This document shows, piece by piece, positions 1 through 64,000 of a stretch of DNA of 64,000 bases (position 1 is the stretch's first letter; every line of letters starts with the position of its first letter). The stretch spans positions 7,119,001-7,183,000 of the forward strand of contig NZ_CP054918.1 in the NCBI RefSeq assembly GCF_013364195.1, written 5' to 3'. The notes beneath the pieces were generated by a model that did no database searches, was not told the origin of the DNA, and saw only the letters and a list, made by a program, of their open reading frames with translations. Source of the DNA: Streptomyces sp. NA04227 (lineage in GTDB: Bacteria > Actinomycetota > Actinomycetes > Streptomycetales > Streptomycetaceae). A program made the position numbers and the translations under genes.

Positions 1-1
1 C

Positions 2-334
2 CTGATGTGGATGCTGCTGATGTACAGCGTCGTGCACACCGCGGCACCCATCCGCTGGCACGCAGTGCTACGGATGCGCTGGCTGGGCTACGCGGGACTG
101 ATCAGCTACAGCCTGTTCATGTGGCACGAGCCGGTGATGCTGTGGCTGCACGACTTGGGGGTGCTTCCCGAGTCGCAGAACATGTTCTGGGTCGGCGCCC
201 TGATCGTGGTCGCCCTCGCGGTGGCGGCGGCCGTGGCCAGCTACTGGCTCATCGAGTACCCGTGCAGCATGCTCGGCAGGCTCCGGGACAAGTCCGGCGG
301 GAAGCGCGAGTTCTACCCGGAGCTCGCGCGCTAG
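2..334 (+). CDS. Acyltransferase family 3 membrane protein, C-terminal fragment
   Basis: Only the last 110 residues are in the window; the frame is open to the left edge, so the true start lies upstream. The visible part has hydrophobic helices, the segment YSLFMWHEPV, and a final helix ending in WLIEYPCS, the closing pattern of AcylT-3 (OafA/YrhL-like) integral-membrane acyltransferases that O-acylate sugars or lipids. The catalytic N-terminal half cannot be seen, so the substrate is unknown. A hairpin 30 bp downstream probably ends its transcript. Confidence 0.72.
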   Translation: MMWMLLMYSVVHTAAPIRWHAVLRMRWLGYAGLISYSLFMWHEPVMLWLHDLGVLPESQNMFWVGALIVVALAVAAAVASYWLIEYPCSMLGRLRDKSGGKREFYPELAR

Positions 335-365
335 CCGTCCGTACGCCGGGAGCCCGGTGACCCCA

Positions 366-424
366 CGACCTCCGGTGCGAGGAGTCCGTCCAGGACCCCG
401 CGCACCGGAGGTCGCGTCGTTTTC
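366..424 (+). terminator. Hairpin terminator after the acyltransferase gene
   Basis: Perfect 14-bp arms at 366-379 and 401-414 (CGACCTCCGGTGCG and its complement) enclose a 21-nt loop and are followed by a short T-rich run (CGTTTTCC). It lies between the acyltransferase stop and the oxidoreductase operon. Confidence 0.6.
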
Positions 425-500
425 CGGGACCTCGCGCGAACCCGATCGGCCGCTCAGGTCGCAGACTCGCCGCGCGGGGCTGAGCCTGGGAGTGGCGCAC

Positions 501-530
501 CGGTGAGCACACCGGCCGGTGTGCTCACCG
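501..530. promoter_or_regulatory. Perfect 30-bp palindrome upstream of the molybdenum hydroxylase operon
   Basis: The half-site CGGTGAGCACACCGG is followed immediately by its exact reverse complement, with no spacer. The element ends 36 bp before the first start codon of the operon, where an operator or a leader-transcript hairpin would lie. There is no T-tract, so it is not a typical terminator. No regulator gene lies next to it. Confidence 0.5.
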
Positions 531-566
531 AGCAGGTTCCGCCAGGAAGCAGGAAGGAAGCATCCC

Positions 567-938
567 GTGAACCGAGCGGACGATCCCGCCGCGCAGGTCG
601 TGGTGGAAATCGGCGGCAAGGCGGGCCGGGACGCGCACACCGTGTTCTGCGCGCTGCGCACCGCCTACACCTCCGACCGGGAGGCCGACGACGAACCCCA
701 GCAGTCGGCCGACGGCCGTACCACCGTCTGGGCGGCCACCTTCGACGTGTCCGAGGTGCACGAGGAACCCGCGCCCGCGCGCCTGGAAGAGCCCGTGACG
801 GCCACCGTCCAGGGCGGCTACCAGGCGGTCGACAACCTGCGGCGCACCCTCGGCTCCGCCTTCGCGGTGCGCGTCGTCGGCACCGCGGCGGGCGACCAGG
901 AGAAGGAAGTCCAGCTGGAACTGGAGAGCCACCCGTGA
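567..938 (+). CDS. Conserved small hypothetical protein, first gene of the aldehyde/xanthine dehydrogenase operon
   Basis: A 123-residue soluble protein with no signal peptide and no family I recognise. It alternates beta-like stretches (VVVEIGGKAG, TTVWAATFDVSEV, AFAVRVVG) with an acidic middle part. The GTG at 567 was chosen because AGGAAGGAAG precedes it by a few bases; an upstream ATG in the same frame at 519 would add a basic tail overlapping the palindrome. Its stop overlaps the next gene's start (GTGA), so it is translationally coupled to the 2Fe-2S subunit. A role in assembly or regulation of the enzyme is inferred from position only. Confidence 0.6.
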   Translation: MNRADDPAAQVVVEIGGKAGRDAHTVFCALRTAYTSDREADDEPQQSADGRTTVWAATFDVSEVHEEPAPARLEEPVTATVQGGYQAVDNLRRTLGSAFAVRVVGTAAGDQEKEVQLELESHP

Positions 939-1519
939 CCCGAGCCGCCCCCTTGCGCGGCACCGAGAGCCGCCCGCCCGACCACTCGACGGTGACCCTG
1001 CGCGTCAACGGCACCGCCCACGAGCTCTACCTCGACCACCGCAGCACCCTGCTCGACGTGCTGCGCGAAAGGCTCGACCTGACCGGCACCAAGAAGGGCT
1101 GCGACCACGGCCAGTGCGGCGCCTGCACGGTGCTCCTGGACGGCCGCCGGGTCAACAGCTGTCTGCTGCTCGCGGTCGCCCAGGACGGCGCCCGCGTCAC
1201 CACCGTCGAGGGCCTCGGCCGCAGCAGCGCCCCGCACGCCCTCCAGGAGGCCTTCGTCGACCGCGACGCCCTCCAGTGCGGCTACTGCACCCCCGGCCAG
1301 ATCTGCTCCGCGCTCGGCATGCTCGACGAGGCCGAGCGCGGCTTCCCCTCGTACGTGACCTCCCCGGACGAGCCGCCCGGGGCGCCGGTCGCGCTCACCC
1401 CGGACGAGATCCGCGAACGCATGAGCGGCAACCTGTGCCGCTGCGGCGCCTATCCGCGGATCGTCGAGGCCATCCAGGACGTGGGGGACTTGGGCGACGT
1501 GGGGGGCGAGGCACCGTGA
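935..1519 (+). CDS. [2Fe-2S] subunit of a PaoABC/YagTSR-type molybdenum hydroxylase
   Basis: A 194-residue electron-transfer subunit of a xanthine-oxidase-family enzyme, carrying electrons from the molybdenum site to FAD. The first cluster is plant-ferredoxin-like, with Cys56, Cys61, Cys64 and Cys76 (GCDHGQCGACTV); the second uses DALQCGYCTPGQ (Cys115, Cys118) and GNLCRCGAYPRI (Cys168, Cys170). There is no Tat signal, unlike periplasmic PaoA of Escherichia coli, so the enzyme is probably cytoplasmic. The start overlaps the previous stop and the end overlaps the FAD-subunit start by four bases, giving a coupled operon. Confidence 0.9.
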   Translation: MTRAAPLRGTESRPPDHSTVTLRVNGTAHELYLDHRSTLLDVLRERLDLTGTKKGCDHGQCGACTVLLDGRRVNSCLLLAVAQDGARVTTVEGLGRSSAPHALQEAFVDRDALQCGYCTPGQICSALGMLDEAERGFPSYVTSPDEPPGAPVALTPDEIRERMSGNLCRCGAYPRIVEAIQDVGDLGDVGGEAP

Positions 1520-2505
1520 AACCCTTCGCCTACGTCAAAGCCGCCACCCCCGACGAGGCGGTGCGGGCCTGCGCCGCCAGGCCCGGCGCCCGCTACCTGG
1601 CCGGTGGCACCAACCTCGTCGACCTGATGAAGCTCGGCGTGGAGAGCCCCGAGGTCCTGATCGACGTCAGCGGACTGCGCCTGGACGGTGTCGACGAACT
1701 GCCCGACGGCTCGCTGACCATCGGGGCCACCGCCCGCAACAGCGAGGTCGCCGCACACCCCCTGGTACGCGGCCGCTACCCGGCCCTCTCCCAGGCGCTG
1801 CTCTCCGGGGCCTCGGGACAGCTGCGCAACGCCGCGACCACGGCAGGCAACCTGCTCCAGCGCACCCGCTGCACCTACTTCCAGGACACCGCCAAACCCT
1901 GCAACAAGCGCCTGCCGGGCTCGGGTTGCCCGGCCATCGACGGCGCACACCGCGAACTGGCCGTACTCGGACACTCGGTGCACTGCGTCGCCACCCACCC
2001 CTCGGACATGGCGGTCGCACTCGCCGCCCTTGACGCCACCGTGCTGCTGCACGGCCCGGACGGCGAACGCACCGTCCCGGTCACCGACTTCCACCGGCTG
2101 CCCGGCGACCGGCCCGAACGCGACACCGTCATCCGGCCCGACGAACTGATCACGGCGGTACGGGTGCCGCCAGCCCCCGAAGGTTCCGTCTCCCGCTACC
2201 GCAAGGCCCGCGAACGCGCCTCGTACGCCTTCGCGCTGGTCTCGGCGGCCGTGGTGCTCGACGTGCGCAACGGCGTCGTCCACCACGCGGCGCTCGCCTT
2301 CGGCCAGCTCGCGCACCGGCCCTGGCGGGCCCGCGCCGCCGAAGAGGTGCTGCTCGGCGCGCCCGCGCACCCGGACACCTTCACCCGCGCCGTGGACACC
2401 GAACTCGCCGCCGCCCGGCCCCTGCGGGACAACGGGTTCAAGGTCACCCTGGCCCGCAACCTCGCCGTCGGCCTGCTCGCCGAACTCGCCGCCGAGAACG
2501 CCTGA
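1516..2505 (+). CDS. FAD-binding subunit of the molybdenum hydroxylase (PaoB/YagS-like)
   Basis: A 329-residue flavoprotein of the CO-dehydrogenase medium-chain family. The FAD motif LAGGTNLVDLMKLG lies at residues 28-41. The insertion with Cys119, Cys129 and Cys138 (RTRCTYFQDTAKPCNKR region), plus Cys157, is the cysteine-rich segment that binds an extra [4Fe-4S] cluster in PaoB and 4-hydroxybenzoyl-CoA-reductase-type subunits; ordinary xanthine dehydrogenases lack it. This points to a PaoABC-like aldehyde oxidoreductase rather than a classical xanthine dehydrogenase. It starts with GTG inside the end of the 2Fe-2S gene. Confidence 0.9.
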   Translation: MKPFAYVKAATPDEAVRACAARPGARYLAGGTNLVDLMKLGVESPEVLIDVSGLRLDGVDELPDGSLTIGATARNSEVAAHPLVRGRYPALSQALLSGASGQLRNAATTAGNLLQRTRCTYFQDTAKPCNKRLPGSGCPAIDGAHRELAVLGHSVHCVATHPSDMAVALAALDATVLLHGPDGERTVPVTDFHRLPGDRPERDTVIRPDELITAVRVPPAPEGSVSRYRKARERASYAFALVSAAVVLDVRNGVVHHAALAFGQLAHRPWRARAAEEVLLGAPAHPDTFTRAVDTELAAARPLRDNGFKVTLARNLAVGLLAELAAENA

Positions 2506-2575
2506 TTCGGGTCCGGCGCCCGGCCCGTAGCCCACACCCCGTACCGAGCGGGACCCCCTCACCCGTGGAGTCGCC

Positions 2576-4669
2576 ATGAGCACCCAGCACGCCCTCGGCG
2601 CACCCGAGGCCCGTACCGAGGCCCTCGACAAGGCCATGGGCGCCGCCCGTTACGCGGCCGAGCACACCCCGCCGGGCTGCGCCCACGCCCGGCCGGTGCC
2701 CGCCTCCATCGCCCGCGGGCGGGTGGCCGGGGTGAACGCAGCCGACGCGCTCGCCCTGCCGGGTGTGATCGCCGTGCTCACCCACGAGAACGCGCCGCGC
2801 CTGTCCCCGCCCGACGACCCGACGCTCTTCGTCCTCCAGGACCCCCGCGTCCCGCACCGCGGCTGGTTCGTGGCCCTCGTCGTCGCCGAGACCCCCGAGG
2901 CGGCGCTCGAAGGTGCCGCCGCGCTGCACATCACGTACGACATCGAGGCCCACGACGTGACGCTCACCGCGGGGCACTCGGCGCTGTACGTGCCCGACGA
3001 GGCCAATGGGGGCTTCCCGGGCGCCAGCGAGCGCGGCTCCTTCGACACCGCCTTCGCCGAGGCGCCGCTGCGCGTCGACGCGCGCTACGACATCGGCCCG
3101 CTGCACAACCATCCGATGGAACCGCACGCCTGCACCGCCCAGTGGCGGGACGGGCGGCTCACGCTGCACTACTCCAGCCAGGGCTCGACCACCGCGCGCG
3201 ATGTGGCGGCCGCGATGTTCGGGCTCGACCGCGGGCAGGTGACCGTCGTCTCCGAGCACGTCGGCGGCGGCTTCGGCTCGAAGGGGACGCCCCGGCCCGA
3301 GATGGTGCTCGCCGCCATGGCGGCCCGGGAGATCCGGCGCCCGGTCAAACTCGCCCTGCCCCGGCGGATGATGGCGCCCGTGGTCGGCCACCGCGCCCCG
3401 ACCTTGCACCGGGTGCGGCTCGGCGCCGACGCGGACGGTGTGCTCACCGCCCTGTCCCACGAGGTCGCCACGCACACCTCGACGATCAAGGAGTTCGTCG
3501 AACAGGCCGCCGTCCCCGCCCGGGTCATGTACGCCTCGCCGAACAGCCGCACCGTCCACCGGGTCGCCCCGCTCGACGTGCCCTCGCCCTCGTGGATGCG
3601 GGCCCCGGGCGAGGCACCCGGCATGTACGCGCTGGAATCGGCGATGGACGAACTCGCCCTGCTCGTCGGCATCGATCCGATCGAACTGCGGCTGCGCAAC
3701 GAGCCGGACGTGGAACCCGACAGCGGACGGCCGTTCAGCAGCCGCGGCCTGCCCGACTGCCTGCGCGAGGGCGCCCGCCGCTTCGGCTGGGACCGCCGCG
3801 ACCCGCGCCCCGGCGCGACCCGCGAGGGCCACCTGCTCCTCGGTACCGGAGTGGCCGCCGCCACCTACCCCGTCCTCCTCGGCCCCTCGCAGGCCGAGGT
3901 GCACGCCGACCCCGACGGCACCTACCGGGTACGGATCAACGCCACCGACATCGGCACCGGCGCGCGCACCGTGCTCGGCCAGATCGCCGCCGAGGTGCTC
4001 GGCACCCGGCCGGACAACGTGCACATGGACATCGGCAACAGCGACCTGCCCAGCGCCTCGCTCGCGGGCGGCTCCTCCGGTACCGCCTCCTGGGGCACCG
4101 CCGTCCACAAGGCCTGCCTCGCCCTGCGCTCCCGCTTCGAGGAACTCGGCGGACAACTCCCCGCCGAGGGCGTGAGCGCACGCGGCGACAGCGCGGAGGA
4201 GAGCCGCGAGGTACTGCCCTACGCCCGGCACGCCTTCGGCGCGCACTTCGCCGAGGTACAGGTCGACGCGGTCACCGGGGAGACCCGGGTCCGGCGGCTG
4301 CTCGGCATGTACGCCGCCGGGCACATCCTCAACCCCCGTACCGCACGCTCCCAGTTCATCGGTGGGATGACGATGGGCCTGGGCATGGCCCTCACCGAAC
4401 ACAGCACCGTGGACCGCCTCTTCGGGGACTTCGCCGAGAGCGACCTGGCCGCCTACCACGTACCGACCCACGCCGACGTCCCCACCGTCGAGGCCTACTG
4501 GCTGGACGAGGAGGACCCCTACCTCAACCCCATGGGCAGCAAGGGCATCGGCGAGATCGGCATCGTGGGCACGGCGGCCGCCATCGCCAACGCGGTCTGC
4601 CATGCCACCGGTGTCCGCGTCCGCGATCTGCCGGTGACACCGGACAAGCTGCTCGCGGGGCTGGGCTGA
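2576..4669 (+). CDS. Molybdopterin-binding catalytic subunit of the aldehyde/xanthine dehydrogenase (PaoC/YagR-like)
   Basis: A 697-residue large subunit that oxidises the substrate by hydroxylation at a molybdenum centre. The N-terminal hammerhead domain (about residues 15-130) is followed by cofactor-binding motifs: GGGFGSKG near 230, MRAPGEAPG near 345 and SGTASWG near 500. The catalytic base is Glu660 in GSKGIGEIGIVG. The length fits the split three-subunit enzymes. The ATG at 2576 has a GTGGAG sequence 9 bp upstream, and 70 bp separate it from the FAD subunit. No PaoD/XdhC-type chaperone gene is nearby. Aromatic or N-heterocyclic aldehydes are plausible substrates; specificity cannot be read from the sequence. 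Confidence 0.9.
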   Translation: MSTQHALGAPEARTEALDKAMGAARYAAEHTPPGCAHARPVPASIARGRVAGVNAADALALPGVIAVLTHENAPRLSPPDDPTLFVLQDPRVPHRGWFVALVVAETPEAALEGAAALHITYDIEAHDVTLTAGHSALYVPDEANGGFPGASERGSFDTAFAEAPLRVDARYDIGPLHNHPMEPHACTAQWRDGRLTLHYSSQGSTTARDVAAAMFGLDRGQVTVVSEHVGGGFGSKGTPRPEMVLAAMAAREIRRPVKLALPRRMMAPVVGHRAPTLHRVRLGADADGVLTALSHEVATHTSTIKEFVEQAAVPARVMYASPNSRTVHRVAPLDVPSPSWMRAPGEAPGMYALESAMDELALLVGIDPIELRLRNEPDVEPDSGRPFSSRGLPDCLREGARRFGWDRRDPRPGATREGHLLLGTGVAAATYPVLLGPSQAEVHADPDGTYRVRINATDIGTGARTVLGQIAAEVLGTRPDNVHMDIGNSDLPSASLAGGSSGTASWGTAVHKACLALRSRFEELGGQLPAEGVSARGDSAEESREVLPYARHAFGAHFAEVQVDAVTGETRVRRLLGMYAAGHILNPRTARSQFIGGMTMGLGMALTEHSTVDRLFGDFAESDLAAYHVPTHADVPTVEAYWLDEEDPYLNPMGSKGIGEIGIVGTAAAIANAVCHATGVRVRDLPVTPDKLLAGLG

Positions 4670-4717
4670 AGCCGGGCCGAACCCAGGGGTGACGCTTCGA
4701 AGACCGTCCCCGCTGCC

Positions 4718-5155
4718 TCAGCTCTGGTGGTCGTCGTCCTCCGGCCGGCCGAACTCGGCGGCGGGCTCGGTGGCGTAACGGCTCATCACCTGGATGTGGG
4801 CCTGGGGAGTCGGCCTCCGGCCGCTCGTGATCATGCCCTGGAGGTCCCGGAAGTACTGCACATAGAGGTCCGGCGTGAACATGCTGAGCATGACGGCCGG
4901 TTCGTCGGCCGGGTTGGCGAAGGTGTGCGGGGCTCCGGCCGGGACCATCACGAAGGTGCCCGCGGTGGCGTCGTGGTCCTTGGTCCCGACCGTGAAACGC
5001 ACGGTGCCGGACAGGACGTAGAAGCCCTCGTCGTGCCGGGCGTGACGGTGCTGCGGCGGTCCCGGGGTGTGCGGGGCGAGGACGGACGCGTTCCTGGATC
5101 TGTCCACGCCCGTCCATGCCTGTGCAGGTGTGTGCGTGCACGCACACACCTGCAC
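4718..5155 (-). CDS. Cupin-domain protein, probably lacking its normal N-terminus
   Basis: A single cupin barrel resembling quercetin-2,3-dioxygenase-like cupins. Metal-binding motif 1 is PPQHRHARHDEGFYVLSG and motif 2 is PAGAPHTFANP. Related proteins have some 30-40 residues before the HRH motif that form the first strands. Here the frame instead begins with MQVCACTHTPAQAW, encoded within a perfect 44-bp palindrome. An in-frame GTG at 5107 (129 residues) is the alternative start; neither has a convincing ribosome site. It may be a 5'-truncated remnant or be expressed from the upstream acylase/GNAT transcript. It converges on the molybdenum hydroxylase operon. Confidence 0.6.
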   Translation of the reverse strand: MQVCACTHTPAQAWTGVDRSRNASVLAPHTPGPPQHRHARHDEGFYVLSGTVRFTVGTKDHDATAGTFVMVPAGAPHTFANPADEPAVMLSMFTPDLYVQYFRDLQGMITSGRRPTPQAHIQVMSRYATEPAAEFGRPEDDDHQS

Positions 5156-5160
5156 AGGCA
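5117..5160. repeat. Perfect 44-bp palindrome at the 5' end of the cupin gene
   Basis: Twenty-two bases (TGCCTGTGCAGGTGTGTGCG then TG) are followed at once by their exact reverse complement, with no spacer. It lies 28 bp past the stop codon of the acylase/GNAT gene and overlaps the first codons of the cupin frame, both on the minus strand. It could act as a terminator for the first gene or be a scar of a rearrangement. There is no T-tract. Confidence 0.75.
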
Positions 5161-5188
5161 GCTTGTCCGGACGCCCGTTTCGCTCCGC

Positions 5189-5797
5189 TCACTTCGCGGC
5201 GAGAAACGCCAGCCGGGCTCGCTTCGCGGGCAAGTGGACCTCGGGCAGGTCGATTTCGGGCAGCAGCGCCTCGGGCCCCAGCGTGAAGCCGACCCGGACG
5301 AGCCGCGCCAGGGCCTTCTCGTTCTCGGCGTCGGGTTCGACGACGATACGGCGGTGGGTGCCGCCGACGAGCGTGAAGGCGAGCAGGACCTGCACCAGGG
5401 CGCGGGTGAAGCCGCGTTCCACGCCGCTCGCGGCGGGCGAGATGAGCAGGTGCGCGCCCAGGTCGCCGGGCAGTACCGGGTAGCACGCGCCGACCCGGTC
5501 CGCCGCCGGGTCGTAGGTCTGCAGCAGCGCGACCGGTTCGTCGTCCCGCAGTACCAGGAAGGCGTGGTGGGTGGTGAGGGCGTCCAGGTGTGTGTAGGTC
5601 GCGAGGACCTGTGCGCGGCTGTGTCCGCCCATGCCCCAGAAACGCGCGCGCTCGGCGGTGACCCAGGCGTGCAGGACGTCCAGGTCCGCGGCGGGGTCGA
5701 CGGCCCGGACCTGGAACTGGCCGTATCCGTCGATCTGTTGGGTGTGGAGAGCCGGGCGGGACGCGGCGGATGTGCCCGAGGGGGTTTGCGAGGTCAT
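5189..5797 (-). CDS. GNAT acetyltransferase with its own internal start (alternative reading of the fused frame)
   Basis: Inside the long acylase frame an ATG at 5797 is preceded by AAGGAGAC at ideal spacing. It would give a free 202-residue protein beginning MTSQTPSGTSAASRP. Its body (FQVRAVDP, FWGMGGHSRAQVLATYTH, GTHRRIVVEPDAENEKALARL) matches the acyl-CoA N-acyltransferase fold of siderophore-biosynthesis acetylases (AlcB/IucB type, which acylate N-hydroxylated amines). The strong ribosome site suggests an originally separate cistron whose upstream neighbour lost its stop codon. I list it separately because fused and free forms may both exist. Confidence 0.5.
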   Translation of the reverse strand: MTSQTPSGTSAASRPALHTQQIDGYGQFQVRAVDPAADLDVLHAWVTAERARFWGMGGHSRAQVLATYTHLDALTTHHAFLVLRDDEPVALLQTYDPAADRVGACYPVLPGDLGAHLLISPAASGVERGFTRALVQVLLAFTLVGGTHRRIVVEPDAENEKALARLVRVGFTLGPEALLPEIDLPEVHLPAKRARLAFLAAK

Positions 5798-8230
5798 ATG
5801 AAGTCTCCTTGCGGCGACGGGAGTTGAACTGCTGGTGCTGGTGCTGGTGCTGGTGCTGGTGCTGGTGCTGGTGAGAGGTGCTTTGCGGGGCGATCTGTGG
5901 GGTGAGTTGCGCGGGGAGGGGAGAAGGGCCGAGAGGGTGGGGGAGTGTCGGCCCGTGGTGGTTGCCGTCGGTGCGGTGTGGGGCGGCGGGTGGGGAGGCC
6001 GCGGCTCGGGGGAGGGCAGGGGCGTGGCGGGGGCCGAGGAAGTCAGGCGTGACCAGTCGCTGATCACGGGAAGCAGGCCGCCTGTGGCCCAGAGCGGCAA
6101 CTGGTCGCGGTGATGGGGGTTTTGGGGCACTCCGGAGGCGCCGAGCGGGACGATCCAGAGACTGTTGTCGCGGTCGGCCAGGTCCCAGACATAGCGGGCG
6201 GCTGAGGAACGGGCGCTCAGATGTGTGACCCCGGGGAGACTGGAGGTGGACAGTACGCACTCCAGGTCGCCGGAGAGCCCCGGCCACTCCTCCTCGCCGC
6301 CGGGCAACGCCCGCCAGGGAGCGAGACGGTGGGCCTCGCCCCAGCGCTCCGGGCCACGGTCCTTTGCCGCGCCCTCCGCTGCCGCCTCCTCAAGTGCCGT
6401 ACGGACGAGAGAAGTTGGCTCCAGATCGGGGACTGCGCCGTCGGCGAGCAGGGCTTCCAGGGCGAAGGCGATACGGGTGGTGAGGTCCAGCCAGGGCCGG
6501 AACACCGGTGGCAGTTCGCTCGGTCCGGCCAGTGGGGCGAACCAGGGGTGACGGGCGAGCCGGCGCACGGCCGCCGCCCGCAGCCGCGCGTACGCCATGG
6601 CCTCGGCGCTCTCCGCGTCCATGCGCCGGTTCCAGCCGAGCAGCCGGTCGCGCAGTGCCGAGGCGAGCGGGCTCAGCGCGGGGCCCTCTCCGCCGAGCGC
6701 GCCGAGGAGCCGCAAGAGGGCGTTGTCGTAAGGGAGTTGGGTGTCCGTGTGGATCTCCGCCATGTCCTGCGGTGACCACCGCTCCCGGCGGGCGAGGAGG
6801 GTGCGGATGCGTTCGGCCCGGTGCGGCGGGGCGAAGTCGACCCCGAACGGCGCCGCGATGCCCCGCTCGTTCGCCATCACCGCGCTGCCGCGCACCTCGC
6901 CACGCGGCAGCGGCACGTGCCACCCCCGCCAGGCGTACCGCGACTCCCAAGCCGGTACCGGCACAAGGGAGTTGAGACGGTCGCGCCGAGGCACACGGCC
7001 CGCGACCCGGTGCAGCAGACCGCCCTCGGAGTCGGCCGCCTGCACCACGTTCACCGGTTCCGCCCAGCCGTCGAGAGCGCGGTCGACGTCGCCGACGGTC
7101 CGTGCGGCGAGCAGCGCGGGCAGACAGCCGAAGCCGAGGTCACCGGTGATCCGGGGCGGGCACCGCAGGCTCACGGCCTCGGTGAGTACGTACCCGTCCT
7201 CCCCGGCCCCGTCTTCCCCCGCTCCGTCTTCCCCTGCTCCGTCTGCTGCTTCGGGTCCGTCTCCTGCTCCGGCGCCGGGTCGGCTTTCGGCTCCGGGCCC
7301 GTCCGCCGGCCACGTCACGGCATCGATCACCACCGGCCCGCGGTCGGTCTCGATCACCTCGATGTCGACCGGCTCGGCACCGGCGACGTACACGGTCTCC
7401 CGGTGCGCCCGGGCGGGACGCCAGCCGTCCGGTCCAAGGGCCTCGGTCCGGTGGCCGCGGCGGCGCAGGTGTTCGCGGTACAGGTCCTGGTAGTCGGCCA
7501 TGGCGTTGGTGACGGACCAGGCGACCGAGCCCGTGTGCCCGAAGTGGGCGAGGCCCGGCACTCCGGGTACGGCGAAGCCGACCACGTCGTACTCGGGGCA
7601 GGCCAGGTGGATCTGCTGGTAGACGCCGGGGTCCTCGATGAAGCGGTGCGGGTCGCCCGCGAGGAGGGGGCGGCCGGAGACCGTCCGGCCGGGGGCGAGC
7701 AGCCAGCCGTTGCTGCCGGAGGTGGCGGGGCCCTCGGAGGTGAAGAGTTCCGGGTAGCGGGAGCCGAGGCGGTGGGCGACCTCGGCCCGCCACAGCTTGG
7801 AGGGGAAGCCGGAGAACAGGATGTGGGTGGAGAGCCAGACGCCGAGGGGGACCCAGCTTCCCCACGGCTCGGGACGGATCCCCGCGCGGGCGAACTCCGG
7901 TGCGCCGCCCGCTCCTTGGGCGAGCCCGGCGTTCACCCCTTCGACATAGGAATCCAGCCAGTCCGCGGTCTTAGGGTCCTGCGCCCGCAGTCGGTCGAGG
8001 CAGCGCCGCGCGGTGTCCTCCAGGCGCGCTCTGCGGGCGAACACGTCCCAGTCCTGGGCCTGTTCGCCGAGGAAGGCCGCGCTGGTGCCCTGGACGCGAT
8101 GGCGCTCGACCTCGATCTGCCAGCCGCGGTCCTCGGCCGCGTTGTACCCCTGGGCGAAGGCGAGCTCCCGCGCGCTGTCCGCCTTCAGGTGCGGTATGCC
8201 CCACTCGTCCCGCACGATCGCGCTGCCCAT
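5189..8230 (-). CDS. Penicillin-acylase-family Ntn hydrolase in one open frame with a GNAT acetyltransferase
   Basis: One 1013-codon frame. Residues 1 to about 735 are a cytoplasmic-type penicillin acylase (VRDEWGIPHLKADS near the start, no signal peptide). The autocatalytic cleavage and nucleophile site is SGSNGWLLAPGRT with Ser173, followed by LLAGDPH. Residues about 740-810 are a low-complexity Pro/Ser/Thr linker ending in seven Thr-Ser pairs. Residues 811-1013 are an IucB/RhbD-like GNAT domain (FWGMGGHSRAQVLATY). The ATG at 8230 has GGGGGGAC upstream and diverges from the siderophore reductase gene across an iron box, so iron repression is likely. Acylases and GNATs beside siderophore genes suggest trimming or acylation of hydroxamate siderophores; that is inference. 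The acylase may instead be translated alone and the GNAT from its own start. Confidence 0.75.
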   Translation of the reverse strand: MGSAIVRDEWGIPHLKADSARELAFAQGYNAAEDRGWQIEVERHRVQGTSAAFLGEQAQDWDVFARRARLEDTARRCLDRLRAQDPKTADWLDSYVEGVNAGLAQGAGGAPEFARAGIRPEPWGSWVPLGVWLSTHILFSGFPSKLWRAEVAHRLGSRYPELFTSEGPATSGSNGWLLAPGRTVSGRPLLAGDPHRFIEDPGVYQQIHLACPEYDVVGFAVPGVPGLAHFGHTGSVAWSVTNAMADYQDLYREHLRRRGHRTEALGPDGWRPARAHRETVYVAGAEPVDIEVIETDRGPVVIDAVTWPADGPGAESRPGAGAGDGPEAADGAGEDGAGEDGAGEDGYVLTEAVSLRCPPRITGDLGFGCLPALLAARTVGDVDRALDGWAEPVNVVQAADSEGGLLHRVAGRVPRRDRLNSLVPVPAWESRYAWRGWHVPLPRGEVRGSAVMANERGIAAPFGVDFAPPHRAERIRTLLARRERWSPQDMAEIHTDTQLPYDNALLRLLGALGGEGPALSPLASALRDRLLGWNRRMDAESAEAMAYARLRAAAVRRLARHPWFAPLAGPSELPPVFRPWLDLTTRIAFALEALLADGAVPDLEPTSLVRTALEEAAAEGAAKDRGPERWGEAHRLAPWRALPGGEEEWPGLSGDLECVLSTSSLPGVTHLSARSSAARYVWDLADRDNSLWIVPLGASGVPQNPHHRDQLPLWATGGLLPVISDWSRLTSSAPATPLPSPEPRPPHPPPHTAPTATTTGRHSPTLSALLPSPRNSPHRSPRKAPLTSTSTSTSTSTSTSSSTPVAARRLHMTSQTPSGTSAASRPALHTQQIDGYGQFQVRAVDPAADLDVLHAWVTAERARFWGMGGHSRAQVLATYTHLDALTTHHAFLVLRDDEPVALLQTYDPAADRVGACYPVLPGDLGAHLLISPAASGVERGFTRALVQVLLAFTLVGGTHRRIVVEPDAENEKALARLVRVGFTLGPEALLPEIDLPEVHLPAKRARLAFLAAK
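5831..5872. repeat. Seven perfect GCTGGT hexanucleotide repeats encoding (Thr-Ser)7
   Basis: Seven uninterrupted copies of GCTGGT (ACCAGC on the coding minus strand) lie in the linker between the acylase and GNAT parts. The six-base unit keeps the frame whatever the copy number, so slippage would change linker length without breaking translation. Confidence 0.9.
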
Positions 8231-8276
8231 GTGTCCCCCCGAAGTGGCCGCCGTATGGCTGGTATCGATCCGTAAG

Positions 8277-8295
8277 TTAGGTTAACCTAACCTAA
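8277..8295. promoter_or_regulatory. Iron box (DmdR1/IdeR-type operator)
   Basis: TTAGGTTAACCTAACCTAA matches the actinobacterial DtxR/IdeR/DmdR consensus TTAGGTTAGGCTAACCTAA at 17 of 19 positions. It sits in the 92-bp gap between the acylase/GNAT gene (minus) and the siderophore-interacting protein gene (plus), so one Fe2+-bound repressor could shut off both. Further overlapping GTTAG/CTAAC half-sites (TAAGTTAGG at 8273) may allow two dimers to bind. Confidence 0.88.
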
Positions 8296-8322
8296 GAAAG
8301 TTGGAGCGGGGAGGAGACAGGC

Positions 8323-9051
8323 ATGGGGCACGGTTGGGAGGGCGCGGTCCTCAAGTTGATGCGGGGCAAGGACTTCGCCTTCACGGTGACGGGCAGCGAG
8401 CAGATCACCGAGAACTATCTGCGGCTGCACTTCATCGACGGCGGCATGCTGCGCGCCACCGGGGTGCACCCCACGATGTGGGTGCGCCTGTGGTTCCGTC
8501 ACGAGGGGAAGCCGCATCAGCGGGCCTACACCCTGGTCGATCCGGACGCCGCCGCGGGCACGTTCAGCCTGGAGTTCGCCCTGCACGACGGTCCGGCGGC
8601 GAACTGGGCCCGGGCCGCGAAGGAGGGCGACCGTATCGAGGCGACGGTGCAGGGGACCGGGTTCACGGCGCCCGAACCGAGGCCCGAGCGGATGTTCGTG
8701 ATCGGCGATCCGGCCTCACTGCCCGCCATCAACTCCCTGCTCGCCTCGCTGGACGGCACTCCGGCCACCATCTGGTTCGAGACGCCGGAGGACTCCGACC
8801 GCGAACTGCCGTTCCGCGTCGACCCCGTTCAGCACGAGCTGCATCACGTGGAACGCAAGGACGACGGCGCCCACCTGGTCAGCACCGTCAAGGCGGCCCT
8901 GCCCTCGCTCCTGGCGGACCCCGCGAACGCGTATGTCTGGATCGCCTGCGACGCGACCACCACGCGCACCCTCACCGGCTACGTCCGCAAGGAACTCGGC
9001 GTCCCCAAGCAGCGAGTGAACGCACTCGGCTACTGGCGCGCCGCCGCCTGA
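8323..9051 (+). CDS. Siderophore-interacting protein, FAD-dependent ferric-siderophore reductase
   Basis: A 242-residue ViuB/SIP-family flavoprotein that releases iron from imported ferric siderophores by reduction in the cytoplasm. The N-terminal barrel carries the FAD-contacting signature HQRAYTLVDPD (Arg67, Tyr69, Thr70). The C-terminal NAD(P)H-binding half contains FVIGDPASLPAINSLL and WIACDATTTRTL and ends in RVNALGYWRAAA, typical of the family. GAGGAG lies 9 bases before the ATG. The iron box directly upstream and the divergent acylase/GNAT gene suggest induction in iron starvation, perhaps with a desferrioxamine system encoded elsewhere. Confidence 0.9.
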   Translation: MGHGWEGAVLKLMRGKDFAFTVTGSEQITENYLRLHFIDGGMLRATGVHPTMWVRLWFRHEGKPHQRAYTLVDPDAAAGTFSLEFALHDGPAANWARAAKEGDRIEATVQGTGFTAPEPRPERMFVIGDPASLPAINSLLASLDGTPATIWFETPEDSDRELPFRVDPVQHELHHVERKDDGAHLVSTVKAALPSLLADPANAYVWIACDATTTRTLTGYVRKELGVPKQRVNALGYWRAAA

Positions 9052-9060
9052 GACCCGAAC

Positions 9061-9110
9061 CGATGCGGCGCCCCGTCCGTAAAGGGCGGGCGCCGCATCG
9101 TGTTTGTTTT
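9061..9110 (+). terminator. Rho-independent terminator of the siderophore reductase gene
   Basis: A GC-rich stem (CGATGCGGCGCCC paired with GGGCGCCGCATCG, small internal bulge) around GTCCGTAAAG is followed directly by TGTTTGTTTT. It starts 9 bp after the stop codon. Confidence 0.85.
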
Positions 9111-9439
9111 GGCGGACTCGATGTTTTCCGGGCCGGTGTCACGGTTGCCAGTCATGCAAAGGAGTTTTTTGGACTTTCTCCGAGCTGGCGGAGGGCAGGT
9201 GCGAGGGTGAGAAACCTTCCGGCCGTCCTTTTCTTCCTTCGCCCTCGCGAGGAAGCGGAACTAGAGATTCAATCGTGAATGCTTGAGGGATCGCCGGTGC
9301 CGTACGTACGCTCCCGTGTGGACGATTCAGCAAGCTGGAACTGGCACAAATTTCGCTCAGCGGAGGCTCTGGAGGGGACGCGCGGGCATGGGGTCTTTCT
9401 TTATTTCGCCTCCGGTGAGACTTCCCGGAAGGTGTCACG
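9111..9439. other. Intergenic leader of the SARP regulator gene, relatively AT-rich
   Basis: There is no coding sequence in these 329 bases. They are more AT-rich than the surroundings, as expected for a regulated promoter. Visible are an inverted repeat ATTCA-ATCG-TGAAT at 9267-9280 and the motif GATTCAGCA at 9324-9332, which equals the core of the 12-bp repeats in front of the biosynthetic operon and so may let the SARP bind its own promoter. GGAAGGTG precedes the start codon. Confidence 0.5.
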
Positions 9440-10294
9440 ATGGAATTCGCCATACTAGGATCTCTGCGTGTTACTGAGCAAGGGGCGTCGTATGCGCCAA
9501 CGGCCCCGAAACAGCGGCAGCTACTCGCGCTGCTGATCATGAGGGTCAATCAAGTGGTGTCCTGCGATCAGTGCATCGACGAACTCTGGGGCGGCGTTCC
9601 GCCGAACAGTGCCCTTCCGACGCTGCACTCGTACGTCCTGCAGTTACGTCGTCGCCTCAGACACGCGCCGAGCGCGTCCGCTCCCCAGGATGCCCGCCGC
9701 ATTCTGGAGACCAGGGGTGGCGGGTACTCGCTGGTCGCGGGGGACGAGCAGTTGGACCTCAAGAGTTTCCTCCGGCTCGCGCGTGAGGGGCGGGCGGCGC
9801 TGCATCACAACGACGCGCTGGCCTCGGACAAGCTCTCCGAGGCGCTGGACCTCTGGCACGGCCCGGGCCTGTCCGACGTACCGCACGGCCCCCTGCTGCG
9901 AAACCACGTACTCGCCCTCGAAGAGGAACGGGTCACCTTGCAGCAACAGCGCATCGGCGCCGACCTGCGCCTTGGCCGGCATCACCAACTTCTAGGTGAA
10001 CTACGCGGGTTGAGCGCCGAGCACGTGACCCAGGAAGGGCTGCACGCACAGTTCGTGCTGGCCCTCTACCGGTCGGGCCGCCGTACCCAGGCGCTGGCCG
10101 TGCTGCACGGACTGCGACAGGTCATGCGCAATGACTTCGGTCTGGATCTCTCGCCGCGGATGCACCGCCTGCACCAGGCGGTGCTCGCCTGCGACCCGTC
10201 CATCAGCGTCCTCGCGCAGACGGACGCCGTCCTTGTCAGTGAGGTGGGCCGGACCGACCTGGGACCCAGGACCGCGGACGCGGCCGCCGTGTAG
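9440..10294 (+). CDS. SARP-family transcriptional activator with a TTA codon
   Basis: A 284-residue Streptomyces antibiotic regulatory protein. Residues 1-95 form the OmpR-like winged helix (MEFAILGSLRVTEQG, KQRQLLALLIMRVNQVVS, LHSYVLQLRRRL); residues about 100-255 are the bacterial transcriptional activation domain of TPR-like helices (DLWHGPGLSDVP, HAQFVLALYRSGRRTQALAVL). Codon 69 (9644-9646) is TTA, the rare leucine codon read by bldA tRNA, so translation should depend on development. The gene is monocistronic, with a strong terminator behind it, and sits 466 bp ahead of the anthranilate operon it probably activates. The 5' codons are less GC-rich than in its neighbours. Confidence 0.9.
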   Translation: MEFAILGSLRVTEQGASYAPTAPKQRQLLALLIMRVNQVVSCDQCIDELWGGVPPNSALPTLHSYVLQLRRRLRHAPSASAPQDARRILETRGGGYSLVAGDEQLDLKSFLRLAREGRAALHHNDALASDKLSEALDLWHGPGLSDVPHGPLLRNHVLALEEERVTLQQQRIGADLRLGRHHQLLGELRGLSAEHVTQEGLHAQFVLALYRSGRRTQALAVLHGLRQVMRNDFGLDLSPRMHRLHQAVLACDPSISVLAQTDAVLVSEVGRTDLGPRTADAAAV

Positions 10295-10442
10295 CTCGTT
10301 CACTCTCCCGTGCGCTCTCACCTCCTCGGCGCGCGGAGAACCCGACAACGGTGGCTGATTTCCCACCAGAATGACTGGCCGGTCAATAGCGGTTGCAGTG
10401 TTTGAACACCAATGGTTACGGCGCGTGCGTGCGCGATTGATA

Positions 10443-10481
10443 CCCCCGGTGCTGCCCCGGCAGTGCCGGGGGTTGTTTTTT
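10443..10481 (+). terminator. Strong rho-independent terminator of the SARP gene
   Basis: A 12-bp stem (CCCCCGGTGCTG pairing with CAGTGCCGGGGG, two G-U pairs, tiny loop) at 10443-10472 is followed by TTGTTTTTTG. It separates the SARP transcript from the biosynthetic operon, which therefore needs its own promoter. Confidence 0.88.
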
Positions 10482-10596
10482 GTGAGACGGCCTGGTGTTC
10501 CGATAGAGGATCTCTGATGAGCCTTTGACTCACCGAATCGGCGCGGAACAGGATGACGTCACCTCAGGGCAGAACCTGCTGCGCTGTCTGGTCCTT

Positions 10597-10625
10597 GAAT
10601 GCCCGTTCGGCGATACCGGGCATTC
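10597..10625. other. 9-bp hairpin in the leader of the anthranilate operon
   Basis: GAATGCCCG (10597-10605) and CGGGCATTC (10617-10625) are perfect arms around an 11-nt loop, 20 bp before the tandem repeats. No T-tract follows. It could be a leader hairpin or an operator. A TGACGTCA palindrome lies about 40 bp further upstream, at 10554-10561. Confidence 0.4.
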
Positions 10626-10644
10626 GTTATCGGGGAGCCGCACG

Positions 10645-10728
10645 ATTCAGCACTCGATTCAGCACTCGCTTCAGCAGTTGATTCAGTACTCGCTTCAGCG
10701 CTCAATTCGGCGCGCGATTCGGCACTTG
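10645..10728 (+). repeat. Seven tandem 12-bp direct repeats, candidate SARP operator
   Basis: Seven uninterrupted 12-base units: ATTCAGCACTCG twice, then CTTCAGCAGTTG, ATTCAGTACTCG, CTTCAGCGCTCA, ATTCGGCGCGCG and ATTCGGCACTTG. Conserved positions are TTC(A/G)G in each unit. The array ends 32 bp before the operon's first start codon, and a SARP gene lies just upstream; SARPs bind spaced direct heptamers near -35. Known SARP sites repeat every 11 bp, whereas these repeat every 12, so the assignment is tentative. Confidence 0.6.
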
Positions 10729-10760
10729 AGCTCGTCCATGAGCATCGGAGAGGTCGACCA

Positions 10761-12452
10761 ATGACGGCAGCCTTACCGCACAGAGCCCCGCTCACCGCGC
10801 ATCAGGACACGTTCGTACTCGACAACATGCCGACGTTGTCGGAGCAGCCCGAATTCCGCTACACCCTGCCCGAACTCCAGTACCCGGAGCGGGTCAACTG
10901 CGTCACGTCCTTCGTCGACCGCTGGGCGGCCGAGGGCGACGCCGCCGCGCGCACCGCCGTCCTGTCCTCGGACGGCACCACCTGGTCCTACCGGGACCTG
11001 GGTGAGGCGGTCTCCCGTATCGCCCATGTGCTCACCGACGACTTGGGTCTGGTCCCCGGCAACCGGGTCATGCTGCGCGGCACCAACAGCCCGGTACTCG
11101 CGGCGGCTTGGCTGGCCGTGATCAGGGCCGGCGGTGTGGTCATCACCTCGCTGCCGCTGCTGCGGGCGAAGGAGATCACGTACGTCCTCGACAAGGCGAA
11201 CGTCGACCTGATCCTGTGCGAGGAGGCACTCGCCGAGGAGCTGAACCTGGCGCTGAAGGACCGTCCGGTGGCGGAACAACCGCGGCTGATGTTCTACGGG
11301 GGTGCGCCGGGCGCCGGTCTCCAGGCGGCGATGGCCCGCAAGCCGACGTCCTTCGCACCCGTCGACACGGTCCGCACCGACCCGTGTCTGATCGCCTTCA
11401 CCTCCGGGACCACGAGCGTGCCCAAGGCCACCGTGCACACCCACCGGGACGTGCTGGCGATCTGCAACACCTTCCCGCGCCGGATGCTCGACGTCCGCGA
11501 GAGCGACCGGTTCATCGGCTCGCCGCTGCTCGGATTCACCTACGGTCTCGGCGGGCTGCTCCTGTTCCCGCTGTACTACGGGGCTTCGACGGTGCTGCTG
11601 CACCACGGATCGCCGAAGATCATGGCGGGCGCCATCGCGGAACACGGTGCCACCATCTGCTTCAGCGGCCCCACCGCGTACCGCATGATCGCGGCCGACG
11701 TTCCCGACGCGGACCTGTCCTCGCTGCGTGCCTGTGTCTCCGCGGGGGAGGCGCTGCCGGTGGCCACCCGTGCGATGTGGCGCGAGAAGACGGGCATCGA
11801 CCTGATCGACGGCATCGGCGCCACCGAGCTGCTGCACATCTTCCTCACCATGCCGGGCTCGGAGGCCCGGGAGCGCCCCGGTGCTCTGGGCCGCCCGTTG
11901 CCCGGATACCAGGCCGTGGTCCTCGGCGAGGACGGCGAGCCCGTACCGCCCGGACACGTGGGACGCCTCGCGGTGAAGGGCCCGACCGGTTGCCGCTACC
12001 TCGCCGACGAGCGGCAGCGGGACTGGGTCAAGGACGGCTGGAACCTCACCGGCGACTCGGGCTGGACCGACGAGGACGGTTACTTCCACTACCACGCGCG
12101 CTCCGACGACATGATCGTCTCCGCGGGCTACAACATCTCGCCGGTCGAGGTCGAGGACGCGCTGCTCGCCCACCACGGTGTGCGGGACTGCGCGGCGATC
12201 GGGGTGCCCGACGAGGAACGCGGCGCGATCGTCAAGGCGTTCGTGGTCCTGGCCGAGGGCTTCACCCCCGGCGACGAAACGGCCCGCGAGTTGCAGCGGT
12301 TCGTGAAGGACCACATCGCGCCCTACAAGTACCCGCGGGCCATCGAGTTCCGCACCGAACTGCCGCGCGGGGACACCGGAAAGCTCCGCCGTTTCGTACT
12401 GCGTGAATCCGAGGAAGAGCAGAGGAGTGTGATGCCCCATGTCACCAAATGA
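10761..12452 (+). CDS. 2-Aminobenzoate-CoA-ligase-like acyl-CoA synthetase
   Basis: A 563-residue ANL-superfamily enzyme that should activate an aromatic acid with ATP and transfer it to CoA. The P-loop is FTSGTTSVPKATVHT (the usual TG is TS); the adenylate motif is DGIGATELLHIF; the hinge region is YHARSDDMIVSAGYNISPVEVE; and the catalytic Lys lies in LPRGDTGKLRR. Its overall pattern (SPLLGFTYGLGGLLLFPLYYGA) resembles benzoate/2-aminobenzoate-CoA ligases. With an anthranilate synthase in the same operon, anthranilate is the likely substrate. I chose the ATG at 10761 (GGAGAGG upstream); the frame is open further up, through the 12-bp repeats, which would add DSAL-like peptide repeats. Its end overlaps the thioesterase start. 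Confidence 0.85.
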   Translation: MTAALPHRAPLTAHQDTFVLDNMPTLSEQPEFRYTLPELQYPERVNCVTSFVDRWAAEGDAAARTAVLSSDGTTWSYRDLGEAVSRIAHVLTDDLGLVPGNRVMLRGTNSPVLAAAWLAVIRAGGVVITSLPLLRAKEITYVLDKANVDLILCEEALAEELNLALKDRPVAEQPRLMFYGGAPGAGLQAAMARKPTSFAPVDTVRTDPCLIAFTSGTTSVPKATVHTHRDVLAICNTFPRRMLDVRESDRFIGSPLLGFTYGLGGLLLFPLYYGASTVLLHHGSPKIMAGAIAEHGATICFSGPTAYRMIAADVPDADLSSLRACVSAGEALPVATRAMWREKTGIDLIDGIGATELLHIFLTMPGSEARERPGALGRPLPGYQAVVLGEDGEPVPPGHVGRLAVKGPTGCRYLADERQRDWVKDGWNLTGDSGWTDEDGYFHYHARSDDMIVSAGYNISPVEVEDALLAHHGVRDCAAIGVPDEERGAIVKAFVVLAEGFTPGDETARELQRFVKDHIAPYKYPRAIEFRTELPRGDTGKLRRFVLRESEEEQRSVMPHVTK

Positions 12453-12999
12453 GCCTTCACCGAATGAGTATTCACCAGATGAGGCGTCTTCGGGCCCACC
12501 GTCGTCGACCGATGGTCCGGCGAGTCGACCGCCGCTCGGTGAACCGCCGTCGGGGCCCTACTCCGTGGATCGGCTGATTCGGTTCCAGCACTGCGACCCG
12601 GCGGGAATCGTCTTCTACCCGCAGTACCTGTTCATGCTCAACGAGGTGCTCGAGGACTGGTTCGAGGAGCACCTCGGAATCGACTACGCGGGAATGTTCA
12701 CCACGCGCCGGATCGGTATTCCCACCATCCGGCTGGAGTGCGACTTCGTGGGTCCGAGCCGGGTCGGTGACCGGGTGCGTTTCTCCCTGGATCTGCGTCG
12801 CATCGGAAAGTCCTCGTTCGAACTCCACTACCTGTGCGCGGGGGTGGAGAAGAGCGATGTGCGCGTGCGCATGCGCGCGGTGCTCGTCTTCATGTCCCTG
12901 ACCTCGCACACCTCCGTGCCGGTCCCCGAGGACATCCGCGCCGCGATGGAGCGGTGCCTGAACCCCGCCACCGACCCGTCCGCCGACGGTGCCCGATGA
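12439..12999 (+). CDS. Hotdog-fold (4-hydroxybenzoyl-CoA thioesterase-like) acyl-CoA thioesterase
   Basis: A 186-residue protein. Residues about 45-175 form a 4HBT domain with the diagnostic active-site stretch FQHCDPAGIVFYPQYLF, where the Asp is the catalytic carboxylate, and VLEDWFEEHLGIDYAG. It would hydrolyse an aryl-CoA thioester, possibly anthraniloyl-CoA or a derivative, or proofread the ligase. The first 40 residues are a disordered Ser/Pro/Glu extension with repeats (SPNEPSPNEYSPDE), longer than in normal 4HBT enzymes; a start nearer residue 38 cannot be excluded. It overlaps the upstream ligase by 14 bases. Confidence 0.82.
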   Translation: MSPNEPSPNEYSPDEASSGPPSSTDGPASRPPLGEPPSGPYSVDRLIRFQHCDPAGIVFYPQYLFMLNEVLEDWFEEHLGIDYAGMFTTRRIGIPTIRLECDFVGPSRVGDRVRFSLDLRRIGKSSFELHYLCAGVEKSDVRVRMRAVLVFMSLTSHTSVPVPEDIRAAMERCLNPATDPSADGAR

Positions 13000-13016
13000 C
13001 CAAGGAGAACGCGACT

Positions 13017-14579
13017 GTGACCACCCGACTCCTCGGCAACGAACAGCTCGGTGCCGGCAACGCCTTCCCCTTGGCCTGCGCCGACGAGGAGCTCGCGCGG
13101 AGCGTGGTGCTCGAACTCGACCGGTCCTACACCGACCACGAGGGCAGGCTCCACGACTCCCTGACGCTGCCCCAGCTCGACCGGATCACCGATGCCCTCG
13201 CCGCCGGGTACTGGCGGGACGGAATCCGGCCCAAGGACCCCGTCGCCGTCTTCCTCGAGGAGAGCGTGCGCTACCTCGTCCACTACGTGGCGCTGAACAA
13301 GATCGGTGCGATACCCGTCCTGCTCAACAGCCTGATGCCGTCCGACCTCGGGCAGAAGTTCATCACCCGCGTCGGCGCCGTCGCGGTGGTCTCGGACCGT
13401 ACCCGTATCCCCACCGGCTTCGAGGGGCCGCGGTTCTACGAGAACGACCCGTTCGGCGAAGGGGAGTTCCGGCGCTTCGTGCACACGGAGAACGACCCCG
13501 TCCTCATCGCGCACACCTCCGGCACCACGGGTGTCCCGAAGGCCGTCCAGTTCAACCACGGGGGCTTCTTCTTCGGCATCCGTCAGCAGATCGGGGCGGA
13601 CCTCGGCGAGCGCATCCTCTCCGTACTGCCGCAGAGCCACGGCTCGGCCATCTCCGTACTGATGTCGGCAGTGGTGCGCGGCAGCAAGGTGCTGCTCGCC
13701 ACCCAGCGCGGCGCGAGTGCGCTCGCCGACTCCATCGAGCGGTTCCGCCCCAACCTGGTCGCCGCGTTCCCCAAGACCTTCGTCGACCTGTGCCGACTCG
13801 ACCTGGACGCCAGGGACTTCGACTCGGTGGCCCGCTGGATGTGCACCGGGGACGCCAACCACGAGCAGCACATCCGCAAACTGGTCCGCCAGGGTACGCA
13901 CATCGACCGCGAGGGCAGGAAGCAGAGCGGCTCGCTGTTCATCGACAACTTCGGCTCCTCCGAGTTCGGCTTCGCGATGTTCCGTACGATCCACACCCCG
14001 ACCAGCAACCGCTACGGACGCTGTATCGGCCGCCCCTTCGGCTGGATCGACGTCGAGCTCTTCGACGACAACGACGAGCCCGTCGGCCCCCGTACCGTCG
14101 GCCGCCTCGCCCTCAAGTCCCCGACCGTGACCTCCGGTTACTGGAACAACACCCTGCTCAGCGAGAAGAACAGGGTGCGCGGCTACTGGCTGACCGGTGA
14201 CGTCGCCTACCGGGACGAGGACGGCCTCTACTACCACATGGACCGCACCGTCGACTACATCACCACCGGGGACGGCGCCGTCTACAGCGCCCAGTGCGAG
14301 GAACTGATCCTCGCTCGCTTCCCCGAGGTCTTCGACTGCTCCCTGGTGGCCGTCGCCCAGGCGTCCGAGGGCACCGAGGCACCGCTGGTGCTCACCGCGG
14401 ACCTCGCCGAGCAGGCCGTGGACACCGAGGACCTGCTGCAGCGGATCAACGAGGCTCTCGGTGAGAAGGGCCTGCCGAAGATCCGGACCATCCGGACCGA
14501 AGGTTTGGGCGAGCACGTCGGCCTCACCGGCAAGTCCCTCAAACGCACCATGCGCGACGCCCTGGCCGACCAGGTCTGA
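13017..14579 (+). CDS. Second AMP-forming acyl-CoA synthetase/adenylating ligase
   Basis: A 520-residue ANL enzyme clearly different from the first. The P-loop is HTSGTTGVPKAVQFN, A5 is DNFGSSEFGF, the A7-like region is YWLTGDVAYRDEDG, and the C-terminal catalytic Lys is in LTGKSLKRTMRD. The substrate is unknown; it may activate the partner acid that is joined to the anthranilate unit, or load a carrier protein encoded elsewhere. I chose the GTG at 13017 because AAGGAG ends 10 bases before it; an ATG at 12996 overlapping the thioesterase stop (ATGA) is an equally coupled alternative, adding seven residues. Confidence 0.8.
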   Translation: MTTRLLGNEQLGAGNAFPLACADEELARSVVLELDRSYTDHEGRLHDSLTLPQLDRITDALAAGYWRDGIRPKDPVAVFLEESVRYLVHYVALNKIGAIPVLLNSLMPSDLGQKFITRVGAVAVVSDRTRIPTGFEGPRFYENDPFGEGEFRRFVHTENDPVLIAHTSGTTGVPKAVQFNHGGFFFGIRQQIGADLGERILSVLPQSHGSAISVLMSAVVRGSKVLLATQRGASALADSIERFRPNLVAAFPKTFVDLCRLDLDARDFDSVARWMCTGDANHEQHIRKLVRQGTHIDREGRKQSGSLFIDNFGSSEFGFAMFRTIHTPTSNRYGRCIGRPFGWIDVELFDDNDEPVGPRTVGRLALKSPTVTSGYWNNTLLSEKNRVRGYWLTGDVAYRDEDGLYYHMDRTVDYITTGDGAVYSAQCEELILARFPEVFDCSLVAVAQASEGTEAPLVLTADLAEQAVDTEDLLQRINEALGEKGLPKIRTIRTEGLGEHVGLTGKSLKRTMRDALADQV

Positions 14580-14597
14580 GCCCGGCAACTTTGGACA

Positions 14598-16904
14598 GTG
14601 GGGGGAAAGTTGAAGTCGCTGACGAGCACTGGGCACGTCGGGCTCGATCCGCGTGGTGCGACGTCGCGGTGGCGTACCGCCGCGGGCGTCGAGGTGAGGC
14701 GCGAGACACGGCAGTGGGAGACCGACGCCGCCACCGCCCGACGGGAACTGGAACTGGCCCTCGACGAGCGGCGCGGCATGCTGCGGATGCGGGGTGCCGG
14801 ACGGGCCGTGGGCTATGTCGACCCGCCGCTGGAAGTGAGCGTCCGCGGTCGGCTGCTGACCGTGCGTGCCCTCAACGCACGCGGCCGGGTGCTGCTGCCC
14901 GCGTTGCGCCCGGCGCTGGAGAAGTCCCTGCTGCGGGTGGTCTGTTCGGTCGAGGAGGTGCGGGGGCAGGCGCCGCCGCCCGGGGAGGACTTCGCCGAGG
15001 AGGACCGCACTCGGCACGCGGGCGTCTTCACGGCACTGCGCGGGCTCGTCGCGGCGCTCGCCACCCGCGAGGACACGCTCCTTGGCCTGTACGGCGCCTT
15101 CGGCTACGACCTCATCTTCCAGATGGAGCAGATCGAAACGCACCAGCGCCGAGGCCCGGACGACCGCGATCTGGTGCTCCATCTGCCCGACGAGATCCTG
15201 GAGTTCGACCTCGTCGGCGGCCGAGCGCTGCGCCACCGCTACGAGTTCCGAACCCAGGACGAGGACACCGAGGGGCTGCCGCGCGAGGGCGAGGCGCTGC
15301 CCTTCGTCCCAGGCACCCCCGACTCCGCACGCGACCACGCGCCGGGGGAGTATGCCGAGGTGGTGCGGCGGGCCATGCCGCACTTCACCGCCGGTGACCT
15401 CTTCGAGGTGGTGCCGGGCCAGTCCTTCAGACGGGCCTGCGCCGAAGCGCCGTCCACGGTCTTTCGCCGCCTGTGGGAGACCAACCCCGCTCCGTACAGC
15501 CTGCTGATGAACCTCGGCGAGGGCGAGTATCTGGTCGGAGCCTCGCCGGAGATGTTCGTACGGGTACGCGGCGACGGTGCGCCCGGCGCCGAACGCCTGA
15601 TGGTGCAGACCTCCCCGATCAGCGGCACCATCGCCCGGGGCCGGGACGCGCTGGAGGACGCCGCCCACATCCGCCGGCTCCTGGACTCCGTCAAGGAGGA
15701 GTCCGAACTCACCATGTGCACCGACGTCGACCGCAACGACAAGGCGCGGGTGTGCGTTCCGGGCAGCGTGCGGATCACCGGGCGACGGCAGATCGAGCTG
15801 TACTCCGCACTGATCCACACGGTGGACCGGGTGGAGGGCGAGATCGCACCGGGCCGGGACGCGCTGGACGGTTTCCTGGCCCATCTGTGGGCCGTCACCG
15901 TCACGGGTGCGCCCAAGATCGCCGCGGTGGAGTTCCTGGAGCGCGCGGAGCGCTCGCCGCGACGCTGGTACGGCGGCGCCGTCGGCAGCATCGGCTTCGA
16001 CGGCGGTCTCGACACGGTGCTGACCCTGCGCACCATCCAGCTGCGCGACGGAGTGGCCACGGTACGTGCGGGCGCGACACTGCTGCACGACTCGGTCCCC
16101 GAGGCCGAGGAGGCCGAGACCGAACTCAAGGCCAAGGCCCTGCTACGGGTCCTCGACCCGCAGCGACCTCCGCTCCCCGAGCTCTCGGCTCCGGTCGAGC
16201 GAAGGGACCCCGACGAGCAAGGGGTGCCCCATGGGGCACCGCTCGCTCCCCGGCGTGTGGGCGAAGGACTGCGCATCCTGCTCGTCGACCACCGCGACTC
16301 CTTCGTCAACTGCCTCGCGGACTATCTGCGGCAGACCGGTGCCTCGGTGGGCACCTACCGCAGCGGGCGGCATCTGCCGGTCATCGAGCGGGAACGTCCC
16401 GATCTGCTCGTCCTGTCACCGGGGCCCGGCCGCCCCGCCGACTTCGCGCTGCACGAGACGCTGGACCTCGCCGAGAAGTGCGAACTGCCCGTCTTCGGCG
16501 TGTGTTTGGGGCTGCAGGGTCTGGTGGAGTACTTCGGTGGTGACCTCGGCGTCATGAAGGAGCCGATGCACGGCAAGCCCTCCCGGGTGCACGTCACCGA
16601 CGAAAGCTCCGCGCTGCTCACCGGGCTGCCGAGAACCTTCGAGGTCGGCCGCTACCACTCGCTGTACGCCAGACCCGAGGCGCTGCCCGAGCAGCTGCGG
16701 GTCACCCTGATCACCGACGACGGCATCCCGATGGCCGTGGAGCACACCGAACGCCCGCTGGCCGCCGTGCAGTTCCACCCCGAGTCCCTGCTGACCCTGG
16801 CCGGGGCGGTCGGGCAGACCGTGATCGACAACGCGGTCTCCGCCCTCGCCCGCCGTCCCGGGACGACCCGTGGAGAGCCGTCGTGCCCGGTTCGGACTCG
16901 CTGA
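14598..16904 (+). CDS. Fused anthranilate synthase (TrpE-TrpG), specialised-metabolism copy
   Basis: A 768-residue fusion converting chorismate and glutamine to anthranilate. The chorismate-utilising domain spans about residues 30-510 (GLYGAFGYDLIFQ, SPISGTIARG, ELTMCTDVDRNDKARVC, VTGAPKIAA). A linker precedes the glutamine amidotransferase (about 555-755) with nucleophile Cys in FGVCLGLQGL and His in QFHPES. The layout is that of rhizobial-type TrpE(G). The serine- and tyrosine-rich segment that follows ALDERRG in those enzymes and belongs to the tryptophan-sensing pocket is replaced by a short MLRMRGAG stretch, suggesting relaxed feedback. A PhzE-like 2-amino-2-deoxyisochorismate synthase is the main alternative. 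GTG 14598 is assumed; TTG 14610 has a better-placed purine run. Confidence 0.85.
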   Translation: MGGKLKSLTSTGHVGLDPRGATSRWRTAAGVEVRRETRQWETDAATARRELELALDERRGMLRMRGAGRAVGYVDPPLEVSVRGRLLTVRALNARGRVLLPALRPALEKSLLRVVCSVEEVRGQAPPPGEDFAEEDRTRHAGVFTALRGLVAALATREDTLLGLYGAFGYDLIFQMEQIETHQRRGPDDRDLVLHLPDEILEFDLVGGRALRHRYEFRTQDEDTEGLPREGEALPFVPGTPDSARDHAPGEYAEVVRRAMPHFTAGDLFEVVPGQSFRRACAEAPSTVFRRLWETNPAPYSLLMNLGEGEYLVGASPEMFVRVRGDGAPGAERLMVQTSPISGTIARGRDALEDAAHIRRLLDSVKEESELTMCTDVDRNDKARVCVPGSVRITGRRQIELYSALIHTVDRVEGEIAPGRDALDGFLAHLWAVTVTGAPKIAAVEFLERAERSPRRWYGGAVGSIGFDGGLDTVLTLRTIQLRDGVATVRAGATLLHDSVPEAEEAETELKAKALLRVLDPQRPPLPELSAPVERRDPDEQGVPHGAPLAPRRVGEGLRILLVDHRDSFVNCLADYLRQTGASVGTYRSGRHLPVIERERPDLLVLSPGPGRPADFALHETLDLAEKCELPVFGVCLGLQGLVEYFGGDLGVMKEPMHGKPSRVHVTDESSALLTGLPRTFEVGRYHSLYARPEALPEQLRVTLITDDGIPMAVEHTERPLAAVQFHPESLLTLAGAVGQTVIDNAVSALARRPGTTRGEPSCPVRTR

Positions 16905-18499
16905 GCGCACCGGGCACCGCCGCCCGTTCCGGGCCCGCGCCGTCCGGGGGATCCGGGGCCACCGGATCCCCCGGGGCCGCGCCGCGCGGGCAGCGGCGGC
17001 GCGCGGTCCTGGCGCTGATGTGTATCTGCGCGATCGTCATCCAGTCGCTCGTCGCCGCGATCAACCTCGCGATCGCGGCGATCTCGGCGAGCGGCCTGAA
17101 GCCGAGCTCCACCGAGATGCTGTGGATCGTCGACGCGTATGTCATCGTCTTCGCCAGCCTGCTCATCCCGGCCGGGGCACTCGGTGACCGCTGCGGTCGC
17201 AAGGGCGTACTGCTCACCGGCGTCGGCGTGTTCGGCGTCGGCGCACTGATCAGCGCCCTGGCCACCGACGTGCCCGTACTCATCGCGGGCCGCGGCCTGG
17301 CCGGTGCGGGCGCGGCGCTGGCGATGCCCGCCTCGCTCTCGCTGCTCGTGCACGCCACACCGGCCGAGCGACGGCCCTCGGCGATCGCCAGTTGGAGCGC
17401 CTCGGTCGCCCTGGGTGGCATCGTCGGCAACGCGGGCGGCGCCGTCGTCCTCCAGACGCTGCCCTGGCAGGGCCTGTTCTGGTGCTACGTGCCCGCGAGT
17501 GCGCTGCTGCTCGTCGTGGTCGCCCTCCTCGCACCCCGGCCACCACGCGGTACGGCCGCACTGGACCTCGTCGGCACGCTGCTGCTCGTATCCGGCCTGG
17601 TGCTGCTGCTGTTCGGCATCATCGAGGGCCCCGAGCGCGGCTGGGACTCACCCGTGGTCCTGGTCGCCCTCGCCGCGACGGCCGCCCTGCTCACCGTGTT
17701 CATCCGCTACGAACTGCGCGCCGCGCACCCGCTCCTGGACCCCAGGCTGCTCAAACTGCCCGCGGTGCGGGCCGGTTCCCTCGGTGTCGCGGCCGCCTTC
17801 TTCGGCATGTTCGCGCTGTTCTTCGTCAACGCGCAGTTCCTCCAGTACGTGAAGGGCTACTCGCCACTGCGCGCCGGTTTCGCGATCGTCCCCATGGCCG
17901 TGGGGATGGGCATCGTCACCCAGGCCAGTGTGGGCTGGGCGCGGCGCTTCGGATCGCGGGCCGTCGTCGGCACCGGGCTGCTGCTCCTGGTGGCCGGTCT
18001 GCTGCTGCTCTCGACCGCGACCGGAGAAACCTCCTATCCCGTGTACACCACCTACCTCATGCTGCTGGGGCTGGGCTCGGGCCTCACCATGCCTCCCCTC
18101 TCCGCGGGTCTGCTCGCCGCGCTGCCCGGACCCCGCGCCGGGATGGGCTCGGGACTCAACGCCGCCGCCCGCGAGTTGGGCGCCGCGCTGGGCATCGCCT
18201 GTGTCGGCACCGTGCTCAGCGCACAGTTCACCGACCGGCTGCCGGGGGCCCTCGCCGGTCACGACCACTCCGCCTCCCAGGCTCTGCGGGCGGCGGCAGC
18301 GGGCGGCGACCGGCTGCACACCGCGGCGCTGGACAGCTTCACCCGCGCCGTGGCGGTCGGCTACCAGGTCACCGCGGCAGTGCTCTTCGTCCTCTCCCTG
18401 CTGGTGCTCTTCTGGCATCCGGCGGGGGCGTCAACCGGCGTACGTGGTGAGGCGGTTGGGCCGGAAGGCCACGGTGGGCGGGACAGTCCGGGTGGCTGA
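16883..18499 (+). CDS. MFS drug-efflux transporter, DHA2 family (14 helices)
   Basis: A 538-residue membrane protein with about 14 hydrophobic segments. Motif A is GALGDRCGRKG; motif C is SVALGGIVGNAGGAVV; the DHA2-specific long loop EGPERGWDSP is present. Such proton antiporters export antibiotics, and as last gene of the anthranilate operon this one probably exports the product and gives self-resistance. The GTG start lies within the last 22 bases of the anthranilate synthase gene. The N-terminal 35 residues are a disordered Gly/Pro-rich tail. Its stop codon is the first element of the left copy of a 104-bp inverted repeat. Confidence 0.88.
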   Translation: MPGSDSLSAPGTAARSGPAPSGGSGATGSPGAAPRGQRRRAVLALMCICAIVIQSLVAAINLAIAAISASGLKPSSTEMLWIVDAYVIVFASLLIPAGALGDRCGRKGVLLTGVGVFGVGALISALATDVPVLIAGRGLAGAGAALAMPASLSLLVHATPAERRPSAIASWSASVALGGIVGNAGGAVVLQTLPWQGLFWCYVPASALLLVVVALLAPRPPRGTAALDLVGTLLLVSGLVLLLFGIIEGPERGWDSPVVLVALAATAALLTVFIRYELRAAHPLLDPRLLKLPAVRAGSLGVAAAFFGMFALFFVNAQFLQYVKGYSPLRAGFAIVPMAVGMGIVTQASVGWARRFGSRAVVGTGLLLLVAGLLLLSTATGETSYPVYTTYLMLLGLGSGLTMPPLSAGLLAALPGPRAGMGSGLNAAARELGAALGIACVGTVLSAQFTDRLPGALAGHDHSASQALRAAAAGGDRLHTAALDSFTRAVAVGYQVTAAVLFVLSLLVLFWHPAGASTGVRGEAVGPEGHGGRDSPGG

Positions 18500-18597
18500 C
18501 GTCGTCGTACGGCCTCGGTGCGTGCACCGTATGTCTGCGGGCACATGCCGAAAGGCCAGGCACTGAACAGGTGCCTGGCCTTCGGTCGTTCACAGTG
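18494..18597. repeat. Left copy of a 104-bp inverted repeat containing a bidirectional terminator
   Basis: This stretch matches the reverse complement of 25476-25579 at about 88 of 104 positions without gaps (counted by eye). It begins in the stop codon of the exporter gene. At 18551-18581 it contains AAGGCCAGGCAC-loop-GTGCCTGGCCTT, a strong hairpin that can serve both the exporter and the convergent protease gene. Confidence 0.85.
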
Positions 18598-18631
18598 TCT
18601 GGTTACGAACTCCGGTTCCGCCTAAGGGTGT

Positions 18632-20419
18632 TCAGCCGCTGAAGCAGAAGGCGCGTCCGCTGAAGTCCCAGCATTGGATCTGCTTGCTGGTGGTGGCCGT
18701 GTTGCCTGCCTTGTCGGTCACGGACAGTTCAGCGGTGTAGTTCTTCTGGCCTGCCGGGTAGGAGTGCGTGGCCTTCACTCCGGTGCCGGTCTTTCCGTCG
18801 CCGAACTTCCAGGCGTACGAGGCGATGTCGTTGTCCGTGTCGCGGGACTGCGAGGCGTCGAAGTCACAGGCCTCGTACCAGCAGGAGACGGAGAACGCGG
18901 GGGCGGGCGGCTGGCCGGTGGGGGTGCCCGCCTGGACGGTGTGGGTGACGGTGCCCTTCTTACCGGCGTCGTCGGTCACGGTGAGAGTGACCTCGTAGGA
19001 ACCGGCCTTCTGGTACGTGTGCGTGGGGGTGGCGCCTGTGCCTTCGGTGCTGTCGCCGAAGTTCCAAGCGTAGGAGGCGATCTGTCCGTCGCCGTCCTTG
19101 GAGGCAGAGGCGTCGAAGCTGCAACTCGGCTCGGTGGTCGAGCAGTTCGGAGTGAAGGCAGCGGTGGGTGTGCCGGGGTCGGCGGGCGTGCCGAGCTTGG
19201 TCACGTCCAGGAACTTGTTCGGCGAACCCGAACCGGGGTTGGTGACGACTCCGGACCGGGCGGCGGCGACTACCGCGTCCGTGGCCTCCGTTGCCGAGGC
19301 TCCGGGGTGGGATTCCAGGTACAGGGCCAGGGCCCCGGCGCCGTGCGGCGACGCCATGGAGGTGCCGCTCATGTTCGCGTTGCCCGTGTCGGACTGGTGG
19401 CTCGCGGAGGTGATGTTGCCGCCGGGGCCGAACAGGTCGATGCAGCGGCCGTAGTTGGAGAAGCTGGAGCGGCCGCCGTTCTGGTCGGTCGAGCCCAGGG
19501 TCAGGGCCTCCGGTGTGTCACCGGGGGAGGTGCCGCACGCGTCGGTGCCGCTGTTCCCCGCCGCGACGGCCGCCGGGATGCCCGCTTCGACGGCGCGCTT
19601 GGTGGCGTCCCGCAGACCTTGTGGGTCGGCGCCCGCGCCGCCGGAGGTCAGGCTCATGTTGATGACGGCGGGCTTCTTCGCGTTCTTCACCACCCAGTCC
19701 AGGCCCGCGATGGTGTCGCTGTCGGGGCCGTTGCCCGAGCAGTCAAGGACCCGCACGGCGACCAGGTTCGCCTTCTTGGCGACGCCGTACTCCTTGCCCC
19801 CGACAGTGCCCGCCACATGGGTGCCGTGCCCACTGCAGTCGGCGGCGTCGCTGTCGTCGTCGATGAAGTCGTAGCCGGAGGAGGCCCGGCCCTCGAAGGT
19901 CCGGTGCGAGAAGCGGGTGCCGGTGTCGATGACATAGGCCGTGACTCCGCTGCCGGTGCCTGGGTAGGTGTACGTCTTGTCCTGGGCACCGTCCACCGCG
20001 TCCAGACCCCAGGACGGCGGACTGGGCTGGGTCCCGCCCTCGGCGGCGTGCACCATGAGCGACTGCTGCACGTACTCCACCGCAGGGTCGGCGGCGAGCC
20101 GGGCCGCCTGCCGCTCGGACATCTTCGCGGCGAATCCGCGCAGCACGGCGCTGTAGACATGCTCGCCCGTGCCGCCGTATCGGTCGAGCAACTCACGTGC
20201 CTGGCCCGCGACTTGGTCTTCGGCGGCGAGAGCGGGGGAGGTGCTTCCCTTGAGGGAGACGATGTACTCGCCCTCGATGGCACCGGGGGCACCCGCGTTG
20301 ATCACGGCGCCCTCGCTCGCCTCGGCCGGACCGCCGCTCGCCGTCACCAACGCCGCGGTGGCGGCGAGGGCGGTGAGAGAGGCGGACAGCAGGCGACGGG
20401 TGTGGTGACGGTTGTTCAT
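18632..20419 (-). CDS. Secreted subtilisin-like serine protease (S8) with two C-terminal PKD domains
   Basis: A 595-residue preproenzyme. Residues 1 to about 34 are a signal peptide (RRLLSASLTALAATAALVTA); an I9 inhibitor propeptide follows (GEYIVSLKG, YVQQSLMV). The catalytic domain is proteinase-K-like with Asp165 (VIDTGTRFSH), His198 (DCSGHGTHVAGT) and Ser354 (MSGTSMASPHGAGA). Two PKD domains follow (SYAWNFGDSTEGTGA and SYAWKFGDGKTGTGV), often used to bind insoluble protein or polysaccharide, with extra cysteine pairs. GGAAGG lies before the ATG at 20419. The PKD tail is almost identical in DNA and protein to that of the next gene. It is transcribed in the same direction as, and probably separately from, that gene (182-bp gap). 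Confidence 0.93.
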   Translation of the reverse strand: MNNRHHTRRLLSASLTALAATAALVTASGGPAEASEGAVINAGAPGAIEGEYIVSLKGSTSPALAAEDQVAGQARELLDRYGGTGEHVYSAVLRGFAAKMSERQAARLAADPAVEYVQQSLMVHAAEGGTQPSPPSWGLDAVDGAQDKTYTYPGTGSGVTAYVIDTGTRFSHRTFEGRASSGYDFIDDDSDAADCSGHGTHVAGTVGGKEYGVAKKANLVAVRVLDCSGNGPDSDTIAGLDWVVKNAKKPAVINMSLTSGGAGADPQGLRDATKRAVEAGIPAAVAAGNSGTDACGTSPGDTPEALTLGSTDQNGGRSSFSNYGRCIDLFGPGGNITSASHQSDTGNANMSGTSMASPHGAGALALYLESHPGASATEATDAVVAAARSGVVTNPGSGSPNKFLDVTKLGTPADPGTPTAAFTPNCSTTEPSCSFDASASKDGDGQIASYAWNFGDSTEGTGATPTHTYQKAGSYEVTLTVTDDAGKKGTVTHTVQAGTPTGQPPAPAFSVSCWYEACDFDASQSRDTDNDIASYAWKFGDGKTGTGVKATHSYPAGQKNYTAELSVTDKAGNTATTSKQIQCWDFSGRAFCFSG

Positions 20420-20601
20420 CGGCGGCCTTCCGTCGGATGGCGACGCCACGGTGGCATCGCCGCGGTGGTGGCGTTCTCGGGGTCGGTTCGTCCAGGTGGG
20501 CGAACCAGGGGAAAAGGGAGGGAAGTTGAGGGCGGCTCGGACACCGTGGGAGAGGGTGCGGGCGGGAGGGAGCCGGGTCGCCCGCCCGCACCTGTCCGGG
20601 T

Positions 20602-22107
20602 TCAGCCGCTGAAGCAGAAGGCGCGTCCGCTGAAGTCCCAGCACTGGATCTGCTTGCTGGTGGTGGCGGTGTTGCCGCCCTTGTCGGTTACCGACAATTC
20701 GGCCGTGTAGTTCTTCTGGCCTGCCGGGTAGGAGTGGGCGCTCTTCACACCCGTGCCGGTCTTTCCGTCGCCGAACTTCCAGGCGTACGAGGCGATGTCG
20801 TTGTCCGTGTCGCGGGACTGCGAGGCGTCGAAGTCACAGGCCTCGTACCAGCACGAGACCGAGAACGCGGGCGTCGGCGGCTCGCCCGACGGCTCCTCGA
20901 CACCGGCGTGGACGGTGTGGGTGACCGTGCCCTTCTTCCCGGCGTCATCGGTGACAGTCAGGGTCACCTCGTAGGAACCGGCCTTCTGGTACGTGTGCGA
21001 GGGAGTGGCGCCCTTGCCTTCGGTGCTGTCGCCGAAGTTCCAGGCGTAGGAGGCGATCTGGCCGTCGCCGTCCTTGGAGGCGGTGGCGTCGAAGCTGCAA
21101 CTCGGCTCGGTGGTCGAGCAGTTCGGGGTGAAGGCGGCGGTCGGGGCACCGCTGTCGGGCAGTTGGGTCTTGACCCAGTCACCCATCTCGTTGGTCAGCC
21201 GTCCCCAGGCGCCGTAGCTGTTGCAGCCGGTGCGCACCCAGGAGGCCACCCCGATGACCACGCCGTCCACCACGAGCGGGCCGCCCGAGTCGCCCTGACA
21301 GATGCCGTCGTGGCCGTCGGCGTACCCGGCGCAGACCATGTAGGCACCGTTGAAGCTGCCGAAGGAACCGCAGGTGTTCTGCCCGTCGACCACGGGCAAC
21401 GAGGCCTTCTTCACATGGGCGTTGGTGTTCTCGCCGTCGCTCACCCGGCCGTAGCCGATCGCGGTTCCGGTCTTGCCGGGCTGGGACAGCTCGCTGTCGG
21501 CCGAGGTGGCGAACTTCGCGTACTGGCCGTCCTTGACCGGGATGTCCTGCTTGGTCTGGACGACGGCCACGTCGTAACCGGTCTGCCAGCCGTTCGGGGA
21601 CTGGTACTTGGGGTGCTGGGTGTACGACTCGACCTCGATCTTCGTGCCGCCCTCGGGCTTGGTCAGGTCGTCGGCGCCGTAGTAGAAGGACTTGGTGCCA
21701 TCGCCGTCCTTGCAGTGCGCGGCGATCAGGATGGTGCGCGGCCCGATCACCGAACCGGTGCACGTCTGCCCGAGCGGGCGCGGCCCGCCCTCACGCAGCG
21801 CGGCGACGATGTACGGGTACTCGGCGACCGTGGTCTGCTCGCCGCCGATGATCTGCGCGTGCGGCCCCTCCGGCACCTGGAGCGTGTCCGTCGGATTGAC
21901 CGCGTCGGTTTCGGGGCCGGGCGTAGCCGTCTGGGCCCCGGCCGTCGCCAGTGGCGCGCTCAGCAGCACCGTCGACGCCAGGACGGCGATCCCGCCGAGC
22001 CACTTGCCCGCCTTTCCCGCCCGGCGCACTCCTGTTTCACCGCGGTCGCTTCGCGCCGTTCCACCGGGTGCCGCGCCGCGTTCTCGTCCGTCACTTCGTC
22101 GTCTCAT
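20602..22107 (-). CDS. Secreted trypsin-like serine protease (S1) with two C-terminal PKD domains
   Basis: A 501-residue preproenzyme. A basic N-terminus and hydrophobic helix (WLGGIAVLASTVLLSAPLA, about 36-55) form the signal. Activation occurs before IIGGEQT (residue 86). The triad is His131 (LIAAHCKDG), Asp179 (YDVAVVQ) and Ser274 (CQGDSGGPLV). Residues about 325-501 are the twin PKD tail, with the same FTPNCSTTEPSCSFDA and CWDFSGRAFCFSG boundaries as the S8 protease. I chose the ATG at 22107 because GAGGAAGG lies just upstream; the frame runs further 5' but encodes an unlikely Pro-rich peptide. The gene diverges from the LAL regulator gene. Confidence 0.92.
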   Translation of the reverse strand: MRRRSDGRERGAAPGGTARSDRGETGVRRAGKAGKWLGGIAVLASTVLLSAPLATAGAQTATPGPETDAVNPTDTLQVPEGPHAQIIGGEQTTVAEYPYIVAALREGGPRPLGQTCTGSVIGPRTILIAAHCKDGDGTKSFYYGADDLTKPEGGTKIEVESYTQHPKYQSPNGWQTGYDVAVVQTKQDIPVKDGQYAKFATSADSELSQPGKTGTAIGYGRVSDGENTNAHVKKASLPVVDGQNTCGSFGSFNGAYMVCAGYADGHDGICQGDSGGPLVVDGVVIGVASWVRTGCNSYGAWGRLTNEMGDWVKTQLPDSGAPTAAFTPNCSTTEPSCSFDATASKDGDGQIASYAWNFGDSTEGKGATPSHTYQKAGSYEVTLTVTDDAGKKGTVTHTVHAGVEEPSGEPPTPAFSVSCWYEACDFDASQSRDTDNDIASYAWKFGDGKTGTGVKSAHSYPAGQKNYTAELSVTDKGGNTATTSKQIQCWDFSGRAFCFSG

Positions 22108-22517
22108 GGCCTGCCTTCCTCTTCCGGGTGAGGGCCTGGACGGCAGGCGCTTTCCGCCAGTTCGGGCCGGGACCCGAGAGGTGGGGTGGGGCGGCGGTGG
22201 GGTGGGGGCGCCTGGTGCCAGGGGAGTCGCTCGGACGTTAGAAGGGCCACGGGGGCCGAACAATCCGCGATGCGATCCGTAGTGCTACTCAAGATTTGCG
22301 GTGGCGCGTGCGGGGATTCCTCGAGTGGGCCACTACGGGCGGTCCGGCGCCGAGGGACGAGTTCCGGCCAGGGCGCGCTCCTCGGGCGGTGGTGCCGCTG
22401 CGCGATGTCTTGCCCGTGACCGCACCTCCAAGTACGTTCACACGTCAATCGCCACAAGGGCGTGGTGACATCGTGCCGCGGGCGGGATCAGGCGTTCCGT
22501 ACGGCTGGGAGCCACAG
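22108..22517. other. 410-bp divergent promoter region between the S1 protease and LAL regulator genes
   Basis: No gene is supported here. An open frame continues leftwards from the regulator (alternative GTG start at 22473, or other starts further upstream), but its product is low-complexity. The region contains G-rich tracts (GGTGGGGTGGGGGCG near 22195) and an AT-richer stretch around 22256-22300 where the protease promoter could be. I see no clear palindromic operator. Confidence 0.4.
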
Positions 22518-25406
22518 ATGACCACTTCCCTCCTCCGCCGCTCGGGAGCCCCGGTTCTGGTGGGCCGCGAAACGGAACTGCGCAGACTCGTCGAGGCCAT
22601 GGGCCGGACCCCTTCGGTCACCTTCGTCGAAGGTGAGGCGGGGATCGGCAAGACCCGGCTGATCCACGAGGCGCTGGACCAGCCCGAGGTGCGGGGCCGC
22701 CGCATTCTGACCGGAGTCTGCCTTCCGCTGCGCGAACCCTTCCCGTACGGGCCGGTCTTCGACCTGCTGCGCCGTGTGGAGGGGCGCGTACCCCAGGGCC
22801 TCAACCCGGTGTGCGGGGCGCTGCGCCCCTATCTGCCCGAGCTCGCCGGTGCCCTGCCGCCCGCCCCCGAGCCCCTGACCGACCACCGCGCCGACCGGCA
22901 CCGGCTGTTCCGCGCGGTGCGCACGCTGCTCGGCTCTCTCGGCGACGCCGTGGTGGTCGTCGAGGACCTGCACTGGGCGGACGACGGGACCCGGGACCTG
23001 GTCCGCTTCCTGGCCGACGATCCACCGGCGGGCACGGCCGCGGTCCTCAGCTACCGCCGCGAGGACCTGCCCGGCGGCGGCCTCCCGCTCGGCCGCGCCT
23101 ACCGCAACGCCCCAGGTACCACCGCCCTGTTGCTGCCGCTGCGGCCCCTGGACGTGTCCGCCGTACGCACCCTGACCGCCGCCATCACCGGCGACCGGCA
23201 GGTCCCGGTCGCACTCGCCACCGAACTGCACGCCCGCACCGCCGGGATCCCCTTCGTCGTCGAGGAGATGGTGCGCGCGCTCGACGGTGCCGGCACCAGG
23301 ACCGCCGACGGCAGCGCACCCGAGACACTCGACGCGCTGGAGGTGCCCGCCCTGCTCCGGGACGCCATGGCCGACCGGATGACCGGGCTGAGCCCGCACG
23401 CCGTGGCCGTGGTCCACGCCGCGGCGGTGCTGCGCATCCCGGCGGGCCAGGAACTCCTCGTCCAGGCCGTCGGCGGCGACCCGTCCGAGGCGGAGCGCGG
23501 AATCCTGGAGGCACTGCGCGCGGGTGTGCTCTACGACTGCGGCGACGACCGCTACGGCTTCCGGCACACCCTCGCCCAGCAGGCCGTCTACAGCGCACTG
23601 CCCGGCGTGGACCGCCGCCGTCTGCACCGCGGCGTCATCGCGGCCCTGTCCGCCGCCGACCGGCCGCCCACCGTCCAACTCGCCTACCACGCGCAGCAGT
23701 CCGGCGACGCCGACGCCTGGCTGCGCTACGGCGGCGCGGCAGCCAGACAGGCGGGCGAGATGGGCGACACCGCCACCGCGGTGGAACTCCTGGAGGCCCT
23801 GCTCTCCGACCCGCGGCTGCCCACGCACGACCGCGCGGCCCTGGCCACCGAACTCAGCCGCGTCGCCGTGATCGGGCTCGCCCACCGCCGCGCCGTCGCC
23901 CTGCTCCGGCGGGTCATCCGGGACGGCGGGCTGCCGGACGCGGTACGCGGCGAGATCCGGCTCAACCTCGGTCTGCTGCTGAGCAATCAGGCGGGCGCCC
24001 ACGACGAGGGCCGGGCGGTCACCACCACCGCGGTCGGCGAGCTCCAGGCCCGCCCGGCGCTCGCGGCGCGCGCCATGTCCGTCCTCGCCATGCCCAACTG
24101 GGGCGAGGACCCCTACGCGGTCCACCACGACTGGATCCAGCGCGCCGAGCGGCTGGTCGCCGACGAACAGGACCTCGCCCTGCGGCTCGCGGTACGCGGC
24201 AACCACCTGGCCCTGCGCATGTCCAGGGGCGAGCCCTCGGCCCGCACCGAGGCCGAGACCGTGCTCGCCACCGGCCGGTCGACACCCGAGCGGCTCCAGA
24301 TCGCCCGGCTCTGCGGCAACCTCGCCGAAGCGGCCACCTGGCTCGGCCACTTCGAGGAGGCCGAACAGTTCCGGGTACGCGGCCAGCGGCTCGCCGAGGA
24401 GTGCGGGGCGCCCTTCCTGCAGGGCGTCATCGACGGCACCGCCCTGCGGCTCCAGTGCCACACGGGCCACTGGACGGGTCTGGCCGACCGGGCCCGGGAG
24501 GTCCTGGACATGGTCGAGGACGTCTCCGGGATCGCGGCGGACGCCCACCTCGTCCTCGGCCTGCTCGCCGTCGCCCGAGGCGAGTGGGAGGAAGCCGCGA
24601 CCGAACTGGGCGCCGCCGCGCTCGACGACCCCGCCAACGCCCCGGCCCCGATACTGGCCGCCGCCTCCGGCGCGCTCGTACGGGTGCACACCGCGCGCGG
24701 CGAGACCGACGCCGCCTGCGCCGAGTCCGAGCGCGCCCTGGACCGGCTGCGCCGCAAGGACATCTGGGTCTGGGGCGCGGCCCTGGTACCCGCGGCGGTG
24801 GCGGCCTACGTACGGGACGGCCAGGACGCGCGGGCCGCCGCCGTACTCGCCGAGTTCACCGACGGCATCGCGCAGGCGGACGCTCCCCAGGCCGCGGCCG
24901 CACAGCGGGCGGCACGCGGCACCGTGGAGGCCGCGGCCGGACGGCACGAGGAGGCGGCCCTCTCGTTCGAGGGGGCCCGGAGCCGCTACGCCGCACTGCC
25001 CCACCCCTACGCCGCGGCCCGCGCCCACGAGGCCCGGCTGAGATCCCTCATCGCCGCGGGCGACACGGACGCCGCCGCCGAACTCGCCCCGCTCGCCGAG
25101 CAGTTCACCGCACTCGGGGCCACCAGGGACGCCGCGCGCTGCCGACGTGTACTGCGTGGCAACGGTGTCATGACACCGTCCCGCCGCGGCCGACGCGGAT
25201 ACGGCAGCCAACTCTCCCCGCGTGAAACGGAAGTGGCCCGCCTCGTCGCCCTCGGCCGCACCAACCGCGAGATCGCCGCCGTCCTGTTCCTGTCGCCCCG
25301 CACCGTCGAGCAGCACGTGGCCAAGGTCCTGCGCAAACTCGGCGCCTCCTCCCGCGAGCAGATCGCCGGACGGGAGGATCTCTCCGGACCTCCGCAGGAC
25401 GCCTGA
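22518..25406 (+). CDS. LuxR-family ATP-binding regulator of the LAL (MalT-like) class
   Basis: A 962-residue large regulator. The N-terminal AAA-type ATPase has Walker A GEAGIGKT (residues 39-46) and Walker B VVVVEDLHWADD. A long helical TPR-like middle (about 400-880) would receive a signal. The C-terminal LuxR helix-turn-helix is LSPRETEVARLVALGRTNREI followed by SPRTVEQHVAKVLRKLG. LAL proteins act as pathway activators. Divergent orientation from the PKD proteases makes them, or the enclosed repeat-bounded block, possible targets; this is not shown by the sequence. The ATG at 22518 was chosen because it precedes the conserved LVGRETEL. Confidence 0.88.
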   Translation: MTTSLLRRSGAPVLVGRETELRRLVEAMGRTPSVTFVEGEAGIGKTRLIHEALDQPEVRGRRILTGVCLPLREPFPYGPVFDLLRRVEGRVPQGLNPVCGALRPYLPELAGALPPAPEPLTDHRADRHRLFRAVRTLLGSLGDAVVVVEDLHWADDGTRDLVRFLADDPPAGTAAVLSYRREDLPGGGLPLGRAYRNAPGTTALLLPLRPLDVSAVRTLTAAITGDRQVPVALATELHARTAGIPFVVEEMVRALDGAGTRTADGSAPETLDALEVPALLRDAMADRMTGLSPHAVAVVHAAAVLRIPAGQELLVQAVGGDPSEAERGILEALRAGVLYDCGDDRYGFRHTLAQQAVYSALPGVDRRRLHRGVIAALSAADRPPTVQLAYHAQQSGDADAWLRYGGAAARQAGEMGDTATAVELLEALLSDPRLPTHDRAALATELSRVAVIGLAHRRAVALLRRVIRDGGLPDAVRGEIRLNLGLLLSNQAGAHDEGRAVTTTAVGELQARPALAARAMSVLAMPNWGEDPYAVHHDWIQRAERLVADEQDLALRLAVRGNHLALRMSRGEPSARTEAETVLATGRSTPERLQIARLCGNLAEAATWLGHFEEAEQFRVRGQRLAEECGAPFLQGVIDGTALRLQCHTGHWTGLADRAREVLDMVEDVSGIAADAHLVLGLLAVARGEWEEAATELGAAALDDPANAPAPILAAASGALVRVHTARGETDAACAESERALDRLRRKDIWVWGAALVPAAVAAYVRDGQDARAAAVLAEFTDGIAQADAPQAAAAQRAARGTVEAAAGRHEEAALSFEGARSRYAALPHPYAAARAHEARLRSLIAAGDTDAAAELAPLAEQFTALGATRDAARCRRVLRGNGVMTPSRRGRRGYGSQLSPRETEVARLVALGRTNREIAAVLFLSPRTVEQHVAKVLRKLGASSREQIAGREDLSGPPQDA

Positions 25407-25475
25407 CACGTGTTGCCCGACGCCCTCGCCGCGACGGCTGAACGGCCTTGGCGAAGACCGGAGTTCACAGCCCGG

Positions 25476-25579
25476 CACTGTGAACGACCGAAGGCCAGGC
25501 ACCTGTTGGGTACCTGGCCTTTCGTTGTCCGCCCGCGGATCTACGGGGTACGTACCGAGGTCGTACGGCGACGTCAGCC
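25476..25579. repeat. Right copy of the 104-bp inverted repeat
   Basis: Reverse complement of the element at 18494-18597 (about 85% identity, no gaps). It starts in the stop region of the enoyl-CoA hydratase gene on the minus strand and contains the hairpin AAGGCCAGGCACC-TGTT-GGGTACCTGGCCTT (25491-25522), which can terminate both the LAL regulator transcript and the convergent hydratase transcript. Confidence 0.85.
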
Positions 25580-26245
25580 GAGCGGGTTGACGGTGTCGCG
25601 CAGGGCGGCCAGCGCGGGCGCGTACATGCGGGCCTTGATGGTGCCGATGGTGTCGCCCACCCTGTTCACCTGGGCCTGGGCGAGCTCGATGGCCGTCGAG
25701 CGGACGGCGTCCTCGGCGACGGCCTGGTCGACGATGCCGGCGGCAGCGGCGTCCTCGCCACCGAAGCGGCGGGCGACGACCATGGCCTCGTGAGCGGTCT
25801 GCGGGCTCAGTCGGCCCTGGATCAGGGCGGACATCCCGGGCGTGAAGGGGATGTTGATGTCCGCCTCGGGCAGGCACCAGTAGCCGCGGTCGGCACGCAT
25901 GACGCGGAAGTCGTGGGCCAGGGAGAACATCGCACCGGCGGCGAAGGCGTGGCCCTGGAGCGCGGCCACGGTGATCACCGGAAGCGACAGCGTCCGAGCC
26001 AGCAGCTGGTGGACGGAGACCACGTACTCGTGGTGCTGGTCGGCGTTGGCGAACAGCCAGTCCAGGTCGAGGCCGTTGGAGAAGAACTTGCCGGTCGCGG
26101 CGGTGACCAGGGCGCGGGGGCCCTCCGCCTTCTCCACCTCGTCCAGGGCTGCGTCGACCGCGGCGATCCAGTCGGGGTGGAAGCGGTTCTCGGTGTCCCC
26201 GATGTCCAGGACGAAGACGTTGTCGTGGCGCTCGAGCGTGGGCAT
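25574..26245 (-). CDS. Enoyl-CoA hydratase/isomerase family protein
   Basis: A 223-residue crotonase-fold enzyme. The CoA-binding and oxyanion region is ATGKFFSNGLDLDWL, and AALQGHAFAAGAMFSLAHDFRVM forms the second oxyanion-hole segment. Its length and the GLDLDW motif resemble short delta3,delta2-enoyl-CoA isomerase-like members more than classic hydratases, so the exact reaction in fatty-acid breakdown is uncertain. The ATG at 26245 follows CAGGGAG; the frame is open upstream but lacks similarity. It lies 71 bp behind a TetR gene on the same strand, which suggests co-transcription and control by that repressor. Confidence 0.85.
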   Translation of the reverse strand: MPTLERHDNVFVLDIGDTENRFHPDWIAAVDAALDEVEKAEGPRALVTAATGKFFSNGLDLDWLFANADQHHEYVVSVHQLLARTLSLPVITVAALQGHAFAAGAMFSLAHDFRVMRADRGYWCLPEADINIPFTPGMSALIQGRLSPQTAHEAMVVARRFGGEDAAAAGIVDQAVAEDAVRSTAIELAQAQVNRVGDTIGTIKARMYAPALAALRDTVNPLG

Positions 26246-26316
26246 ATCGGCTCCCTGAAGGTGGGTGTGGGCGGGGTGAGTTGGGACTGGGTGGGTCGGC
26301 ATGGGGGCTGGTCCGG

Positions 26317-26922
26317 TCACTGTCGAAGGGCGGTGTCCGGCGGGCTCCGCAGTGCGTGGATCAGCAGGTCGTGGATCTCGGCGGCGGCCGACTCCAGTGC
26401 GGCGGGGCTCTGTTCGGCGCGGCACATGACCACCGCGCCCTCGACCGAGGCGATGATGAAGGAGGCCAGCCGCCTGCCTCGTTCTTCGGGCAGGCCGTGC
26501 CGGGTGAGCATGACCGCCAGTGCCTCCTGCCAGCGGGCGAACACCACGCCCGCCGAGCGGCTCAGGTGCGGGGCCTCGTCGTTGGTCTCCACGGCCACGG
26601 CGACGATCGGGCACCCGGCCCGGAAATCGCTCGCCACGAGCTGCTCGCGCCAGAGCGCGAAGAACGTGTCGACCGCCCCCACCGGATCGTCGGCCTGTGC
26701 GGCGGCGTCGATCAGCCCGGCGATCAGGTCACCGGCGAACGCCACCGCCTCGTCGATCAACTGGGCGCGCCCACCGGGGAAATGGTGGTAGACCGAGCCC
26801 CGCGGGGCGCCGCTGTGCGCCAGTACCCGGTCGATGCTCGTCCCGGTGGCGCCGTACTCCCGCAGCAGCGCCGCGGCGCTGAGGACCATCCGCTCACGGC
26901 TGTCGCTCTTGCGCGGGCTCAT
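26317..26922 (-). CDS. TetR/AcrR-family regulator
   Basis: A 201-residue repressor. The N-terminal HTH (residues about 8-55) reads MVLSAAALLREYGATGTSIDR followed by GAPRGSVYHHFPGG, the YxHF element being typical. The C-terminal ligand domain (AGCPIVAVAVETNDE, FIIASVEGAVVMCRAEQS) resembles the LmrA/YxaF-like TetR subgroup. It probably represses itself and the downstream hydratase/isomerase gene. The ligand is unknown; an acyl-CoA or a drug-like compound is possible. Confidence 0.88.
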   Translation of the reverse strand: MSPRKSDSRERMVLSAAALLREYGATGTSIDRVLAHSGAPRGSVYHHFPGGRAQLIDEAVAFAGDLIAGLIDAAAQADDPVGAVDTFFALWREQLVASDFRAGCPIVAVAVETNDEAPHLSRSAGVVFARWQEALAVMLTRHGLPEERGRRLASFIIASVEGAVVMCRAEQSPAALESAAAEIHDLLIHALRSPPDTALRQ

Positions 26923-27173
26923 GGGGCCACCGGCCCGCCGGTGGTGCGGTGTGCGGACACAGGGCCGCCGATCGCGCGCCGGTGCATGCCGAACACCGCC
27001 CTTCCTCGGCTCCGGGACGAGACGTCCTCAGCGGGTACTGGGGTACTGGTGAGTAACTTATGGCGCTCCGCATAGAACCTGCAAGGGGGTGCGGGTCGGT
27101 GTTCCTCACACGGCACGGGAGGTGGCGACGGGTGGCACTGCCTGCCGTTGCCGTCGTGGCACCCGTGGCATGG

Positions 27174-27209
27174 CCGAAGGCCGACACCTGGTGGGGTGTC
27201 GGCCTTCGG
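27174..27209 (-). terminator. 15-bp perfect hairpin downstream of the SLT transglycosylase gene
   Basis: Arms 27174-27188 and 27195-27209 pair without mismatch around TGGTGG. No T-tract follows on either strand, which is common for Streptomyces terminators. Confidence 0.65.
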
Positions 27210-27230
27210 TGTGTGGCTGTGTCGCTTGGT

Positions 27231-27265
27231 GCCGTGCCGTGCCGTGCCGTGCCGTGCCGTGCCGT
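27231..27265. repeat. (GCCGT)7 microsatellite
   Basis: Seven perfect, uninterrupted GCCGT units lie between the hairpin and the 3' end of the SLT gene. It is non-coding and likely prone to slippage. Confidence 0.92.
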
Positions 27266-27295
27266 GTGGCTGTGGTGGCGTGGTGTCGGTGTGCC

Positions 27296-28114
27296 TTAGT
27301 AGGCGCTGTCGACGTTGTCCATGGAGCCGTATTTGTCGGCGGCGTAGTTGGCGGCGGCGGTGATGTTGGCGACGGGGTCGTAGATGTTCTTGGGGGTGCC
27401 TTCGACGTGGTAGGCCTCGAAGGTCGGGGGGATGACCTGGAGGAGTCCCTTGGAGGGGATTCCGTTCTGGGCGTTGATGTCCCAGTCGTTGATGGCCTTG
27501 GGGTTGCCGGAGGATTCGCGGAGGATGTTGCGGTGGAGGCCTTCGTAGGAGCCGGGTATTCCCTTTTCCTTCATGATGGCGAGGGATTCGCGGATCCAGC
27601 CGTCGAGGTTGTTGGCGTAGGTGCGGTGGGTGGAGCGGTTGGCGGCCTGCTTCTTGCCTCGTTCGGCCTTGGCCTTGGCGGCGGCCTTCTTGGCCTTCTC
27701 AGCCTTCTCGGCCTTTTCCTTCTTGGCGGCGGCGGCCTTCTTCTGTGCGGCGTCCTTCTTGGCGTCGTCGGTCTTGACGCCGAGCTTTTCGGCGACGCTG
27801 TTGATCTTCTGGTCGTCGGTGGCGTGGGGGCCGGTGGTGCTGGTGTGGGTGTCGACGGTCTTGGTGGTGGCGACCTTGGTGCTGGCGGCGGGGGCGGCGT
27901 CGGTGGTGGTGTTGCCGCCGGTGGTGGTGAGGCCGAGGGTGAGGGCTGCGGCGCCGAGGGTGGCGAGGCCGGTCATGGTGTACTTCTGGGCCGTGGAGAG
28001 GTCCCGGGCGTAGGCGGTGGTGGCCGTGGTGGCCTGGCGTGCCTTGTCCTGGGTGTAGGTGGTGGCCTTGGTGAAGTGCTTTCCGAGACCGTGAATCGTC
28101 GTGTTCTTGGGCAT
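27296..28114 (-). CDS. SLT-domain lytic transglycosylase with Lys/Ala-rich stalk
   Basis: A 272-residue cell-wall hydrolase. Residues about 45-65 form a hydrophobic export segment (YTMTGLATLGAAALTLGL). A coiled, highly charged Lys/Ala-rich stalk (about 115-160) leads to a C-terminal lysozyme-like SLT domain: NILRESSGNPKAINDWD contains the catalytic Glu, followed by GIPSKGLLQVIPPTFEAY and ITAAANYAADKYG. It should cleave peptidoglycan glycan strands, as related Streptomyces hydrolases do during germination and sporulation. The ATG at 28114 follows AGAGGT. The long leader suggests post-transcriptional control. Confidence 0.88.
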   Translation of the reverse strand: MPKNTTIHGLGKHFTKATTYTQDKARQATTATTAYARDLSTAQKYTMTGLATLGAAALTLGLTTTGGNTTTDAAPAASTKVATTKTVDTHTSTTGPHATDDQKINSVAEKLGVKTDDAKKDAAQKKAAAAKKEKAEKAEKAKKAAAKAKAERGKKQAANRSTHRTYANNLDGWIRESLAIMKEKGIPGSYEGLHRNILRESSGNPKAINDWDINAQNGIPSKGLLQVIPPTFEAYHVEGTPKNIYDPVANITAAANYAADKYGSMDNVDSAY

Positions 28115-28552
28115 GGGGGTGACCTCTTCTGTGGTGCGGAGGAGGTCGCTCTCAGTCCGGGGGACGGTTCCGGCGTAAACGGCCTGGGGTGTTTTCCCAG
28201 TGGCGCCGAGCGACGTGAACCAGTTTTAGGGGCGGGTTTTGTGGTTGGCAAAGGTGTGAGCTACGAAGGTGTTTAGTGGGGACTGGGGTGGTCGAAAGTC
28301 CCGGGACTGTCCTGGGTGCTCGGTGGTTTTGGGGGGTGTGGCCACTAGGTGGGTTCGTACGTGACGTGGGTTATATGTCGGGGCTCACATTCGGGCCCTT
28401 GACCCCTCACTTTCCGTTCCCCGAATTTCGCACGCAGTGAAGAAAATCCGGGGCCGTGGGAGAAACGAAGAGGGAGGGCCGCCGAGGCGTGCGCTCGCTG
28501 GGCGGGGGATAAGCGCTCGCGAGGCCGAGAGGGCTTCTGGAACGCTCGGCCC
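28115..28552. other. 438-bp divergent intergenic region, leader of the SLT gene and promoter of the methyltransferase gene
   Basis: No gene is supported. Within the SLT leader (minus strand) the arms GTCGCTC (28143-28149) and GAGCGAC (28206-28212) can close a roughly 70-nt structured element with internal hairpins. Streptomyces SLT and Rpf hydrolase genes often carry a c-di-AMP (ydaO) riboswitch here, but I could not match its conserved core. G- and T-rich runs (TTTTGGGGGGTG) lie near 28330. Confidence 0.4.
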
Positions 28553-29323
28553 ATGACCGGTATCCGTTCGTTCGAAGAGCTCGTTGCCGAGGGCGAGGCC
28601 GCCCCCACCGAAGGCTGGGACTTCTCCTGGTTCGAGGGCCGGGCGACCGAGGAGCGGCCCTCATGGGGCTATCAGCGGTCCATGGGGGCGCGGATGGCCG
28701 GGGCGCACGCCGCGCTGGACATCCAGACCGGTGGCGGCGAGGTGCTTGCCGGGGTGCCCGAACGGCCGCCGCTGTGTGTGGCGACGGAGTCGTGGCCCCC
28801 CAATGTCGCCAAGGCCACGGCGCTGCTGCATCCCCTGGGCACCGTGGTGGTCGCCGCCCCGGACGAGCCGCCGCTGCCCTTCGCGGACGGCGCCTTCGAC
28901 CTGGTGGTCAGCAGGCACCCCGTCACGCCGTACTTCGCCGAGATCGCCCGTGTCCTACGGCCCGGTGGTACCTACTTCGCTCAGCATGTCGGCCCGGCGA
29001 GTGCCTTCGAACTCGTGGAGTACTTCCTCGGTCCGCAGCCGGAGGAGGCACGAAACGGCCGCGACCCCGGCCGGGAGCGGGCACTGGCCGAGGCCGCGGG
29101 GCTGGAGATCGTCGATCTGCGCACGGAGCGGCTGCGGATGGAGTTCCACGGCATCGGGGCGGTCGTGCACTTCCTGCGCAAGGTGATCTGGATGGTGCCG
29201 GGCTTCACGGTGGCCGCCCACCGGCCCCGCCTCCGGGAACTCCACGAGGAGATCCTCGCCCGCGGCCCCTTTGTGGCCCACAGCACACGCACCCTGTTCG
29301 AGGCGAGGAAGCCCACCGCGTGA
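28553..29323 (+). CDS. Class I SAM-dependent methyltransferase
   Basis: A 256-residue protein with a Rossmann-like methyltransferase core: ALDIQTGGGEVLAGVPE is motif I (the usual DxGxGxG is DIQTGGGE), LPFADGAFDLVVSRHPV is motif IV, and VLRPGGTYFAQHVGP is the post-IV loop. The substrate is unknown. It is single and convergent with the sugar-acid operon. The ATG at 28553 directly precedes the conserved SFEELVAEGEAAP. Confidence 0.85.
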   Translation: MTGIRSFEELVAEGEAAPTEGWDFSWFEGRATEERPSWGYQRSMGARMAGAHAALDIQTGGGEVLAGVPERPPLCVATESWPPNVAKATALLHPLGTVVVAAPDEPPLPFADGAFDLVVSRHPVTPYFAEIARVLRPGGTYFAQHVGPASAFELVEYFLGPQPEEARNGRDPGRERALAEAAGLEIVDLRTERLRMEFHGIGAVVHFLRKVIWMVPGFTVAAHRPRLRELHEEILARGPFVAHSTRTLFEARKPTA

Positions 29324-29374
29324 GCCGGTCCGGTCAGTCCCGCCCCCGCCCCGTCCAGAGGGCGCGCGCGGCGC

Positions 29375-30253
29375 TCACCCCGAGCCCAGGCCGTACACGC
29401 GGGTCGCGGTCGCCCCGAACACCGCGTCCCGCTCGGTGGAGCTGAGGCCGGCGGTGAGTTCGCGGGCGGAGGCCAGGACCTCCCCGTAGGACGCGGCAAG
29501 AGTGCACACCGGCCAGTCGGAGCCGAACATCAGACGGTCGGGGCCGAATTCGGTGAGGGCGGTTTCCACGTACGGGCGCAGGTCCGCCGTGGTCCAGGAC
29601 GTCCAGTCGGCCTCGGTCACCAGGCCGGAGAGCTTGGCCGTGGTGTTCGGCAGGCTCGCGAGGCGGCAGAGGTCCGCGGCCCAGGGGGCGTGGGTTCCCG
29701 CGGCTACCGGGGGTTTGCCCAAGTGGTCGAGGACGAAGAGCAGTTCGGGTACGGCGAGTGCCGCGTCGACGGCGGCGGGCAGCTGGCGCGGAAGGATCAC
29801 CAGGTCGTGGACGAGTCCGGCGGCGGCCACCGCGCGCAGCCCGCGCAGTACGTCGGGGCGCAGCAGCCAGCGCGGGTCGGGCTCGCCCTGCACCTGGTGG
29901 CGAATGCCTACCAGGCGGTCACCGCCGGGGAGTTCGCGCAGAGCGGCGAGGCGGTCCTCGATCGCGGGGTCGGTGAGGTCGGTCCAGCCGACCACACCGG
30001 CCACCGGGGCGGCGCCCGCCGGAGGGTGGGCGGCGAGGTGGAGGAGTTCCGGGGTCTCGGCGGCCACGGTCACGGTCTGGACGACGACCGTGGCCTCGAC
30101 CTCGGCCCCGGCGGCGGTGGTGTCGGCCGCCAGGTCGCGGAGGGTGAAGTCCCGTCGCAGCGGGGCCAGTTCGGCTCCGGTGATCCAGCCCTGGTCCCGG
30201 ACGCCGAGGTCCCAGACGTGGTGGTGTGCGTCGATGAGGGGCACTTGCGTCAC
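29375..30253 (-). CDS. Amidohydrolase-2 family lactonase, probable L-fuconolactonase
   Basis: A 292-residue TIM-barrel hydrolase. LIDAHHHVWDLG supplies the metal-binding HxH-like motif at the N-terminus, VLDHLGKPP the middle histidine and MFGSDWPVCTLAASY the C-terminal aspartate; these are the signature of fuconolactonase and 2-pyrone-4,6-dicarboxylate lactonase-like enzymes. It should open L-fucono-1,5-lactone to L-fuconate. It is the last gene of the nine-gene operon; its GTG start overlaps the stop of the mutarotase gene (GTGA). Confidence 0.85.
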   Translation of the reverse strand: MTQVPLIDAHHHVWDLGVRDQGWITGAELAPLRRDFTLRDLAADTTAAGAEVEATVVVQTVTVAAETPELLHLAAHPPAGAAPVAGVVGWTDLTDPAIEDRLAALRELPGGDRLVGIRHQVQGEPDPRWLLRPDVLRGLRAVAAAGLVHDLVILPRQLPAAVDAALAVPELLFVLDHLGKPPVAAGTHAPWAADLCRLASLPNTTAKLSGLVTEADWTSWTTADLRPYVETALTEFGPDRLMFGSDWPVCTLAASYGEVLASARELTAGLSSTERDAVFGATATRVYGLGSG

Positions 30254-30561
30254 AGCTCCCAGACCTGCGGCAGGCCCGCCGAGGATCCCTCGGCGGAGTA
30301 GTCGTGCACGACGTCGAGCAGCTCGGCCATCCGCGCCTGCCAGGCGACGTTGACCGGCAGCCCCTCCAGTTCGGCGAGCAGCCGTGCGTAGTCCTCGCAG
30401 TCGATCACGTGGAACAGGTCGGTGCCGCTGCGCCAGATGGTCCAGGAGCGGGCCCCGGCGGCCCGGATGGCCTCGGTGAGTTCCGCGGGCACCTCCCGGT
30501 GGGCCTGTTCGTACTCGGCGACGCGGTCCGCTCTGACCTTGGTGTGCAGTGCCACTCTCAT
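30250..30561 (-). CDS. L-rhamnose/L-fucose mutarotase (RhaM/FucM-like)
   Basis: A 103-residue dimeric alpha/beta barrel protein of the RhaM family (MRVALHTKVRADRVAEYEQAH, then WTIWRSGTDLFHVIDCED, then VNVAWQARMAELLDV) that interconverts alpha and beta anomers of 6-deoxy sugars, supplying the anomer used by the aldose dehydrogenase. It overlaps LutC upstream (ATGA) and the lactonase downstream (GTGA), so it is fully embedded in the operon. Confidence 0.87.
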   Translation of the reverse strand: MRVALHTKVRADRVAEYEQAHREVPAELTEAIRAAGARSWTIWRSGTDLFHVIDCEDYARLLAELEGLPVNVAWQARMAELLDVVHDYSAEGSSAGLPQVWEL

Positions 30562-31205
30562 GTCGCGCCGTCCTCTCCGGTGATGACGACCACGTCCAGG
30601 TGCCGGGGCCCGTGGACGCCCTCGATGCGGTTCAGTTCGATGTCGCTCGTGGCCGAGGGCCCCGAGACGAAGGTGAGCGGCCGGTACGGGTCGAGCAGCC
30701 GCAGTGCCTGCGGCACGTCACCGGCGATCCGCGCGGCCTCGACCACGCACAGATGGTGGTCGGGCAGCAGCGTCAGGACACGGCGGCCCTGGCCCGGGCC
30801 GCCGTCCAGCACCAGGGTGCCGGTCTCGGCGATGGCTGTCGCGGCGGTACTGAGCACCGCGTCGGCGCCGTCCAACTCCGCGACGGAGAGCGGGGGTTGG
30901 TCGCGCAGCCAGGTCAACTCACCTGTCGGGAGCCACTCCTGGGGAAAGCCCTCCGGCAACACGACGCGGTGCGCCCCGCGTTCGGAGAGCAGGCGGCCGA
31001 CCACGTGGGGTGCCTCCGCCGCCGTACAGGTCTCGATCCGGGCCCGGTAGTCCGCCACCCGCTCGGCGAACAGGGCGACGAGATCGCCCCGGGCATGGCT
31101 GTCCCGGTAGGCGCGCGGCACCTCGACGTCCTCGGGACGTTCGTCGCCCGGCACCTCGGCCAGGGCACCGCGCACCCGGCGCAGAATCGTCTCGCGCGAG
31201 CTCAT
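30558..31205 (-). CDS. lutC: LutC/YkgG-family lactate utilisation protein
   Basis: A 215-residue protein of the LUD domain family: RETILRRVRGALAEVPG at the start, DGADAVLSTAATAIAETGTLVL and DLDVVVITGEDG-type C-terminal strands. With LutA and LutB it forms the iron-sulfur L-lactate oxidation complex known from Bacillus subtilis. The ATG at 31205 overlaps the LutB stop. Its place inside a 6-deoxysugar operon fits removal of the L-lactate that the pathway releases. Confidence 0.9.
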   Translation of the reverse strand: MSSRETILRRVRGALAEVPGDERPEDVEVPRAYRDSHARGDLVALFAERVADYRARIETCTAAEAPHVVGRLLSERGAHRVVLPEGFPQEWLPTGELTWLRDQPPLSVAELDGADAVLSTAATAIAETGTLVLDGGPGQGRRVLTLLPDHHLCVVEAARIAGDVPQALRLLDPYRPLTFVSGPSATSDIELNRIEGVHGPRHLDVVVITGEDGAT

Positions 31206-32683
31206 CGCTCCTCCTCGTCCGTGCCGCCTTCGGTCCGCTCCCACCAGGCGCGGAAGGACTCCCTGGGCGGCACCGGGGCGTCGCGGGCGTCCGACCAGCC
31301 GGACAGCGGGCCGGGCAGCCTGCTCACCGTGTCGCCGAGGAACCGTCCGCCCAGGCCCGCCGCCTTCTGTGCCGCCGCCAGCCGCCCGGGCGTGGCGAAC
31401 ACGGCCGCCGCGGCCTTCATCACCAGGGCCTCGGCCGAGGGCACCTTGCGCCGGGCCCGTCGCGACTCCACCGCCTGCGCACGCAGGTGCGTGAGCACCT
31501 CGGGGATATCGATCTTCACCGGGCAGGCGTCGTAGCAGGCGCCGCAGAGCGTCGAGGCGAACGGCAGTGAGGCGGCGTTCTCCACGCCGACGAGCTGCGG
31601 GGTCAGTACGGCACCGATCGGTCCCGGGTAGACCGAGCCGTACGCGTGCCCGCCGGTGCGCTCGTACACCGGGCAGACGTTCAGGCAGGCCGAGCAGCGG
31701 ATGCAGGCCAGGGCCTGGCGGCCGGTCGCGTCGGCGAGGGTGGCGGTGCGGCCGTTGTCAAGCAGCACCAGATGGAACGTGCTCGGCCCGTCGCCCTCGG
31801 TGGTGCCCGTCCACAGCGAGGTGTAGGGGTTCATCCGCTCGCCGGTGGAGGAGCGCGGCAGCAGCTGGAGGAAGATCTCCAGGTCGGAGAAGGCGGGGAC
31901 GACCTTCTCGATGCCCATCACGGTGATCAGGGTCTCGGGCAGGGTCAGGCACATCCGGCCGTTGCCCTCGGACTCCACCACCGCGACCGTGCCGGTGTCC
32001 GCCGACGCGAAGTTCGCCCCGGACACGGCCACCTTGGCGCGCAGGAACTTCTCCCGCAGGTGCAGCCGGGCCGCCTCGGCGAGGGCCGCCGGGTCGTCGG
32101 TGAGGTCCTCGGGCGCAGGGCGTCCGTAACGGCCCATGGCAGCGGTGAAGATCTCCCGGATCTCGGCGCGGTTGCGGTGGATGGCCGGGACCAGGATGTG
32201 CGAGGGCCGGTCGTCGGCGAGCTGCACGATCAGCTCGGCCAGGTCGGTCTCGTAGGCGTCGATGCCCGCCTCGGCGAGGGCCTCGTTGAGGCCGATCTCC
32301 TGGGTGGCCATCGACTTGACCTTGACCACCTCGCGCTCGCCGGTCTCGCGCACCAGGCGGGTGACGATCCGGTTGGCCTCCTCGGCGTCGGCGGCCCAGT
32401 GCACCTGGCCGCCCGCGCGCACCACGGAGGCCTCCAACTGCTCCAGGTAGTGGTCGAGATGGCGCAGCGTGCGCCGCTTGACGGCCTCGCCCGCGGTCCG
32501 CAGCTCCTCCCAGTCGTCGAGCTCGCCGGTGACGGCGAGGCGGCGCTCGCGGATCGTGCCGGTGGCACGGCGCAGATTGCTCCGCAACTGTTCGTCCCGG
32601 AGCAGCGGCTTCGCCGCCTCGGGGAACGAGGGCGAGCCGAGCCAGACCACGTTGGTCCGCTGATGGGCCCGTTGAGAGGTCAC
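31202..32683 (-). CDS. lutB: LutB iron-sulfur lactate utilisation protein
   Basis: A 493-residue protein with an N-terminal LUD domain (VKVKSMATQEIGLNEAL, AVSGANFASADTGTVAVVESEGN) and a C-terminal ferredoxin-like part: CIRCSACLNVCPVYERTGG and STLCGACYDACPVKI hold two [4Fe-4S] clusters (CxxCxxCxxxCP). It is the electron-carrying core of the LutABC lactate dehydrogenase. It starts with GTG inside the LutA stop (GTGA). Confidence 0.92.
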   Translation of the reverse strand: MTSQRAHQRTNVVWLGSPSFPEAAKPLLRDEQLRSNLRRATGTIRERRLAVTGELDDWEELRTAGEAVKRRTLRHLDHYLEQLEASVVRAGGQVHWAADAEEANRIVTRLVRETGEREVVKVKSMATQEIGLNEALAEAGIDAYETDLAELIVQLADDRPSHILVPAIHRNRAEIREIFTAAMGRYGRPAPEDLTDDPAALAEAARLHLREKFLRAKVAVSGANFASADTGTVAVVESEGNGRMCLTLPETLITVMGIEKVVPAFSDLEIFLQLLPRSSTGERMNPYTSLWTGTTEGDGPSTFHLVLLDNGRTATLADATGRQALACIRCSACLNVCPVYERTGGHAYGSVYPGPIGAVLTPQLVGVENAASLPFASTLCGACYDACPVKIDIPEVLTHLRAQAVESRRARRKVPSAEALVMKAAAAVFATPGRLAAAQKAAGLGGRFLGDTVSRLPGPLSGWSDARDAPVPPRESFRAWWERTEGGTDEEER

Positions 32684-33417
32684 CGGTCCTCCTCGGTCGA
32701 GGCGAGGATCTCCGCGAGATGGACGCTGCGCACGCCGCTGCTCAGCCGCGTGAGTCCGCCGCCGATGTGCATCAGACACGAGTTGTCGGCGGCCGAAAGT
32801 ACCTCGGCGCCGGTCTCGCGTACACAGGTCATCTTGTCGGCGAGCATCGCCGTGGACGTGGCGGCGTTCTTCAGGGCGAAGGTGCCGCCGAACCCGCAGC
32901 AGGACTCCGCCTCGGGCAGCTCCACCAGGTCGATGCCGCGCACCTCGCGCAGCAGCCGCAACGGCCGGTCGCCGGAGCGCAGTCCGCGCAGCGAGTGGCA
33001 GGTGGGGTGGTAGGTGACACGGTGCGGGTAGTACGCGCCCACGTCGGTCACCTTCAGTTCGTCGACCAGGAACTCCGACAGCTCGTGCACGCGCGGCACC
33101 ACCGCGTCGACGGCCTCGCGCAGCGCGTTGTCGCCGTACTGCCGTGCCACCACCGGGAATTCGTGCCGCACCATCCCGACACAGGACGGCGAGGGGGCGA
33201 CCACGGCCTCGTAGCCGCCGAAGACCTCGGTGAAGCGCCGCAGCATCGGCACGATCTCGGGCCGGTAGCCGGTGTTGAAGTGCATCTGGCCGCAACAGGT
33301 CTGCGCCGGAGGGAAGTCGACCTCGTGGCCGAGCCGCCGCAGCAGCCGTACCACCGCCTTGCCGGTCTGCGGGTAGACCGTGTCGTTGAAACAGGTGAGG
33401 AACAACGCGATGCGCAT
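32680..33417 (-). CDS. lutA: LutA, cysteine-rich (CCG-domain) lactate oxidation subunit
   Basis: A 245-residue protein with two CCG domains, the heterodisulfide-reductase-type cluster-binding module: AQTCCGQMHFNTGY and ESCCGFGGTFALKN. FLTCFNDTVYPQTGKA at the start and SPSCVGMVRHE are also typical of LutA/YkgE. It acts with LutB and LutC in oxidising L-lactate to pyruvate. It lies 4 bp after the aldo/keto reductase gene in the same operon. Confidence 0.92.
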   Translation of the reverse strand: MRIALFLTCFNDTVYPQTGKAVVRLLRRLGHEVDFPPAQTCCGQMHFNTGYRPEIVPMLRRFTEVFGGYEAVVAPSPSCVGMVRHEFPVVARQYGDNALREAVDAVVPRVHELSEFLVDELKVTDVGAYYPHRVTYHPTCHSLRGLRSGDRPLRLLREVRGIDLVELPEAESCCGFGGTFALKNAATSTAMLADKMTCVRETGAEVLSAADNSCLMHIGGGLTRLSSGVRSVHLAEILASTEEDR

Positions 33418-33421
33418 CCGT

Positions 33422-34411
33422 TCAACTCCTCGTCGGTACCGGGACGCCGGGATCCAGTTGGCCACGCTCGCGCAGTTCCGCCCAGAGCGCCTCGGGTGTG
33501 TCCGCGTCCAGCATCGCCGCCGCGTCCTGGGCCTCGGCGGCGTCGCGGGCCCCGGTCAGCACGCTGACGACGGCCGGGTGGCCGAGCGGGAAGCGCAGCG
33601 CTGCGGCCCGCAGCGGTACCCCGTGCCGGGCGCAGGTGCGCTGCAACTCCTGTGCGCGCGCCAGGAGTTCGGCGGGCGCCTCGGTGTAGTCGAAGGTGGC
33701 GCCCGGGCGCGGGTCGGCGAGCAGGCCGGAGTTGTAGACCCCGCCGGCCACCACCGCGGTGCCCTTCTCCTCGGCCAGCGGCAGGAGTTCGGCAAGGCCG
33801 TCCTGGTCGAGCAGGGTGTACCGCCCGGCGAGCAGCACCACGTCGAGCGCGCACTCGAGGAGGAAACGGGCGGGCAGCGCGCTCTGGTTCATGCCGAGGC
33901 CGATGGCGCCGACCACCCCCTCGTCGCGCAGCCGCACCAGCTCCGGGTAGGCCTCGCCGAGCGCCTGATCGGCGTGGTCGTCCGGGTCGTGCAGATACGC
34001 GATGTCGATCCGGTCCAGGCCGAGCCGCCCGAGCGACTCCTCCACCGACCGCCGTACGCCCGCGGCGCTGAAGTCCCAGCGCCGCTCGTGCGTGGCCGGT
34101 ACCGCGAAACCGTGTGCGAGGTCGTCGCCTTCGGCCCCGGGCCGGGGCTCCAGGATGCGGCCGACCTTGGTCGAGACAGTGAACGCGTCGCGCGGCTTGT
34201 CCCGCAGGGCCGCCCCGAGGCGACGCTCGGACAGGCCGAGTCCGTAGTGCGGCGCGGTGTCGAAGTAGCGGATCCCGGCCCGCCAGGCGGCGTCCACCGC
34301 ACCGGCGGCCTGCTCCTCGCTCACCGGCCGGTACAGGTTCCCCAACGCCGCGGCGCCGAAGGACAGTTCGGTGACGTGTACGGCGGTGGTGCCGATCCTG
34401 GTGCTTCGCAT
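33422..34411 (-). CDS. Aldo/keto reductase, probable L-fucose (D-threo-aldose) 1-dehydrogenase
   Basis: A 329-residue AKR of the galactose/fucose-dehydrogenase subgroup. It begins RIGTTAVHVTELSFGAAALGNLYRPV; the active site has the Asp and Tyr of YFDTAPHYGLGLSER, a Lys in VSTKVGR and the His of AYLHDPDDH. It should oxidise the sugar C1 with NAD(P)+ to the 1,5-lactone, the first committed step of the pathway. The ATG is at 34411, two bases after the SDR gene. Confidence 0.87.
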   Translation of the reverse strand: MRSTRIGTTAVHVTELSFGAAALGNLYRPVSEEQAAGAVDAAWRAGIRYFDTAPHYGLGLSERRLGAALRDKPRDAFTVSTKVGRILEPRPGAEGDDLAHGFAVPATHERRWDFSAAGVRRSVEESLGRLGLDRIDIAYLHDPDDHADQALGEAYPELVRLRDEGVVGAIGLGMNQSALPARFLLECALDVVLLAGRYTLLDQDGLAELLPLAEEKGTAVVAGGVYNSGLLADPRPGATFDYTEAPAELLARAQELQRTCARHGVPLRAAALRFPLGHPAVVSVLTGARDAAEAQDAAAMLDADTPEALWAELRERGQLDPGVPVPTRS

Positions 34412-34413
34412 GC

Positions 34414-35163
34414 TCACGAGTGTGCCCTCGGGCGCAGCCGCAGTCCGGCCATGCCGCCGTCCACCGCGAGTGCGGTGCCGGTCACCGAGCCCGCGGCCGG
34501 TCCCGCGAGATAGGCGATGGCGGCGGCGACCTCCTCGGCGCTGACCAGACGGCCGGTGGGCTGACGGCCGTTGAGCGCCGCGCGCTCGGCCGCCGGGTCG
34601 TCGGCGGCGTCCAGGAGGCGGCCCACCCACGGGGTGTCCACGGTCCCGGGGTTGACGCAGTTCACCCGGATTCCCTCGCGTATGTGGTCGGCCGCCATGG
34701 CGAGGGTCAGCGAGAGTACGGCGCCCTTGCTCGCCGAGTACAGGGCGCGCTGCGGCAGCCCTGCGGTGGCCGCGATGGAGCAGGTGTTGACGATGGCGGC
34801 CCGCTCCGAGCGCCGCAGCAGCGGCAGCGCGGCCCGGCTGGTGCGGACGATGCCGAGCACGTTCACGTCGAGCACCCGGTGCCACTGTTCGTCGGGGTTG
34901 TCCTCGATGGTGCCCGCGGCCCCGATGCCCGCGTTGTTCACCAGGATGTCGAGGCCGCCGAGAGCCTCCCCGGCCGCGGCGACGGCCCTGCGTACGGAGG
35001 AGTCGTCGCTCAGGTCGGCGGTGAAGCCGAGTTCGGCGTCCGCGGGGTCGACGTCGAGCACGGCGACGCGTGCCCCGCGCCCGGCGAGTGCCCGCACCGT
35101 GGCCCGGCCGATTCCGGAGCCGCCGCCGGTCACGAGGGCCCGCAGGCCCTGGAGTTCCGTCAT
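34414..35163 (-). CDS. SDR-family dehydrogenase, probable 2-keto-3-deoxy-L-fuconate dehydrogenase
   Basis: A 249-residue classical short-chain dehydrogenase. The cofactor motif is [11 protein letters not shown] (residues 11-21), the structural motif is NNAGIG, and the catalytic set is Ser in NTCSIAA, then YSASKG (Tyr, Lys). VDGGMAG is near the C-terminus. Asp at the end of strand 2 (VAVLDVD) indicates NAD+. By position it would oxidise 2-keto-3-deoxy-L-fuconate at C4 to the 2,4-diketo acid. ATG 35163 overlaps the dehydratase stop. Confidence 0.86.
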
Positions 35164-36491
35164 GCCTGTGTCGGTCCTTTCGGGAGTGCGTCCGCGGTCC
35201 AGAACTCGCCGTCCGGGAAGCGGTAGGCCGTAATGGACTCCTCGTGCATCTGGGCCGAGAAGCCGGGCGCGAGCGGGGCGGTGTAGTGGCCCGCCTCGAT
35301 CGTCACGGGTACGAGGAAGTGTTCGTGCAGATGGTCGACGAACTCGATCACCCGGTCCTCGGTGGTGCCGGACAGGGCGAGGTAGTCGAACATCGAGAGA
35401 TGCTGGACCAGTTCGCACAGGCCGACCCCGCCCGCGTGCGGGCAGACCGGAACACCGAACCGGGCGGCGAGCAGCAGGATCGCCAGGTTCTCGTTCACGC
35501 CGCCGACCCGCGCCGAGTCGAGCTGGAGGACGTCGATCGCCCCGGCCTGGAGCAGCTGCTTGAACACGATGCGGTTCTGTACGTGCTCGCCGGTCGCCAC
35601 CTTGATCGGGGCCACCGCGCGGCGCACGGTCGCGTGCCCGAGGACGTCGTCGGGGCTGGTGGGCTCCTCGATCCAGTACGGGTCGAACTCGCTGAGCGCC
35701 TTGGTCCACTCGATGGCCTCGGTCACGCTCCACCGCTGGTTCGCGTCCAGTGCCATCCGGATGTCCGGGCCGATGGTCTCCCGGGCGACCCGGCAGCGGC
35801 GGATGTCGTCCGAGAGGTCCGCGCCGACCTTGAGCTTGATCTGGGTGAAGCCGTCGGCCAGCGCCTCACGGGCCAGCCGGGCCAGCTTCTCGTCGCTGTA
35901 GCCGAGCCAGCCCGGCGAGGTGGTGTAGGCCGGATAGCCGCGCTCGCGCAGCAGCGCCTCTCGTTCGGCGCGGCCCTCGCGGCCCCTGCGCAGCAGCTCC
36001 AGTGCCTCGGCCTCGGTCAGCGCGTCCGTGAGATAGCGGAAGTCGACCTGGGAGACCAGCCATTCGGGCTCGGCGTCGGCGAGCAGCAGCCACAACGGCT
36101 TGCCCGCGCGCTTGGCCGCGAGGTCCCAGACCGCGTTGACCACGGCTCCTATGGCCATGTGCATCACGCCCTTCTCGGGGCCGAGCCAGCGCAGCTGACT
36201 GTCCCCGATCAGGTCGCGGTTGAGGGTGCCGGGGTCGGCGCAGAGCGCCTCGACGTCCCGGCCGACCACGTGCTCGCGCAGTGCGTTGATGGCGGCGACC
36301 TGGACGTCGTTGCCCCGGCCGATGGTGAACGTGAAGCCGTGCCCCTCCGGGCCGTCGGGGTCGTCGGTGCGCAGAACAACATAGGCCGCCGAGTAGTCGG
36401 GGTCCGGGTTCATGGCGTCCGAGCCGTCGAGCTCCCGCGAGGTGGGGAACCGGATGTCGTACGTGTCGAGTGCGGTGATCCGCGCGGTCAC
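35160..36491 (-). CDS. L-fuconate dehydratase (enolase superfamily)
   Basis: A 443-residue enzyme. The second-half barrel has the base motif [13 protein letters not shown], metal ligands DANQRW (Asp), [10 protein letters not shown] (Glu) and KVATGEH (Glu), and the second base in [19 protein letters not shown] (His), a pattern very close to characterised L-fuconate dehydratases and to human ENOSF1. It dehydrates L-fuconate to 2-keto-3-deoxy-L-fuconate. Related sugar acids (L-galactonate, D-arabinonate) may also be used. The GTG at 36491 follows AGGAGA; there is a 20-bp gap to the FAH gene. Confidence 0.92.
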
Positions 36492-36511
36492 GGAGTTCTC
36501 CTGTGTTCTCT

Positions 36512-37363
36512 TCAGGCCGGGGTGAAGGTCTGCCGCTGACGGCCGAGGCCGTCGATGGCGAGTTCGACCCGGTCGCCGGGGCGCAGGTAGGGAGTGCCGG
36601 GCAGTCCGAGCGCGACCCCGGCGGGGGTGCCCGTGTTGATGACGTCTCCGGGGCGCAGCACCATGTACTGGCTGAGATACCAGAGCACGTGGTCGATTCC
36701 GAAGATCATGTTCCGGGTGTTGCCGTCCTGGCGCTGTTCGCCGTTGACCCACAGCCGCAGGCCGAGGGCGCCGGGGTCGTGGATCTCGTCCGGCGTCACC
36801 AGCCAGGGCCCGAGCGGGTTGAAGGTCTCGCACGACTTGCCGAGGTCCCACTGGCCGGAGAACTCCAGCTGGTACTCGCGTTCCGAGACGTCGTTGCTGA
36901 TCGCGTAACCGGCGATCACCTCGCGCGCCGCGGCCGGGCTCGGGAGGTAGCGGGCGGTGCGTCCGACCACCACCGCGAGTTCCACCTCCCAGTCGGTCTT
37001 GACCGAGCCGCGCGGGATCAGGACGGTGTCCTCGGGGCCCACGACGGTGCCGGGGTCCTTCATGAAGACCACGGGAGAGGTCGGGATCGGCGCCCCGGTC
37101 TCCTCGGCGTGGTCCCGGTAGTTGAGGCCGATGCAGACGACCTTGCCGGGCCGGGCGACGGGTGCTCCGATCCGGGGCTGGCCCGGTTCCAGCTCCGGCA
37201 GCGAGTCCCCGGCCAGTGCGGCTCGTACGCGCTGGGGGCCGTCACCGGCGAGGAAGGCGCCGTCGATGTCGTCGGTGAGCGCGGACAGGTCGCGCAGACG
37301 GCCTCCGGGGTCCAGTACGGCCGGGCGCTCCCGGCCGGGCGGACCCACTCGAAGCAGTTTCAT
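36512..37363 (-). CDS. FAH-family hydrolase, probable 2,4-diketo-3-deoxy-L-fuconate hydrolase
   Basis: A 283-residue fumarylacetoacetate-hydrolase-fold enzyme: [15 protein letters not shown], then metal ligands in [15 protein letters not shown] and [12 protein letters not shown], and [12 protein letters not shown] as active-site loop. In the non-phosphorylative fucose route this enzyme splits the diketo acid into pyruvate and L-lactate. First gene of the operon. The perfect copy of the putative operator lies 13 bp before its start codon, so repression probably acts near the transcription start. Confidence 0.9.
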
Positions 37364-37376
37364 CCCGGCTCCTTAG

Positions 37377-37387
37377 ACATCCGATGT
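37377..37387. promoter_or_regulatory. Putative FadR/GntR operator 1 (perfect palindrome)
   Basis: ACATC-C-GATGT, five-base arms about a single centre, 13 bp upstream of the FAH-family hydrolase gene. Flanks are shared with operator 2 (AGACATCCGATG followed two bases later by TCG). The FadR-type regulator encoded downstream of the ABC permease is the likely ligand-responsive binder. Confidence 0.65.
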
Positions 37388-37636
37388 TTCGTGGGAATGC
37401 CCGGACTCTATGGCTGTTCCCGCGAGCTGGCAAGGAGGAGGCACCGAGTTGTGTGCCTCGTACATCCCAAGTGGCCTGATGTGGTGGCTCGTTCTGTGAC
37501 TCCAGGTGCCTGTGCTGTGGCTCTCTTGGGGGGTGGAGTGCCCTGGCAGGGTGGGTGCGCGGTGTTTGTCGAATCGTTCCCAGCGTCCCTATTGCCAGAA
37601 CGGGCGAGGTGACCGTAACGTCCTCGACCAAGTGAG

Positions 37637-37647
37637 ACATCCGATGA
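37637..37647. promoter_or_regulatory. Putative FadR/GntR operator 2
   Basis: ACATC-C-GATGA, the same element with one mismatch, 88 bp upstream of the sugar-binding protein gene. AGACATCCGATG is identical in both copies, over 250 bp apart. Confidence 0.62.
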
Positions 37648-37735
37648 CTCGGTTGAGCGGTCACGCTCCCGAGGGCGCGGATCCTCCGAGTCGCCTTCTA
37701 CCTGTCACGCCACCCATCGAGAGGACCCAGGGACG

Positions 37736-38776
37736 ATGAAGCCTCGCCACGCTCGCGCCCTCGCCGCGGTCACCGGAGCGATGCTCCTGGCCGCGGCCAC
37801 CACCGCCTGTAACCGGGACGGGAACGACGGCGACAAGCCGTCCATCGGAATCGATCTCCCCCGCGCGGACTCGGATTTCTGGAACGCCTACGCCGAGTAC
37901 ATCAAGTCGGACATCAAGGCGGGTGACCTCAACACCCTGCCGATCAGCAACTCGCAGAACGACGTCACCAAGCTGATCAGCAACGTCCAGGTGATGGAGC
38001 AGACCGGCGCCAAGGCCGTCGTCATGGCCCCGCAGGACACCGGCGCGATCGCCAGCACCCTGGACCGCCTTGCCGGCAAGGACATCCCCGTGGTCAGCGT
38101 GGACACCCGCCCCGACAAGGGCGACGTCTACATGGTGGTGCGCGCCGACAACAAGGCGTACGGCACCAAGTCCTGCGAATACCTGGGCAAGCAGCTCGGC
38201 GGCAAGGGCAAGGTCGCCGAGTTCCAGGGCGACCTGACCTCCATCAACGGCCGGGAACGCTCCGAGGCGTTCGCCTCCTGCATGAAGAAGAAGTTCCCGA
38301 AGATCAAGGTCTACGAGCTGCCCACGAACTGGGACGGCGCGGTCGCCTCCAGCAAGCTGCAGACCCTGCTCTCCCAGCACCCCGACCTGAACGGCATCTA
38401 CATGCAGGCGGGCGGCGTCTTCCTGCAGCCGACGCTCTCCCTGCTCCGCCAGAAGGGCCTGCTCGAGCCCCCGGGCGACAAGAAGCACATCACGATCATC
38501 TCCAACGACGGCATCCCGCAGGAGTTCGACGCCATCCGCAAGGGCGAGATCGACGCGACCATCTCCCAGCCCGCGGACCTCTACTCCAAGTACGCGCTCT
38601 TCTACGCCCAAGCCGCCGCCGACGGCAAGACGTTCAAGCCCGGGCCGACCGACCACGGCTCGAACATCATCAAGATCCCCAACGGCCTGGAGGACCAACT
38701 CCCCGCCCCGCTGGTCACCAAGGCGAACGTGGACGACAAGGAGCTGTGGGGCAACGCCATCGACAGCAAGAAGTGA
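37736..38776 (+). CDS. Sugar ABC transporter substrate-binding lipoprotein (RbsB-like)
   Basis: A 346-residue periplasmic-binding-protein type I. The signal peptide ends at the lipobox AAATTAC with Cys25, so it is membrane-anchored. Core motifs are IGIDLPRADSDFWNAYAEYI at the start, AVVMAPQDTGAIASTL, and NGIYMQAGGVFLQPTL. It delivers a sugar, likely L-fucose or another 6-deoxysugar given the divergent catabolic operon, to the permease. GAGG lies 14 bp before the ATG. First gene of a three-gene importer operon. Confidence 0.9.
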   Translation: MKPRHARALAAVTGAMLLAAATTACNRDGNDGDKPSIGIDLPRADSDFWNAYAEYIKSDIKAGDLNTLPISNSQNDVTKLISNVQVMEQTGAKAVVMAPQDTGAIASTLDRLAGKDIPVVSVDTRPDKGDVYMVVRADNKAYGTKSCEYLGKQLGGKGKVAEFQGDLTSINGRERSEAFASCMKKKFPKIKVYELPTNWDGAVASSKLQTLLSQHPDLNGIYMQAGGVFLQPTLSLLRQKGLLEPPGDKKHITIISNDGIPQEFDAIRKGEIDATISQPADLYSKYALFYAQAAADGKTFKPGPTDHGSNIIKIPNGLEDQLPAPLVTKANVDDKELWGNAIDSKK

Positions 38777-38902
38777 GGGACGGCGCCCCCGCCGCCGTGG
38801 CAGGGGGCCCGCCGCTCATCCCCGCGCCGTAACCCCCGTAAGCGCACCCCGGACCCGTGACGGGCGCGCACCCCGCACACCCGACAGAAAGGACGCCCCG
38901 TC

Positions 38903-40471
38903 ATGCCGGACACGACGACCGCCCCGGCGGCGCCCGTGGTCGAGGCGGCCGGAATCTCCAAGCGATTCGGCGCCACCGTCGCCCTGAGCGACGCGAAGAT
39001 CACCATCGCGCCGGGCGAGTCCCACGCCCTGGTCGGCCGCAACGGAGCCGGGAAGTCGACCCTGGTCTCCATCCTCACCGGTCTGCAGCGACCGGACACC
39101 GGCACCCTGAGCTTCTCCGGCGCGCCCGCGCCCGCGCACGGCGACACCGACGCCTGGCGGTCCAAGGTCGCCTGCGTCTACCAGAAGTCCATGGTCGTCG
39201 GCGAGCTGACGGTGGCCGAGAACCTCTTCCTGCACCGGCAGAGCGCCCACTCCCTGCGCCCGATCCGCTGGCGCGAGCTGCGGGCGCGGGCGGCGAAACT
39301 CCTCGCCGAGTACAGCGTGGACGTCGACCCCGACCGCAAGGTCAAGGAACTCACCGTAGAGCAGCGGCAGTTCGTGGAGATCGCCCGGGCGCTGTCCTTC
39401 GGCGCGCGGTTCATCATCCTCGACGAGCCCACCGCACGCCTCGACGCCCGCGGCATCGAGCGCCTCTTCACCCGGCTCCGCGACCTCCAGCGGCAGGGCG
39501 TCGCCTTCCTGTTCATCTCGCACCACCTCCAGGAGGTGTACGAGCTGTGCACGCAGGTGACCGTCTACCGCGACGCACGGCACGTACTGACCGCGCCGGT
39601 GGCCGGGCTCGGGCACGACGCACTGGTCGAGGCGATGACGGGGGAGAGCGCCACCGCCCCCGCGCCGGGCCGCCCGGCGCAGCCGCTGCCCGCCGACGCC
39701 CCCGAGGTGCTGCGGGTGAGCCGACTGGGCCTGGACGAACACTTCTCGGACGTCTCGTTGTCGGTGCGCGCGGGCGAGGTCGTCGGCCTCGCGGGCGCGG
39801 CGGCGAGCGGTTGCGTACAGCTCGGCGAGACCGTCGCCGGACTGCACCGGCCGACCGAGGGCGCCGTCGAAGTGTCGGGGCGCCCGGTCAAGGGCGGTGA
39901 CGTGCCCGCCTCCATCCGGGCCGGTGTCGGCTTCGTCCCCGAGGACCGGCATCTGCAAGGGCTGGTGCCCGACCGCAGTGTGGCCGAGAACGCCACCCTC
40001 GCCGTCAACGACCAGCTCGGCCCCTTCGGCCTGGTACTGCCCTCGCGCACCCGGGCCTTCGCGGGCCGCATGATCGCCGAGCTGGACGTCAAGACCCCGG
40101 ACGCCGCCACCCCCGTCTCGGCACTCTCCGGCGGCAACCAGCAGAAGGTCGTGGTGGCCCGCGCGCTCGCCACCGACCCACGGGTACTGATCGCCGTACG
40201 CCCCACCAACGGGGTGGACGTCAAGTCCAAGGAGTTCCTGCTGCGCCGTATCCGGCAGGTGGCCGAGGAGGGGCGCTGCGCGGTGATCATCTCCGACGAA
40301 CTGGACGACCTGCGCGGCTGCGACCGCGTGGTGACGATGTTCCACGGCCGGGTGGGGCCCGAGTTCCCCCGGGGCTGGAGCGATGACCAACTGGTCGCCG
40401 CCATGGAGGGCATGGGCGGACCGGACGAGCACACTCAGGAAGGAAAGGCACAGGATGTCCGTCACGACTGA
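38903..40471 (+). CDS. Sugar ABC transporter ATPase with two nucleotide-binding domains (RbsA-like)
   Basis: A 522-residue tandem ATPase. Domain 1 is intact: Walker A GRNGAGKS (45-52), signature-like LTVEQRQFVEIARAL and Walker B FIILDEPTARLD. Domain 2 keeps the signature LSGGNQQKVVVARAL but its Walker A is degenerate (GLAGAAASGCVQ) and its Walker B has lost the DE pair (VLIAVRPTNGVD near 425-438). Degenerate second Walker A sites are usual in this family, the missing DE is not. It energises sugar import and overlaps the permease gene by 17 bases. Confidence 0.9.
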   Translation: MPDTTTAPAAPVVEAAGISKRFGATVALSDAKITIAPGESHALVGRNGAGKSTLVSILTGLQRPDTGTLSFSGAPAPAHGDTDAWRSKVACVYQKSMVVGELTVAENLFLHRQSAHSLRPIRWRELRARAAKLLAEYSVDVDPDRKVKELTVEQRQFVEIARALSFGARFIILDEPTARLDARGIERLFTRLRDLQRQGVAFLFISHHLQEVYELCTQVTVYRDARHVLTAPVAGLGHDALVEAMTGESATAPAPGRPAQPLPADAPEVLRVSRLGLDEHFSDVSLSVRAGEVVGLAGAAASGCVQLGETVAGLHRPTEGAVEVSGRPVKGGDVPASIRAGVGFVPEDRHLQGLVPDRSVAENATLAVNDQLGPFGLVLPSRTRAFAGRMIAELDVKTPDAATPVSALSGGNQQKVVVARALATDPRVLIAVRPTNGVDVKSKEFLLRRIRQVAEEGRCAVIISDELDDLRGCDRVVTMFHGRVGPEFPRGWSDDQLVAAMEGMGGPDEHTQEGKAQDVRHD

Positions 40472-41492
40472 CCTCACCGCGCCCCAGCGCGACCCGGACG
40501 TCAAGGGGGACGGCGGGGGAAGGCCCCGGTTCAGCATCAAGCAGTACCGCGACCTGTCCCTGGTCCCGGTCCTGTTCGTGCTCGGCCTCATCGGCTTCAT
40601 CGTCTCGCCGGCCTTTCTCACCTCCCGCAACCTGCTCGGTGTGGCCCAGCAGTCGACCGAGCTGAGCCTGCTGGTGCTCGCCACGGCGATGATCCTCATC
40701 GTCGGGCGGATGGACCTCTCACTGGAGTCCACCATCGGCCTCGCGCCGGTGGTCGCGGTCTGGCTGGTCCTGCCGGACACCGGCCGGTTCGCCGGTCTCG
40801 GCCTGCTGCCCACCTGGACCGCCGTACCGCTCTGTCTGCTCGTCGGCGCCCTGATCGGGGCCTTCAACGGCTTCCTGATCCTGAAGCTGCGACTCAACGG
40901 CTTCATCGTCACGCTCGGGGCTCTCGTCCTGCTGCGCGGACTCCAAGTGGCCCTGTCCAAGGGCAAGTCGATCACCGAGGTGCCCACCTCGTTCCAGTAC
41001 CTCGGCAGCACCGAGTGGTTCGGCATGGCTGCCTCGATCTGGATCTGCCTGCTGCTGTTCGCCGTCGGCGGCTGTGCGCTCGCCTGGCTGCGGCACGGCC
41101 GTGCCCTCTACGCGATCGGCGGCAACGCCGAGGCGGCACGGGCGGCGGGCATCAAGGTCGACCGGCTCACCTGGGTCGTCCTGATCGCCGGCAGCATGCT
41201 GGCTGCCTTCGCGGGCGTCCTGTACACCGGCCACTACGGTTCGATCTCCGCGAGCCAGGGCGACGGCTGGATCTTCCAGGTCTTCGCGGCCACCGTGATC
41301 GGCGGCGTGAGTCTGGCCGGTGGCCGCGGCACGATCTTCGGCGCGCTGACCGGTGTGCTCACCCTCCAACTCGTGGTCAACGTCATGACCTTGGCGGGAG
41401 TGCCGCCGCTGTGGAACCAGTTCCTCAACGGCGCCATCATCATCGTGGCCCTGATCATCTCCCGCTTCGCCGCGGGCGAGAAGCAGGAATAG
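40455..41492 (+). CDS. Sugar ABC transporter permease (RbsC-like)
   Basis: A 345-residue integral membrane protein of the branched-chain/ribose permease family with about 9-10 hydrophobic helices. Conserved pieces are IVGRMDLSLESTIG, LNGFIVTLGALVLLRGL, and the ATPase-coupling loop AIGGNAEAARAAGIKVDRLTW. The ATG at 40455 lies in the end of the ATPase gene after AGGAAAGG. It forms the pore of the putative 6-deoxysugar importer. Confidence 0.9.
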   Translation: MSVTTDLTAPQRDPDVKGDGGGRPRFSIKQYRDLSLVPVLFVLGLIGFIVSPAFLTSRNLLGVAQQSTELSLLVLATAMILIVGRMDLSLESTIGLAPVVAVWLVLPDTGRFAGLGLLPTWTAVPLCLLVGALIGAFNGFLILKLRLNGFIVTLGALVLLRGLQVALSKGKSITEVPTSFQYLGSTEWFGMAASIWICLLLFAVGGCALAWLRHGRALYAIGGNAEAARAAGIKVDRLTWVVLIAGSMLAAFAGVLYTGHYGSISASQGDGWIFQVFAATVIGGVSLAGGRGTIFGALTGVLTLQLVVNVMTLAGVPPLWNQFLNGAIIIVALIISRFAAGEKQE

Positions 41493-41658
41493 GCGCACGG
41501 GAGCAGTACGCCGGGGCCCGGCCGCACACCCGCGGCCGGGCCGCCGTCGTCGTATCACTCCGACCGTCCCAGGCGTACCGCCCCGCCCCCTCGCATCGCG
41601 TTCGGCGGGTGGCGGACGCCTGACTATGCTGAGCGGACTCAGCTCCAAGGAGGCAAGG

Positions 41659-42363
41659 GTGCCGGTCACCGACGAGGCGATCGAGAAGATCAAGGGAATG
41701 ATCGTCAGCGGTGAGCTGCGTCCCGGTATGCGGCTCCCCAAGGAAGCCGATCTCGCCGAGCGGCTCGGTCTGTCCCGCAACTCGCTGCGCGAGGCCGTCA
41801 AGGCGCTCTCGCTGATTCGCGTACTGGACGTCCGCCAAGGCGACGGTACGTATGTGACGAGCCTGGAGCCGAGGCTGCTGCTCGACGCGCTCGGCTTCGT
41901 CGTGGACTTCCACCAGGACGACACCGTCCTGGAGTTCCTCGAAGTGCGCCGGATACTGGAGCCGCAGGCCGCCGCCATGGCCGCCCGGGTGATGTCCGAC
42001 GAGCAGATCGGCGAGCTGCGGGAGATCCTGGACAGCCTTCCGGCGCAGGCGAGCCTCGACGAACTCATCGCCAACGACCTGGAGTTCCACCGCAAGATGG
42101 CGTTCGGGTCCGGCAATACGGTGCTCTGCTCGCTGCTCGACGGACTCAACGGCCCCACCACCCGGGCCCGGGTCTGGCGCGGCCTCACCGAGGAGGGCGC
42201 GGTCGCCCGTACCGTCGAACAGCACCGCGCCATCTGCGACGCCATCGCCGCGCGCCGCCCCGACCTCGCACAGGCCTGGGCGACCGTGCACATCGCCGGG
42301 GTCGAGCAGTGGCTGCGCGACATGCTCGGCTCGGCGGACTCGGCGCTGCCGCCGGAGGGCTGA
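41659..42363 (+). CDS. FadR-subfamily GntR regulator (FCD domain), probable repressor of the sugar regulon
   Basis: A 234-residue regulator. The winged helix (residues about 1-70) contains IKGMIVSGELRPGMRLPKEAD followed by GLSRNSLREAVKAL. The FCD ligand domain holds metal/ligand residues in ANDLEFHRKMAFGSGN and EQHRAICDAI. The GTG at 41659 is preferred because a perfect AAGGAGG lies five bases upstream; an ATG at 41626 would add 11 residues. It lies 166 bp after the permease and probably senses a pathway acid and binds the two ACATCCGATG sites. Confidence 0.88.
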   Translation: MPVTDEAIEKIKGMIVSGELRPGMRLPKEADLAERLGLSRNSLREAVKALSLIRVLDVRQGDGTYVTSLEPRLLLDALGFVVDFHQDDTVLEFLEVRRILEPQAAAMAARVMSDEQIGELREILDSLPAQASLDELIANDLEFHRKMAFGSGNTVLCSLLDGLNGPTTRARVWRGLTEEGAVARTVEQHRAICDAIAARRPDLAQAWATVHIAGVEQWLRDMLGSADSALPPEG

Positions 42364-42415
42364 GGGCAATACGGCGCCCGGGGCGCCGCCTCCTACCGCG
42401 CGGCCCCGGACAACC

Positions 42416-44101
42416 TCACAGCGCGGTCCCGAAGTTCTGCGTCCACAGCGGCCCGCTCGGGGCCTGCCGCAGGCCGACGCCGATCTCCTTGAAGTCGCAG
42501 TTGAGGATGTTCGCGCGGTGGCCCGAGCTGTTCATCCAGCCCTCCATGACCTGGGCGGGGGTCTGCTGCCCTGCGGCGATGTTCTCGCCGTACGTGCTCC
42601 AGCGGTAACCGGCGGCCGTGATGCGGTCGCCCGGGTCGCCGCCGTCCGGGTCGGTGTGCGAGAAGAAGTCGCGGTCGGCCATGTCGTCCGAGTGCCCCTG
42701 GGCCGCGCTCTGGAGCTTCGGGTTGGCGGTGACCGGGCCGCAGCCGTTCTTGGCGCGCTCGTTGTTGACCAGCTGGGTGACCTGGGCGATCGCGGAGCCG
42801 CCTCCCGTGTCCGCCTTCGGTGTGGCCTTCTGCGGAGTCGCGGTCGTCCTGCTCGGAGTCGGCTTCGGCTTGGGCGAGGACGGCTTGGGCTTCGGCTTTT
42901 CGCTGCGCGAGGGCGAGGCGGAGGGGGACGGGCTGCGGCTGGGCGTCGGACTGGGTGCGGCCGAGGTGGACACCGGGGCCTTCACCGGTTCCGTTCGCGC
43001 CTCGTGGCTGTCGTCCTCGGAGTCGCGGTTGATCGAGTAGATCACGCCGCCGACGGCGAGCAGCAGGACGACCGTGGCGCCCGCCGTCACCGCGTGGGTG
43101 CCGCGCTTGCGGCGGTGCCGGCCCGCCCGGCCCAGCGCGCTTCCGGCGCCGTGGTCCGCGCCGCCGCCGGTGGCCGCGTGGTGACCGGTGCTCCCGGCTC
43201 CGCCACCGACGCCCGGATCCGGGAGGGGGCCGCCGGACAGCGGGTCGGATATCGCTCCGCCGTGGCCCGCGCCGCCGGGTATGCCGGTCGCGGCGGCCGC
43301 GGCCGAGCCGTGGAACATCTGCAGGTACGCGGCCAGCGCGGCGCTGAGCGGGACCAGGGCGAGGCCCACCAGAAGGCGTTCGGCCACCACGAGGCCCGCA
43401 CCCTGCTCGGAGCAGAGCGGGCAGTCGCGTACATGCCGTGCGAGCCGCTTGCGCCACAGCGCGGACGGCTGCCCGTCCCAGGACTCGGTCACCTGCGCGA
43501 GCCCGGGGCACGGCGGATTCGTGGCCAGTGCCCGTATCACCGCGCGCGCCGTCTCCAGCTGCGCCTTCATCCGCTGTACGCGTACGGCGGTGTGCTGGGC
43601 GGACAGCCCCATGGCGGCCGCGACGTCGGCCCGGCTGAGCTGCCCGGAGACCTCCAGCCACCACAGCGAGAGCAGTGCGTTGTCGTCGGAGTCGAGCCAC
43701 CGGGTCGCCTCGGCCGTCTCCCGGCGCTGCCCGGACAGACCGAGGCGCAGGATGGTCAGGTCGACGAAGTCCGCACCGGGGTCCGCGATCTCCTGCGCCT
43801 CGTTGAGGGGCCCGGTGTTCTGCTCGACGGGATGCGTCTGCCAGTACCGGCGCATCTCGTTCATGGCGATGGCGAGCAGCCAGGACCGGAAGCTGGCCGG
43901 GTCGCGCAGCGAGCCGAGGGCGCCGAGGGCGCGCAGCATCGTCTCCTGCACGACGTCGTCGACGTCGGCATGACCGTGCAGCGCACGGCCCACGACGTTG
44001 TACAGCAGGGGCAGATACGCGCTCACCAGCTCGTCCTGAGCCCGTACGTCCCCGGTCTGCGCAGCCCGCACCAGGGCAACGGGCTCGAATTCGTTGCTCA
44101 T
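42416..44101 (-). CDS. ECF sigma factor fused to zinc finger, membrane segment and CAP/SCP domain
   Basis: One 561-residue protein. Residues 1-190 are a sigma-70 region 2/4 pair (YNVVGRALHGHADVDDVVQET with SFRSWLLAIAMNEMRRYW, then LSRADVAAAMGLSAQHTAVRVQRMK). A zinc-finger of anti-sigma type is HVRDCPLC (His223, Cys227, Cys230). Hydrophobic stretches lie at about 237-262 and 338-356. A Pro/Ser/Lys linker (380-430) leads to a CAP/PR-1-like domain (440-561: HSDDMADRDFFSHTDPDG, YGENIAAG, GWMNSSGHRANIL). It joins promoter recognition to a possibly extracytoplasmic sensor in one chain, as in actinobacterial ECF groups with C-terminal extensions. It is convergent with the FadR gene; the 53-bp gap contains CGGCGCC-CGG-GGCGCCG. 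Confidence 0.88.
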   Translation of the reverse strand: MSNEFEPVALVRAAQTGDVRAQDELVSAYLPLLYNVVGRALHGHADVDDVVQETMLRALGALGSLRDPASFRSWLLAIAMNEMRRYWQTHPVEQNTGPLNEAQEIADPGADFVDLTILRLGLSGQRRETAEATRWLDSDDNALLSLWWLEVSGQLSRADVAAAMGLSAQHTAVRVQRMKAQLETARAVIRALATNPPCPGLAQVTESWDGQPSALWRKRLARHVRDCPLCSEQGAGLVVAERLLVGLALVPLSAALAAYLQMFHGSAAAAATGIPGGAGHGGAISDPLSGGPLPDPGVGGGAGSTGHHAATGGGADHGAGSALGRAGRHRRKRGTHAVTAGATVVLLLAVGGVIYSINRDSEDDSHEARTEPVKAPVSTSAAPSPTPSRSPSPSASPSRSEKPKPKPSSPKPKPTPSRTTATPQKATPKADTGGGSAIAQVTQLVNNERAKNGCGPVTANPKLQSAAQGHSDDMADRDFFSHTDPDGGDPGDRITAAGYRWSTYGENIAAGQQTPAQVMEGWMNSSGHRANILNCDFKEIGVGLRQAPSGPLWTQNFGTAL

Positions 44102-44173
44102 GGCCTCGTTCCACTCGCTCTCGTCGTCGACTTCGGTGGCCTACACCTAGGGAGACCGCCGGAGCGTACGCGC

Positions 44174-44208
44174 ATAACAGAAAACCGTCTCCTCTCCGGA
44201 AGACGGTT
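44174..44208 (-). terminator. Intrinsic terminator of the TetR gene
   Basis: Arms at 44183-44190 and 44201-44208 (AACCGTCT/AGACGGTT) form an 8-bp stem; on the minus strand it is followed by TTTTCTGTTA, a clear T-rich tail. It lies about 60 bp past the TetR stop codon and upstream of the sigma/CAP gene. Confidence 0.75.
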
Positions 44209-44269
44209 GTCGGGGCGCTGCGGTGCCGGTACGGAGGGAGTGCGTGCGGCGGGCGGTGGCCCCGGGCCG

Positions 44270-45094
44270 TCAGGCTCCGTGACCTGCGGCAGCCGTTGCC
44301 TGCTCCGGTTCGCTGGGTGCTTCGGGTGCTTCGGGTGCCTCGGGGACCGTAGCCGTGGGTGTGGGTGTGGGTGTGGGTGCGGGGGAGTGGGTGGCCTGGA
44401 TGTCGGGGGCGCTCAGCGGGACCGTCGGGTCGAGTTCCACACCGTGCCGCCGCAGGACACCTTCGAGCAGCGACCAGATGTATCCGATGAGCTGCTCCGC
44501 GATCTCCTCGCGCGGCATGCTCTTGTCGATCACCCACCACTCGGTGGTGTTCTGCACCATGCCGACGATGGCGTGGGCCATGGGCGCGGCCGCGGTGTCG
44601 TCGACACCGAAGGCGAAGAGGTACTCGTCGAAGGCGTGGGTCAGCGTCGCGGCGATGATCGTCTTACCGGCCTCGACGCCGCTGGCCTGCTCGGCGGGAC
44701 CGGGCGGCTGGGTGCGCCGGATGAACCAGTACAGATTGGGCTGTTCCTCCATCAACGAGAGGTAGCCCTCGACCGCGCCCCGGATGCGGTCCACGGGAGA
44801 GGCGCTGTCGTCCAGCGCGGGCGCGAGCCGCGTCACCAGGAGGTGGGTGCCCCGGGCGTGGACGGCCTCCTGGAGTCCGGCCTTGTCCGCGAAGTGGCGG
44901 TACAGGACCGGCTTGGTGACACCGGCCTCCCGTGCCACCTGCTCGACCCGGAGCTCGGGACCGTGCTCGGCGAGGGCGCGCAGCGCGGCGTCGACGAACT
45001 CCTCACGGCGCGCCGCTTTGTGGCCTCGCCACCGCTCCCTGCGCCCGTCCGTACTCCGCCCGGACTGTCCGCTCTCCACTCCCACACACCTCAC
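44270..45094 (-). CDS. TetR/AcrR-family regulator with repetitive C-terminal tail
   Basis: A 274-residue repressor (start uncertain; several GTG codons between 45094 and 45079). The HTH is FVDAALRALAEHGPELRVEQV followed by GVTKPVLYRHFADKAGLQEAV. The ligand domain is typical (YLSLMEEQPNLYWFIRRTQ, HAIVGMVQNTTEWWVID). The last 45 residues are low-complexity: PTPTPTPTATVPEAPEAPEAPSEP, longer than in usual TetR proteins. Divergent from the DUF2236 gene; an inverted repeat lies in their shared promoter. Confidence 0.86.
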   Translation of the reverse strand: MRCVGVESGQSGRSTDGRRERWRGHKAARREEFVDAALRALAEHGPELRVEQVAREAGVTKPVLYRHFADKAGLQEAVHARGTHLLVTRLAPALDDSASPVDRIRGAVEGYLSLMEEQPNLYWFIRRTQPPGPAEQASGVEAGKTIIAATLTHAFDEYLFAFGVDDTAAAPMAHAIVGMVQNTTEWWVIDKSMPREEIAEQLIGYIWSLLEGVLRRHGVELDPTVPLSAPDIQATHSPAPTPTPTPTATVPEAPEAPEAPSEPEQATAAAGHGA

Positions 45095-45111
45095 ACTACA
45101 GGGGACGGAAT

Positions 45112-45122
45112 GTAAGCGTTAC
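45112..45122. promoter_or_regulatory. Putative TetR operator between the TetR and DUF2236 genes
   Basis: GTAA-GCG-TTAC, a small perfect-arm palindrome in the AT-rich patch 45111-45139 (TGTAAGCGTTACTTGAGGTA...), just upstream of the TetR start. It suits an autoregulated TetR protein controlling the divergent gene. The match is short. Confidence 0.42.
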
Positions 45123-45222
45123 TTGAGGTAATAGTAAAACCGGGCGCAACAGGACGAGCGGCACCCCAGGGATCACACTGAGGTGAGGGAAGGGGAAGGG
45201 CGACGGAGAGCGAGACAGCGAG

Positions 45223-46245
45223 ATGGCGGGGGCCGAGAAAAGCGGGGGAATGGGCGAAGCAGAGCGCACGCAGTTGACCCAGCGGACGGCCGTGAGGCGG
45301 GTGACGCTCGTGGACGCGGAGAGCGACACGGACCTGGGCCCGGGCATGGACCTGGGCGGGGAAGATGCCCCCTTCGGACCCGACTGCCTGCTCTGGGACC
45401 TGGCCGGGGACATCCGCAACGTGCTCTCGCTCCAGGCGGCCTTCGTGCTCCAGGTCGCCCACCCGGGCGTCGGCGCCGGAGTCGACCAGCACTCCGTGTT
45501 CCGTACCGACCCGTGGGGCAGGGCGGCCCGGTCCCTGCACTCGGTCCAGTTGTGGGTGTACGGGGGTTCCCGCGCGGCCGAGGAGGGGCGCCGACTGCGT
45601 GCCCTGCACCGCACGGTCACCGGTACCGACGCCCGGGGCCGTCCGTACCGTGCGCTCGACCCCGCGCTCTACGCCTGGGTGCACGCCACCGCGTTCCCGG
45701 TCTTCCTCAGGTCCTGTGCCTACCTCGACCGGCCGCTGGACGAGGCAGGTACCCGCCGCCTCTACGCGGAACACCTGCGCCTCGGCCGTGTGCTCGGCCT
45801 CGATACGGCGGACATGCCACCGACACCCGAGGCGTACTGGGTCTACTTCGCCGAGGTCGTCCGGGAGGAGCTCGAACTCACCGTGGTGGCACAGGAGTTG
45901 CTGGACCCGGCCCGACCGGTGCCGCCGCCGGACGGGGCCCCGGCGGCGGTGCGGCTGCTGTGGCCGGTACTGTTCCCGCCGCTGTCGAGGCTGCGTGTCC
46001 TGTTCACCGTCGGCCTGCTGCCACCGGCCGCGCGCGAGGCGCTCGGGCTGCGCTGGACGGACGCCGACGAGCGAAGGCTGCGCCGCCGCGCCGCCCTGGT
46101 ACGGCTGATCGTCCCGCACCTGCCCGAACGGCTCCGCTTCCTCCCCCTCGCCCGCCGGGCCCGCCGCGCGGCACGCACACCGGGGCCGGCGGGCGGCCGC
46201 CACCACAGCCCGCACGAGCGTCGGCACCGGGGCGAGTACGGCTGA
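45223..46245 (+). CDS. DUF2236 / MpaB-family oxygenase-like protein
   Basis: A 340-residue protein of the ER-bound oxygenase mpaB/latex-clearing-protein-like family. Conserved residues are seen in LQVAHPGVGAGVDQHSVF (His), DPWGRAARSLHSVQLWVYG, and ALYAWVHATAFPVFL (His), which in family members help bind haem. The function in Streptomyces is unknown; the family includes oxidative cleavage enzymes for terpenoid chains. The divergent TetR gene may control it. The C-terminus is rich in Arg and Gly. Confidence 0.8.
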   Translation: MAGAEKSGGMGEAERTQLTQRTAVRRVTLVDAESDTDLGPGMDLGGEDAPFGPDCLLWDLAGDIRNVLSLQAAFVLQVAHPGVGAGVDQHSVFRTDPWGRAARSLHSVQLWVYGGSRAAEEGRRLRALHRTVTGTDARGRPYRALDPALYAWVHATAFPVFLRSCAYLDRPLDEAGTRRLYAEHLRLGRVLGLDTADMPPTPEAYWVYFAEVVREELELTVVAQELLDPARPVPPPDGAPAAVRLLWPVLFPPLSRLRVLFTVGLLPPAAREALGLRWTDADERRLRRRAALVRLIVPHLPERLRFLPLARRARRAARTPGPAGGRHHSPHERRHRGEYG

Positions 46246-46303
46246 CCGGCACGGGGCTGCAGGGATGCTCGGCACCGAGCCCCGTACGGCTACTCTGCGC
46301 CGC

Positions 46304-47437
46304 ATGACCCCGAGGCCCCAGCCGAAGAGCGCCGGTCCGGCGCCGCAGGTGCTGTCCGTCCGTGCGCTGAACCGGGCCACGCTCGCCCGCCAACTGCTCC
46401 TCGAACCGGCCCGGATGTCCGCCGAGGACGCCCTGGTCCACCTCGTCGGCCTCCAGGCGCAGAACGTGAAGCCGCCGTACTTCGCCCTGGCGGCGCGGCT
46501 CGCGGACTTCGCGCCCGAGGAGCTCTCGGAGTTGATGGACCGGCGCGCGGCCGTCCGCATCGTCACCATGCGCTCGACGATCCACACCCACACCGCGGAC
46601 GACTGTCTGCGTCTGATGCCCTTCGTCCAGCCCGCCCGCGACCGTGAGATCACCCATTTCCGCAAGGGGTTGGCGGGAGTCGACCTCGCGGTCCTCGCCC
46701 GCCTGGCCCGCGAACTGGTGGAGGCGGAGCCCCGCACCATGGCCGAGCTGCGGGCGGCGCTCGCCCCCGAGTGGCCCGAGGCCGATCCGCAGGCGCTCGC
46801 GGTCGCCGCGCGCTGCACCCTGCCGCTCGTCCAGGTGACCCCGCGCGGACTGTGGGGACGCGGCGGTCAGGTCGCGCTCACCACGGCCGAGAGCTGGCTG
46901 GGCCGCGAGGCCGGAACGGCTCTCGACGCCCCCGCGACGGTCCGCCGCTACCTCGCCGCCTTCGGCCCCGCCTCCGTCAAGGACATGCAGACCTGGGCCG
47001 GACGCACCCGCCTCAAGGACGCCTTCGACGCACTGCGCCCGGACCTGCTGACCTTCCGCGACGAGAACGGCACCGAGCTCTTCGACCTCCCCGAAGCGCC
47101 CCGCCCCGACCCCGGCACCCCCGCACCGCCCCGCTTCCTGCCCGAGTACGACAACCTGCTCCTCTCGCACGCCGACCGCACCCGTGTGGTCCCGCCCGCC
47201 CACCGGGGCCGGACCTGGACCGGCAACCAGCCCCACCGCAGCCTGCTGCTCGACGGATTCCTCGCCGGTCTGTGGCACCTCGAAGAGACCGGCGGTTCCG
47301 CGCTCCTGACCGTGGAACTCTTCGCGGAGGCCACCCGGCGGGAACGCCGGGACATCGAGGCCGAGGGGCTGCGCACGCTCGACCGACTCGGCGGCGCCCG
47401 CGACCGGGAGATCCGCTTCGCTCCCGTGGCGCCCTGA
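46304..47437 (+). CDS. Winged-helix DNA-binding protein (HTH_42/AlkX-like)
   Basis: A 377-residue protein of the winged-helix family formerly DUF1006. The hallmark is VHLVGLQAQNVKPPYFAL near residue 45; TMRSTIHTHTADD, LWGRGGQVALTT and FLPEYDNLLLSH are conserved blocks. Some relatives (YcaQ/AlkX/AlkZ) are DNA glycosylases acting on alkylated or crosslinked bases through a QxQ/QxD motif; here the QAQN motif is present, so a repair or self-protection role is possible. I took the ATG at 46304; an upstream in-frame start at 46265 would add 13 residues. Confidence 0.78.
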   Translation: MTPRPQPKSAGPAPQVLSVRALNRATLARQLLLEPARMSAEDALVHLVGLQAQNVKPPYFALAARLADFAPEELSELMDRRAAVRIVTMRSTIHTHTADDCLRLMPFVQPARDREITHFRKGLAGVDLAVLARLARELVEAEPRTMAELRAALAPEWPEADPQALAVAARCTLPLVQVTPRGLWGRGGQVALTTAESWLGREAGTALDAPATVRRYLAAFGPASVKDMQTWAGRTRLKDAFDALRPDLLTFRDENGTELFDLPEAPRPDPGTPAPPRFLPEYDNLLLSHADRTRVVPPAHRGRTWTGNQPHRSLLLDGFLAGLWHLEETGGSALLTVELFAEATRRERRDIEAEGLRTLDRLGGARDREIRFAPVAP

Positions 47438-47539
47438 ACCCGCGCCGGGGCACCGACTCGCCCGTCCGCCCGGCCCGTGTTTGGGTAAACCGAGGGGGGA
47501 TGTGCCGACGGACCCGACCAGGAGAACGGAAGTACGCCC

Positions 47540-48274
47540 GTGCCCGCTCCCCAGGAGAAGACCGCCCCGCCCGCGCGCTACGACGATCTGCGCGCCCTGT
47601 TCATCAACTGCACCCTCAAACGGTCGCCCGAGCGGAGCAACACCCAGGGCCTGGTCGACATCAGCCGCCGCATCATGGAGCGCAACTCCGTCCAGGTCGA
47701 CGAGTTCCGCGCCGTCGACCACGACATCGCCGTCGGCGTACGCCCCGACATGACCGAGTACGGGGCCGCCAGCGACGAGTGGCCCGCCCTCTTCGAGCGG
47801 GTCGCCGCGGCGGACATCCTGATCCTGGCCGGACCGATCTGGCTCGGCGACAACAGCTCGGTCACCAAGCGCGTCGTCGAGCGCCTCTACGGGATCTCCG
47901 GCGTGCTCAACGACCGTGGCCAGTACGCGTATTACGGCAAGGTCGGCGGCTGCCTGATCACCGGCAACGAGGACGGCCTCAAGCACTGCGCGATGAACCT
48001 CCTCTACAGCCTCCAGCACATCGGCTACACGATCCCGCCGCAGGCCGACGCGGGCTGGATCGGCGAGGCGGGCCCCGGCCCCAACTACCTGGACGAGGGC
48101 TCGGGCGGCCCCGAGAACGACTTCACCAACCGCAACACCACCTTCATGACCTGGAACCTCCTCCATCTGGCCCGGCTCCTGAAGGACGCGGGCGGCATCC
48201 CCGCGTACGGCAACCAGCGCTCGGAATGGGACGCGGGCTGCCGCTTCGACTTCGACAACCCCGAACACCGCTGA
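47540..48274 (+). CDS. NADPH-dependent FMN reductase/flavodoxin-fold protein
   Basis: A 244-residue flavoprotein. FMN-phosphate binding uses ALFINCTLKRSPERSNTQGL; the isoalloxazine loop is LAGPIWLGDNSSVTKRVVERLYG, as in NAD(P)H:FMN and WrbA-like reductases. The last 70 residues (GGPENDFTNRNTTFMTWNLLHLARLL) are typical of a longer actinobacterial subgroup. It starts with GTG; AGGAG lies upstream in ACCAGGAGAACG. The electron acceptor is unknown. Confidence 0.85.
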   Translation: MPAPQEKTAPPARYDDLRALFINCTLKRSPERSNTQGLVDISRRIMERNSVQVDEFRAVDHDIAVGVRPDMTEYGAASDEWPALFERVAAADILILAGPIWLGDNSSVTKRVVERLYGISGVLNDRGQYAYYGKVGGCLITGNEDGLKHCAMNLLYSLQHIGYTIPPQADAGWIGEAGPGPNYLDEGSGGPENDFTNRNTTFMTWNLLHLARLLKDAGGIPAYGNQRSEWDAGCRFDFDNPEHR

Positions 48275-48406
48275 GCGTGAGCCGTCGGCCCGGTCCGTAG
48301 TGATCTACGGCGTGCGTGAGGCTCGACGCGGTCCGTGCCCCTTGCCAGACTTGCCCCGTCCAGCGGGGCGGTACCGGTGGCGGGACACGGGTTGTGAGGA
48401 GAGCGC

Positions 48407-50047
48407 ATGGAAGCGTTGGTGGACGGGCCGGGGACGTCGGCGGCGGGGCTCAGCTATGCGCACGGCACCGATGCCACCACCCTGATCGGGGACACGATCG
48501 GGGCGAACCTCGCCCGCACCGCGGCCGCCCACCCGGACCGCGAGGCACTTGTCGACGTGCCCTCGGGACGCCGCTGGACCTACGCCGAACTCGACGCCGC
48601 TGTCTCGGAGTTGGCGCGCGGTCTGCTCGCACGGGGCGTGGCCAAGGGGGAGCGGGTCGGCATCTGGGCGGTCAACTGTCCGGAGTGGGTGCTCGTCCAG
48701 TACGCGACGGCCCGCATCGGCGCCGTCATGGTCAACATCAACCCCGCCTACCGTGCCCACGAGTTGGAGTTCGTCCTCAACCAGGCCGGGATCCGCCTGC
48801 TCGTCGCCTCGACCGGGCACAAGACGAGCGACTACCGGGCCCTCGTCGAGCAAGTACGGGGCGCGTGCCCGCAGTTGCGCGAGACCGTCTTCCTCGGCGA
48901 GCCGAGCTGGACCGCGCTGACCGAAGCGGGTGCCACCGTCGAACCGGCCGAACTCGCCGCCCATGCGGCCGAGTTGAGCTGTGACGACCCGATCAACATC
49001 CAGTACACCTCGGGCACCACCGGCTTCCCCAAGGGCGCCACCCTCTCGCACCACAACATCCTCAACAACGGCTACTGGGTGGCCGAGACGCTCGGTTACA
49101 CCGAGCGGGACCGGGTGTGCGTACCGGTGCCCTTCTACCACTGCTTCGGCATGGTGATGGGAAACCTGGCCGCCACCTCGCACGGCGCCTGCATCGTGAT
49201 CCCCGCGCCCTCCTTCGAACCGGCGGCGACCCTCGCCGCGGTCGCCCAGGAGCGCTGCACCTCGCTCTACGGGGTGCCGACCATGTTCATCGCCGAACTG
49301 AACCTCCCCGACTTCGCCGCGTACGACCTCTCCTCGCTGCGCACCGGCATCATGGCCGGATCGCCCTGCCCGGTGGAGGTCATGAAGCGCGTCGTCGCCG
49401 AGATGAACATGGCCGAGGTGTCCATCTGTTACGGCATGACGGAGACCTCGCCCGTCTCCTGTCAGACCCGGCGCGACGACGACCTCGAACGCCGCACCGG
49501 CACGGTCGGCCGCGTTCTGCCGCACCTGGAGGTCAAGGTGGTCGACCCGGTCTCCGGGGTGACCCTGCCGCACGGCGAGGCCGGGGAACTGTGCACCCGT
49601 GGCTACAGCGTGATGCTCGGCTACTGGAACGAGCCGGAGAAGACGGCCGAGGCGATCGACGCGGGGCGCTGGATGCACACCGGCGACCTCGCGGTGATGC
49701 GCGAGGACGGCTACCTCCAGATCGTCGGCCGCATCAAGGACATGATCATCCGGGGCGGCGAGAACATCTACCCGAGGGAGATCGAGGAGTTCCTGCACGG
49801 GCACCCGAAGATCGCCGACGTACAGGTGGTGGGCGTACCGCACGAGAAGTACGGCGAGGAGGTCCTTGCCTGCGTCATCCTGCACGACGCCGAACAGCCC
49901 CTGGATCTGGACGAGTTGCGCGCGTACTGCCACGAACGCCTCGCCCACTACAAGATCCCGTCCCGGCTGCGGATCATGGACGACTTCCCGATGACGGTCA
50001 GCGGCAAGGTCCGCAAGGTGGAGCTGCGGGAGGGGTACGGGGCCTGA
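48407..50047 (+). CDS. Medium/long-chain fatty-acid-CoA ligase
   Basis: A 546-residue ANL enzyme close to the FadD-like AMP-binding acyl-CoA synthetases. P-loop [16 protein letters not shown], gate region [11 protein letters not shown], adenylate motif [11 protein letters not shown], hinge [21 protein letters not shown] and catalytic Lys in [14 protein letters not shown] are all intact. It should activate fatty acids for beta-oxidation or lipid synthesis. It is monocistronic, followed by a 133-bp gap before the urate operon. Confidence 0.92.
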
Positions 50048-50180
50048 GGGTCGACCGCCGACCACTGGCCACTGGCCGGCCCGTCGCGTGCGGGCCGGGG
50101 GCCGGGCGCGCGTCCGTCCGTTACTGTCGCCCGCAGCGGCCGGGACCGTCCCGGCCCGGGAACGGACCGCGGGGGACACC

Positions 50181-50432
50181 GTGCGACTGAGCCTGGAGTT
50201 CACCACCGAGCCCTTCGACCTGGACGAGACGCCCGGCCACGCCCTCGCCACGCGCGCCGTGCTCGCCTCGGCAGGCCTCGACTCGGTGGAAGTAGGACCC
50301 TTCGGCAACTCGGCCGAGGGCGGGCAGGAGGCCGTGCTCGCGGCCGTGGACGCGGTCCTGCGCGCGGGCCTCGCGGCGGGCGCCACCCGCGTCTCGCTCC
50401 AGGTCAACCTCCTTGCGGGGGAGGGGACATGA
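50181..50432 (+). CDS. Small YkoF/MTH1187-like (thiamine-binding fold) protein
   Basis: An 83-residue single-domain protein. LSLEFTTEPFDLDETPGHALATR, VEVGPFGNSAEGGQEAVLAAV and ATRVSLQVNLL match the ferredoxin-like fold of YkoF/MTH1187 thiamine-binding proteins, including the VGPFGxxxEG loop. The GTG at 50181 follows GGGGGA. Its end overlaps the next gene (GGGGACATGAGC), and it leads the urate-degradation gene group, where a thiamine role is not obvious; it may bind a purine-like ligand instead. Confidence 0.68.
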   Translation: MRLSLEFTTEPFDLDETPGHALATRAVLASAGLDSVEVGPFGNSAEGGQEAVLAAVDAVLRAGLAAGATRVSLQVNLLAGEGT

Positions 50433-50866
50433 GCGGGGCGGCCGACAAGGGGACGGCCCCGGACGACGACCCGTTCACGGCCGCGCTCCGGCCGCTGGTG
50501 GACGCCGTGGGCGGCGAGATCCTCGCACCGGCCGAGGCCGCTCCCGGGGACGTGATGCTGCACTGGGAGGGACACGAAGCCCTCGCCGTACGGCTCCCGC
50601 AGCTCGCCGAGTCCCTGGACCGCATCCTCACCGCTCTGGAGCGTCAGTACGGCGAGCCGCTCGCCGCACTCGACCGCCGGACGAAGCAGGAGATCGTCCG
50701 CGGCCTCGAAGCGCGCGGGGCGTTCACGGTACGGCACGGGGTCGAGCGGGCGGCGCGGGCACTGGGGGTCAGCCGGTTCACGGTTTACAACTACTTGAAC
50801 CGGCAGAGCGCCGCTCCGGAGAGCGCCGTCCCGGAGCGTGCCGCAGTGGAGGACGGCGAGGTGTAG
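50429..50866 (+). CDS. HTH-domain regulator, PucR-C-terminal-like
   Basis: A 145-residue protein. Residues about 65-130 resemble the HTH_30 domain found at the C-terminus of PucR-type purine regulators (LDRRTKQEIVRGLEARGAF followed by VERAARALGVSRFTVYNYLNR). The N-terminal half has no recognised sensor domain. It overlaps the preceding small gene (ATGA) and lies 106 bp before the decarboxylase gene, so it is the natural candidate to bind the inverted repeat at 50888-50902. Confidence 0.8.
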   Translation: MSGAADKGTAPDDDPFTAALRPLVDAVGGEILAPAEAAPGDVMLHWEGHEALAVRLPQLAESLDRILTALERQYGEPLAALDRRTKQEIVRGLEARGAFTVRHGVERAARALGVSRFTVYNYLNRQSAAPESAVPERAAVEDGEV

Positions 50867-50887
50867 CGCACCCGCCGCACCGCGATT

Positions 50888-50902
50888 TCAACAAACTGTT
50901 GA
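50888..50902. promoter_or_regulatory. Operator-like inverted repeat over the promoter of the urate genes
   Basis: TCAACA-AAC-TGTTGA, perfect six-base arms around three bases. Its right arm overlaps a -35-like TTGACG (50900-50905), with a -10-like TTAGCT about 19 bases on (near 50925). Binding here would block polymerase. It lies 71 bp before the OHCU decarboxylase start. Confidence 0.65.
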
Positions 50903-50972
50903 CGCGGGTCGGCCGTGCGGGCTTAGCTGGCAGTGAGGAGCAGCGCGCCCGGCACCGGCCCGTGGAGGCAGC

Positions 50973-51563
50973 GTGAGTTCAGGTTCGACTCCCGGTCTCG
51001 ACCGTTTCAACGCCCTGCCCGAGGAGCGGGCCGAGACACTGCTGCGCAACGTCTGTGCCTCCCGCGCCTGGGTACACGGACTGCTCGCGCGCCGTCCCTA
51101 CGCCTCGCTCGGTGAACTCCTTGCCGCCTCCGACGAGTTCACGGCCGCGCTCCAGGCGCGCGACCTCGGCGAGGCGCTCGCCGCGCATCCGCCGATCGGT
51201 CGCCCCACGGCGGGCGACGCCCGCTCCGCCCGGGAGCAGCGCGGGGCGGCATCGGCCTCCGAGCAGCTCAGGGCCGAGCTCCTGGCACTCAACCTGCGCT
51301 ACCAGGAACGGTTCGGACAGGTGTTCCTGATCTGCGCCACCGGACTCGACGGCCGCACGATGCGCGACGCCCTGCGCACCCGCCTCGGCAACACGCCGGA
51401 ACGCGAACGCGCGCTCGTCCGCACCGAACTCGGCAAGATCAACCGGATCCGGCTGTACGAGCTGGCCGAGGCTCAGCCGAAGCCTCAGTCCGCCCTCGAA
51501 CCAGGTGCCGGGTCCGCGTCCGAGCCCAAGAGCCGATCCGCGTCCGAGGCCCAAGGAGAGTGA
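50973..51563 (+). CDS. 2-Oxo-4-hydroxy-4-carboxy-5-ureidoimidazoline (OHCU) decarboxylase
   Basis: A 196-residue all-helical enzyme of the uricolytic route, converting OHCU to S-allantoin. FNALPEERAETLLRNVCASRAW, AHPPIGRPTAGDARSAREQRGA (catalytic His and Ala-His-Pro region) and YQERFGQVFLICATGLDG (Glu, Gln) are diagnostic. The C-terminal 30 residues are a disordered Ser/Glu/Pro tail not needed in homologues. It overlaps the next gene start. The GTG start is preceded by GGAGGCAGC. Confidence 0.92.
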   Translation: MSSGSTPGLDRFNALPEERAETLLRNVCASRAWVHGLLARRPYASLGELLAASDEFTAALQARDLGEALAAHPPIGRPTAGDARSAREQRGAASASEQLRAELLALNLRYQERFGQVFLICATGLDGRTMRDALRTRLGNTPERERALVRTELGKINRIRLYELAEAQPKPQSALEPGAGSASEPKSRSASEAQGE

Positions 51564-51976
51564 CCGCAGTGCCCGCGCCGACCGAGTCCGACGAGCCGAC
51601 CGAGTCCGACGAGCCGACCACGCCCGCCGCGGGGGCGGGGGCCACGGCTGCCACCGTGTCCACACACGTCCTCGACACCGCGGCCGGACACCCGGCCGCG
51701 GGTATCGGGGTAAACCTCAACGCCCGTGCGGCGAGCGGCACTTGGGCATCGGTCGGGTCCTCGCGTACGGACCCCGACGGCCGGTGCCGCGACCTGCCGC
51801 CGCTTCCTACGGGGACCACCGCGGCCCGCCTCGACTTCGACACCGGCCCGGCCGCCCCGGTGGCCCGGGGCTTCTTCCCCGAGGTGGCCGTCACCTTCAC
51901 CGTCTCGCCGGGCGAGCACCACCACGTACCGCTGCTGCTCAGCCCGTACGGCTACACGGTGTACCGGGGGAGCTGA
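51560..51976 (+). CDS. 5-Hydroxyisourate hydrolase (transthyretin-like)
   Basis: A 138-residue protein. The core (residues about 33-138) starts VSTHVLDTAAGHPAAGI with the active-site His and ends in SPYGYTVYRGS, the conserved YRGS C-terminus of HIU hydrolases; HHHVPLLLSP supplies further active-site residues. It hydrolyses the uricase product to OHCU. The first 30 residues, TESDEP repeats and Ala/Gly, are an unusual extension; they depend on the GTG at 51560, which overlaps the upstream stop. A later start may be used. Confidence 0.9.
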   Translation: MTAVPAPTESDEPTESDEPTTPAAGAGATAATVSTHVLDTAAGHPAAGIGVNLNARAASGTWASVGSSRTDPDGRCRDLPPLPTGTTAARLDFDTGPAAPVARGFFPEVAVTFTVSPGEHHHVPLLLSPYGYTVYRGS

Positions 51977-52033
51977 CCCACCACCCGTACCCGACAACCC
52001 GCAGGCGGGCCCGAACCGACCGAAGGAGACGTC

Positions 52034-53002
52034 GTGAACGAGGCGAACGAGGTGAACGAACCGAACGGGGCAGAGCGTCCGCGTCCGGTGCTCCTTGGAC
52101 AGAACCAGTACGGCAAGGCGGAGTGCCGGGTGGTGCGGGTGACCCGCGAGGGCGGGCGGCACCGGCTCAAGGATCTGAACGTCTCGGTCTCGCTGTCCGG
52201 GGACATGGACGAGGTCCACCTCAGCGGCGCCAACGCGCGCGTGCTGCCGACCGACACCATGAAGAACACGGTGTTCGCCTTCGCCAAGGAGTACGGGATC
52301 GCGGGTGTGGAGGAGTTCGCCGTGCGGCTGGCGCGGCACTTCGTGCGGTCGCAGGAGGCGATCGGGCGGGCGGAGGTCAGGATCGAGCAGTACGCGTGGG
52401 AGCGGCTTGCCGACGGAGACGGCCGGGAGTTCGCCCACTCCTTCGCCCGCAAGGGGCAGGAGACCCGGCTGACCCGGGTCACCTGCGAGGGGGAGCGCTG
52501 GGAGGTGGTCTCCGGGCTCAAGGACCTCGTCCTGATGAACACCACCGACTCGGAGTTCCGCGGTTTCGCGACGGACCCCTACACCACCCTCACCGAGACC
52601 GGCGACCGCGTCCTGGCCACCGAGGTCTTCGCGCGCTGGCGGTTCCACTGGACCGGGGGCGGTGACCCGGTGCCGGACTGGGAGTCCTCGTACCCGGCCG
52701 TCCGGAGCTGTCTGCTCGAGGCCTTCGCGGGCACCTACTCGCACTCGCTGCAGCAGACGCTCTACGCGATGGGCTCGCAGGTGATAGCCGTGCGCCCGGA
52801 GGTCGACGAGATACGCCTGTCGCTGCCGAACAAGCACCACTTCCTCGTGGACCTCGCGCCGTTCGGCCTCGACAACGAGAGCGGCGACGACCGGGTCTAC
52901 CTCGCCGCCGACCGGCCGTACGGCCTGATCGAGGCAACCGTGTTGCGCGAGGGCCGCGAGGCCCGTATCCCCACCGTTCCCGCCGGACAGCCGCAGGCCT
53001 GA
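52034..53002 (+). CDS. Urate oxidase (uricase)
   Basis: A 322-residue cofactor-free oxidase converting urate and O2 to 5-hydroxyisourate and H2O2. Diagnostic pieces are LGQNQYGKAECRVVRV (Lys of the catalytic dyad region), VLPTDTMKNTVFAFAKEYG (Thr-Asp-Thr), LVLMNTTDSEFRGF, and LPNKHHFLVDL near the end (Asn, His). The GTG start follows GAAGGAGACGTC. It forms with the two preceding genes the complete urate-to-allantoin set. The N-terminal 15 residues are Asn/Glu-rich repeats (NEANEVNEPN). Confidence 0.94.
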   Translation: MNEANEVNEPNGAERPRPVLLGQNQYGKAECRVVRVTREGGRHRLKDLNVSVSLSGDMDEVHLSGANARVLPTDTMKNTVFAFAKEYGIAGVEEFAVRLARHFVRSQEAIGRAEVRIEQYAWERLADGDGREFAHSFARKGQETRLTRVTCEGERWEVVSGLKDLVLMNTTDSEFRGFATDPYTTLTETGDRVLATEVFARWRFHWTGGGDPVPDWESSYPAVRSCLLEAFAGTYSHSLQQTLYAMGSQVIAVRPEVDEIRLSLPNKHHFLVDLAPFGLDNESGDDRVYLAADRPYGLIEATVLREGREARIPTVPAGQPQA

Positions 53003-53035
53003 GAGCGGGCCGTACTCAACAAGGAGGCCCACGCC

Positions 53036-54424
53036 GTGCAGCAGGGGCAGAGCGTCGAGCGTCTGGTCATCGAGAACTGTGCCGTCGCCACCGTCGACGC
53101 GCACGACACCGAGTACGCCGACGGGCATGTGGTCGTCGCGGGCGAGCGGATCGAGGCGGTGGGGGCGGGGGCGGCGCCCCATGTGGCGGGGCCGGTGCGG
53201 CGCGTCGACGCGCGCGGGCATCTCGTCACGCCGGGCCTTATCAACACGCACCACCACTTCTACCAGTGGCTCACCCGCGGCCTGGCCACGAACCACCCTC
53301 TCTTCGACTGGCTGCGGGCGCTCTACCCGGTCTGGGCCCGGATCGACGAGCCGATGGTGGACACGGCGGCGCGCGCCTCACTGGCGATGATGGCGCGCGG
53401 TGGGGTGACCACCGCCGCCGATCACCACTACGTCTTCCCGCGCGGCGCGGGCGACCTCGCGGGCGCCGTGGTGCGCGCCGCGCAGGACACCGGCGTGCGC
53501 CTCACGCTCGCGCGCGGCTCGATGGACCGCGGCGTCTCGCAGGGTGGGCTGCCGCCGGACTTCGCGGTGGAGAGCCTGGACGAGGCGCTCGCCGCGACCG
53601 AGGCGGCCATCGACCGCTACCACGACGCCTCGCCCGGCGCGATGACCCAGATCGCCGTCGCGCCCTGCTCGCCGTTCTCGGTGAGTACCGAACTCATGCG
53701 GCAGGGCGCGGAGTTGGCCCGCCGCAAAGGGGTGCGGCTGCACACACACGGTTCCGAGACGGCCGAGGAGGAGAAGTTCTGCCACGAGCTGTTCGGCATG
53801 GGGCCCACGGACTACTTCGCCGACACCGGGTGGCTGGGCGAGGACGTGTGGATGGCGCACTGCGTCCATATGACCGACGCCGACCTGGCCGCCTTCGCCC
53901 GTACCGGCACCGGCGTCGCCCACTGCCCCTCGTCCAACGCCCGTCTGGCGGCCGGGATCGCGCGGGTGACCGACATGCTGGGCGCCGGGATCCCGGTGGG
54001 CCTCGGCGTGGACGGGACCGCGTCGAACGAGTCGGGCGAACTGCACACCGAACTGCGCAACGCCCTGCTCGTGAACCGCCTCGGACCGCACCGCGAGGCG
54101 GCACTGAACACCCGTCAGGCACTGCGCCTCGCCACCGTCGGCGGGGCGAGGGTGCTCGGCCGCGACCGCGAACTCGGCTCCCTGGAACCGGGCAAGCTCG
54201 CCGACCTCGTGCTCTGGCGGATGGACACCCTCGCGCACTCGTCCATCGCCGATCCGGTCGCCGCCCTGGTCCTGGGCGCTCCGGCGCCCGTCACCCTGGC
54301 GCTGGTCGGTGGGCGGCCGGTCGTCGAGGACGGGCGGCTGCGGCATGTCGACGAGGCGGCGGTGGCCCGCGCGGCGCGTGCGGAGGCGCGGCGGCTGGGG
54401 GAGTTGGCGGGGGCGGGCGGCTGA
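53036..54424 (+). CDS. 8-Oxoguanine deaminase / amidohydrolase of the TrzN-AtzA type
   Basis: A 462-residue TIM-barrel deaminase. Metal ligands are INTHHHFYQW (residues 70-78), HTHGSETAEEE (His), WMAHCVHMTD (His) and GLGVDGTASNES (Asp). The last motif and its length match bacterial 8-oxoguanine deaminases, which yield uric acid; this feeds the neighbouring uricase. Guanine or other triazine-like substrates remain possible. It lies 33 bp behind uricase (AAGGAGG upstream of the GTG). Confidence 0.9.
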   Translation: MQQGQSVERLVIENCAVATVDAHDTEYADGHVVVAGERIEAVGAGAAPHVAGPVRRVDARGHLVTPGLINTHHHFYQWLTRGLATNHPLFDWLRALYPVWARIDEPMVDTAARASLAMMARGGVTTAADHHYVFPRGAGDLAGAVVRAAQDTGVRLTLARGSMDRGVSQGGLPPDFAVESLDEALAATEAAIDRYHDASPGAMTQIAVAPCSPFSVSTELMRQGAELARRKGVRLHTHGSETAEEEKFCHELFGMGPTDYFADTGWLGEDVWMAHCVHMTDADLAAFARTGTGVAHCPSSNARLAAGIARVTDMLGAGIPVGLGVDGTASNESGELHTELRNALLVNRLGPHREAALNTRQALRLATVGGARVLGRDRELGSLEPGKLADLVLWRMDTLAHSSIADPVAALVLGAPAPVTLALVGGRPVVEDGRLRHVDEAAVARAARAEARRLGELAGAGG

Positions 54425-54529
54425 GCGGTGGAGCCGAGGCGCGGCGGACCCGCGCTCACGCACTTCCCTCCCCGCCCCCGTTGCGCGGAGCGTGGGCACC
54501 GGCCCCGGTGTGAGTGGGCCGCAGGGGTT

Positions 54530-54952
54530 CTACAGGCCGAGGACGGCCGGTTCCTTGGCCACGGCGCGCAGTGCCTGGGCCGGGTCGTCGACCAGCTTGC
54601 GGGCCGAGAGGTCGAGGATGCCGCCGACCACGTCGAACTCGGCGGAGAGGGTGCCGTCCTTCTTGGTGATGCGCTGCTCCAGCTTGAAGGTCTTGCCGCC
54701 GCCCCAGACGAACAGACAGCTGACGTCGACCTCGTCACCGGCGTACAGCTCGCGGCGGTAGCGGATGGTCGTCTCCAGGACGACGGGCCCGATACCGTTC
54801 GCGACCAGGTCCTTCTGCCGGATCCCGGCCGCTTCGAGCAGAGCCCAGCGGGCGTGCTCGGAGTACTGGAGGTAGACGGCCTGGTTCAGGTGGCCCTGGG
54901 TGTCGGTCTCGTATCCGCGGACGGTGATGGGGACGGTGAACGGCTGTGCCAC
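54530..54952 (-). CDS. Hotdog-fold acyl-CoA thioesterase (4HBT family)
   Basis: A 140-residue YbgC/FcbC-like thioesterase: ETDTQGHLNQAVYLQYSEHARWALLEAAG carries the catalytic Asp (TDTQGH) and the start of the hotdog helix, RYRRELYAGDEVDV and FKLEQRITKKDG complete the sheet. It hydrolyses short acyl- or aryl-CoA. The GTG at 54952 was chosen, with AAAGG upstream; the frame is open 40 codons further without similarity. It is convergent with the deaminase gene. Confidence 0.85.
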   Translation of the reverse strand: MAQPFTVPITVRGYETDTQGHLNQAVYLQYSEHARWALLEAAGIRQKDLVANGIGPVVLETTIRYRRELYAGDEVDVSCLFVWGGGKTFKLEQRITKKDGTLSAEFDVVGGILDLSARKLVDDPAQALRAVAKEPAVLGL

Positions 54953-55142
54953 GACGTGCCTTTCGCTGTAACGAGCTGAGCGGCTGCTCAGCACAGTGAA
55001 ACTCGCGGCGCCCGCCCGGCATTCCCTGATCCCCGCCACTTCGGCGGTGGTGCTCGGTACTCGGGCCATGCCCCCTCCGCACTCCTCCTCCGTACTCCTG
55101 CCCTTCGGACGAACGGCGGGTCCGTACGGAGACGAACGAGGC

Positions 55143-55823
55143 TCAGGTGCGCCGCGGCGAGGCCAGGACGAAACGGTTGCCGGGCCGCGCTCCGGTGTAC
55201 TGCCCGGTCTGCCAGCCCGCCTCCGCCAACGACTGGGCGCAGGCGCCCAGTTCGGTCTCCGAGTACGCGTGGACCGCGACCGCCTCGGGCTGTGCGGTGT
55301 CGGTGACGCGGTAGCCCGCGCCCGCCGCCGAGGCGGGGCGGTGGCCCGCGGCCTCCAGGGCGAGCGCGGCAGCGGATATGAGATGCGTACGCTCCCAGCC
55401 GCACGGACGGTCCGATGCCCCGTCCGGGTTGGTCATCCGCCGCAGTTCGAGCAGTCCCTGCCAGGCACTGCGTACCTCGTGCCGCCGCCCGGGCCCGTCG
55501 GCGGGCGCGTCCGGATCGCCCGGGCGCGACGTGAACACCTCCGCGGCCGGGGGTGGTCCGGGCTCGGGCCTCTCCGTCGGTACGGGCTCCCGTGCGGGGC
55601 CGCTCCCGGAGGCCGGCGCGACCGGTGCGGGCGCGGTCTCCGCCTCCCGCAGACGCTGCCCGGCCGGGGTCAGATAGCAGTCGTGCGGCGGACGCGGATG
55701 CCGGAAGGCGAGGCAGAGCCGGACCAGGGCGGCGAGCTGGTTCTCGGTCCCCTTGAGGCGGCCGGTACCCGGATCCGCGGCGACGACGACACGCAACTGC
55801 GCCGCGGTCGGCGTTCTCGCCAT
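55143..55823 (-). CDS. Hypothetical protein with Pro/Gly-rich linker
   Basis: A 226-residue protein I do not recognise. Two parts are visible: N-terminal residues 1-65 (TAAQLRVVVAADPGTGRLKGTENQLAALVRLC followed by PPHDCYLTPAGQRLRE) look like a winged-helix-type domain, and residues 115-226 (AWQGLLELRRM, VHAYSETELGACAQSLAEAGW, YTGARPGNRFVLASPRRT) form a second domain resembling a small alpha/beta fold. A disordered Pro/Glu/Arg linker joins them. No signal peptide. It is single, between a thioesterase and a phosphatase gene. Confidence 0.7.
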   Translation of the reverse strand: MARTPTAAQLRVVVAADPGTGRLKGTENQLAALVRLCLAFRHPRPPHDCYLTPAGQRLREAETAPAPVAPASGSGPAREPVPTERPEPGPPPAAEVFTSRPGDPDAPADGPGRRHEVRSAWQGLLELRRMTNPDGASDRPCGWERTHLISAAALALEAAGHRPASAAGAGYRVTDTAQPEAVAVHAYSETELGACAQSLAEAGWQTGQYTGARPGNRFVLASPRRT

Positions 55824-55984
55824 GGCTCCCACTCCCTCCGTGCTCCGTCTCGGCTCGCTCGGTGTCCCAACTCGGGCATCCGGCGCATGCGATGTATTCG
55901 ACGTATCCCAAGGCTAGGAGACGGGTCTGACATCTCGCGGCCACCGGACCCACCGGACGAAGCCGTGCGCCGGAGAGGAGTCCC

Positions 55985-56584
55985 CTACAACCCCGGCCGG
56001 AGGTTCCACTCCGCGACGACCGGGCGGCCGCGTTCCGTGCCGAGTCGCCCCAAGGTGGCGGTAGCGAGCTGGAACAGGCCGCCCGCGGCGGGCGGCAGAC
56101 CGAGCCTGCGGGCCGTCAGTACGCGCAGGAGGTGGCCGTGGGCGACGAGCACCACGTCGCCCTCCGTCTCGCTGAGCATCGCGTCGGCCCTGGCCAGGAC
56201 GCGGTCCGCGCGGAGGCCGACCTGCTCCGGGGTCTCGCCGGGGTGCTCGGGCGGTCCCTCGGGCACGCCGTCGCGGAACAGGAACCAGCCGGGCCGGGTG
56301 GTGTGGATCTCGGCGGTCGTGATGCCCTCGTAGGCGCCGTAGTCCCATTCGGTGAGGTCCTCGTCGAGGATCGGCTCGCCGAGCCCGGCGAGCTCCGCGG
56401 TCTCGCGGGCGCGCAGGCGCGGGCTGCACAGCACCGCGGCGATGCGGCGCGAGGTGATCAGCGGGCCCACCGCGCGGGCCTGGGCCCGTCCGTTCTCGGT
56501 GAGGGCGAGATCGGTCCAACTGGTGTGCTGCCCCGTACGGGACCACTCCGTCTCGCCGTGCCGCACGAGGAGAAGGTCGCCCAT
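55985..56584 (-). CDS. Histidine phosphatase family protein (phosphoglycerate-mutase-like)
   Basis: A 199-residue phosphatase. The catalytic motif LLVRHGETEWSRTGQHT (His8 as phospho-acceptor) and second-half VVLVAHGHLLRVL are intact, with Glu in EWDYGAYEG as acid. It resembles the cofactor-independent phosphatases (PhoE/CobC type) rather than glycolytic mutase. The substrate is unknown. Confidence 0.9.
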   Translation of the reverse strand: MGDLLLVRHGETEWSRTGQHTSWTDLALTENGRAQARAVGPLITSRRIAAVLCSPRLRARETAELAGLGEPILDEDLTEWDYGAYEGITTAEIHTTRPGWFLFRDGVPEGPPEHPGETPEQVGLRADRVLARADAMLSETEGDVVLVAHGHLLRVLTARRLGLPPAAGGLFQLATATLGRLGTERGRPVVAEWNLRPGL

Positions 56585-56736
56585 GTTTCTGTCCCGTTCT
56601 GTTCGGTGCTCGTTGCTTCGGCTGGTACGTTGCCCCGCTTCGCGGACCCGCGTACCTCGGCACCGAGCCTGCCACCACGTGTGGCGCGGCCCTCACCCGC
56701 CCCGCCCGGGAGGGCCCGCGACCGCCCTACTGCCGA

Positions 56737-57945
56737 TTACTGCCGGTAGCTGCCGAGGAAGCGCCCGATCCGCCCGATGGCCGCGTCCAGGTCGTCCGCG
56801 TGCGGCAGGGTCAGGATGCGGAAGTGGTCGGGGCGGGGCCAGTTGAAGCCGGTGCCCTGGACGACCTGGATCTTCTCGCGGAGCAGCAGGTCGAGTACGA
56901 AGCGCTCGTCGTCGTGGATGGCGTGCACCTTCGGGTCGAGCCGCGGGAAGGCGTAGAGCGCGCCCTTGGGTTTCACGCAGCTCACGCCGGGGATCTCGTT
57001 CAGCCGTTGCCAGGCCCGCTCGCGCTGGTGGTGGAGCCTGCCGCCGGGGGCGGTCAGCTCATGGATCGACTGACGCCCGCCGAGTGCGGCCTGGATCGCG
57101 TACTGGGCGGGGGCGTTGGGGCACAGCCGCATGGAGGCCAGCATGGTCAGGCCCTCCAGATAGTTGCGGGCGTGCTCCTTGGGGCCGGTGACCACCAGCC
57201 AGCCGGAGCGGAAGCCCGCCACCCGGTACGTCTTCGACAGGCCGCTGAAGGTCAGGACCACCACGTCGTCGGCGAGGGCGGCGGCACAGTGGTGTACGGC
57301 GTCGTCGTAGAGGATCTGGTCGTAGATCTCGTCGGCGAAGACCATCAGGCGGTGGCGGCGGGCGAGGTCGAGGATGCCCTCGACGATCTCCTTCGGATAG
57401 ACCGCGCCGGTCGGGTTGTTGGGGTTGATGAGGACGACCGCGCGGGTGCGGTCGGTGACCTTGGACTCCATGTCCGCGAGGTCGGGGTACCAGTCGGAGT
57501 CCTCGTCGCAGAGGTAGTGCACCGGCCTGCCGCCGGACAGGGTGGTGACCGCGGTCCACAGCGGGAAGTCCGGGGCGGGGATGAGGACTTCGTCGCCGTC
57601 CTCCAGGAGAGCCTGTACGGCCATCGACACGAGTTCGGAGACGCCGTTGCCGAGGTAGACGTCGTCGACGTCCACCTCGAGGCCGAGCGCCTGGTAGCGC
57701 TGGGCGACCGCGCGGCGGGCCGGGAGGATGCCCCGCGAGTCGGTGTAGCCGTGCGCCTTGGGGAGCATCCGGATCATGTCCTGGACGATCTCCTCCGGCG
57801 CCTCGAAGCCGAACTGGGCCGGGTTGCCGGTGTTCAGGCGCAGCACGCTGTGACCGGCCTCCTCCAGGGCGTTGGCCTGCTCGATGACGGGGCCGCGGAT
57901 CTCGTAACAGACCTCGCTCAGCTTGCTCGACTGCCGGAACTCCAT
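56737..57945 (-). CDS. PLP-dependent aminotransferase, AlaA-like
   Basis: A 402-residue class I aminotransferase, probably glutamate-pyruvate type (AlaA/YfbQ-like). YEIRGPVIEQANALEEAGHSV, LYLGNGVSELVSM-type PLP phosphate region, INPNNPTGAVY, and Schiff-base Lys in LTFSGLSKTYRVAGFRSGW are clear. The C-terminal FRILTLPHADDLDAAIGRI fits the family. The ATG at 57945 has GGGAGGGG upstream. It is divergent from the HxlR gene. Confidence 0.93.
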   Translation of the reverse strand: MEFRQSSKLSEVCYEIRGPVIEQANALEEAGHSVLRLNTGNPAQFGFEAPEEIVQDMIRMLPKAHGYTDSRGILPARRAVAQRYQALGLEVDVDDVYLGNGVSELVSMAVQALLEDGDEVLIPAPDFPLWTAVTTLSGGRPVHYLCDEDSDWYPDLADMESKVTDRTRAVVLINPNNPTGAVYPKEIVEGILDLARRHRLMVFADEIYDQILYDDAVHHCAAALADDVVVLTFSGLSKTYRVAGFRSGWLVVTGPKEHARNYLEGLTMLASMRLCPNAPAQYAIQAALGGRQSIHELTAPGGRLHHQRERAWQRLNEIPGVSCVKPKGALYAFPRLDPKVHAIHDDERFVLDLLLREKIQVVQGTGFNWPRPDHFRILTLPHADDLDAAIGRIGRFLGSYRQ

Positions 57946-57986
57946 GTTCTGGCCCCTCCCTGATCGTTGAGACCATCGTTGCGTCA

Positions 57987-58021
57987 CTTGGTTTTACCAA
58001 GTTCAAGCTTGGAAAGTCCAA
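57987..58021. promoter_or_regulatory. Cluster of alternating CTTGG/CCAAG half-sites between the aminotransferase and HxlR genes
   Basis: CTTGG (57987-57991), CCAAG (57997-58001) and CTTGG (58008-58012) alternate, giving inverted repeats with 5- and 6-base spacers; TTGGA-AAG-TCCAA (58009-58021) adds a fourth. The block lies just upstream of the HxlR start, near the likely -35 of both divergent genes, fitting two dimers. Confidence 0.65.
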
Positions 58022-58043
58022 CAACCTGTCTAGACTGCCTCGC

Positions 58044-58694
58044 ATGCCACGACCCACGCGTCAGCAAGGACGCCGCAGTTACGACCAGTTCTGTGCCGCC
58101 GCCCGTGCGCTGGACGCCGTCGGCGACCGCTGGAGTCTGCTGATCGTGCGCGAACTGCTCGCGGGGCCGCGCCGTTACACCGACCTGCACGCCGACCTGC
58201 CGGGCGTCAGCACCGACGTGCTCGCCGCCCGCCTCAAGGACCTGGAGCGCGAGCAGCTCGCCACCCGTCGCCGCCTCCCGCCGCCCGCCTCCGCCTACGT
58301 CTACGAACTCACCGACCGAGGACGGGAGTTGCTGCCCGTACTGCGGGCCCTGGGGCAGTGGGGCGCGCGCGCCCTGGAGGAGCGGCGCCCCACCGACGCG
58401 GTACGCGCCCACTGGTTCGCGCTCCCGCTCCTCGACCGGCTGGCCCCGCTCGGCGGGGCCGGGGTGCTCGAAGTGGAGCTCGACGAGGGCGTGTTCCATC
58501 TGCGACTCGGCGAGGACACCGAAGCCGCCTACGGGGACGGACGGGCCGAGCGCCACGACGTCCGGCTGGTCCTCGACGCGGCGACCTGCCTCGCGCTCGG
58601 CCGCGGCGAGACGACGGTGGGTAGGGCCGTACGGGAGGGCCGCGCAGAACTAACTGGCGAGGGGCCCTTGGTGACGGTGCTGCATGCGAGTTGA
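58044..58694 (+). CDS. HxlR-family transcriptional regulator with a C-terminal extra domain
   Basis: A 216-residue protein. The HxlR winged helix is at residues about 12-105: FCAAARALDAVGDRWSLLIVREL followed by GPRRYTDLHADLPGVSTDVLAARLK, YELTDRGRELLPVLRALGQWG. The C-terminal 90 residues (LDRLAPLGGAGVLEVELDEGVFHLRLG, RLVLDAATCLALGRGETTV) resemble the SCP2 sterol-carrier-like domain seen in some actinobacterial HxlR proteins and may bind a hydrophobic ligand. It divergently precedes the aminotransferase gene. Confidence 0.87.
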   Translation: MPRPTRQQGRRSYDQFCAAARALDAVGDRWSLLIVRELLAGPRRYTDLHADLPGVSTDVLAARLKDLEREQLATRRRLPPPASAYVYELTDRGRELLPVLRALGQWGARALEERRPTDAVRAHWFALPLLDRLAPLGGAGVLEVELDEGVFHLRLGEDTEAAYGDGRAERHDVRLVLDAATCLALGRGETTVGRAVREGRAELTGEGPLVTVLHAS

Positions 58695-58902
58695 CGTGCG
58701 CCCTGTGCGAACTGGCGTGCGCCGTAAGGGAATTGAGGCGCGCTGCCGACGCCGCATGTGACGCGGTGACAGAACAGTGACACTCGGGGCCACAACTGAC
58801 GCCCCGCCCCGCCGGTCTCCTCATCGGGTGCTGGGAGCACCCACTTCGTCACCCGTCCGGTTCGACCCCGTACCGGACCACGAGACCACTGGGGGATCCA
58901 CC

Positions 58903-59331
58903 ATGAAGCACACGCGCAGGGCCGCGGCCGTCACCGCTCTCGCCGCCGCCGGGATGGTCGGGGCGACCGCCCTCGCCTCGCCCGCGTCCGCGGCCACGCA
59001 GGGCGTGCTGAACGTGCCCTACAACGGTGCCTGCGGTGCCGGGTACAGCGTCATCGACTCCGCCGACGTCGAGACGCTCGGCACCGCGTACCTGACCTGG
59101 AACGAACGGACCGGCGAGAACTGTGTGGTGACCCTCCGCACCAAGCCGGGTACGGCCGTCTACATGCAGGCGAAGGTCTACCAGAGCGCCCACACCGAGG
59201 TGAGCGCCTCGGACTCGGGCGCCTACAAGAGCTACGCCGGACCTGTCTACATCCCGGCCCGCGGCGAGTGCGTCACCTGGCGTGCCCAGATCGACGACAC
59301 GTACATCGTCAACGAGGGCCACTGCGGCTGA
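58903..59331 (+). CDS. Secreted spore-associated protein A-like protein
   Basis: A 142-residue exported protein. The Sec signal MKHTRRAAAVTALAAAGMVGATALASPASA ends with an ASA cleavage site at about residue 30. The mature part resembles spore-associated protein SapA of Streptomyces: VPYNGACGAGYSVIDS, NERTGENCVVTLRT, GPVYIPARGECVTWRAQI and a C-terminal EGHCG, with four conserved cysteines likely forming two disulfides. GGGGGA lies before the ATG. Expected in the spore or cell-wall layer; the molecular role is unknown. Confidence 0.82.
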   Translation: MKHTRRAAAVTALAAAGMVGATALASPASAATQGVLNVPYNGACGAGYSVIDSADVETLGTAYLTWNERTGENCVVTLRTKPGTAVYMQAKVYQSAHTEVSASDSGAYKSYAGPVYIPARGECVTWRAQIDDTYIVNEGHCG

Positions 59332-59358
59332 CCGCACACTGCCGAACCGACCGGCCGC

Positions 59359-59398
59359 ACATGTTCTCCGGGTACGGGCCCGCACCCGGAGAACGTGT
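59359..59398. terminator. Bidirectional terminator hairpin
   Basis: Arms ACATGTTCTCCGGGT (59359-59373) and ACCCGGAGAACGTGT (59384-59398) pair with one mismatch around 10 nt. It lies between the converging SapA-like gene and the repeat-protein gene and suits both. Confidence 0.82.
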
Positions 59399-59404
59399 CT
59401 GCTC

Positions 59405-62400
59405 TCAGATTCCGAAGGCTGCGGCCTGGCTGCGTGCCTGGTCCAGCTCGGTCGTCCACTTCGCCGGATCGACCTCGACGAGCCGTTCGGCGACCCGCAC
59501 TCGGCTGCGCATCTCGGCCTGGCCCGCGGTCGAGTCGCCGTCGGCGGCCTTATGGAGGTGCGCCAAGTTGTACAGCGCGCCGGTCAGTTCATGCCAGTCC
59601 CAGTACTCATTGGGCGTGAAGTCGGCGAGTTGCTCGTAGTCGACCGGCGATGTGGTGCCCGGCTGACGCAACCCGGCGAGTGTTTCGTAGACACGCAGTC
59701 CCTTCTGCGCGAAGTTCAACGCGACTGCTGCGTCCAGTCCCGTCTGGCGGTAATAGATCAGCTCCCACAGGGCCGAGGCGAGGAAGGGCCGGTACTTCGC
59801 CGAGTCGGCCTGGGTGAGGCGTTCGTAGACCTGGATGCGCTTGACTGTCCATGCTGCCGCGGCCGTACGGTCTCCGGCCTCCCAGGCGATGGCCTCCAGG
59901 TTGTAGAGGGCGCCGGTCAGGTCGTGCCAGTCCCAGTACTCGTTGGGCGTGAAGTCGGCGAGTTTCTCGTAGTCGACTGGTGCTGTGGTACCCGGCTGAC
60001 GCAAACCCGCGAGGGTTTCATAGGCACGCAGTCCCTTCTGGGCGAAGGTCGATGCGGCCGCCGCGTCCAGTCCTGTCCGGCGGTAATAGATCAGCTCCCA
60101 CAATGCCGAGGCGTGGAAGGGCCGGTACTTCACCGGATCGGCCTGGGTGAGGCGTTCGTAGACTTGGATGCGTTTGATCGCCCATGCCGCTGCCGCCGTA
60201 CGGTCTCCGGCTTCCCAGGCGACGGCTTCCAGGTTGTAGAGGGCACCGGTCAGGTCGTGCCAGTCCCAGTACTCGTTGGGTGTGAAGTCGGTGAGTTGTT
60301 CGTAGTTCACCGGTGTTGTGGTGCCCGGCTCACGCAATCCGGCGAGGGTTTCGTGGGCGCGTAGTCCTTCCTGGGCGAATCGCGACGCGGCGGCCGTGTC
60401 CAGCCCCGTACGCCGGTAATAGATCAGCTCCCACAGGGCCGAAGCGTGGAAGGGCCGGTACTTCACGGCATCGACCTCCACCAAGCGTTCGTAGACTTGG
60501 ATGCGTTTGATCGCCCATGCCGATGCCGCCGTACGGTCTCCGGCCTCCCAGGCGACGGCTTCCAGGTTGTAGAGGGCGCCGGTCAGGTCGTGCCAGTCCC
60601 AATACTGATTGGGTGTGAAGTCGGCGAGTTGCTCGTAGTTCACCGGTGTTGTGGTGCCCGGCTCACGCAACTCGGCGAGGGTTTCGTGGACGCGTAGTCC
60701 TTCCTGCGCGAAGTTCAACGCGGCTGCTGCGTCCAGTCCTGTCCGGCGGTAATAGATCAGCTCCCACAACGCCGAGGCGTGGAAAGGCCGGTACTTCACC
60801 GCATCAACCTGGGTCAGGCGTTCGTAGACCTGGATGCGCTTGATCGCCCATGCAGCCGCAGCTGCACGGTCTCCGGCCTCCCAGGCAACAACCTCCAGGT
60901 TGTAGAGGGCGCCGGTCAGGTCGTGCCAGTCCCAGTATTCGTTGGGCGTGAAGGTGCCGAGTTGCTCATAGTCGACCGGAGCTGTGGTGTCGGGCTGACG
61001 GAGCCCAGCGAGCGTTTCGTAGACGCGTAGCCCTTCTTGAGCGAAGGTCGACGCGGCTGCCGCGTCCAGCCCTGTCCGGCGGTAGTAGATCAGCTCCCAC
61101 AGGGCCGAGGCGAGGAAGGGCCGGTACTTGACCGCGTCAACCTGGGTGAGGCGTTCGTAGACTTGGATGCGTTTGACCGCCCACGCTGCCGCGGCCGCAC
61201 GATCCTCAGCCTCCCAGGCAACAACCTCCAGGTTGTAGAGGGCGCCGGTCAGGTCGTGCCAGTCCCAGTACTCGTTGGGCGTGAAGGTGGCGAGTTGCTC
61301 ATAGTCGACCGGAGTTGCGGTACCCGGCTGGCGCAAACCAGCCAGTGTTTCGTAGACACGCAACCCTTCCTGCGCGAAGGTCGACGCAGCCGCCGCATCC
61401 AGCCCCGTCCGGCGGTAATAGATCAACTCCCACAACGCCGAGGCGAGGAAAGGTCGATACTTCACCGCATCAACCTGGGTCAGACGCTCATACACCCGGA
61501 TCCGCTTGACCGCCCACCCCGCCGCAGCCGCACGATCCCCGGCCTCCCAAGCGACAACCTCCAGGTTGTACAGAGCACCGGTCAAGTCATGCCAGTCCCA
61601 ATACTCATTGGGCATGGAACCAGCAAGTTCCGCGTAGTCGACCGGTGTTGTGGTACTCGGCTGACGCAATCCCGCGAGGATTTCGTAGGCGCGTAGCCCT
61701 TGCTGGGCAAAGCTCAACGCGGCGGTTGCGTCCAGCCCCGTACGCCGGTAATAGATCAGCTCCCACAACGCCGAGGCGAGGAAGGGCCGATACTTCACCG
61801 CATCAACCTGAGTGAGACGTTCGTACACCCGGATCCGCTTGACCGCCCACGCCGCTGCGGCCGCACGATCCCCGGCGTCCCAGGCAACAACCTCCAGGTT
61901 GTACAGAGCACCGGTCAAGTCATGCCAATCCCAGTACTCGTTGGGGGTGAAACCGGCGAGCTGCTCGTAGTCCACCGGGGTCGAGGAGCCGGCCGTGCGC
62001 AGACCCGCCAGTACCTCGAACTCGCGGGCACCACGCTCAGCCAGGCGCAGCGCCTGATCGGAAGGCAAGCGGCGGTGGCGGGCGTAGAGGAGGTCGAAGA
62101 TGGCCTGGGCCAGGCTCGCGCGGTAGTTCTTGTTGCCGGGGTCCGCGTCGATGAGCTTCTGGTAGACGGCGATTCGGTCGGTGAGGGCGACCGTGGCGTG
62201 CTTGGTGTCGCCGGACTGCTCAAGGGAGCTGGCCAGCGTCCGGAGTGCGTCGGCTCGGTCCAGCCAAGGCTGCGGACAGGCCTTTGTGTTGTCCTTGATG
62301 TTCGGCTTCTCGCGATCCCGGAAGTCGAGGATTGTCTCGGTGTCGCATGCGGGCTGGCGGATGTGGATCAATCCGTCGTGTCCTGCCCCTGGCGAGTTCA

Positions 62401-64000
62401 TGGCCTGCCCGCTGGCCAGCGGGAGTTGGCCGAGGTCGGTGTGCAGGTCGGTGGGTGTGGTGATGCGCGCACGATATTTGTCGCCGGTGGGCTGGAAGCG
62501 GATCGAGTAGGTCCGGTCGAAGTCGGGCGCGTTGAACTCGTAGACGTCTCCGACGGATCCGAACTGCTGAGAAAGGTGCTGGTTGCGTGCGAGGACGGTG
62601 TCCTTGAAGGTCTGGAAGCTCATCGGCGGTGCGCCTTGCTCGTCGGCTTCGCGTGCGTACACGAAACCCAGCGTGCAGCCGCTGAGCGGGGCGATGACGC
62701 GATAGGCCGCGAGGTAGAAGCCGAACTTGCGAGGAGGGGTGTTGAGGTCACTGAAGAACCACGGACCCGCGACGTCGAATGTGCCGTCACCGGAAAGCTG
62801 GATGTGCAGAAAATCGTCGTCGATGTCTTTCCAGGCCAGGAAAAGCAGGCCATTGAGAGAGGCGAGCGCCGGTGCCGCATCGGTTTCGTGCGGGAGGACC
62901 TTTTTGTCGGCGAGGCCCTCGATGCCGAACCCGCCGGCCGTGTTGCCGAACAGGACGACCTTCGCCACGTTGACATCGTCGTTGCCGACCCCCGCCCACG
63001 ACATGAACAGTCTTCCGCCGTGCGAGACGAGGCTGGGGCTGTGTTCGCTCTCGTCGGTGAAGGTCTTGGTGCCGGTGAAGGTGACGCCCTCGTCCTGTGA
63101 GAAGGCGAGGTTGAGTGACTCGTTTCCGGATCCGCGCCAGCCGAGGAAGAGCCGGCCGTTGTGCGAGGCGAGCGCGGGCGCGGCATCACTGGTGGCGCCG
63201 AGTACGGTCTTGACCTCGACTTCGATCCGGTATGCGCCGGCGGTGTTGCCGACGAGGGCGAGCCTTGCGACGTTGATCTTGTCGTTGCCGCGGCCCACCC
63301 ATGCGAGGTAGAGCTTCCCGGCGTGTGTGGCCAGACATGGGTTCAGATAGGTCGAATCGGCAAGCCGCGGTGTTGCCCGGTAGGTGTTTCCACCGTCGTC
63401 GGAGAAGTAGATGTTGATCTGGTTGTCGGAGTCCCGCCACGCCAGGTAAACGCGGCCGTTGAGGGCTGTCAGTGCGGGGGAAACGGCACTGGCGGCCGGG
63501 CTCCGTAGGTCCTCGACCCCCTCGACGCCGTCGATGTCGAGAACGTCCGTGTACTGGACCTTGGCGATGTTTATCAGTCCGGGTGGATAACCTTTGCGCG
63601 CCCAGGCCATATGGAGTCTGTCGCCATTCACGGCAAGGACGGGATTGGCGAATGTCTCGTGCTCGGTGATCGCCTTGTACCCGGCCGGGCGCAGGTTCGT
63701 GCCGGCCATGATCCGCACATGGACGCCGTTGTTCACCGCGGTGGTGTGGTGTCTGTCGGGATCTTCGGGATCGTCGGCGTACGGGTCGACGGCCGGATCC
63801 GGATGCGGCTGGAATCGGACCAGGTCGTGAAACTTGAGGTCCGCTCCCGTGGGGATCAGGGTGGTGGCCTGTGCACGGGACGTCTGTTCCCATGCGTCTT
63901 TGAACAGATCGACTTCATCTCTGCCGTAGCCGCTGTTCAGAAACATTCCGCCGGCCGACATCAGGAACGACGGCGATTTGTAGTAGATCTCCAGGCCGCC
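59405..64000 (-). CDS. Giant beta-propeller/TPR-repeat protein, N-terminus outside the window
   Basis: At least 1531 residues; the frame stays open to the right edge (codons for GGLEIYYKSPSFLMSAGGMF), so the start lies beyond the window. The N-terminal half (visible residues about 90-470) has at least four sialidase/propeller-like repeats (ALNGRVYLAWRDSDNQINIYF, GKLYLAWVGRGNDKINVARL, GRLFMSWAGVGNDDVNVAKV). The C-terminal part has a distinct TPR-like stretch, then eight copies of a 111-residue unit (PNEYWDWHDLTGALYNLEVV..., VKYRPFLASALWELIYYRRTG), each like two TPR motifs; the last is divergent and ends in AAAFGI. The function is unknown; an extracellular or signalling scaffold is possible. 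The SapA-like gene converges on it. Confidence 0.8.
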   Translation of the reverse strand, partial: GGLEIYYKSPSFLMSAGGMFLNSGYGRDEVDLFKDAWEQTSRAQATTLIPTGADLKFHDLVRFQPHPDPAVDPYADDPEDPDRHHTTAVNNGVHVRIMAGTNLRPAGYKAITEHETFANPVLAVNGDRLHMAWARKGYPPGLINIAKVQYTDVLDIDGVEGVEDLRSPAASAVSPALTALNGRVYLAWRDSDNQINIYFSDDGGNTYRATPRLADSTYLNPCLATHAGKLYLAWVGRGNDKINVARLALVGNTAGAYRIEVEVKTVLGATSDAAPALASHNGRLFLGWRGSGNESLNLAFSQDEGVTFTGTKTFTDESEHSPSLVSHGGRLFMSWAGVGNDDVNVAKVVLFGNTAGGFGIEGLADKKVLPHETDAAPALASLNGLLFLAWKDIDDDFLHIQLSGDGTFDVAGPWFFSDLNTPPRKFGFYLAAYRVIAPLSGCTLGFVYAREADEQGAPPMSFQTFKDTVLARNQHLSQQFGSVGDVYEFNAPDFDRTYSIRFQPTGDKYRARITTPTDLHTDLGQLPLASGQAMNSPGAGHDGLIHIRQPACDTETILDFRDREKPNIKDNTKACPQPWLDRADALRTLASSLEQSGDTKHATVALTDRIAVYQKLIDADPGNKNYRASLAQAIFDLLYARHRRLPSDQALRLAERGAREFEVLAGLRTAGSSTPVDYEQLAGFTPNEYWDWHDLTGALYNLEVVAWDAGDRAAAAAWAVKRIRVYERLTQVDAVKYRPFLASALWELIYYRRTGLDATAALSFAQQGLRAYEILAGLRQPSTTTPVDYAELAGSMPNEYWDWHDLTGALYNLEVVAWEAGDRAAAAGWAVKRIRVYERLTQVDAVKYRPFLASALWELIYYRRTGLDAAAASTFAQEGLRVYETLAGLRQPGTATPVDYEQLATFTPNEYWDWHDLTGALYNLEVVAWEAEDRAAAAAWAVKRIQVYERLTQVDAVKYRPFLASALWELIYYRRTGLDAAAASTFAQEGLRVYETLAGLRQPDTTAPVDYEQLGTFTPNEYWDWHDLTGALYNLEVVAWEAGDRAAAAAWAIKRIQVYERLTQVDAVKYRPFHASALWELIYYRRTGLDAAAALNFAQEGLRVHETLAELREPGTTTPVNYEQLADFTPNQYWDWHDLTGALYNLEAVAWEAGDRTAASAWAIKRIQVYERLVEVDAVKYRPFHASALWELIYYRRTGLDTAAASRFAQEGLRAHETLAGLREPGTTTPVNYEQLTDFTPNEYWDWHDLTGALYNLEAVAWEAGDRTAAAAWAIKRIQVYERLTQADPVKYRPFHASALWELIYYRRTGLDAAAASTFAQKGLRAYETLAGLRQPGTTAPVDYEKLADFTPNEYWDWHDLTGALYNLEAIAWEAGDRTAAAAWTVKRIQVYERLTQADSAKYRPFLASALWELIYYRQTGLDAAVALNFAQKGLRVYETLAGLRQPGTTSPVDYEQLADFTPNEYWDWHELTGALYNLAHLHKAADGDSTAGQAEMRSRVRVAERLVEVDPAKWTTELDQARSQAAAFGI
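59560..61985 (-). repeat. Tandem array of eight 333-bp coding repeats
   Basis: The phrase GTCGTGCCAGTCCCAGTACT or a close variant recurs at 59588, 59921, 60254, 60587, 60920, 61253, 61586 and 61919: exactly every 333 bases, without a single indel. Outer units at the N-terminal end are the more diverged ones; the middle ones are almost identical. The period encodes a 111-residue double-TPR-like unit. Confidence 0.92.

Follow-up and report, generated by a model that had tools for sequence, protein, structure and literature searches.

The six-gene unit at positions 9440-18499 of the window (the whole 64-kb stretch of DNA that was analysed) is probably a SARP-controlled cluster for the diazotisation of anthranilate, whose diazonium product would be either exported or coupled to form a hydrazone. 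A sequence-only reading had seen here a compact unit, running from a SARP to an exporter, for an undescribed anthranilate-derived metabolite. The observation is confirmed whilst the interpretation moves to anthranilate diazotisation, and the earlier reading is in this sense partly supported. The shift comes from one of its "two adenylating ligases". Both are indeed ANL proteins, but the second belongs to the diazotase family and is very probably not a carboxylate ligase, which makes N-N bond chemistry on anthranilate the likelier purpose of the cluster.

Organisation of the gene cluster

All six genes are present, every one on the + strand (Table 1), and they overlap or abut from the ligase onwards. 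The thioesterase gene overlaps the 3' end of the ligase gene, the likeliest start of the diazotase gene is the ATG at 12996, in an ATGA that also contains the thioesterase stop, an 18-base gap precedes the TrpEG start and the 3' end of TrpEG is overlapped by the start of the MFS gene. Such an arrangement makes coupling of the genes plausible. A terminator-like GC hairpin with a T run lies 3' of the SARP gene (arms at 10442-10473).

Table 1. Features of the cluster, in window coordinates
Feature	Position	Strand	Supporting matches and remarks
SARP-family activator	9440..10294	+	PF03704 123.6 bits, PF00486
Seven 12-base tandem repeats (CGATTCAGCACT)	10643..10726	+	TRF score 91; inside ligase leader
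Aryl-CoA ligase, probably anthranilate-CoA ligase	10761..12452	+	PF00501 + PF13193; ORF opens 10599
Hotdog acyl-CoA thioesterase, 4HBT type	12439..12999	+	PF13279
Predicted ATP- and nitrite-dependent arylamine diazotase, CmaA6/AvaA6/Tri17 family	12996..14579	+	
TrpEG fusion, anthranilate synthase (dedicated supply of anthranilate)	14598..16904	+	NF010081, TIGR01815
MFS exporter	16883..18499	+	PF07690

The first ANL enzyme is, by sequence, probably an anthranilate-CoA ligase. Its best structural database match is the anthranilate-CoA ligase 4wv3 (284.6 bits), followed by benzoate-CoA ligases (255 bits), and its best NCBIfam model is the benzoate-CoA ligase TIGR02262, where it scores 329 bits and falls under the cut-off of 375. 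Translation probably begins at 10761 and not at 10599, since the ATG at 10761 is preceded by an RBS-like GGAGAGG and the ligase homologues of Streptomyces gossypii and genome G168 align only from residue 66 of the longer frame; the homologue in genome G326 aligns from residue 45. With this start, the tandem repeats would be leader and not protein. The repeats are a possible SARP operator in the window strain. As a conserved operator they were rejected, because at none of the other five cassette loci do the 700 bases that precede the conserved core of the ligase gene hold such an array.

The thioesterase carries the segment HCDPAGIVFYPQY, which is present in all six cassette thioesterases described below and aligns with CDPAGIVWYP of the 4-hydroxybenzoyl-CoA thioesterase 1bvq. 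Its DPAGI..YP core, identical in all six, is the segment with the catalytic Asp of 4-hydroxybenzoyl-CoA-type hotdog thioesterases, and it places the protein in that group. TrpEG is an anthranilate synthase of TrpE clade 3, a TrpEG fusion, and lies above both curated cut-offs (NF010081, 945 against 645 bits; TIGR01815, 896 against 739 bits); the dedicated anthranilate supply that had been proposed is supported. The hotdog thioesterase and the exporter were also correctly named; the best NCBIfam model for the latter is EmrB/DHA2, at 183.5 bits and thus under the cut-off of 230.

Pfam finds no ketosynthase, carrier protein, amidohydrolase or anthraniloyl oxygenase among the six genes, no carrier-protein gene was seen in the cluster, and type II ketosynthase/CLF probes have no match within the 64-kb window. 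The absence of a PKS or NRPS core is therefore upheld, as is the misfit with quinolone, benzoxazole and antimycin-type anthranilate routes, the marker enzymes of which are absent by Pfam.

The second ANL enzyme is a member of the diazotase family

Comparison by sequence and by structure model assigns the second ANL enzyme to the nitrite-activating diazotase family. Its best NCBIfam model is NF058622 (AvaA6), with 386.5 bits against 159.6 for the next model. This is far under the equivalog cut-off of 975, and an AvaA6 orthologue was rejected on that ground; two proteins, P0124 (1074.6 bits) and L023 (1024.7 bits), do exceed that cut-off. Against members of the CmaA6/AvaA6/Tri17 subfamily the enzyme scores 324, 292 and 269 bits (CmaA6 324, Tri17 292), whereas acyl-CoA ligases reach at most 94 and McbA 76, a lead of about 198 bits or more. 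CmaA6 and Tri17 are also the best full-length structural matches of the modelled enzyme, and the highest-ranked CoA ligase trails by at least some 4 Z units. On this score gap and on structure, an amide or acyl ligase function was rejected. In the tree the window enzyme lies in a separate clade of 26 rows, apart from CmaA6 and AvaA6. The motif GDAxHxxH was dropped as a diazotase signature, as it occurs in only 113 of 137 rows and an arbitrary-frame match appears at one of six other loci.

A conserved cassette in related genomes

Close diazotases (E <= 1e-130) were sought in three overlapping genome draws, each with the window genome included. G168 was recovered in both genus draws (295 and 392 genomes), G626 in that of 392 genomes, and G562 and G326 in the family draw (394 genomes); S. 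gossypii came from a separate search outside the three draws. With only one or two other genomes per draw, the gene is evidently rare. Besides the window's own, 17 proteins are at least 60% identical to the diazotase, several of them from the genomes already named.

An all-against-all comparison of 20-30 kb around each of the six diazotases (window, S. gossypii, G168, G562, G326 and G626) finds only three proteins common to all of them, namely the ligase (52-71% identity), the thioesterase (56-81%) and the diazotase (63-71%). TrpEG, the MFS protein and DAHP synthase are shared in some neighbourhoods. G168 and G626 share only the trio with the other loci and their neighbourhoods are near-duplicates (85-93% identical), so that the six cassettes count as about five independent cases. 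As a control, 20 kb were inspected in 19 of the 45 other genomes from the 295-genome draw, whose diazotase relatives are only 31-46% identical in that draw, and none of the 19 loci (diazotases at 30-39% identity) gave a thioesterase match above 50 bits.

In S. gossypii the ligase, thioesterase, diazotase, TrpEG and MFS genes occur in the order of the window at 70-81% identity (MFS 70%), with a DAHP synthase gene preceding the MFS gene. G326, which is of another genus in the same family, has the same five genes at 62-70% identity (MFS 68%), with CreE, CreD and DAHP synthase genes inserted between TrpEG and MFS. The preservation of this gene set in both indicates that the unit is not a chance assembly. 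In G562 the thioesterase adjoins the diazotase whilst the ligase lies about 6 kb away, next to TrpEG. TrpEG accompanies the cassette in four of the six genomes (the window strain, S. gossypii, G562 and G326) and has no match in 40 and 60 kb around the G168 and G626 cassettes, where the amine could therefore be another anthranilate-like acid. The DAHP synthase within the S. gossypii and G326 cassettes is of class II, and G562 has a 267-aa ORF that is 37% similar to part of such an enzyme. DAHP synthase has no match within the 64-kb window and is found at three loci elsewhere in that strain's genome. No gene of tryptophan catabolism is shared between the neighbourhoods, a linkage that would have spoken for primary metabolism, and no close characterised match to the cluster emerged from what could be searched.

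Nitrite supply

A diazotase of this family would require nitrite, and in G326 the genes for its formation lie within the operon itself. The G326 CreE homologue has its best structural match in 8cp2 (706 bits), an aspartate N-hydroxylase (PMC10404684), and the CreD homologue scores 764.6 bits with the nitrosuccinate lyase model NF052556, above the cut-off of 650. S. gossypii, G168 and G626 have a CreE-CreD pair at a separate locus, which brings CreD homologues to four of the six cassette genomes; two of these were checked and both are above the NF052556 cut-off. The pairs of these three genomes branch with the cassette pair of G326 (bootstrap/SH-aLRT 99/98 for CreD and 95/95 for CreE) and the four stand apart from the other sampled copies, including a second CreE-CreD pair of G326, in small, unrooted trees of 12 CreD and 13 CreE sequences that include the near-duplicates G168 and G626. 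Such joint branching would be expected if the pairs serve the cassette.

For the window strain the CreE/CreD (ANS) pathway was rejected. The CreE probe found no homologue in its genome, the best match of the CreD probe (1.2e-6) coincides with a PurB-like protein, and the three PF00206 matches are, by eye, FumC-, ArgH- and PurB-like. G562 is similar, with CreD matches that are weak and only of PurB level, and a distant CreE match alone. No narG above cut-off was found in the window genome. The only candidate nitrite source seen there is a NasC-like nitrate reductase (789 bits against a cut-off of 1100, the protein being incomplete in the stretch read), which may supply the nitrite. The missing genes are compatible with function, as 72 of 134 ava-like clusters are likewise described as being without CreE and CreD (PMC10777205).

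Polyketide genes near the cassette

Polyketide genes are found near the cassette in two of the six genomes. The G326 contig has an acyltransferase, two ketosynthase-fold proteins and an ACP in a type II PKS arrangement, 21-26 kb beyond the cassette, and the interval holds polyketide cyclase, SnoaL-like and ring-hydroxylase genes together with a SARP gene. This SARP, which therefore sits between cassette and PKS genes, is 60% identical to that of the window over 265 aa. In G562 the cassette is flanked by modular PKS and NRPS genes. The loading ketosynthase of that PKS has the motif TGQSSS, a mark of the KSQ type, and an anthranilate starter is accordingly not supported; the unit would probably be attached instead.

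The ORF lists of the S. gossypii, G168 and G626 cassette neighbourhoods showed no PKS, and KS/CLF probes had no match in 38-40 kb around the CreE-CreD pairs of the same three genomes. No coupling partner was found near the cluster in the window, and the search for a type II KS/CLF partner gave no match, either there or in another nine segments of 20 kb from the strain's genome, both flanks included. The earlier suggestion of a partner locus elsewhere is thus plausible from the relatives, given the polyketide genes near two cassettes and the nitrite genes at another locus in three of the six genomes, whilst for the window strain itself none was found in the stretches searched.

Proposed pathway and alternatives

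In the proposed pathway TrpEG would convert chorismate into extra anthranilate, a step that is well supported. The diazotase would activate nitrite at the expense of ATP and join it to the amino group of the aromatic substrate, so that a 2-diazoniobenzoyl species results; this substrate, judged from the operon, would be anthranilate or anthraniloyl-CoA. The aryl-CoA ligase may form the CoA ester of anthranilate, or that of the diazo acid, either before or after diazotisation, and the hotdog thioesterase may then release the free acid from the CoA ester. The product would leave through the MFS pump. Alternatively, a carbon nucleophile, for instance an aromatic polyketide, could capture it without an enzyme in a coupling of Japp-Klingemann or azo type, and a 2-hydrazinobenzoate hydrazone would result. 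No direct precedent was found for the need of a CoA ligase and thioesterase alongside a diazotase.

The same enzymes could instead serve deamination. Diazotisation of anthranilate, free or as the CoA ester, would then lead only to the loss of N2, with salicylate (from water) or benzoate (from hydride) as the acid that the thioesterase releases. Diazonium salts react with water to form phenols, and 4-chlorobenzoate breakdown, which employs a ligase, a dehalogenase and a thioesterase, offers a parallel. Operons of that type likewise place an aryl-CoA ligase and a 4HBT-type thioesterase, the type found here, around chemistry on a ring substituent, although a dehalogenase stands where the window has the diazotase, and the setting of the window is biosynthetic. 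The route also resembles the avenalumate and p-coumarate pathways, where AvaA6 and CmaA6 serve deamination (PMC10777205), and it would suit G168 and G626 with their bare trio. We nevertheless regard it as unlikely. The all-against-all comparison, run without an AvaA7 probe, gave no reductase common to the neighbourhoods (water would need no enzyme), salicylate made by way of TrpEG and nitrite would be wasteful given the existing salicylate synthases, and the PKS genes near two of the six cassettes suggest a building block.

In a ring-forming variant, anthraniloyl-CoA would be turned into an anthranilamide, nitrosated by the diazotase and closed to a 1,2,3-benzotriazin-4-one; diazotised anthranilamides close spontaneously. 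This would explain why a carboxyl-activating ligase is paired with a diazotase, yet it appears improbable, as the six neighbourhoods have no further amide-forming enzyme in common and no natural benzotriazinone was evident among the literature matches listed. A carboxylate ligase role for both ANL enzymes, or an McbA-type amide synthetase role for the second, with an anthraniloyl amide or ester as product, is very improbable. Both are ANL proteins, and McbA (6sq8) is among the structural neighbours of the diazotase model (TM up to about 0.77 of the query), but the gap in scores, the distance in structure to the best CoA ligase and the nitrite genes within the G326 operon all argue against it. 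The anthraniloyl amide, ester or free acid first suggested as the product is for the same reason, the diazotase family of the second ANL enzyme, not supported.

Relation to known systems

To our knowledge enzymes that form N-N bonds are few, and those that form aryldiazonium species fewer. CmaA6 and AvaA6, of the p-coumarate and avenalumate clusters, group with the window enzyme in one ANL subfamily, on sequence as well as on fold, and carry out nitrite-dependent diazotisation of arylamines, an activity predicted for the window enzyme from its family. The clusters differ in that the window has TrpEG, an aryl-CoA ligase and a thioesterase, lacks KS-CLF and carrier proteins, and has no 3,4-AHBA genes among its six.

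Anthranilates are also diazotised elsewhere. In the tasikamide aha cluster an alkyl 5-hydroxyanthranilate is described as being diazotised (Aha11) and joined by Japp-Klingemann coupling to form a hydrazone, whilst the penzonemycin pzm cluster uses 3-hydroxyanthranilate, and there the Japp-Klingemann coupling to a hydrazone is a proposal (PMC11705231, PMC9323291). According to these accounts pzm resembles the cassette in having anthranilate synthase and DAHP synthase, and differs from the window cluster in its isochorismatase, N-acetyltransferase and oxidases. Both systems are unlike the window in their hydroxylated or alkylated anthranilates and CreE/CreD homologues, a comparison drawn from the published descriptions.

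Katorazone and murayaquinone C are Streptomyces aromatic polyketides bearing a 2-hydrazinobenzoate hydrazone (PMC9225364, PMC13266690). They thus carry the predicted 2-diazoniobenzoate unit, and the G326 cassette shares its contig with a type II PKS; we propose a link on the basis of this gene arrangement. The origin put forward in these papers is a different one, in which (methyl) 2-hydrazinobenzoate or N-aminoanthranilic acid condenses with a carbonyl in place of diazonium coupling (PMC13266690, PMC9225364), and the N-aminoanthranilate proposal is repeated in PMC12843350. The open-licence literature searched contained no gene cluster or route for the hydrazine half of either compound, no mention of hydrazine or anthranilate terms was found in an account of murayaquinone expression (PMC6295570), and the cluster of a Streptomyces acetylhydrazone is described as having shown no N-N genes (PMC9686526).

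Significance

No report of an anthranilate diazotase was found in the open-licence literature searched. As far as that literature shows, an unsubstituted anthranilate substrate would be new, as would a CoA ligase/thioesterase pair tied to a diazotase and a single cassette that occurs by itself as well as close to type II PKS genes or to modular PKS/NRPS genes. A caution also follows for annotation, in that the label "acyl-CoA ligase" can hide a diazotase. The origin of the 2-hydrazinobenzoate unit, which has been proposed to be both a cryptic natural product and a chemical cue (PMC9225364), becomes testable. More tentatively, the ligase, thioesterase and diazotase might constitute a mobile cassette, usually with TrpEG, that acts as the bacterial source of 2-diazoniobenzoate, works on the CoA thioester so as to keep the unstable diazonium tethered from its formation onwards, and delivers it for coupling to unrelated scaffolds, such as the type II polyketide of G326 and the modular PKS/NRPS product of G562. 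If this were true, it would settle the origin of the N-aminoanthranilate unit in katorazone and murayaquinone C.

Relatives of the diazotase and of TrpEG

The similarity listing for the diazotase encoded in the window contains many proteins (among P0030–P0122) that are approximately 36–50% identical to it, with named sources that include Dyella, Pseudoalteromonas and Rhodobacteraceae. Many of these are nearer to the window enzyme than is the AvaA6-type protein P0124 (38%). TrpEG fusions also recur within the organism itself, where three more are encoded, sharing 55–62% identity with the window TrpEG, among 10 chorismate-binding matches in the whole genome. An MMPL-family transporter (Pfam) lies close to the fusion at 2.70 Mb, and the other two loci contain large ORFs that resemble it by eye.

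Features in the window and further TrpEG loci (G000:C1, the organism's own contig; L, stretches read)
Feature	Location	Basis or setting
Penicillin-amidase/Acetyltransf_8 ORF (1013 aa)	window 5189–8230	
Siderophore-interacting (SIP) protein	window 8323–9051	
CGATTCAGCACT, 12-base unit, seven tandem copies	window 10643–10726	a short way upstream of likely ligase start
Subtilase with PKD domains	window 18632–20644	Pfam
Trypsin-like protein	window 20602–22263	by eye
Further TrpEG fusion	G000:C1 2.70 Mb (L123)	AMP-binding ligases close by
Further TrpEG fusion	G000:C1 3.90–3.92 Mb (L119/L120)	AMP-binding ligases close by
Further TrpEG fusion	G000:C1 4.54 Mb (L121)	AMP-binding ligases close by

The ligase upstream region and flanking genes

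The 12-base array could be a SARP operator; no such array was found in the 700 bases upstream of the conserved ligase core in the five relatives carrying the cassette. On one flank of the cluster, a penicillin-amidase domain is fused to a C-terminal Acetyltransf_8 (GNAT) domain in an ORF that adjoins the SIP gene; on the other, the adjoining subtilase and trypsin-like ORFs have a near-identical C-terminal part in common.

Loci in related genomes

In G562, where the cassette sits between modular PKS and NRPS genes, a mycothiol-dependent nitroreductase Rv2466c-like protein (PF22234; L074 7250–7885) is encoded two genes from the diazotase and might protect against a reactive product. G326, from another genus of the family, has two separate CreE-CreD pairs (homologues of an aspartate N-hydroxylase and a nitrosuccinate lyase), one in the cassette (L075, G326:C25) and one on contig C75 (L111, G326:C75), the latter suggesting a second nitrite-dependent cluster in that organism.
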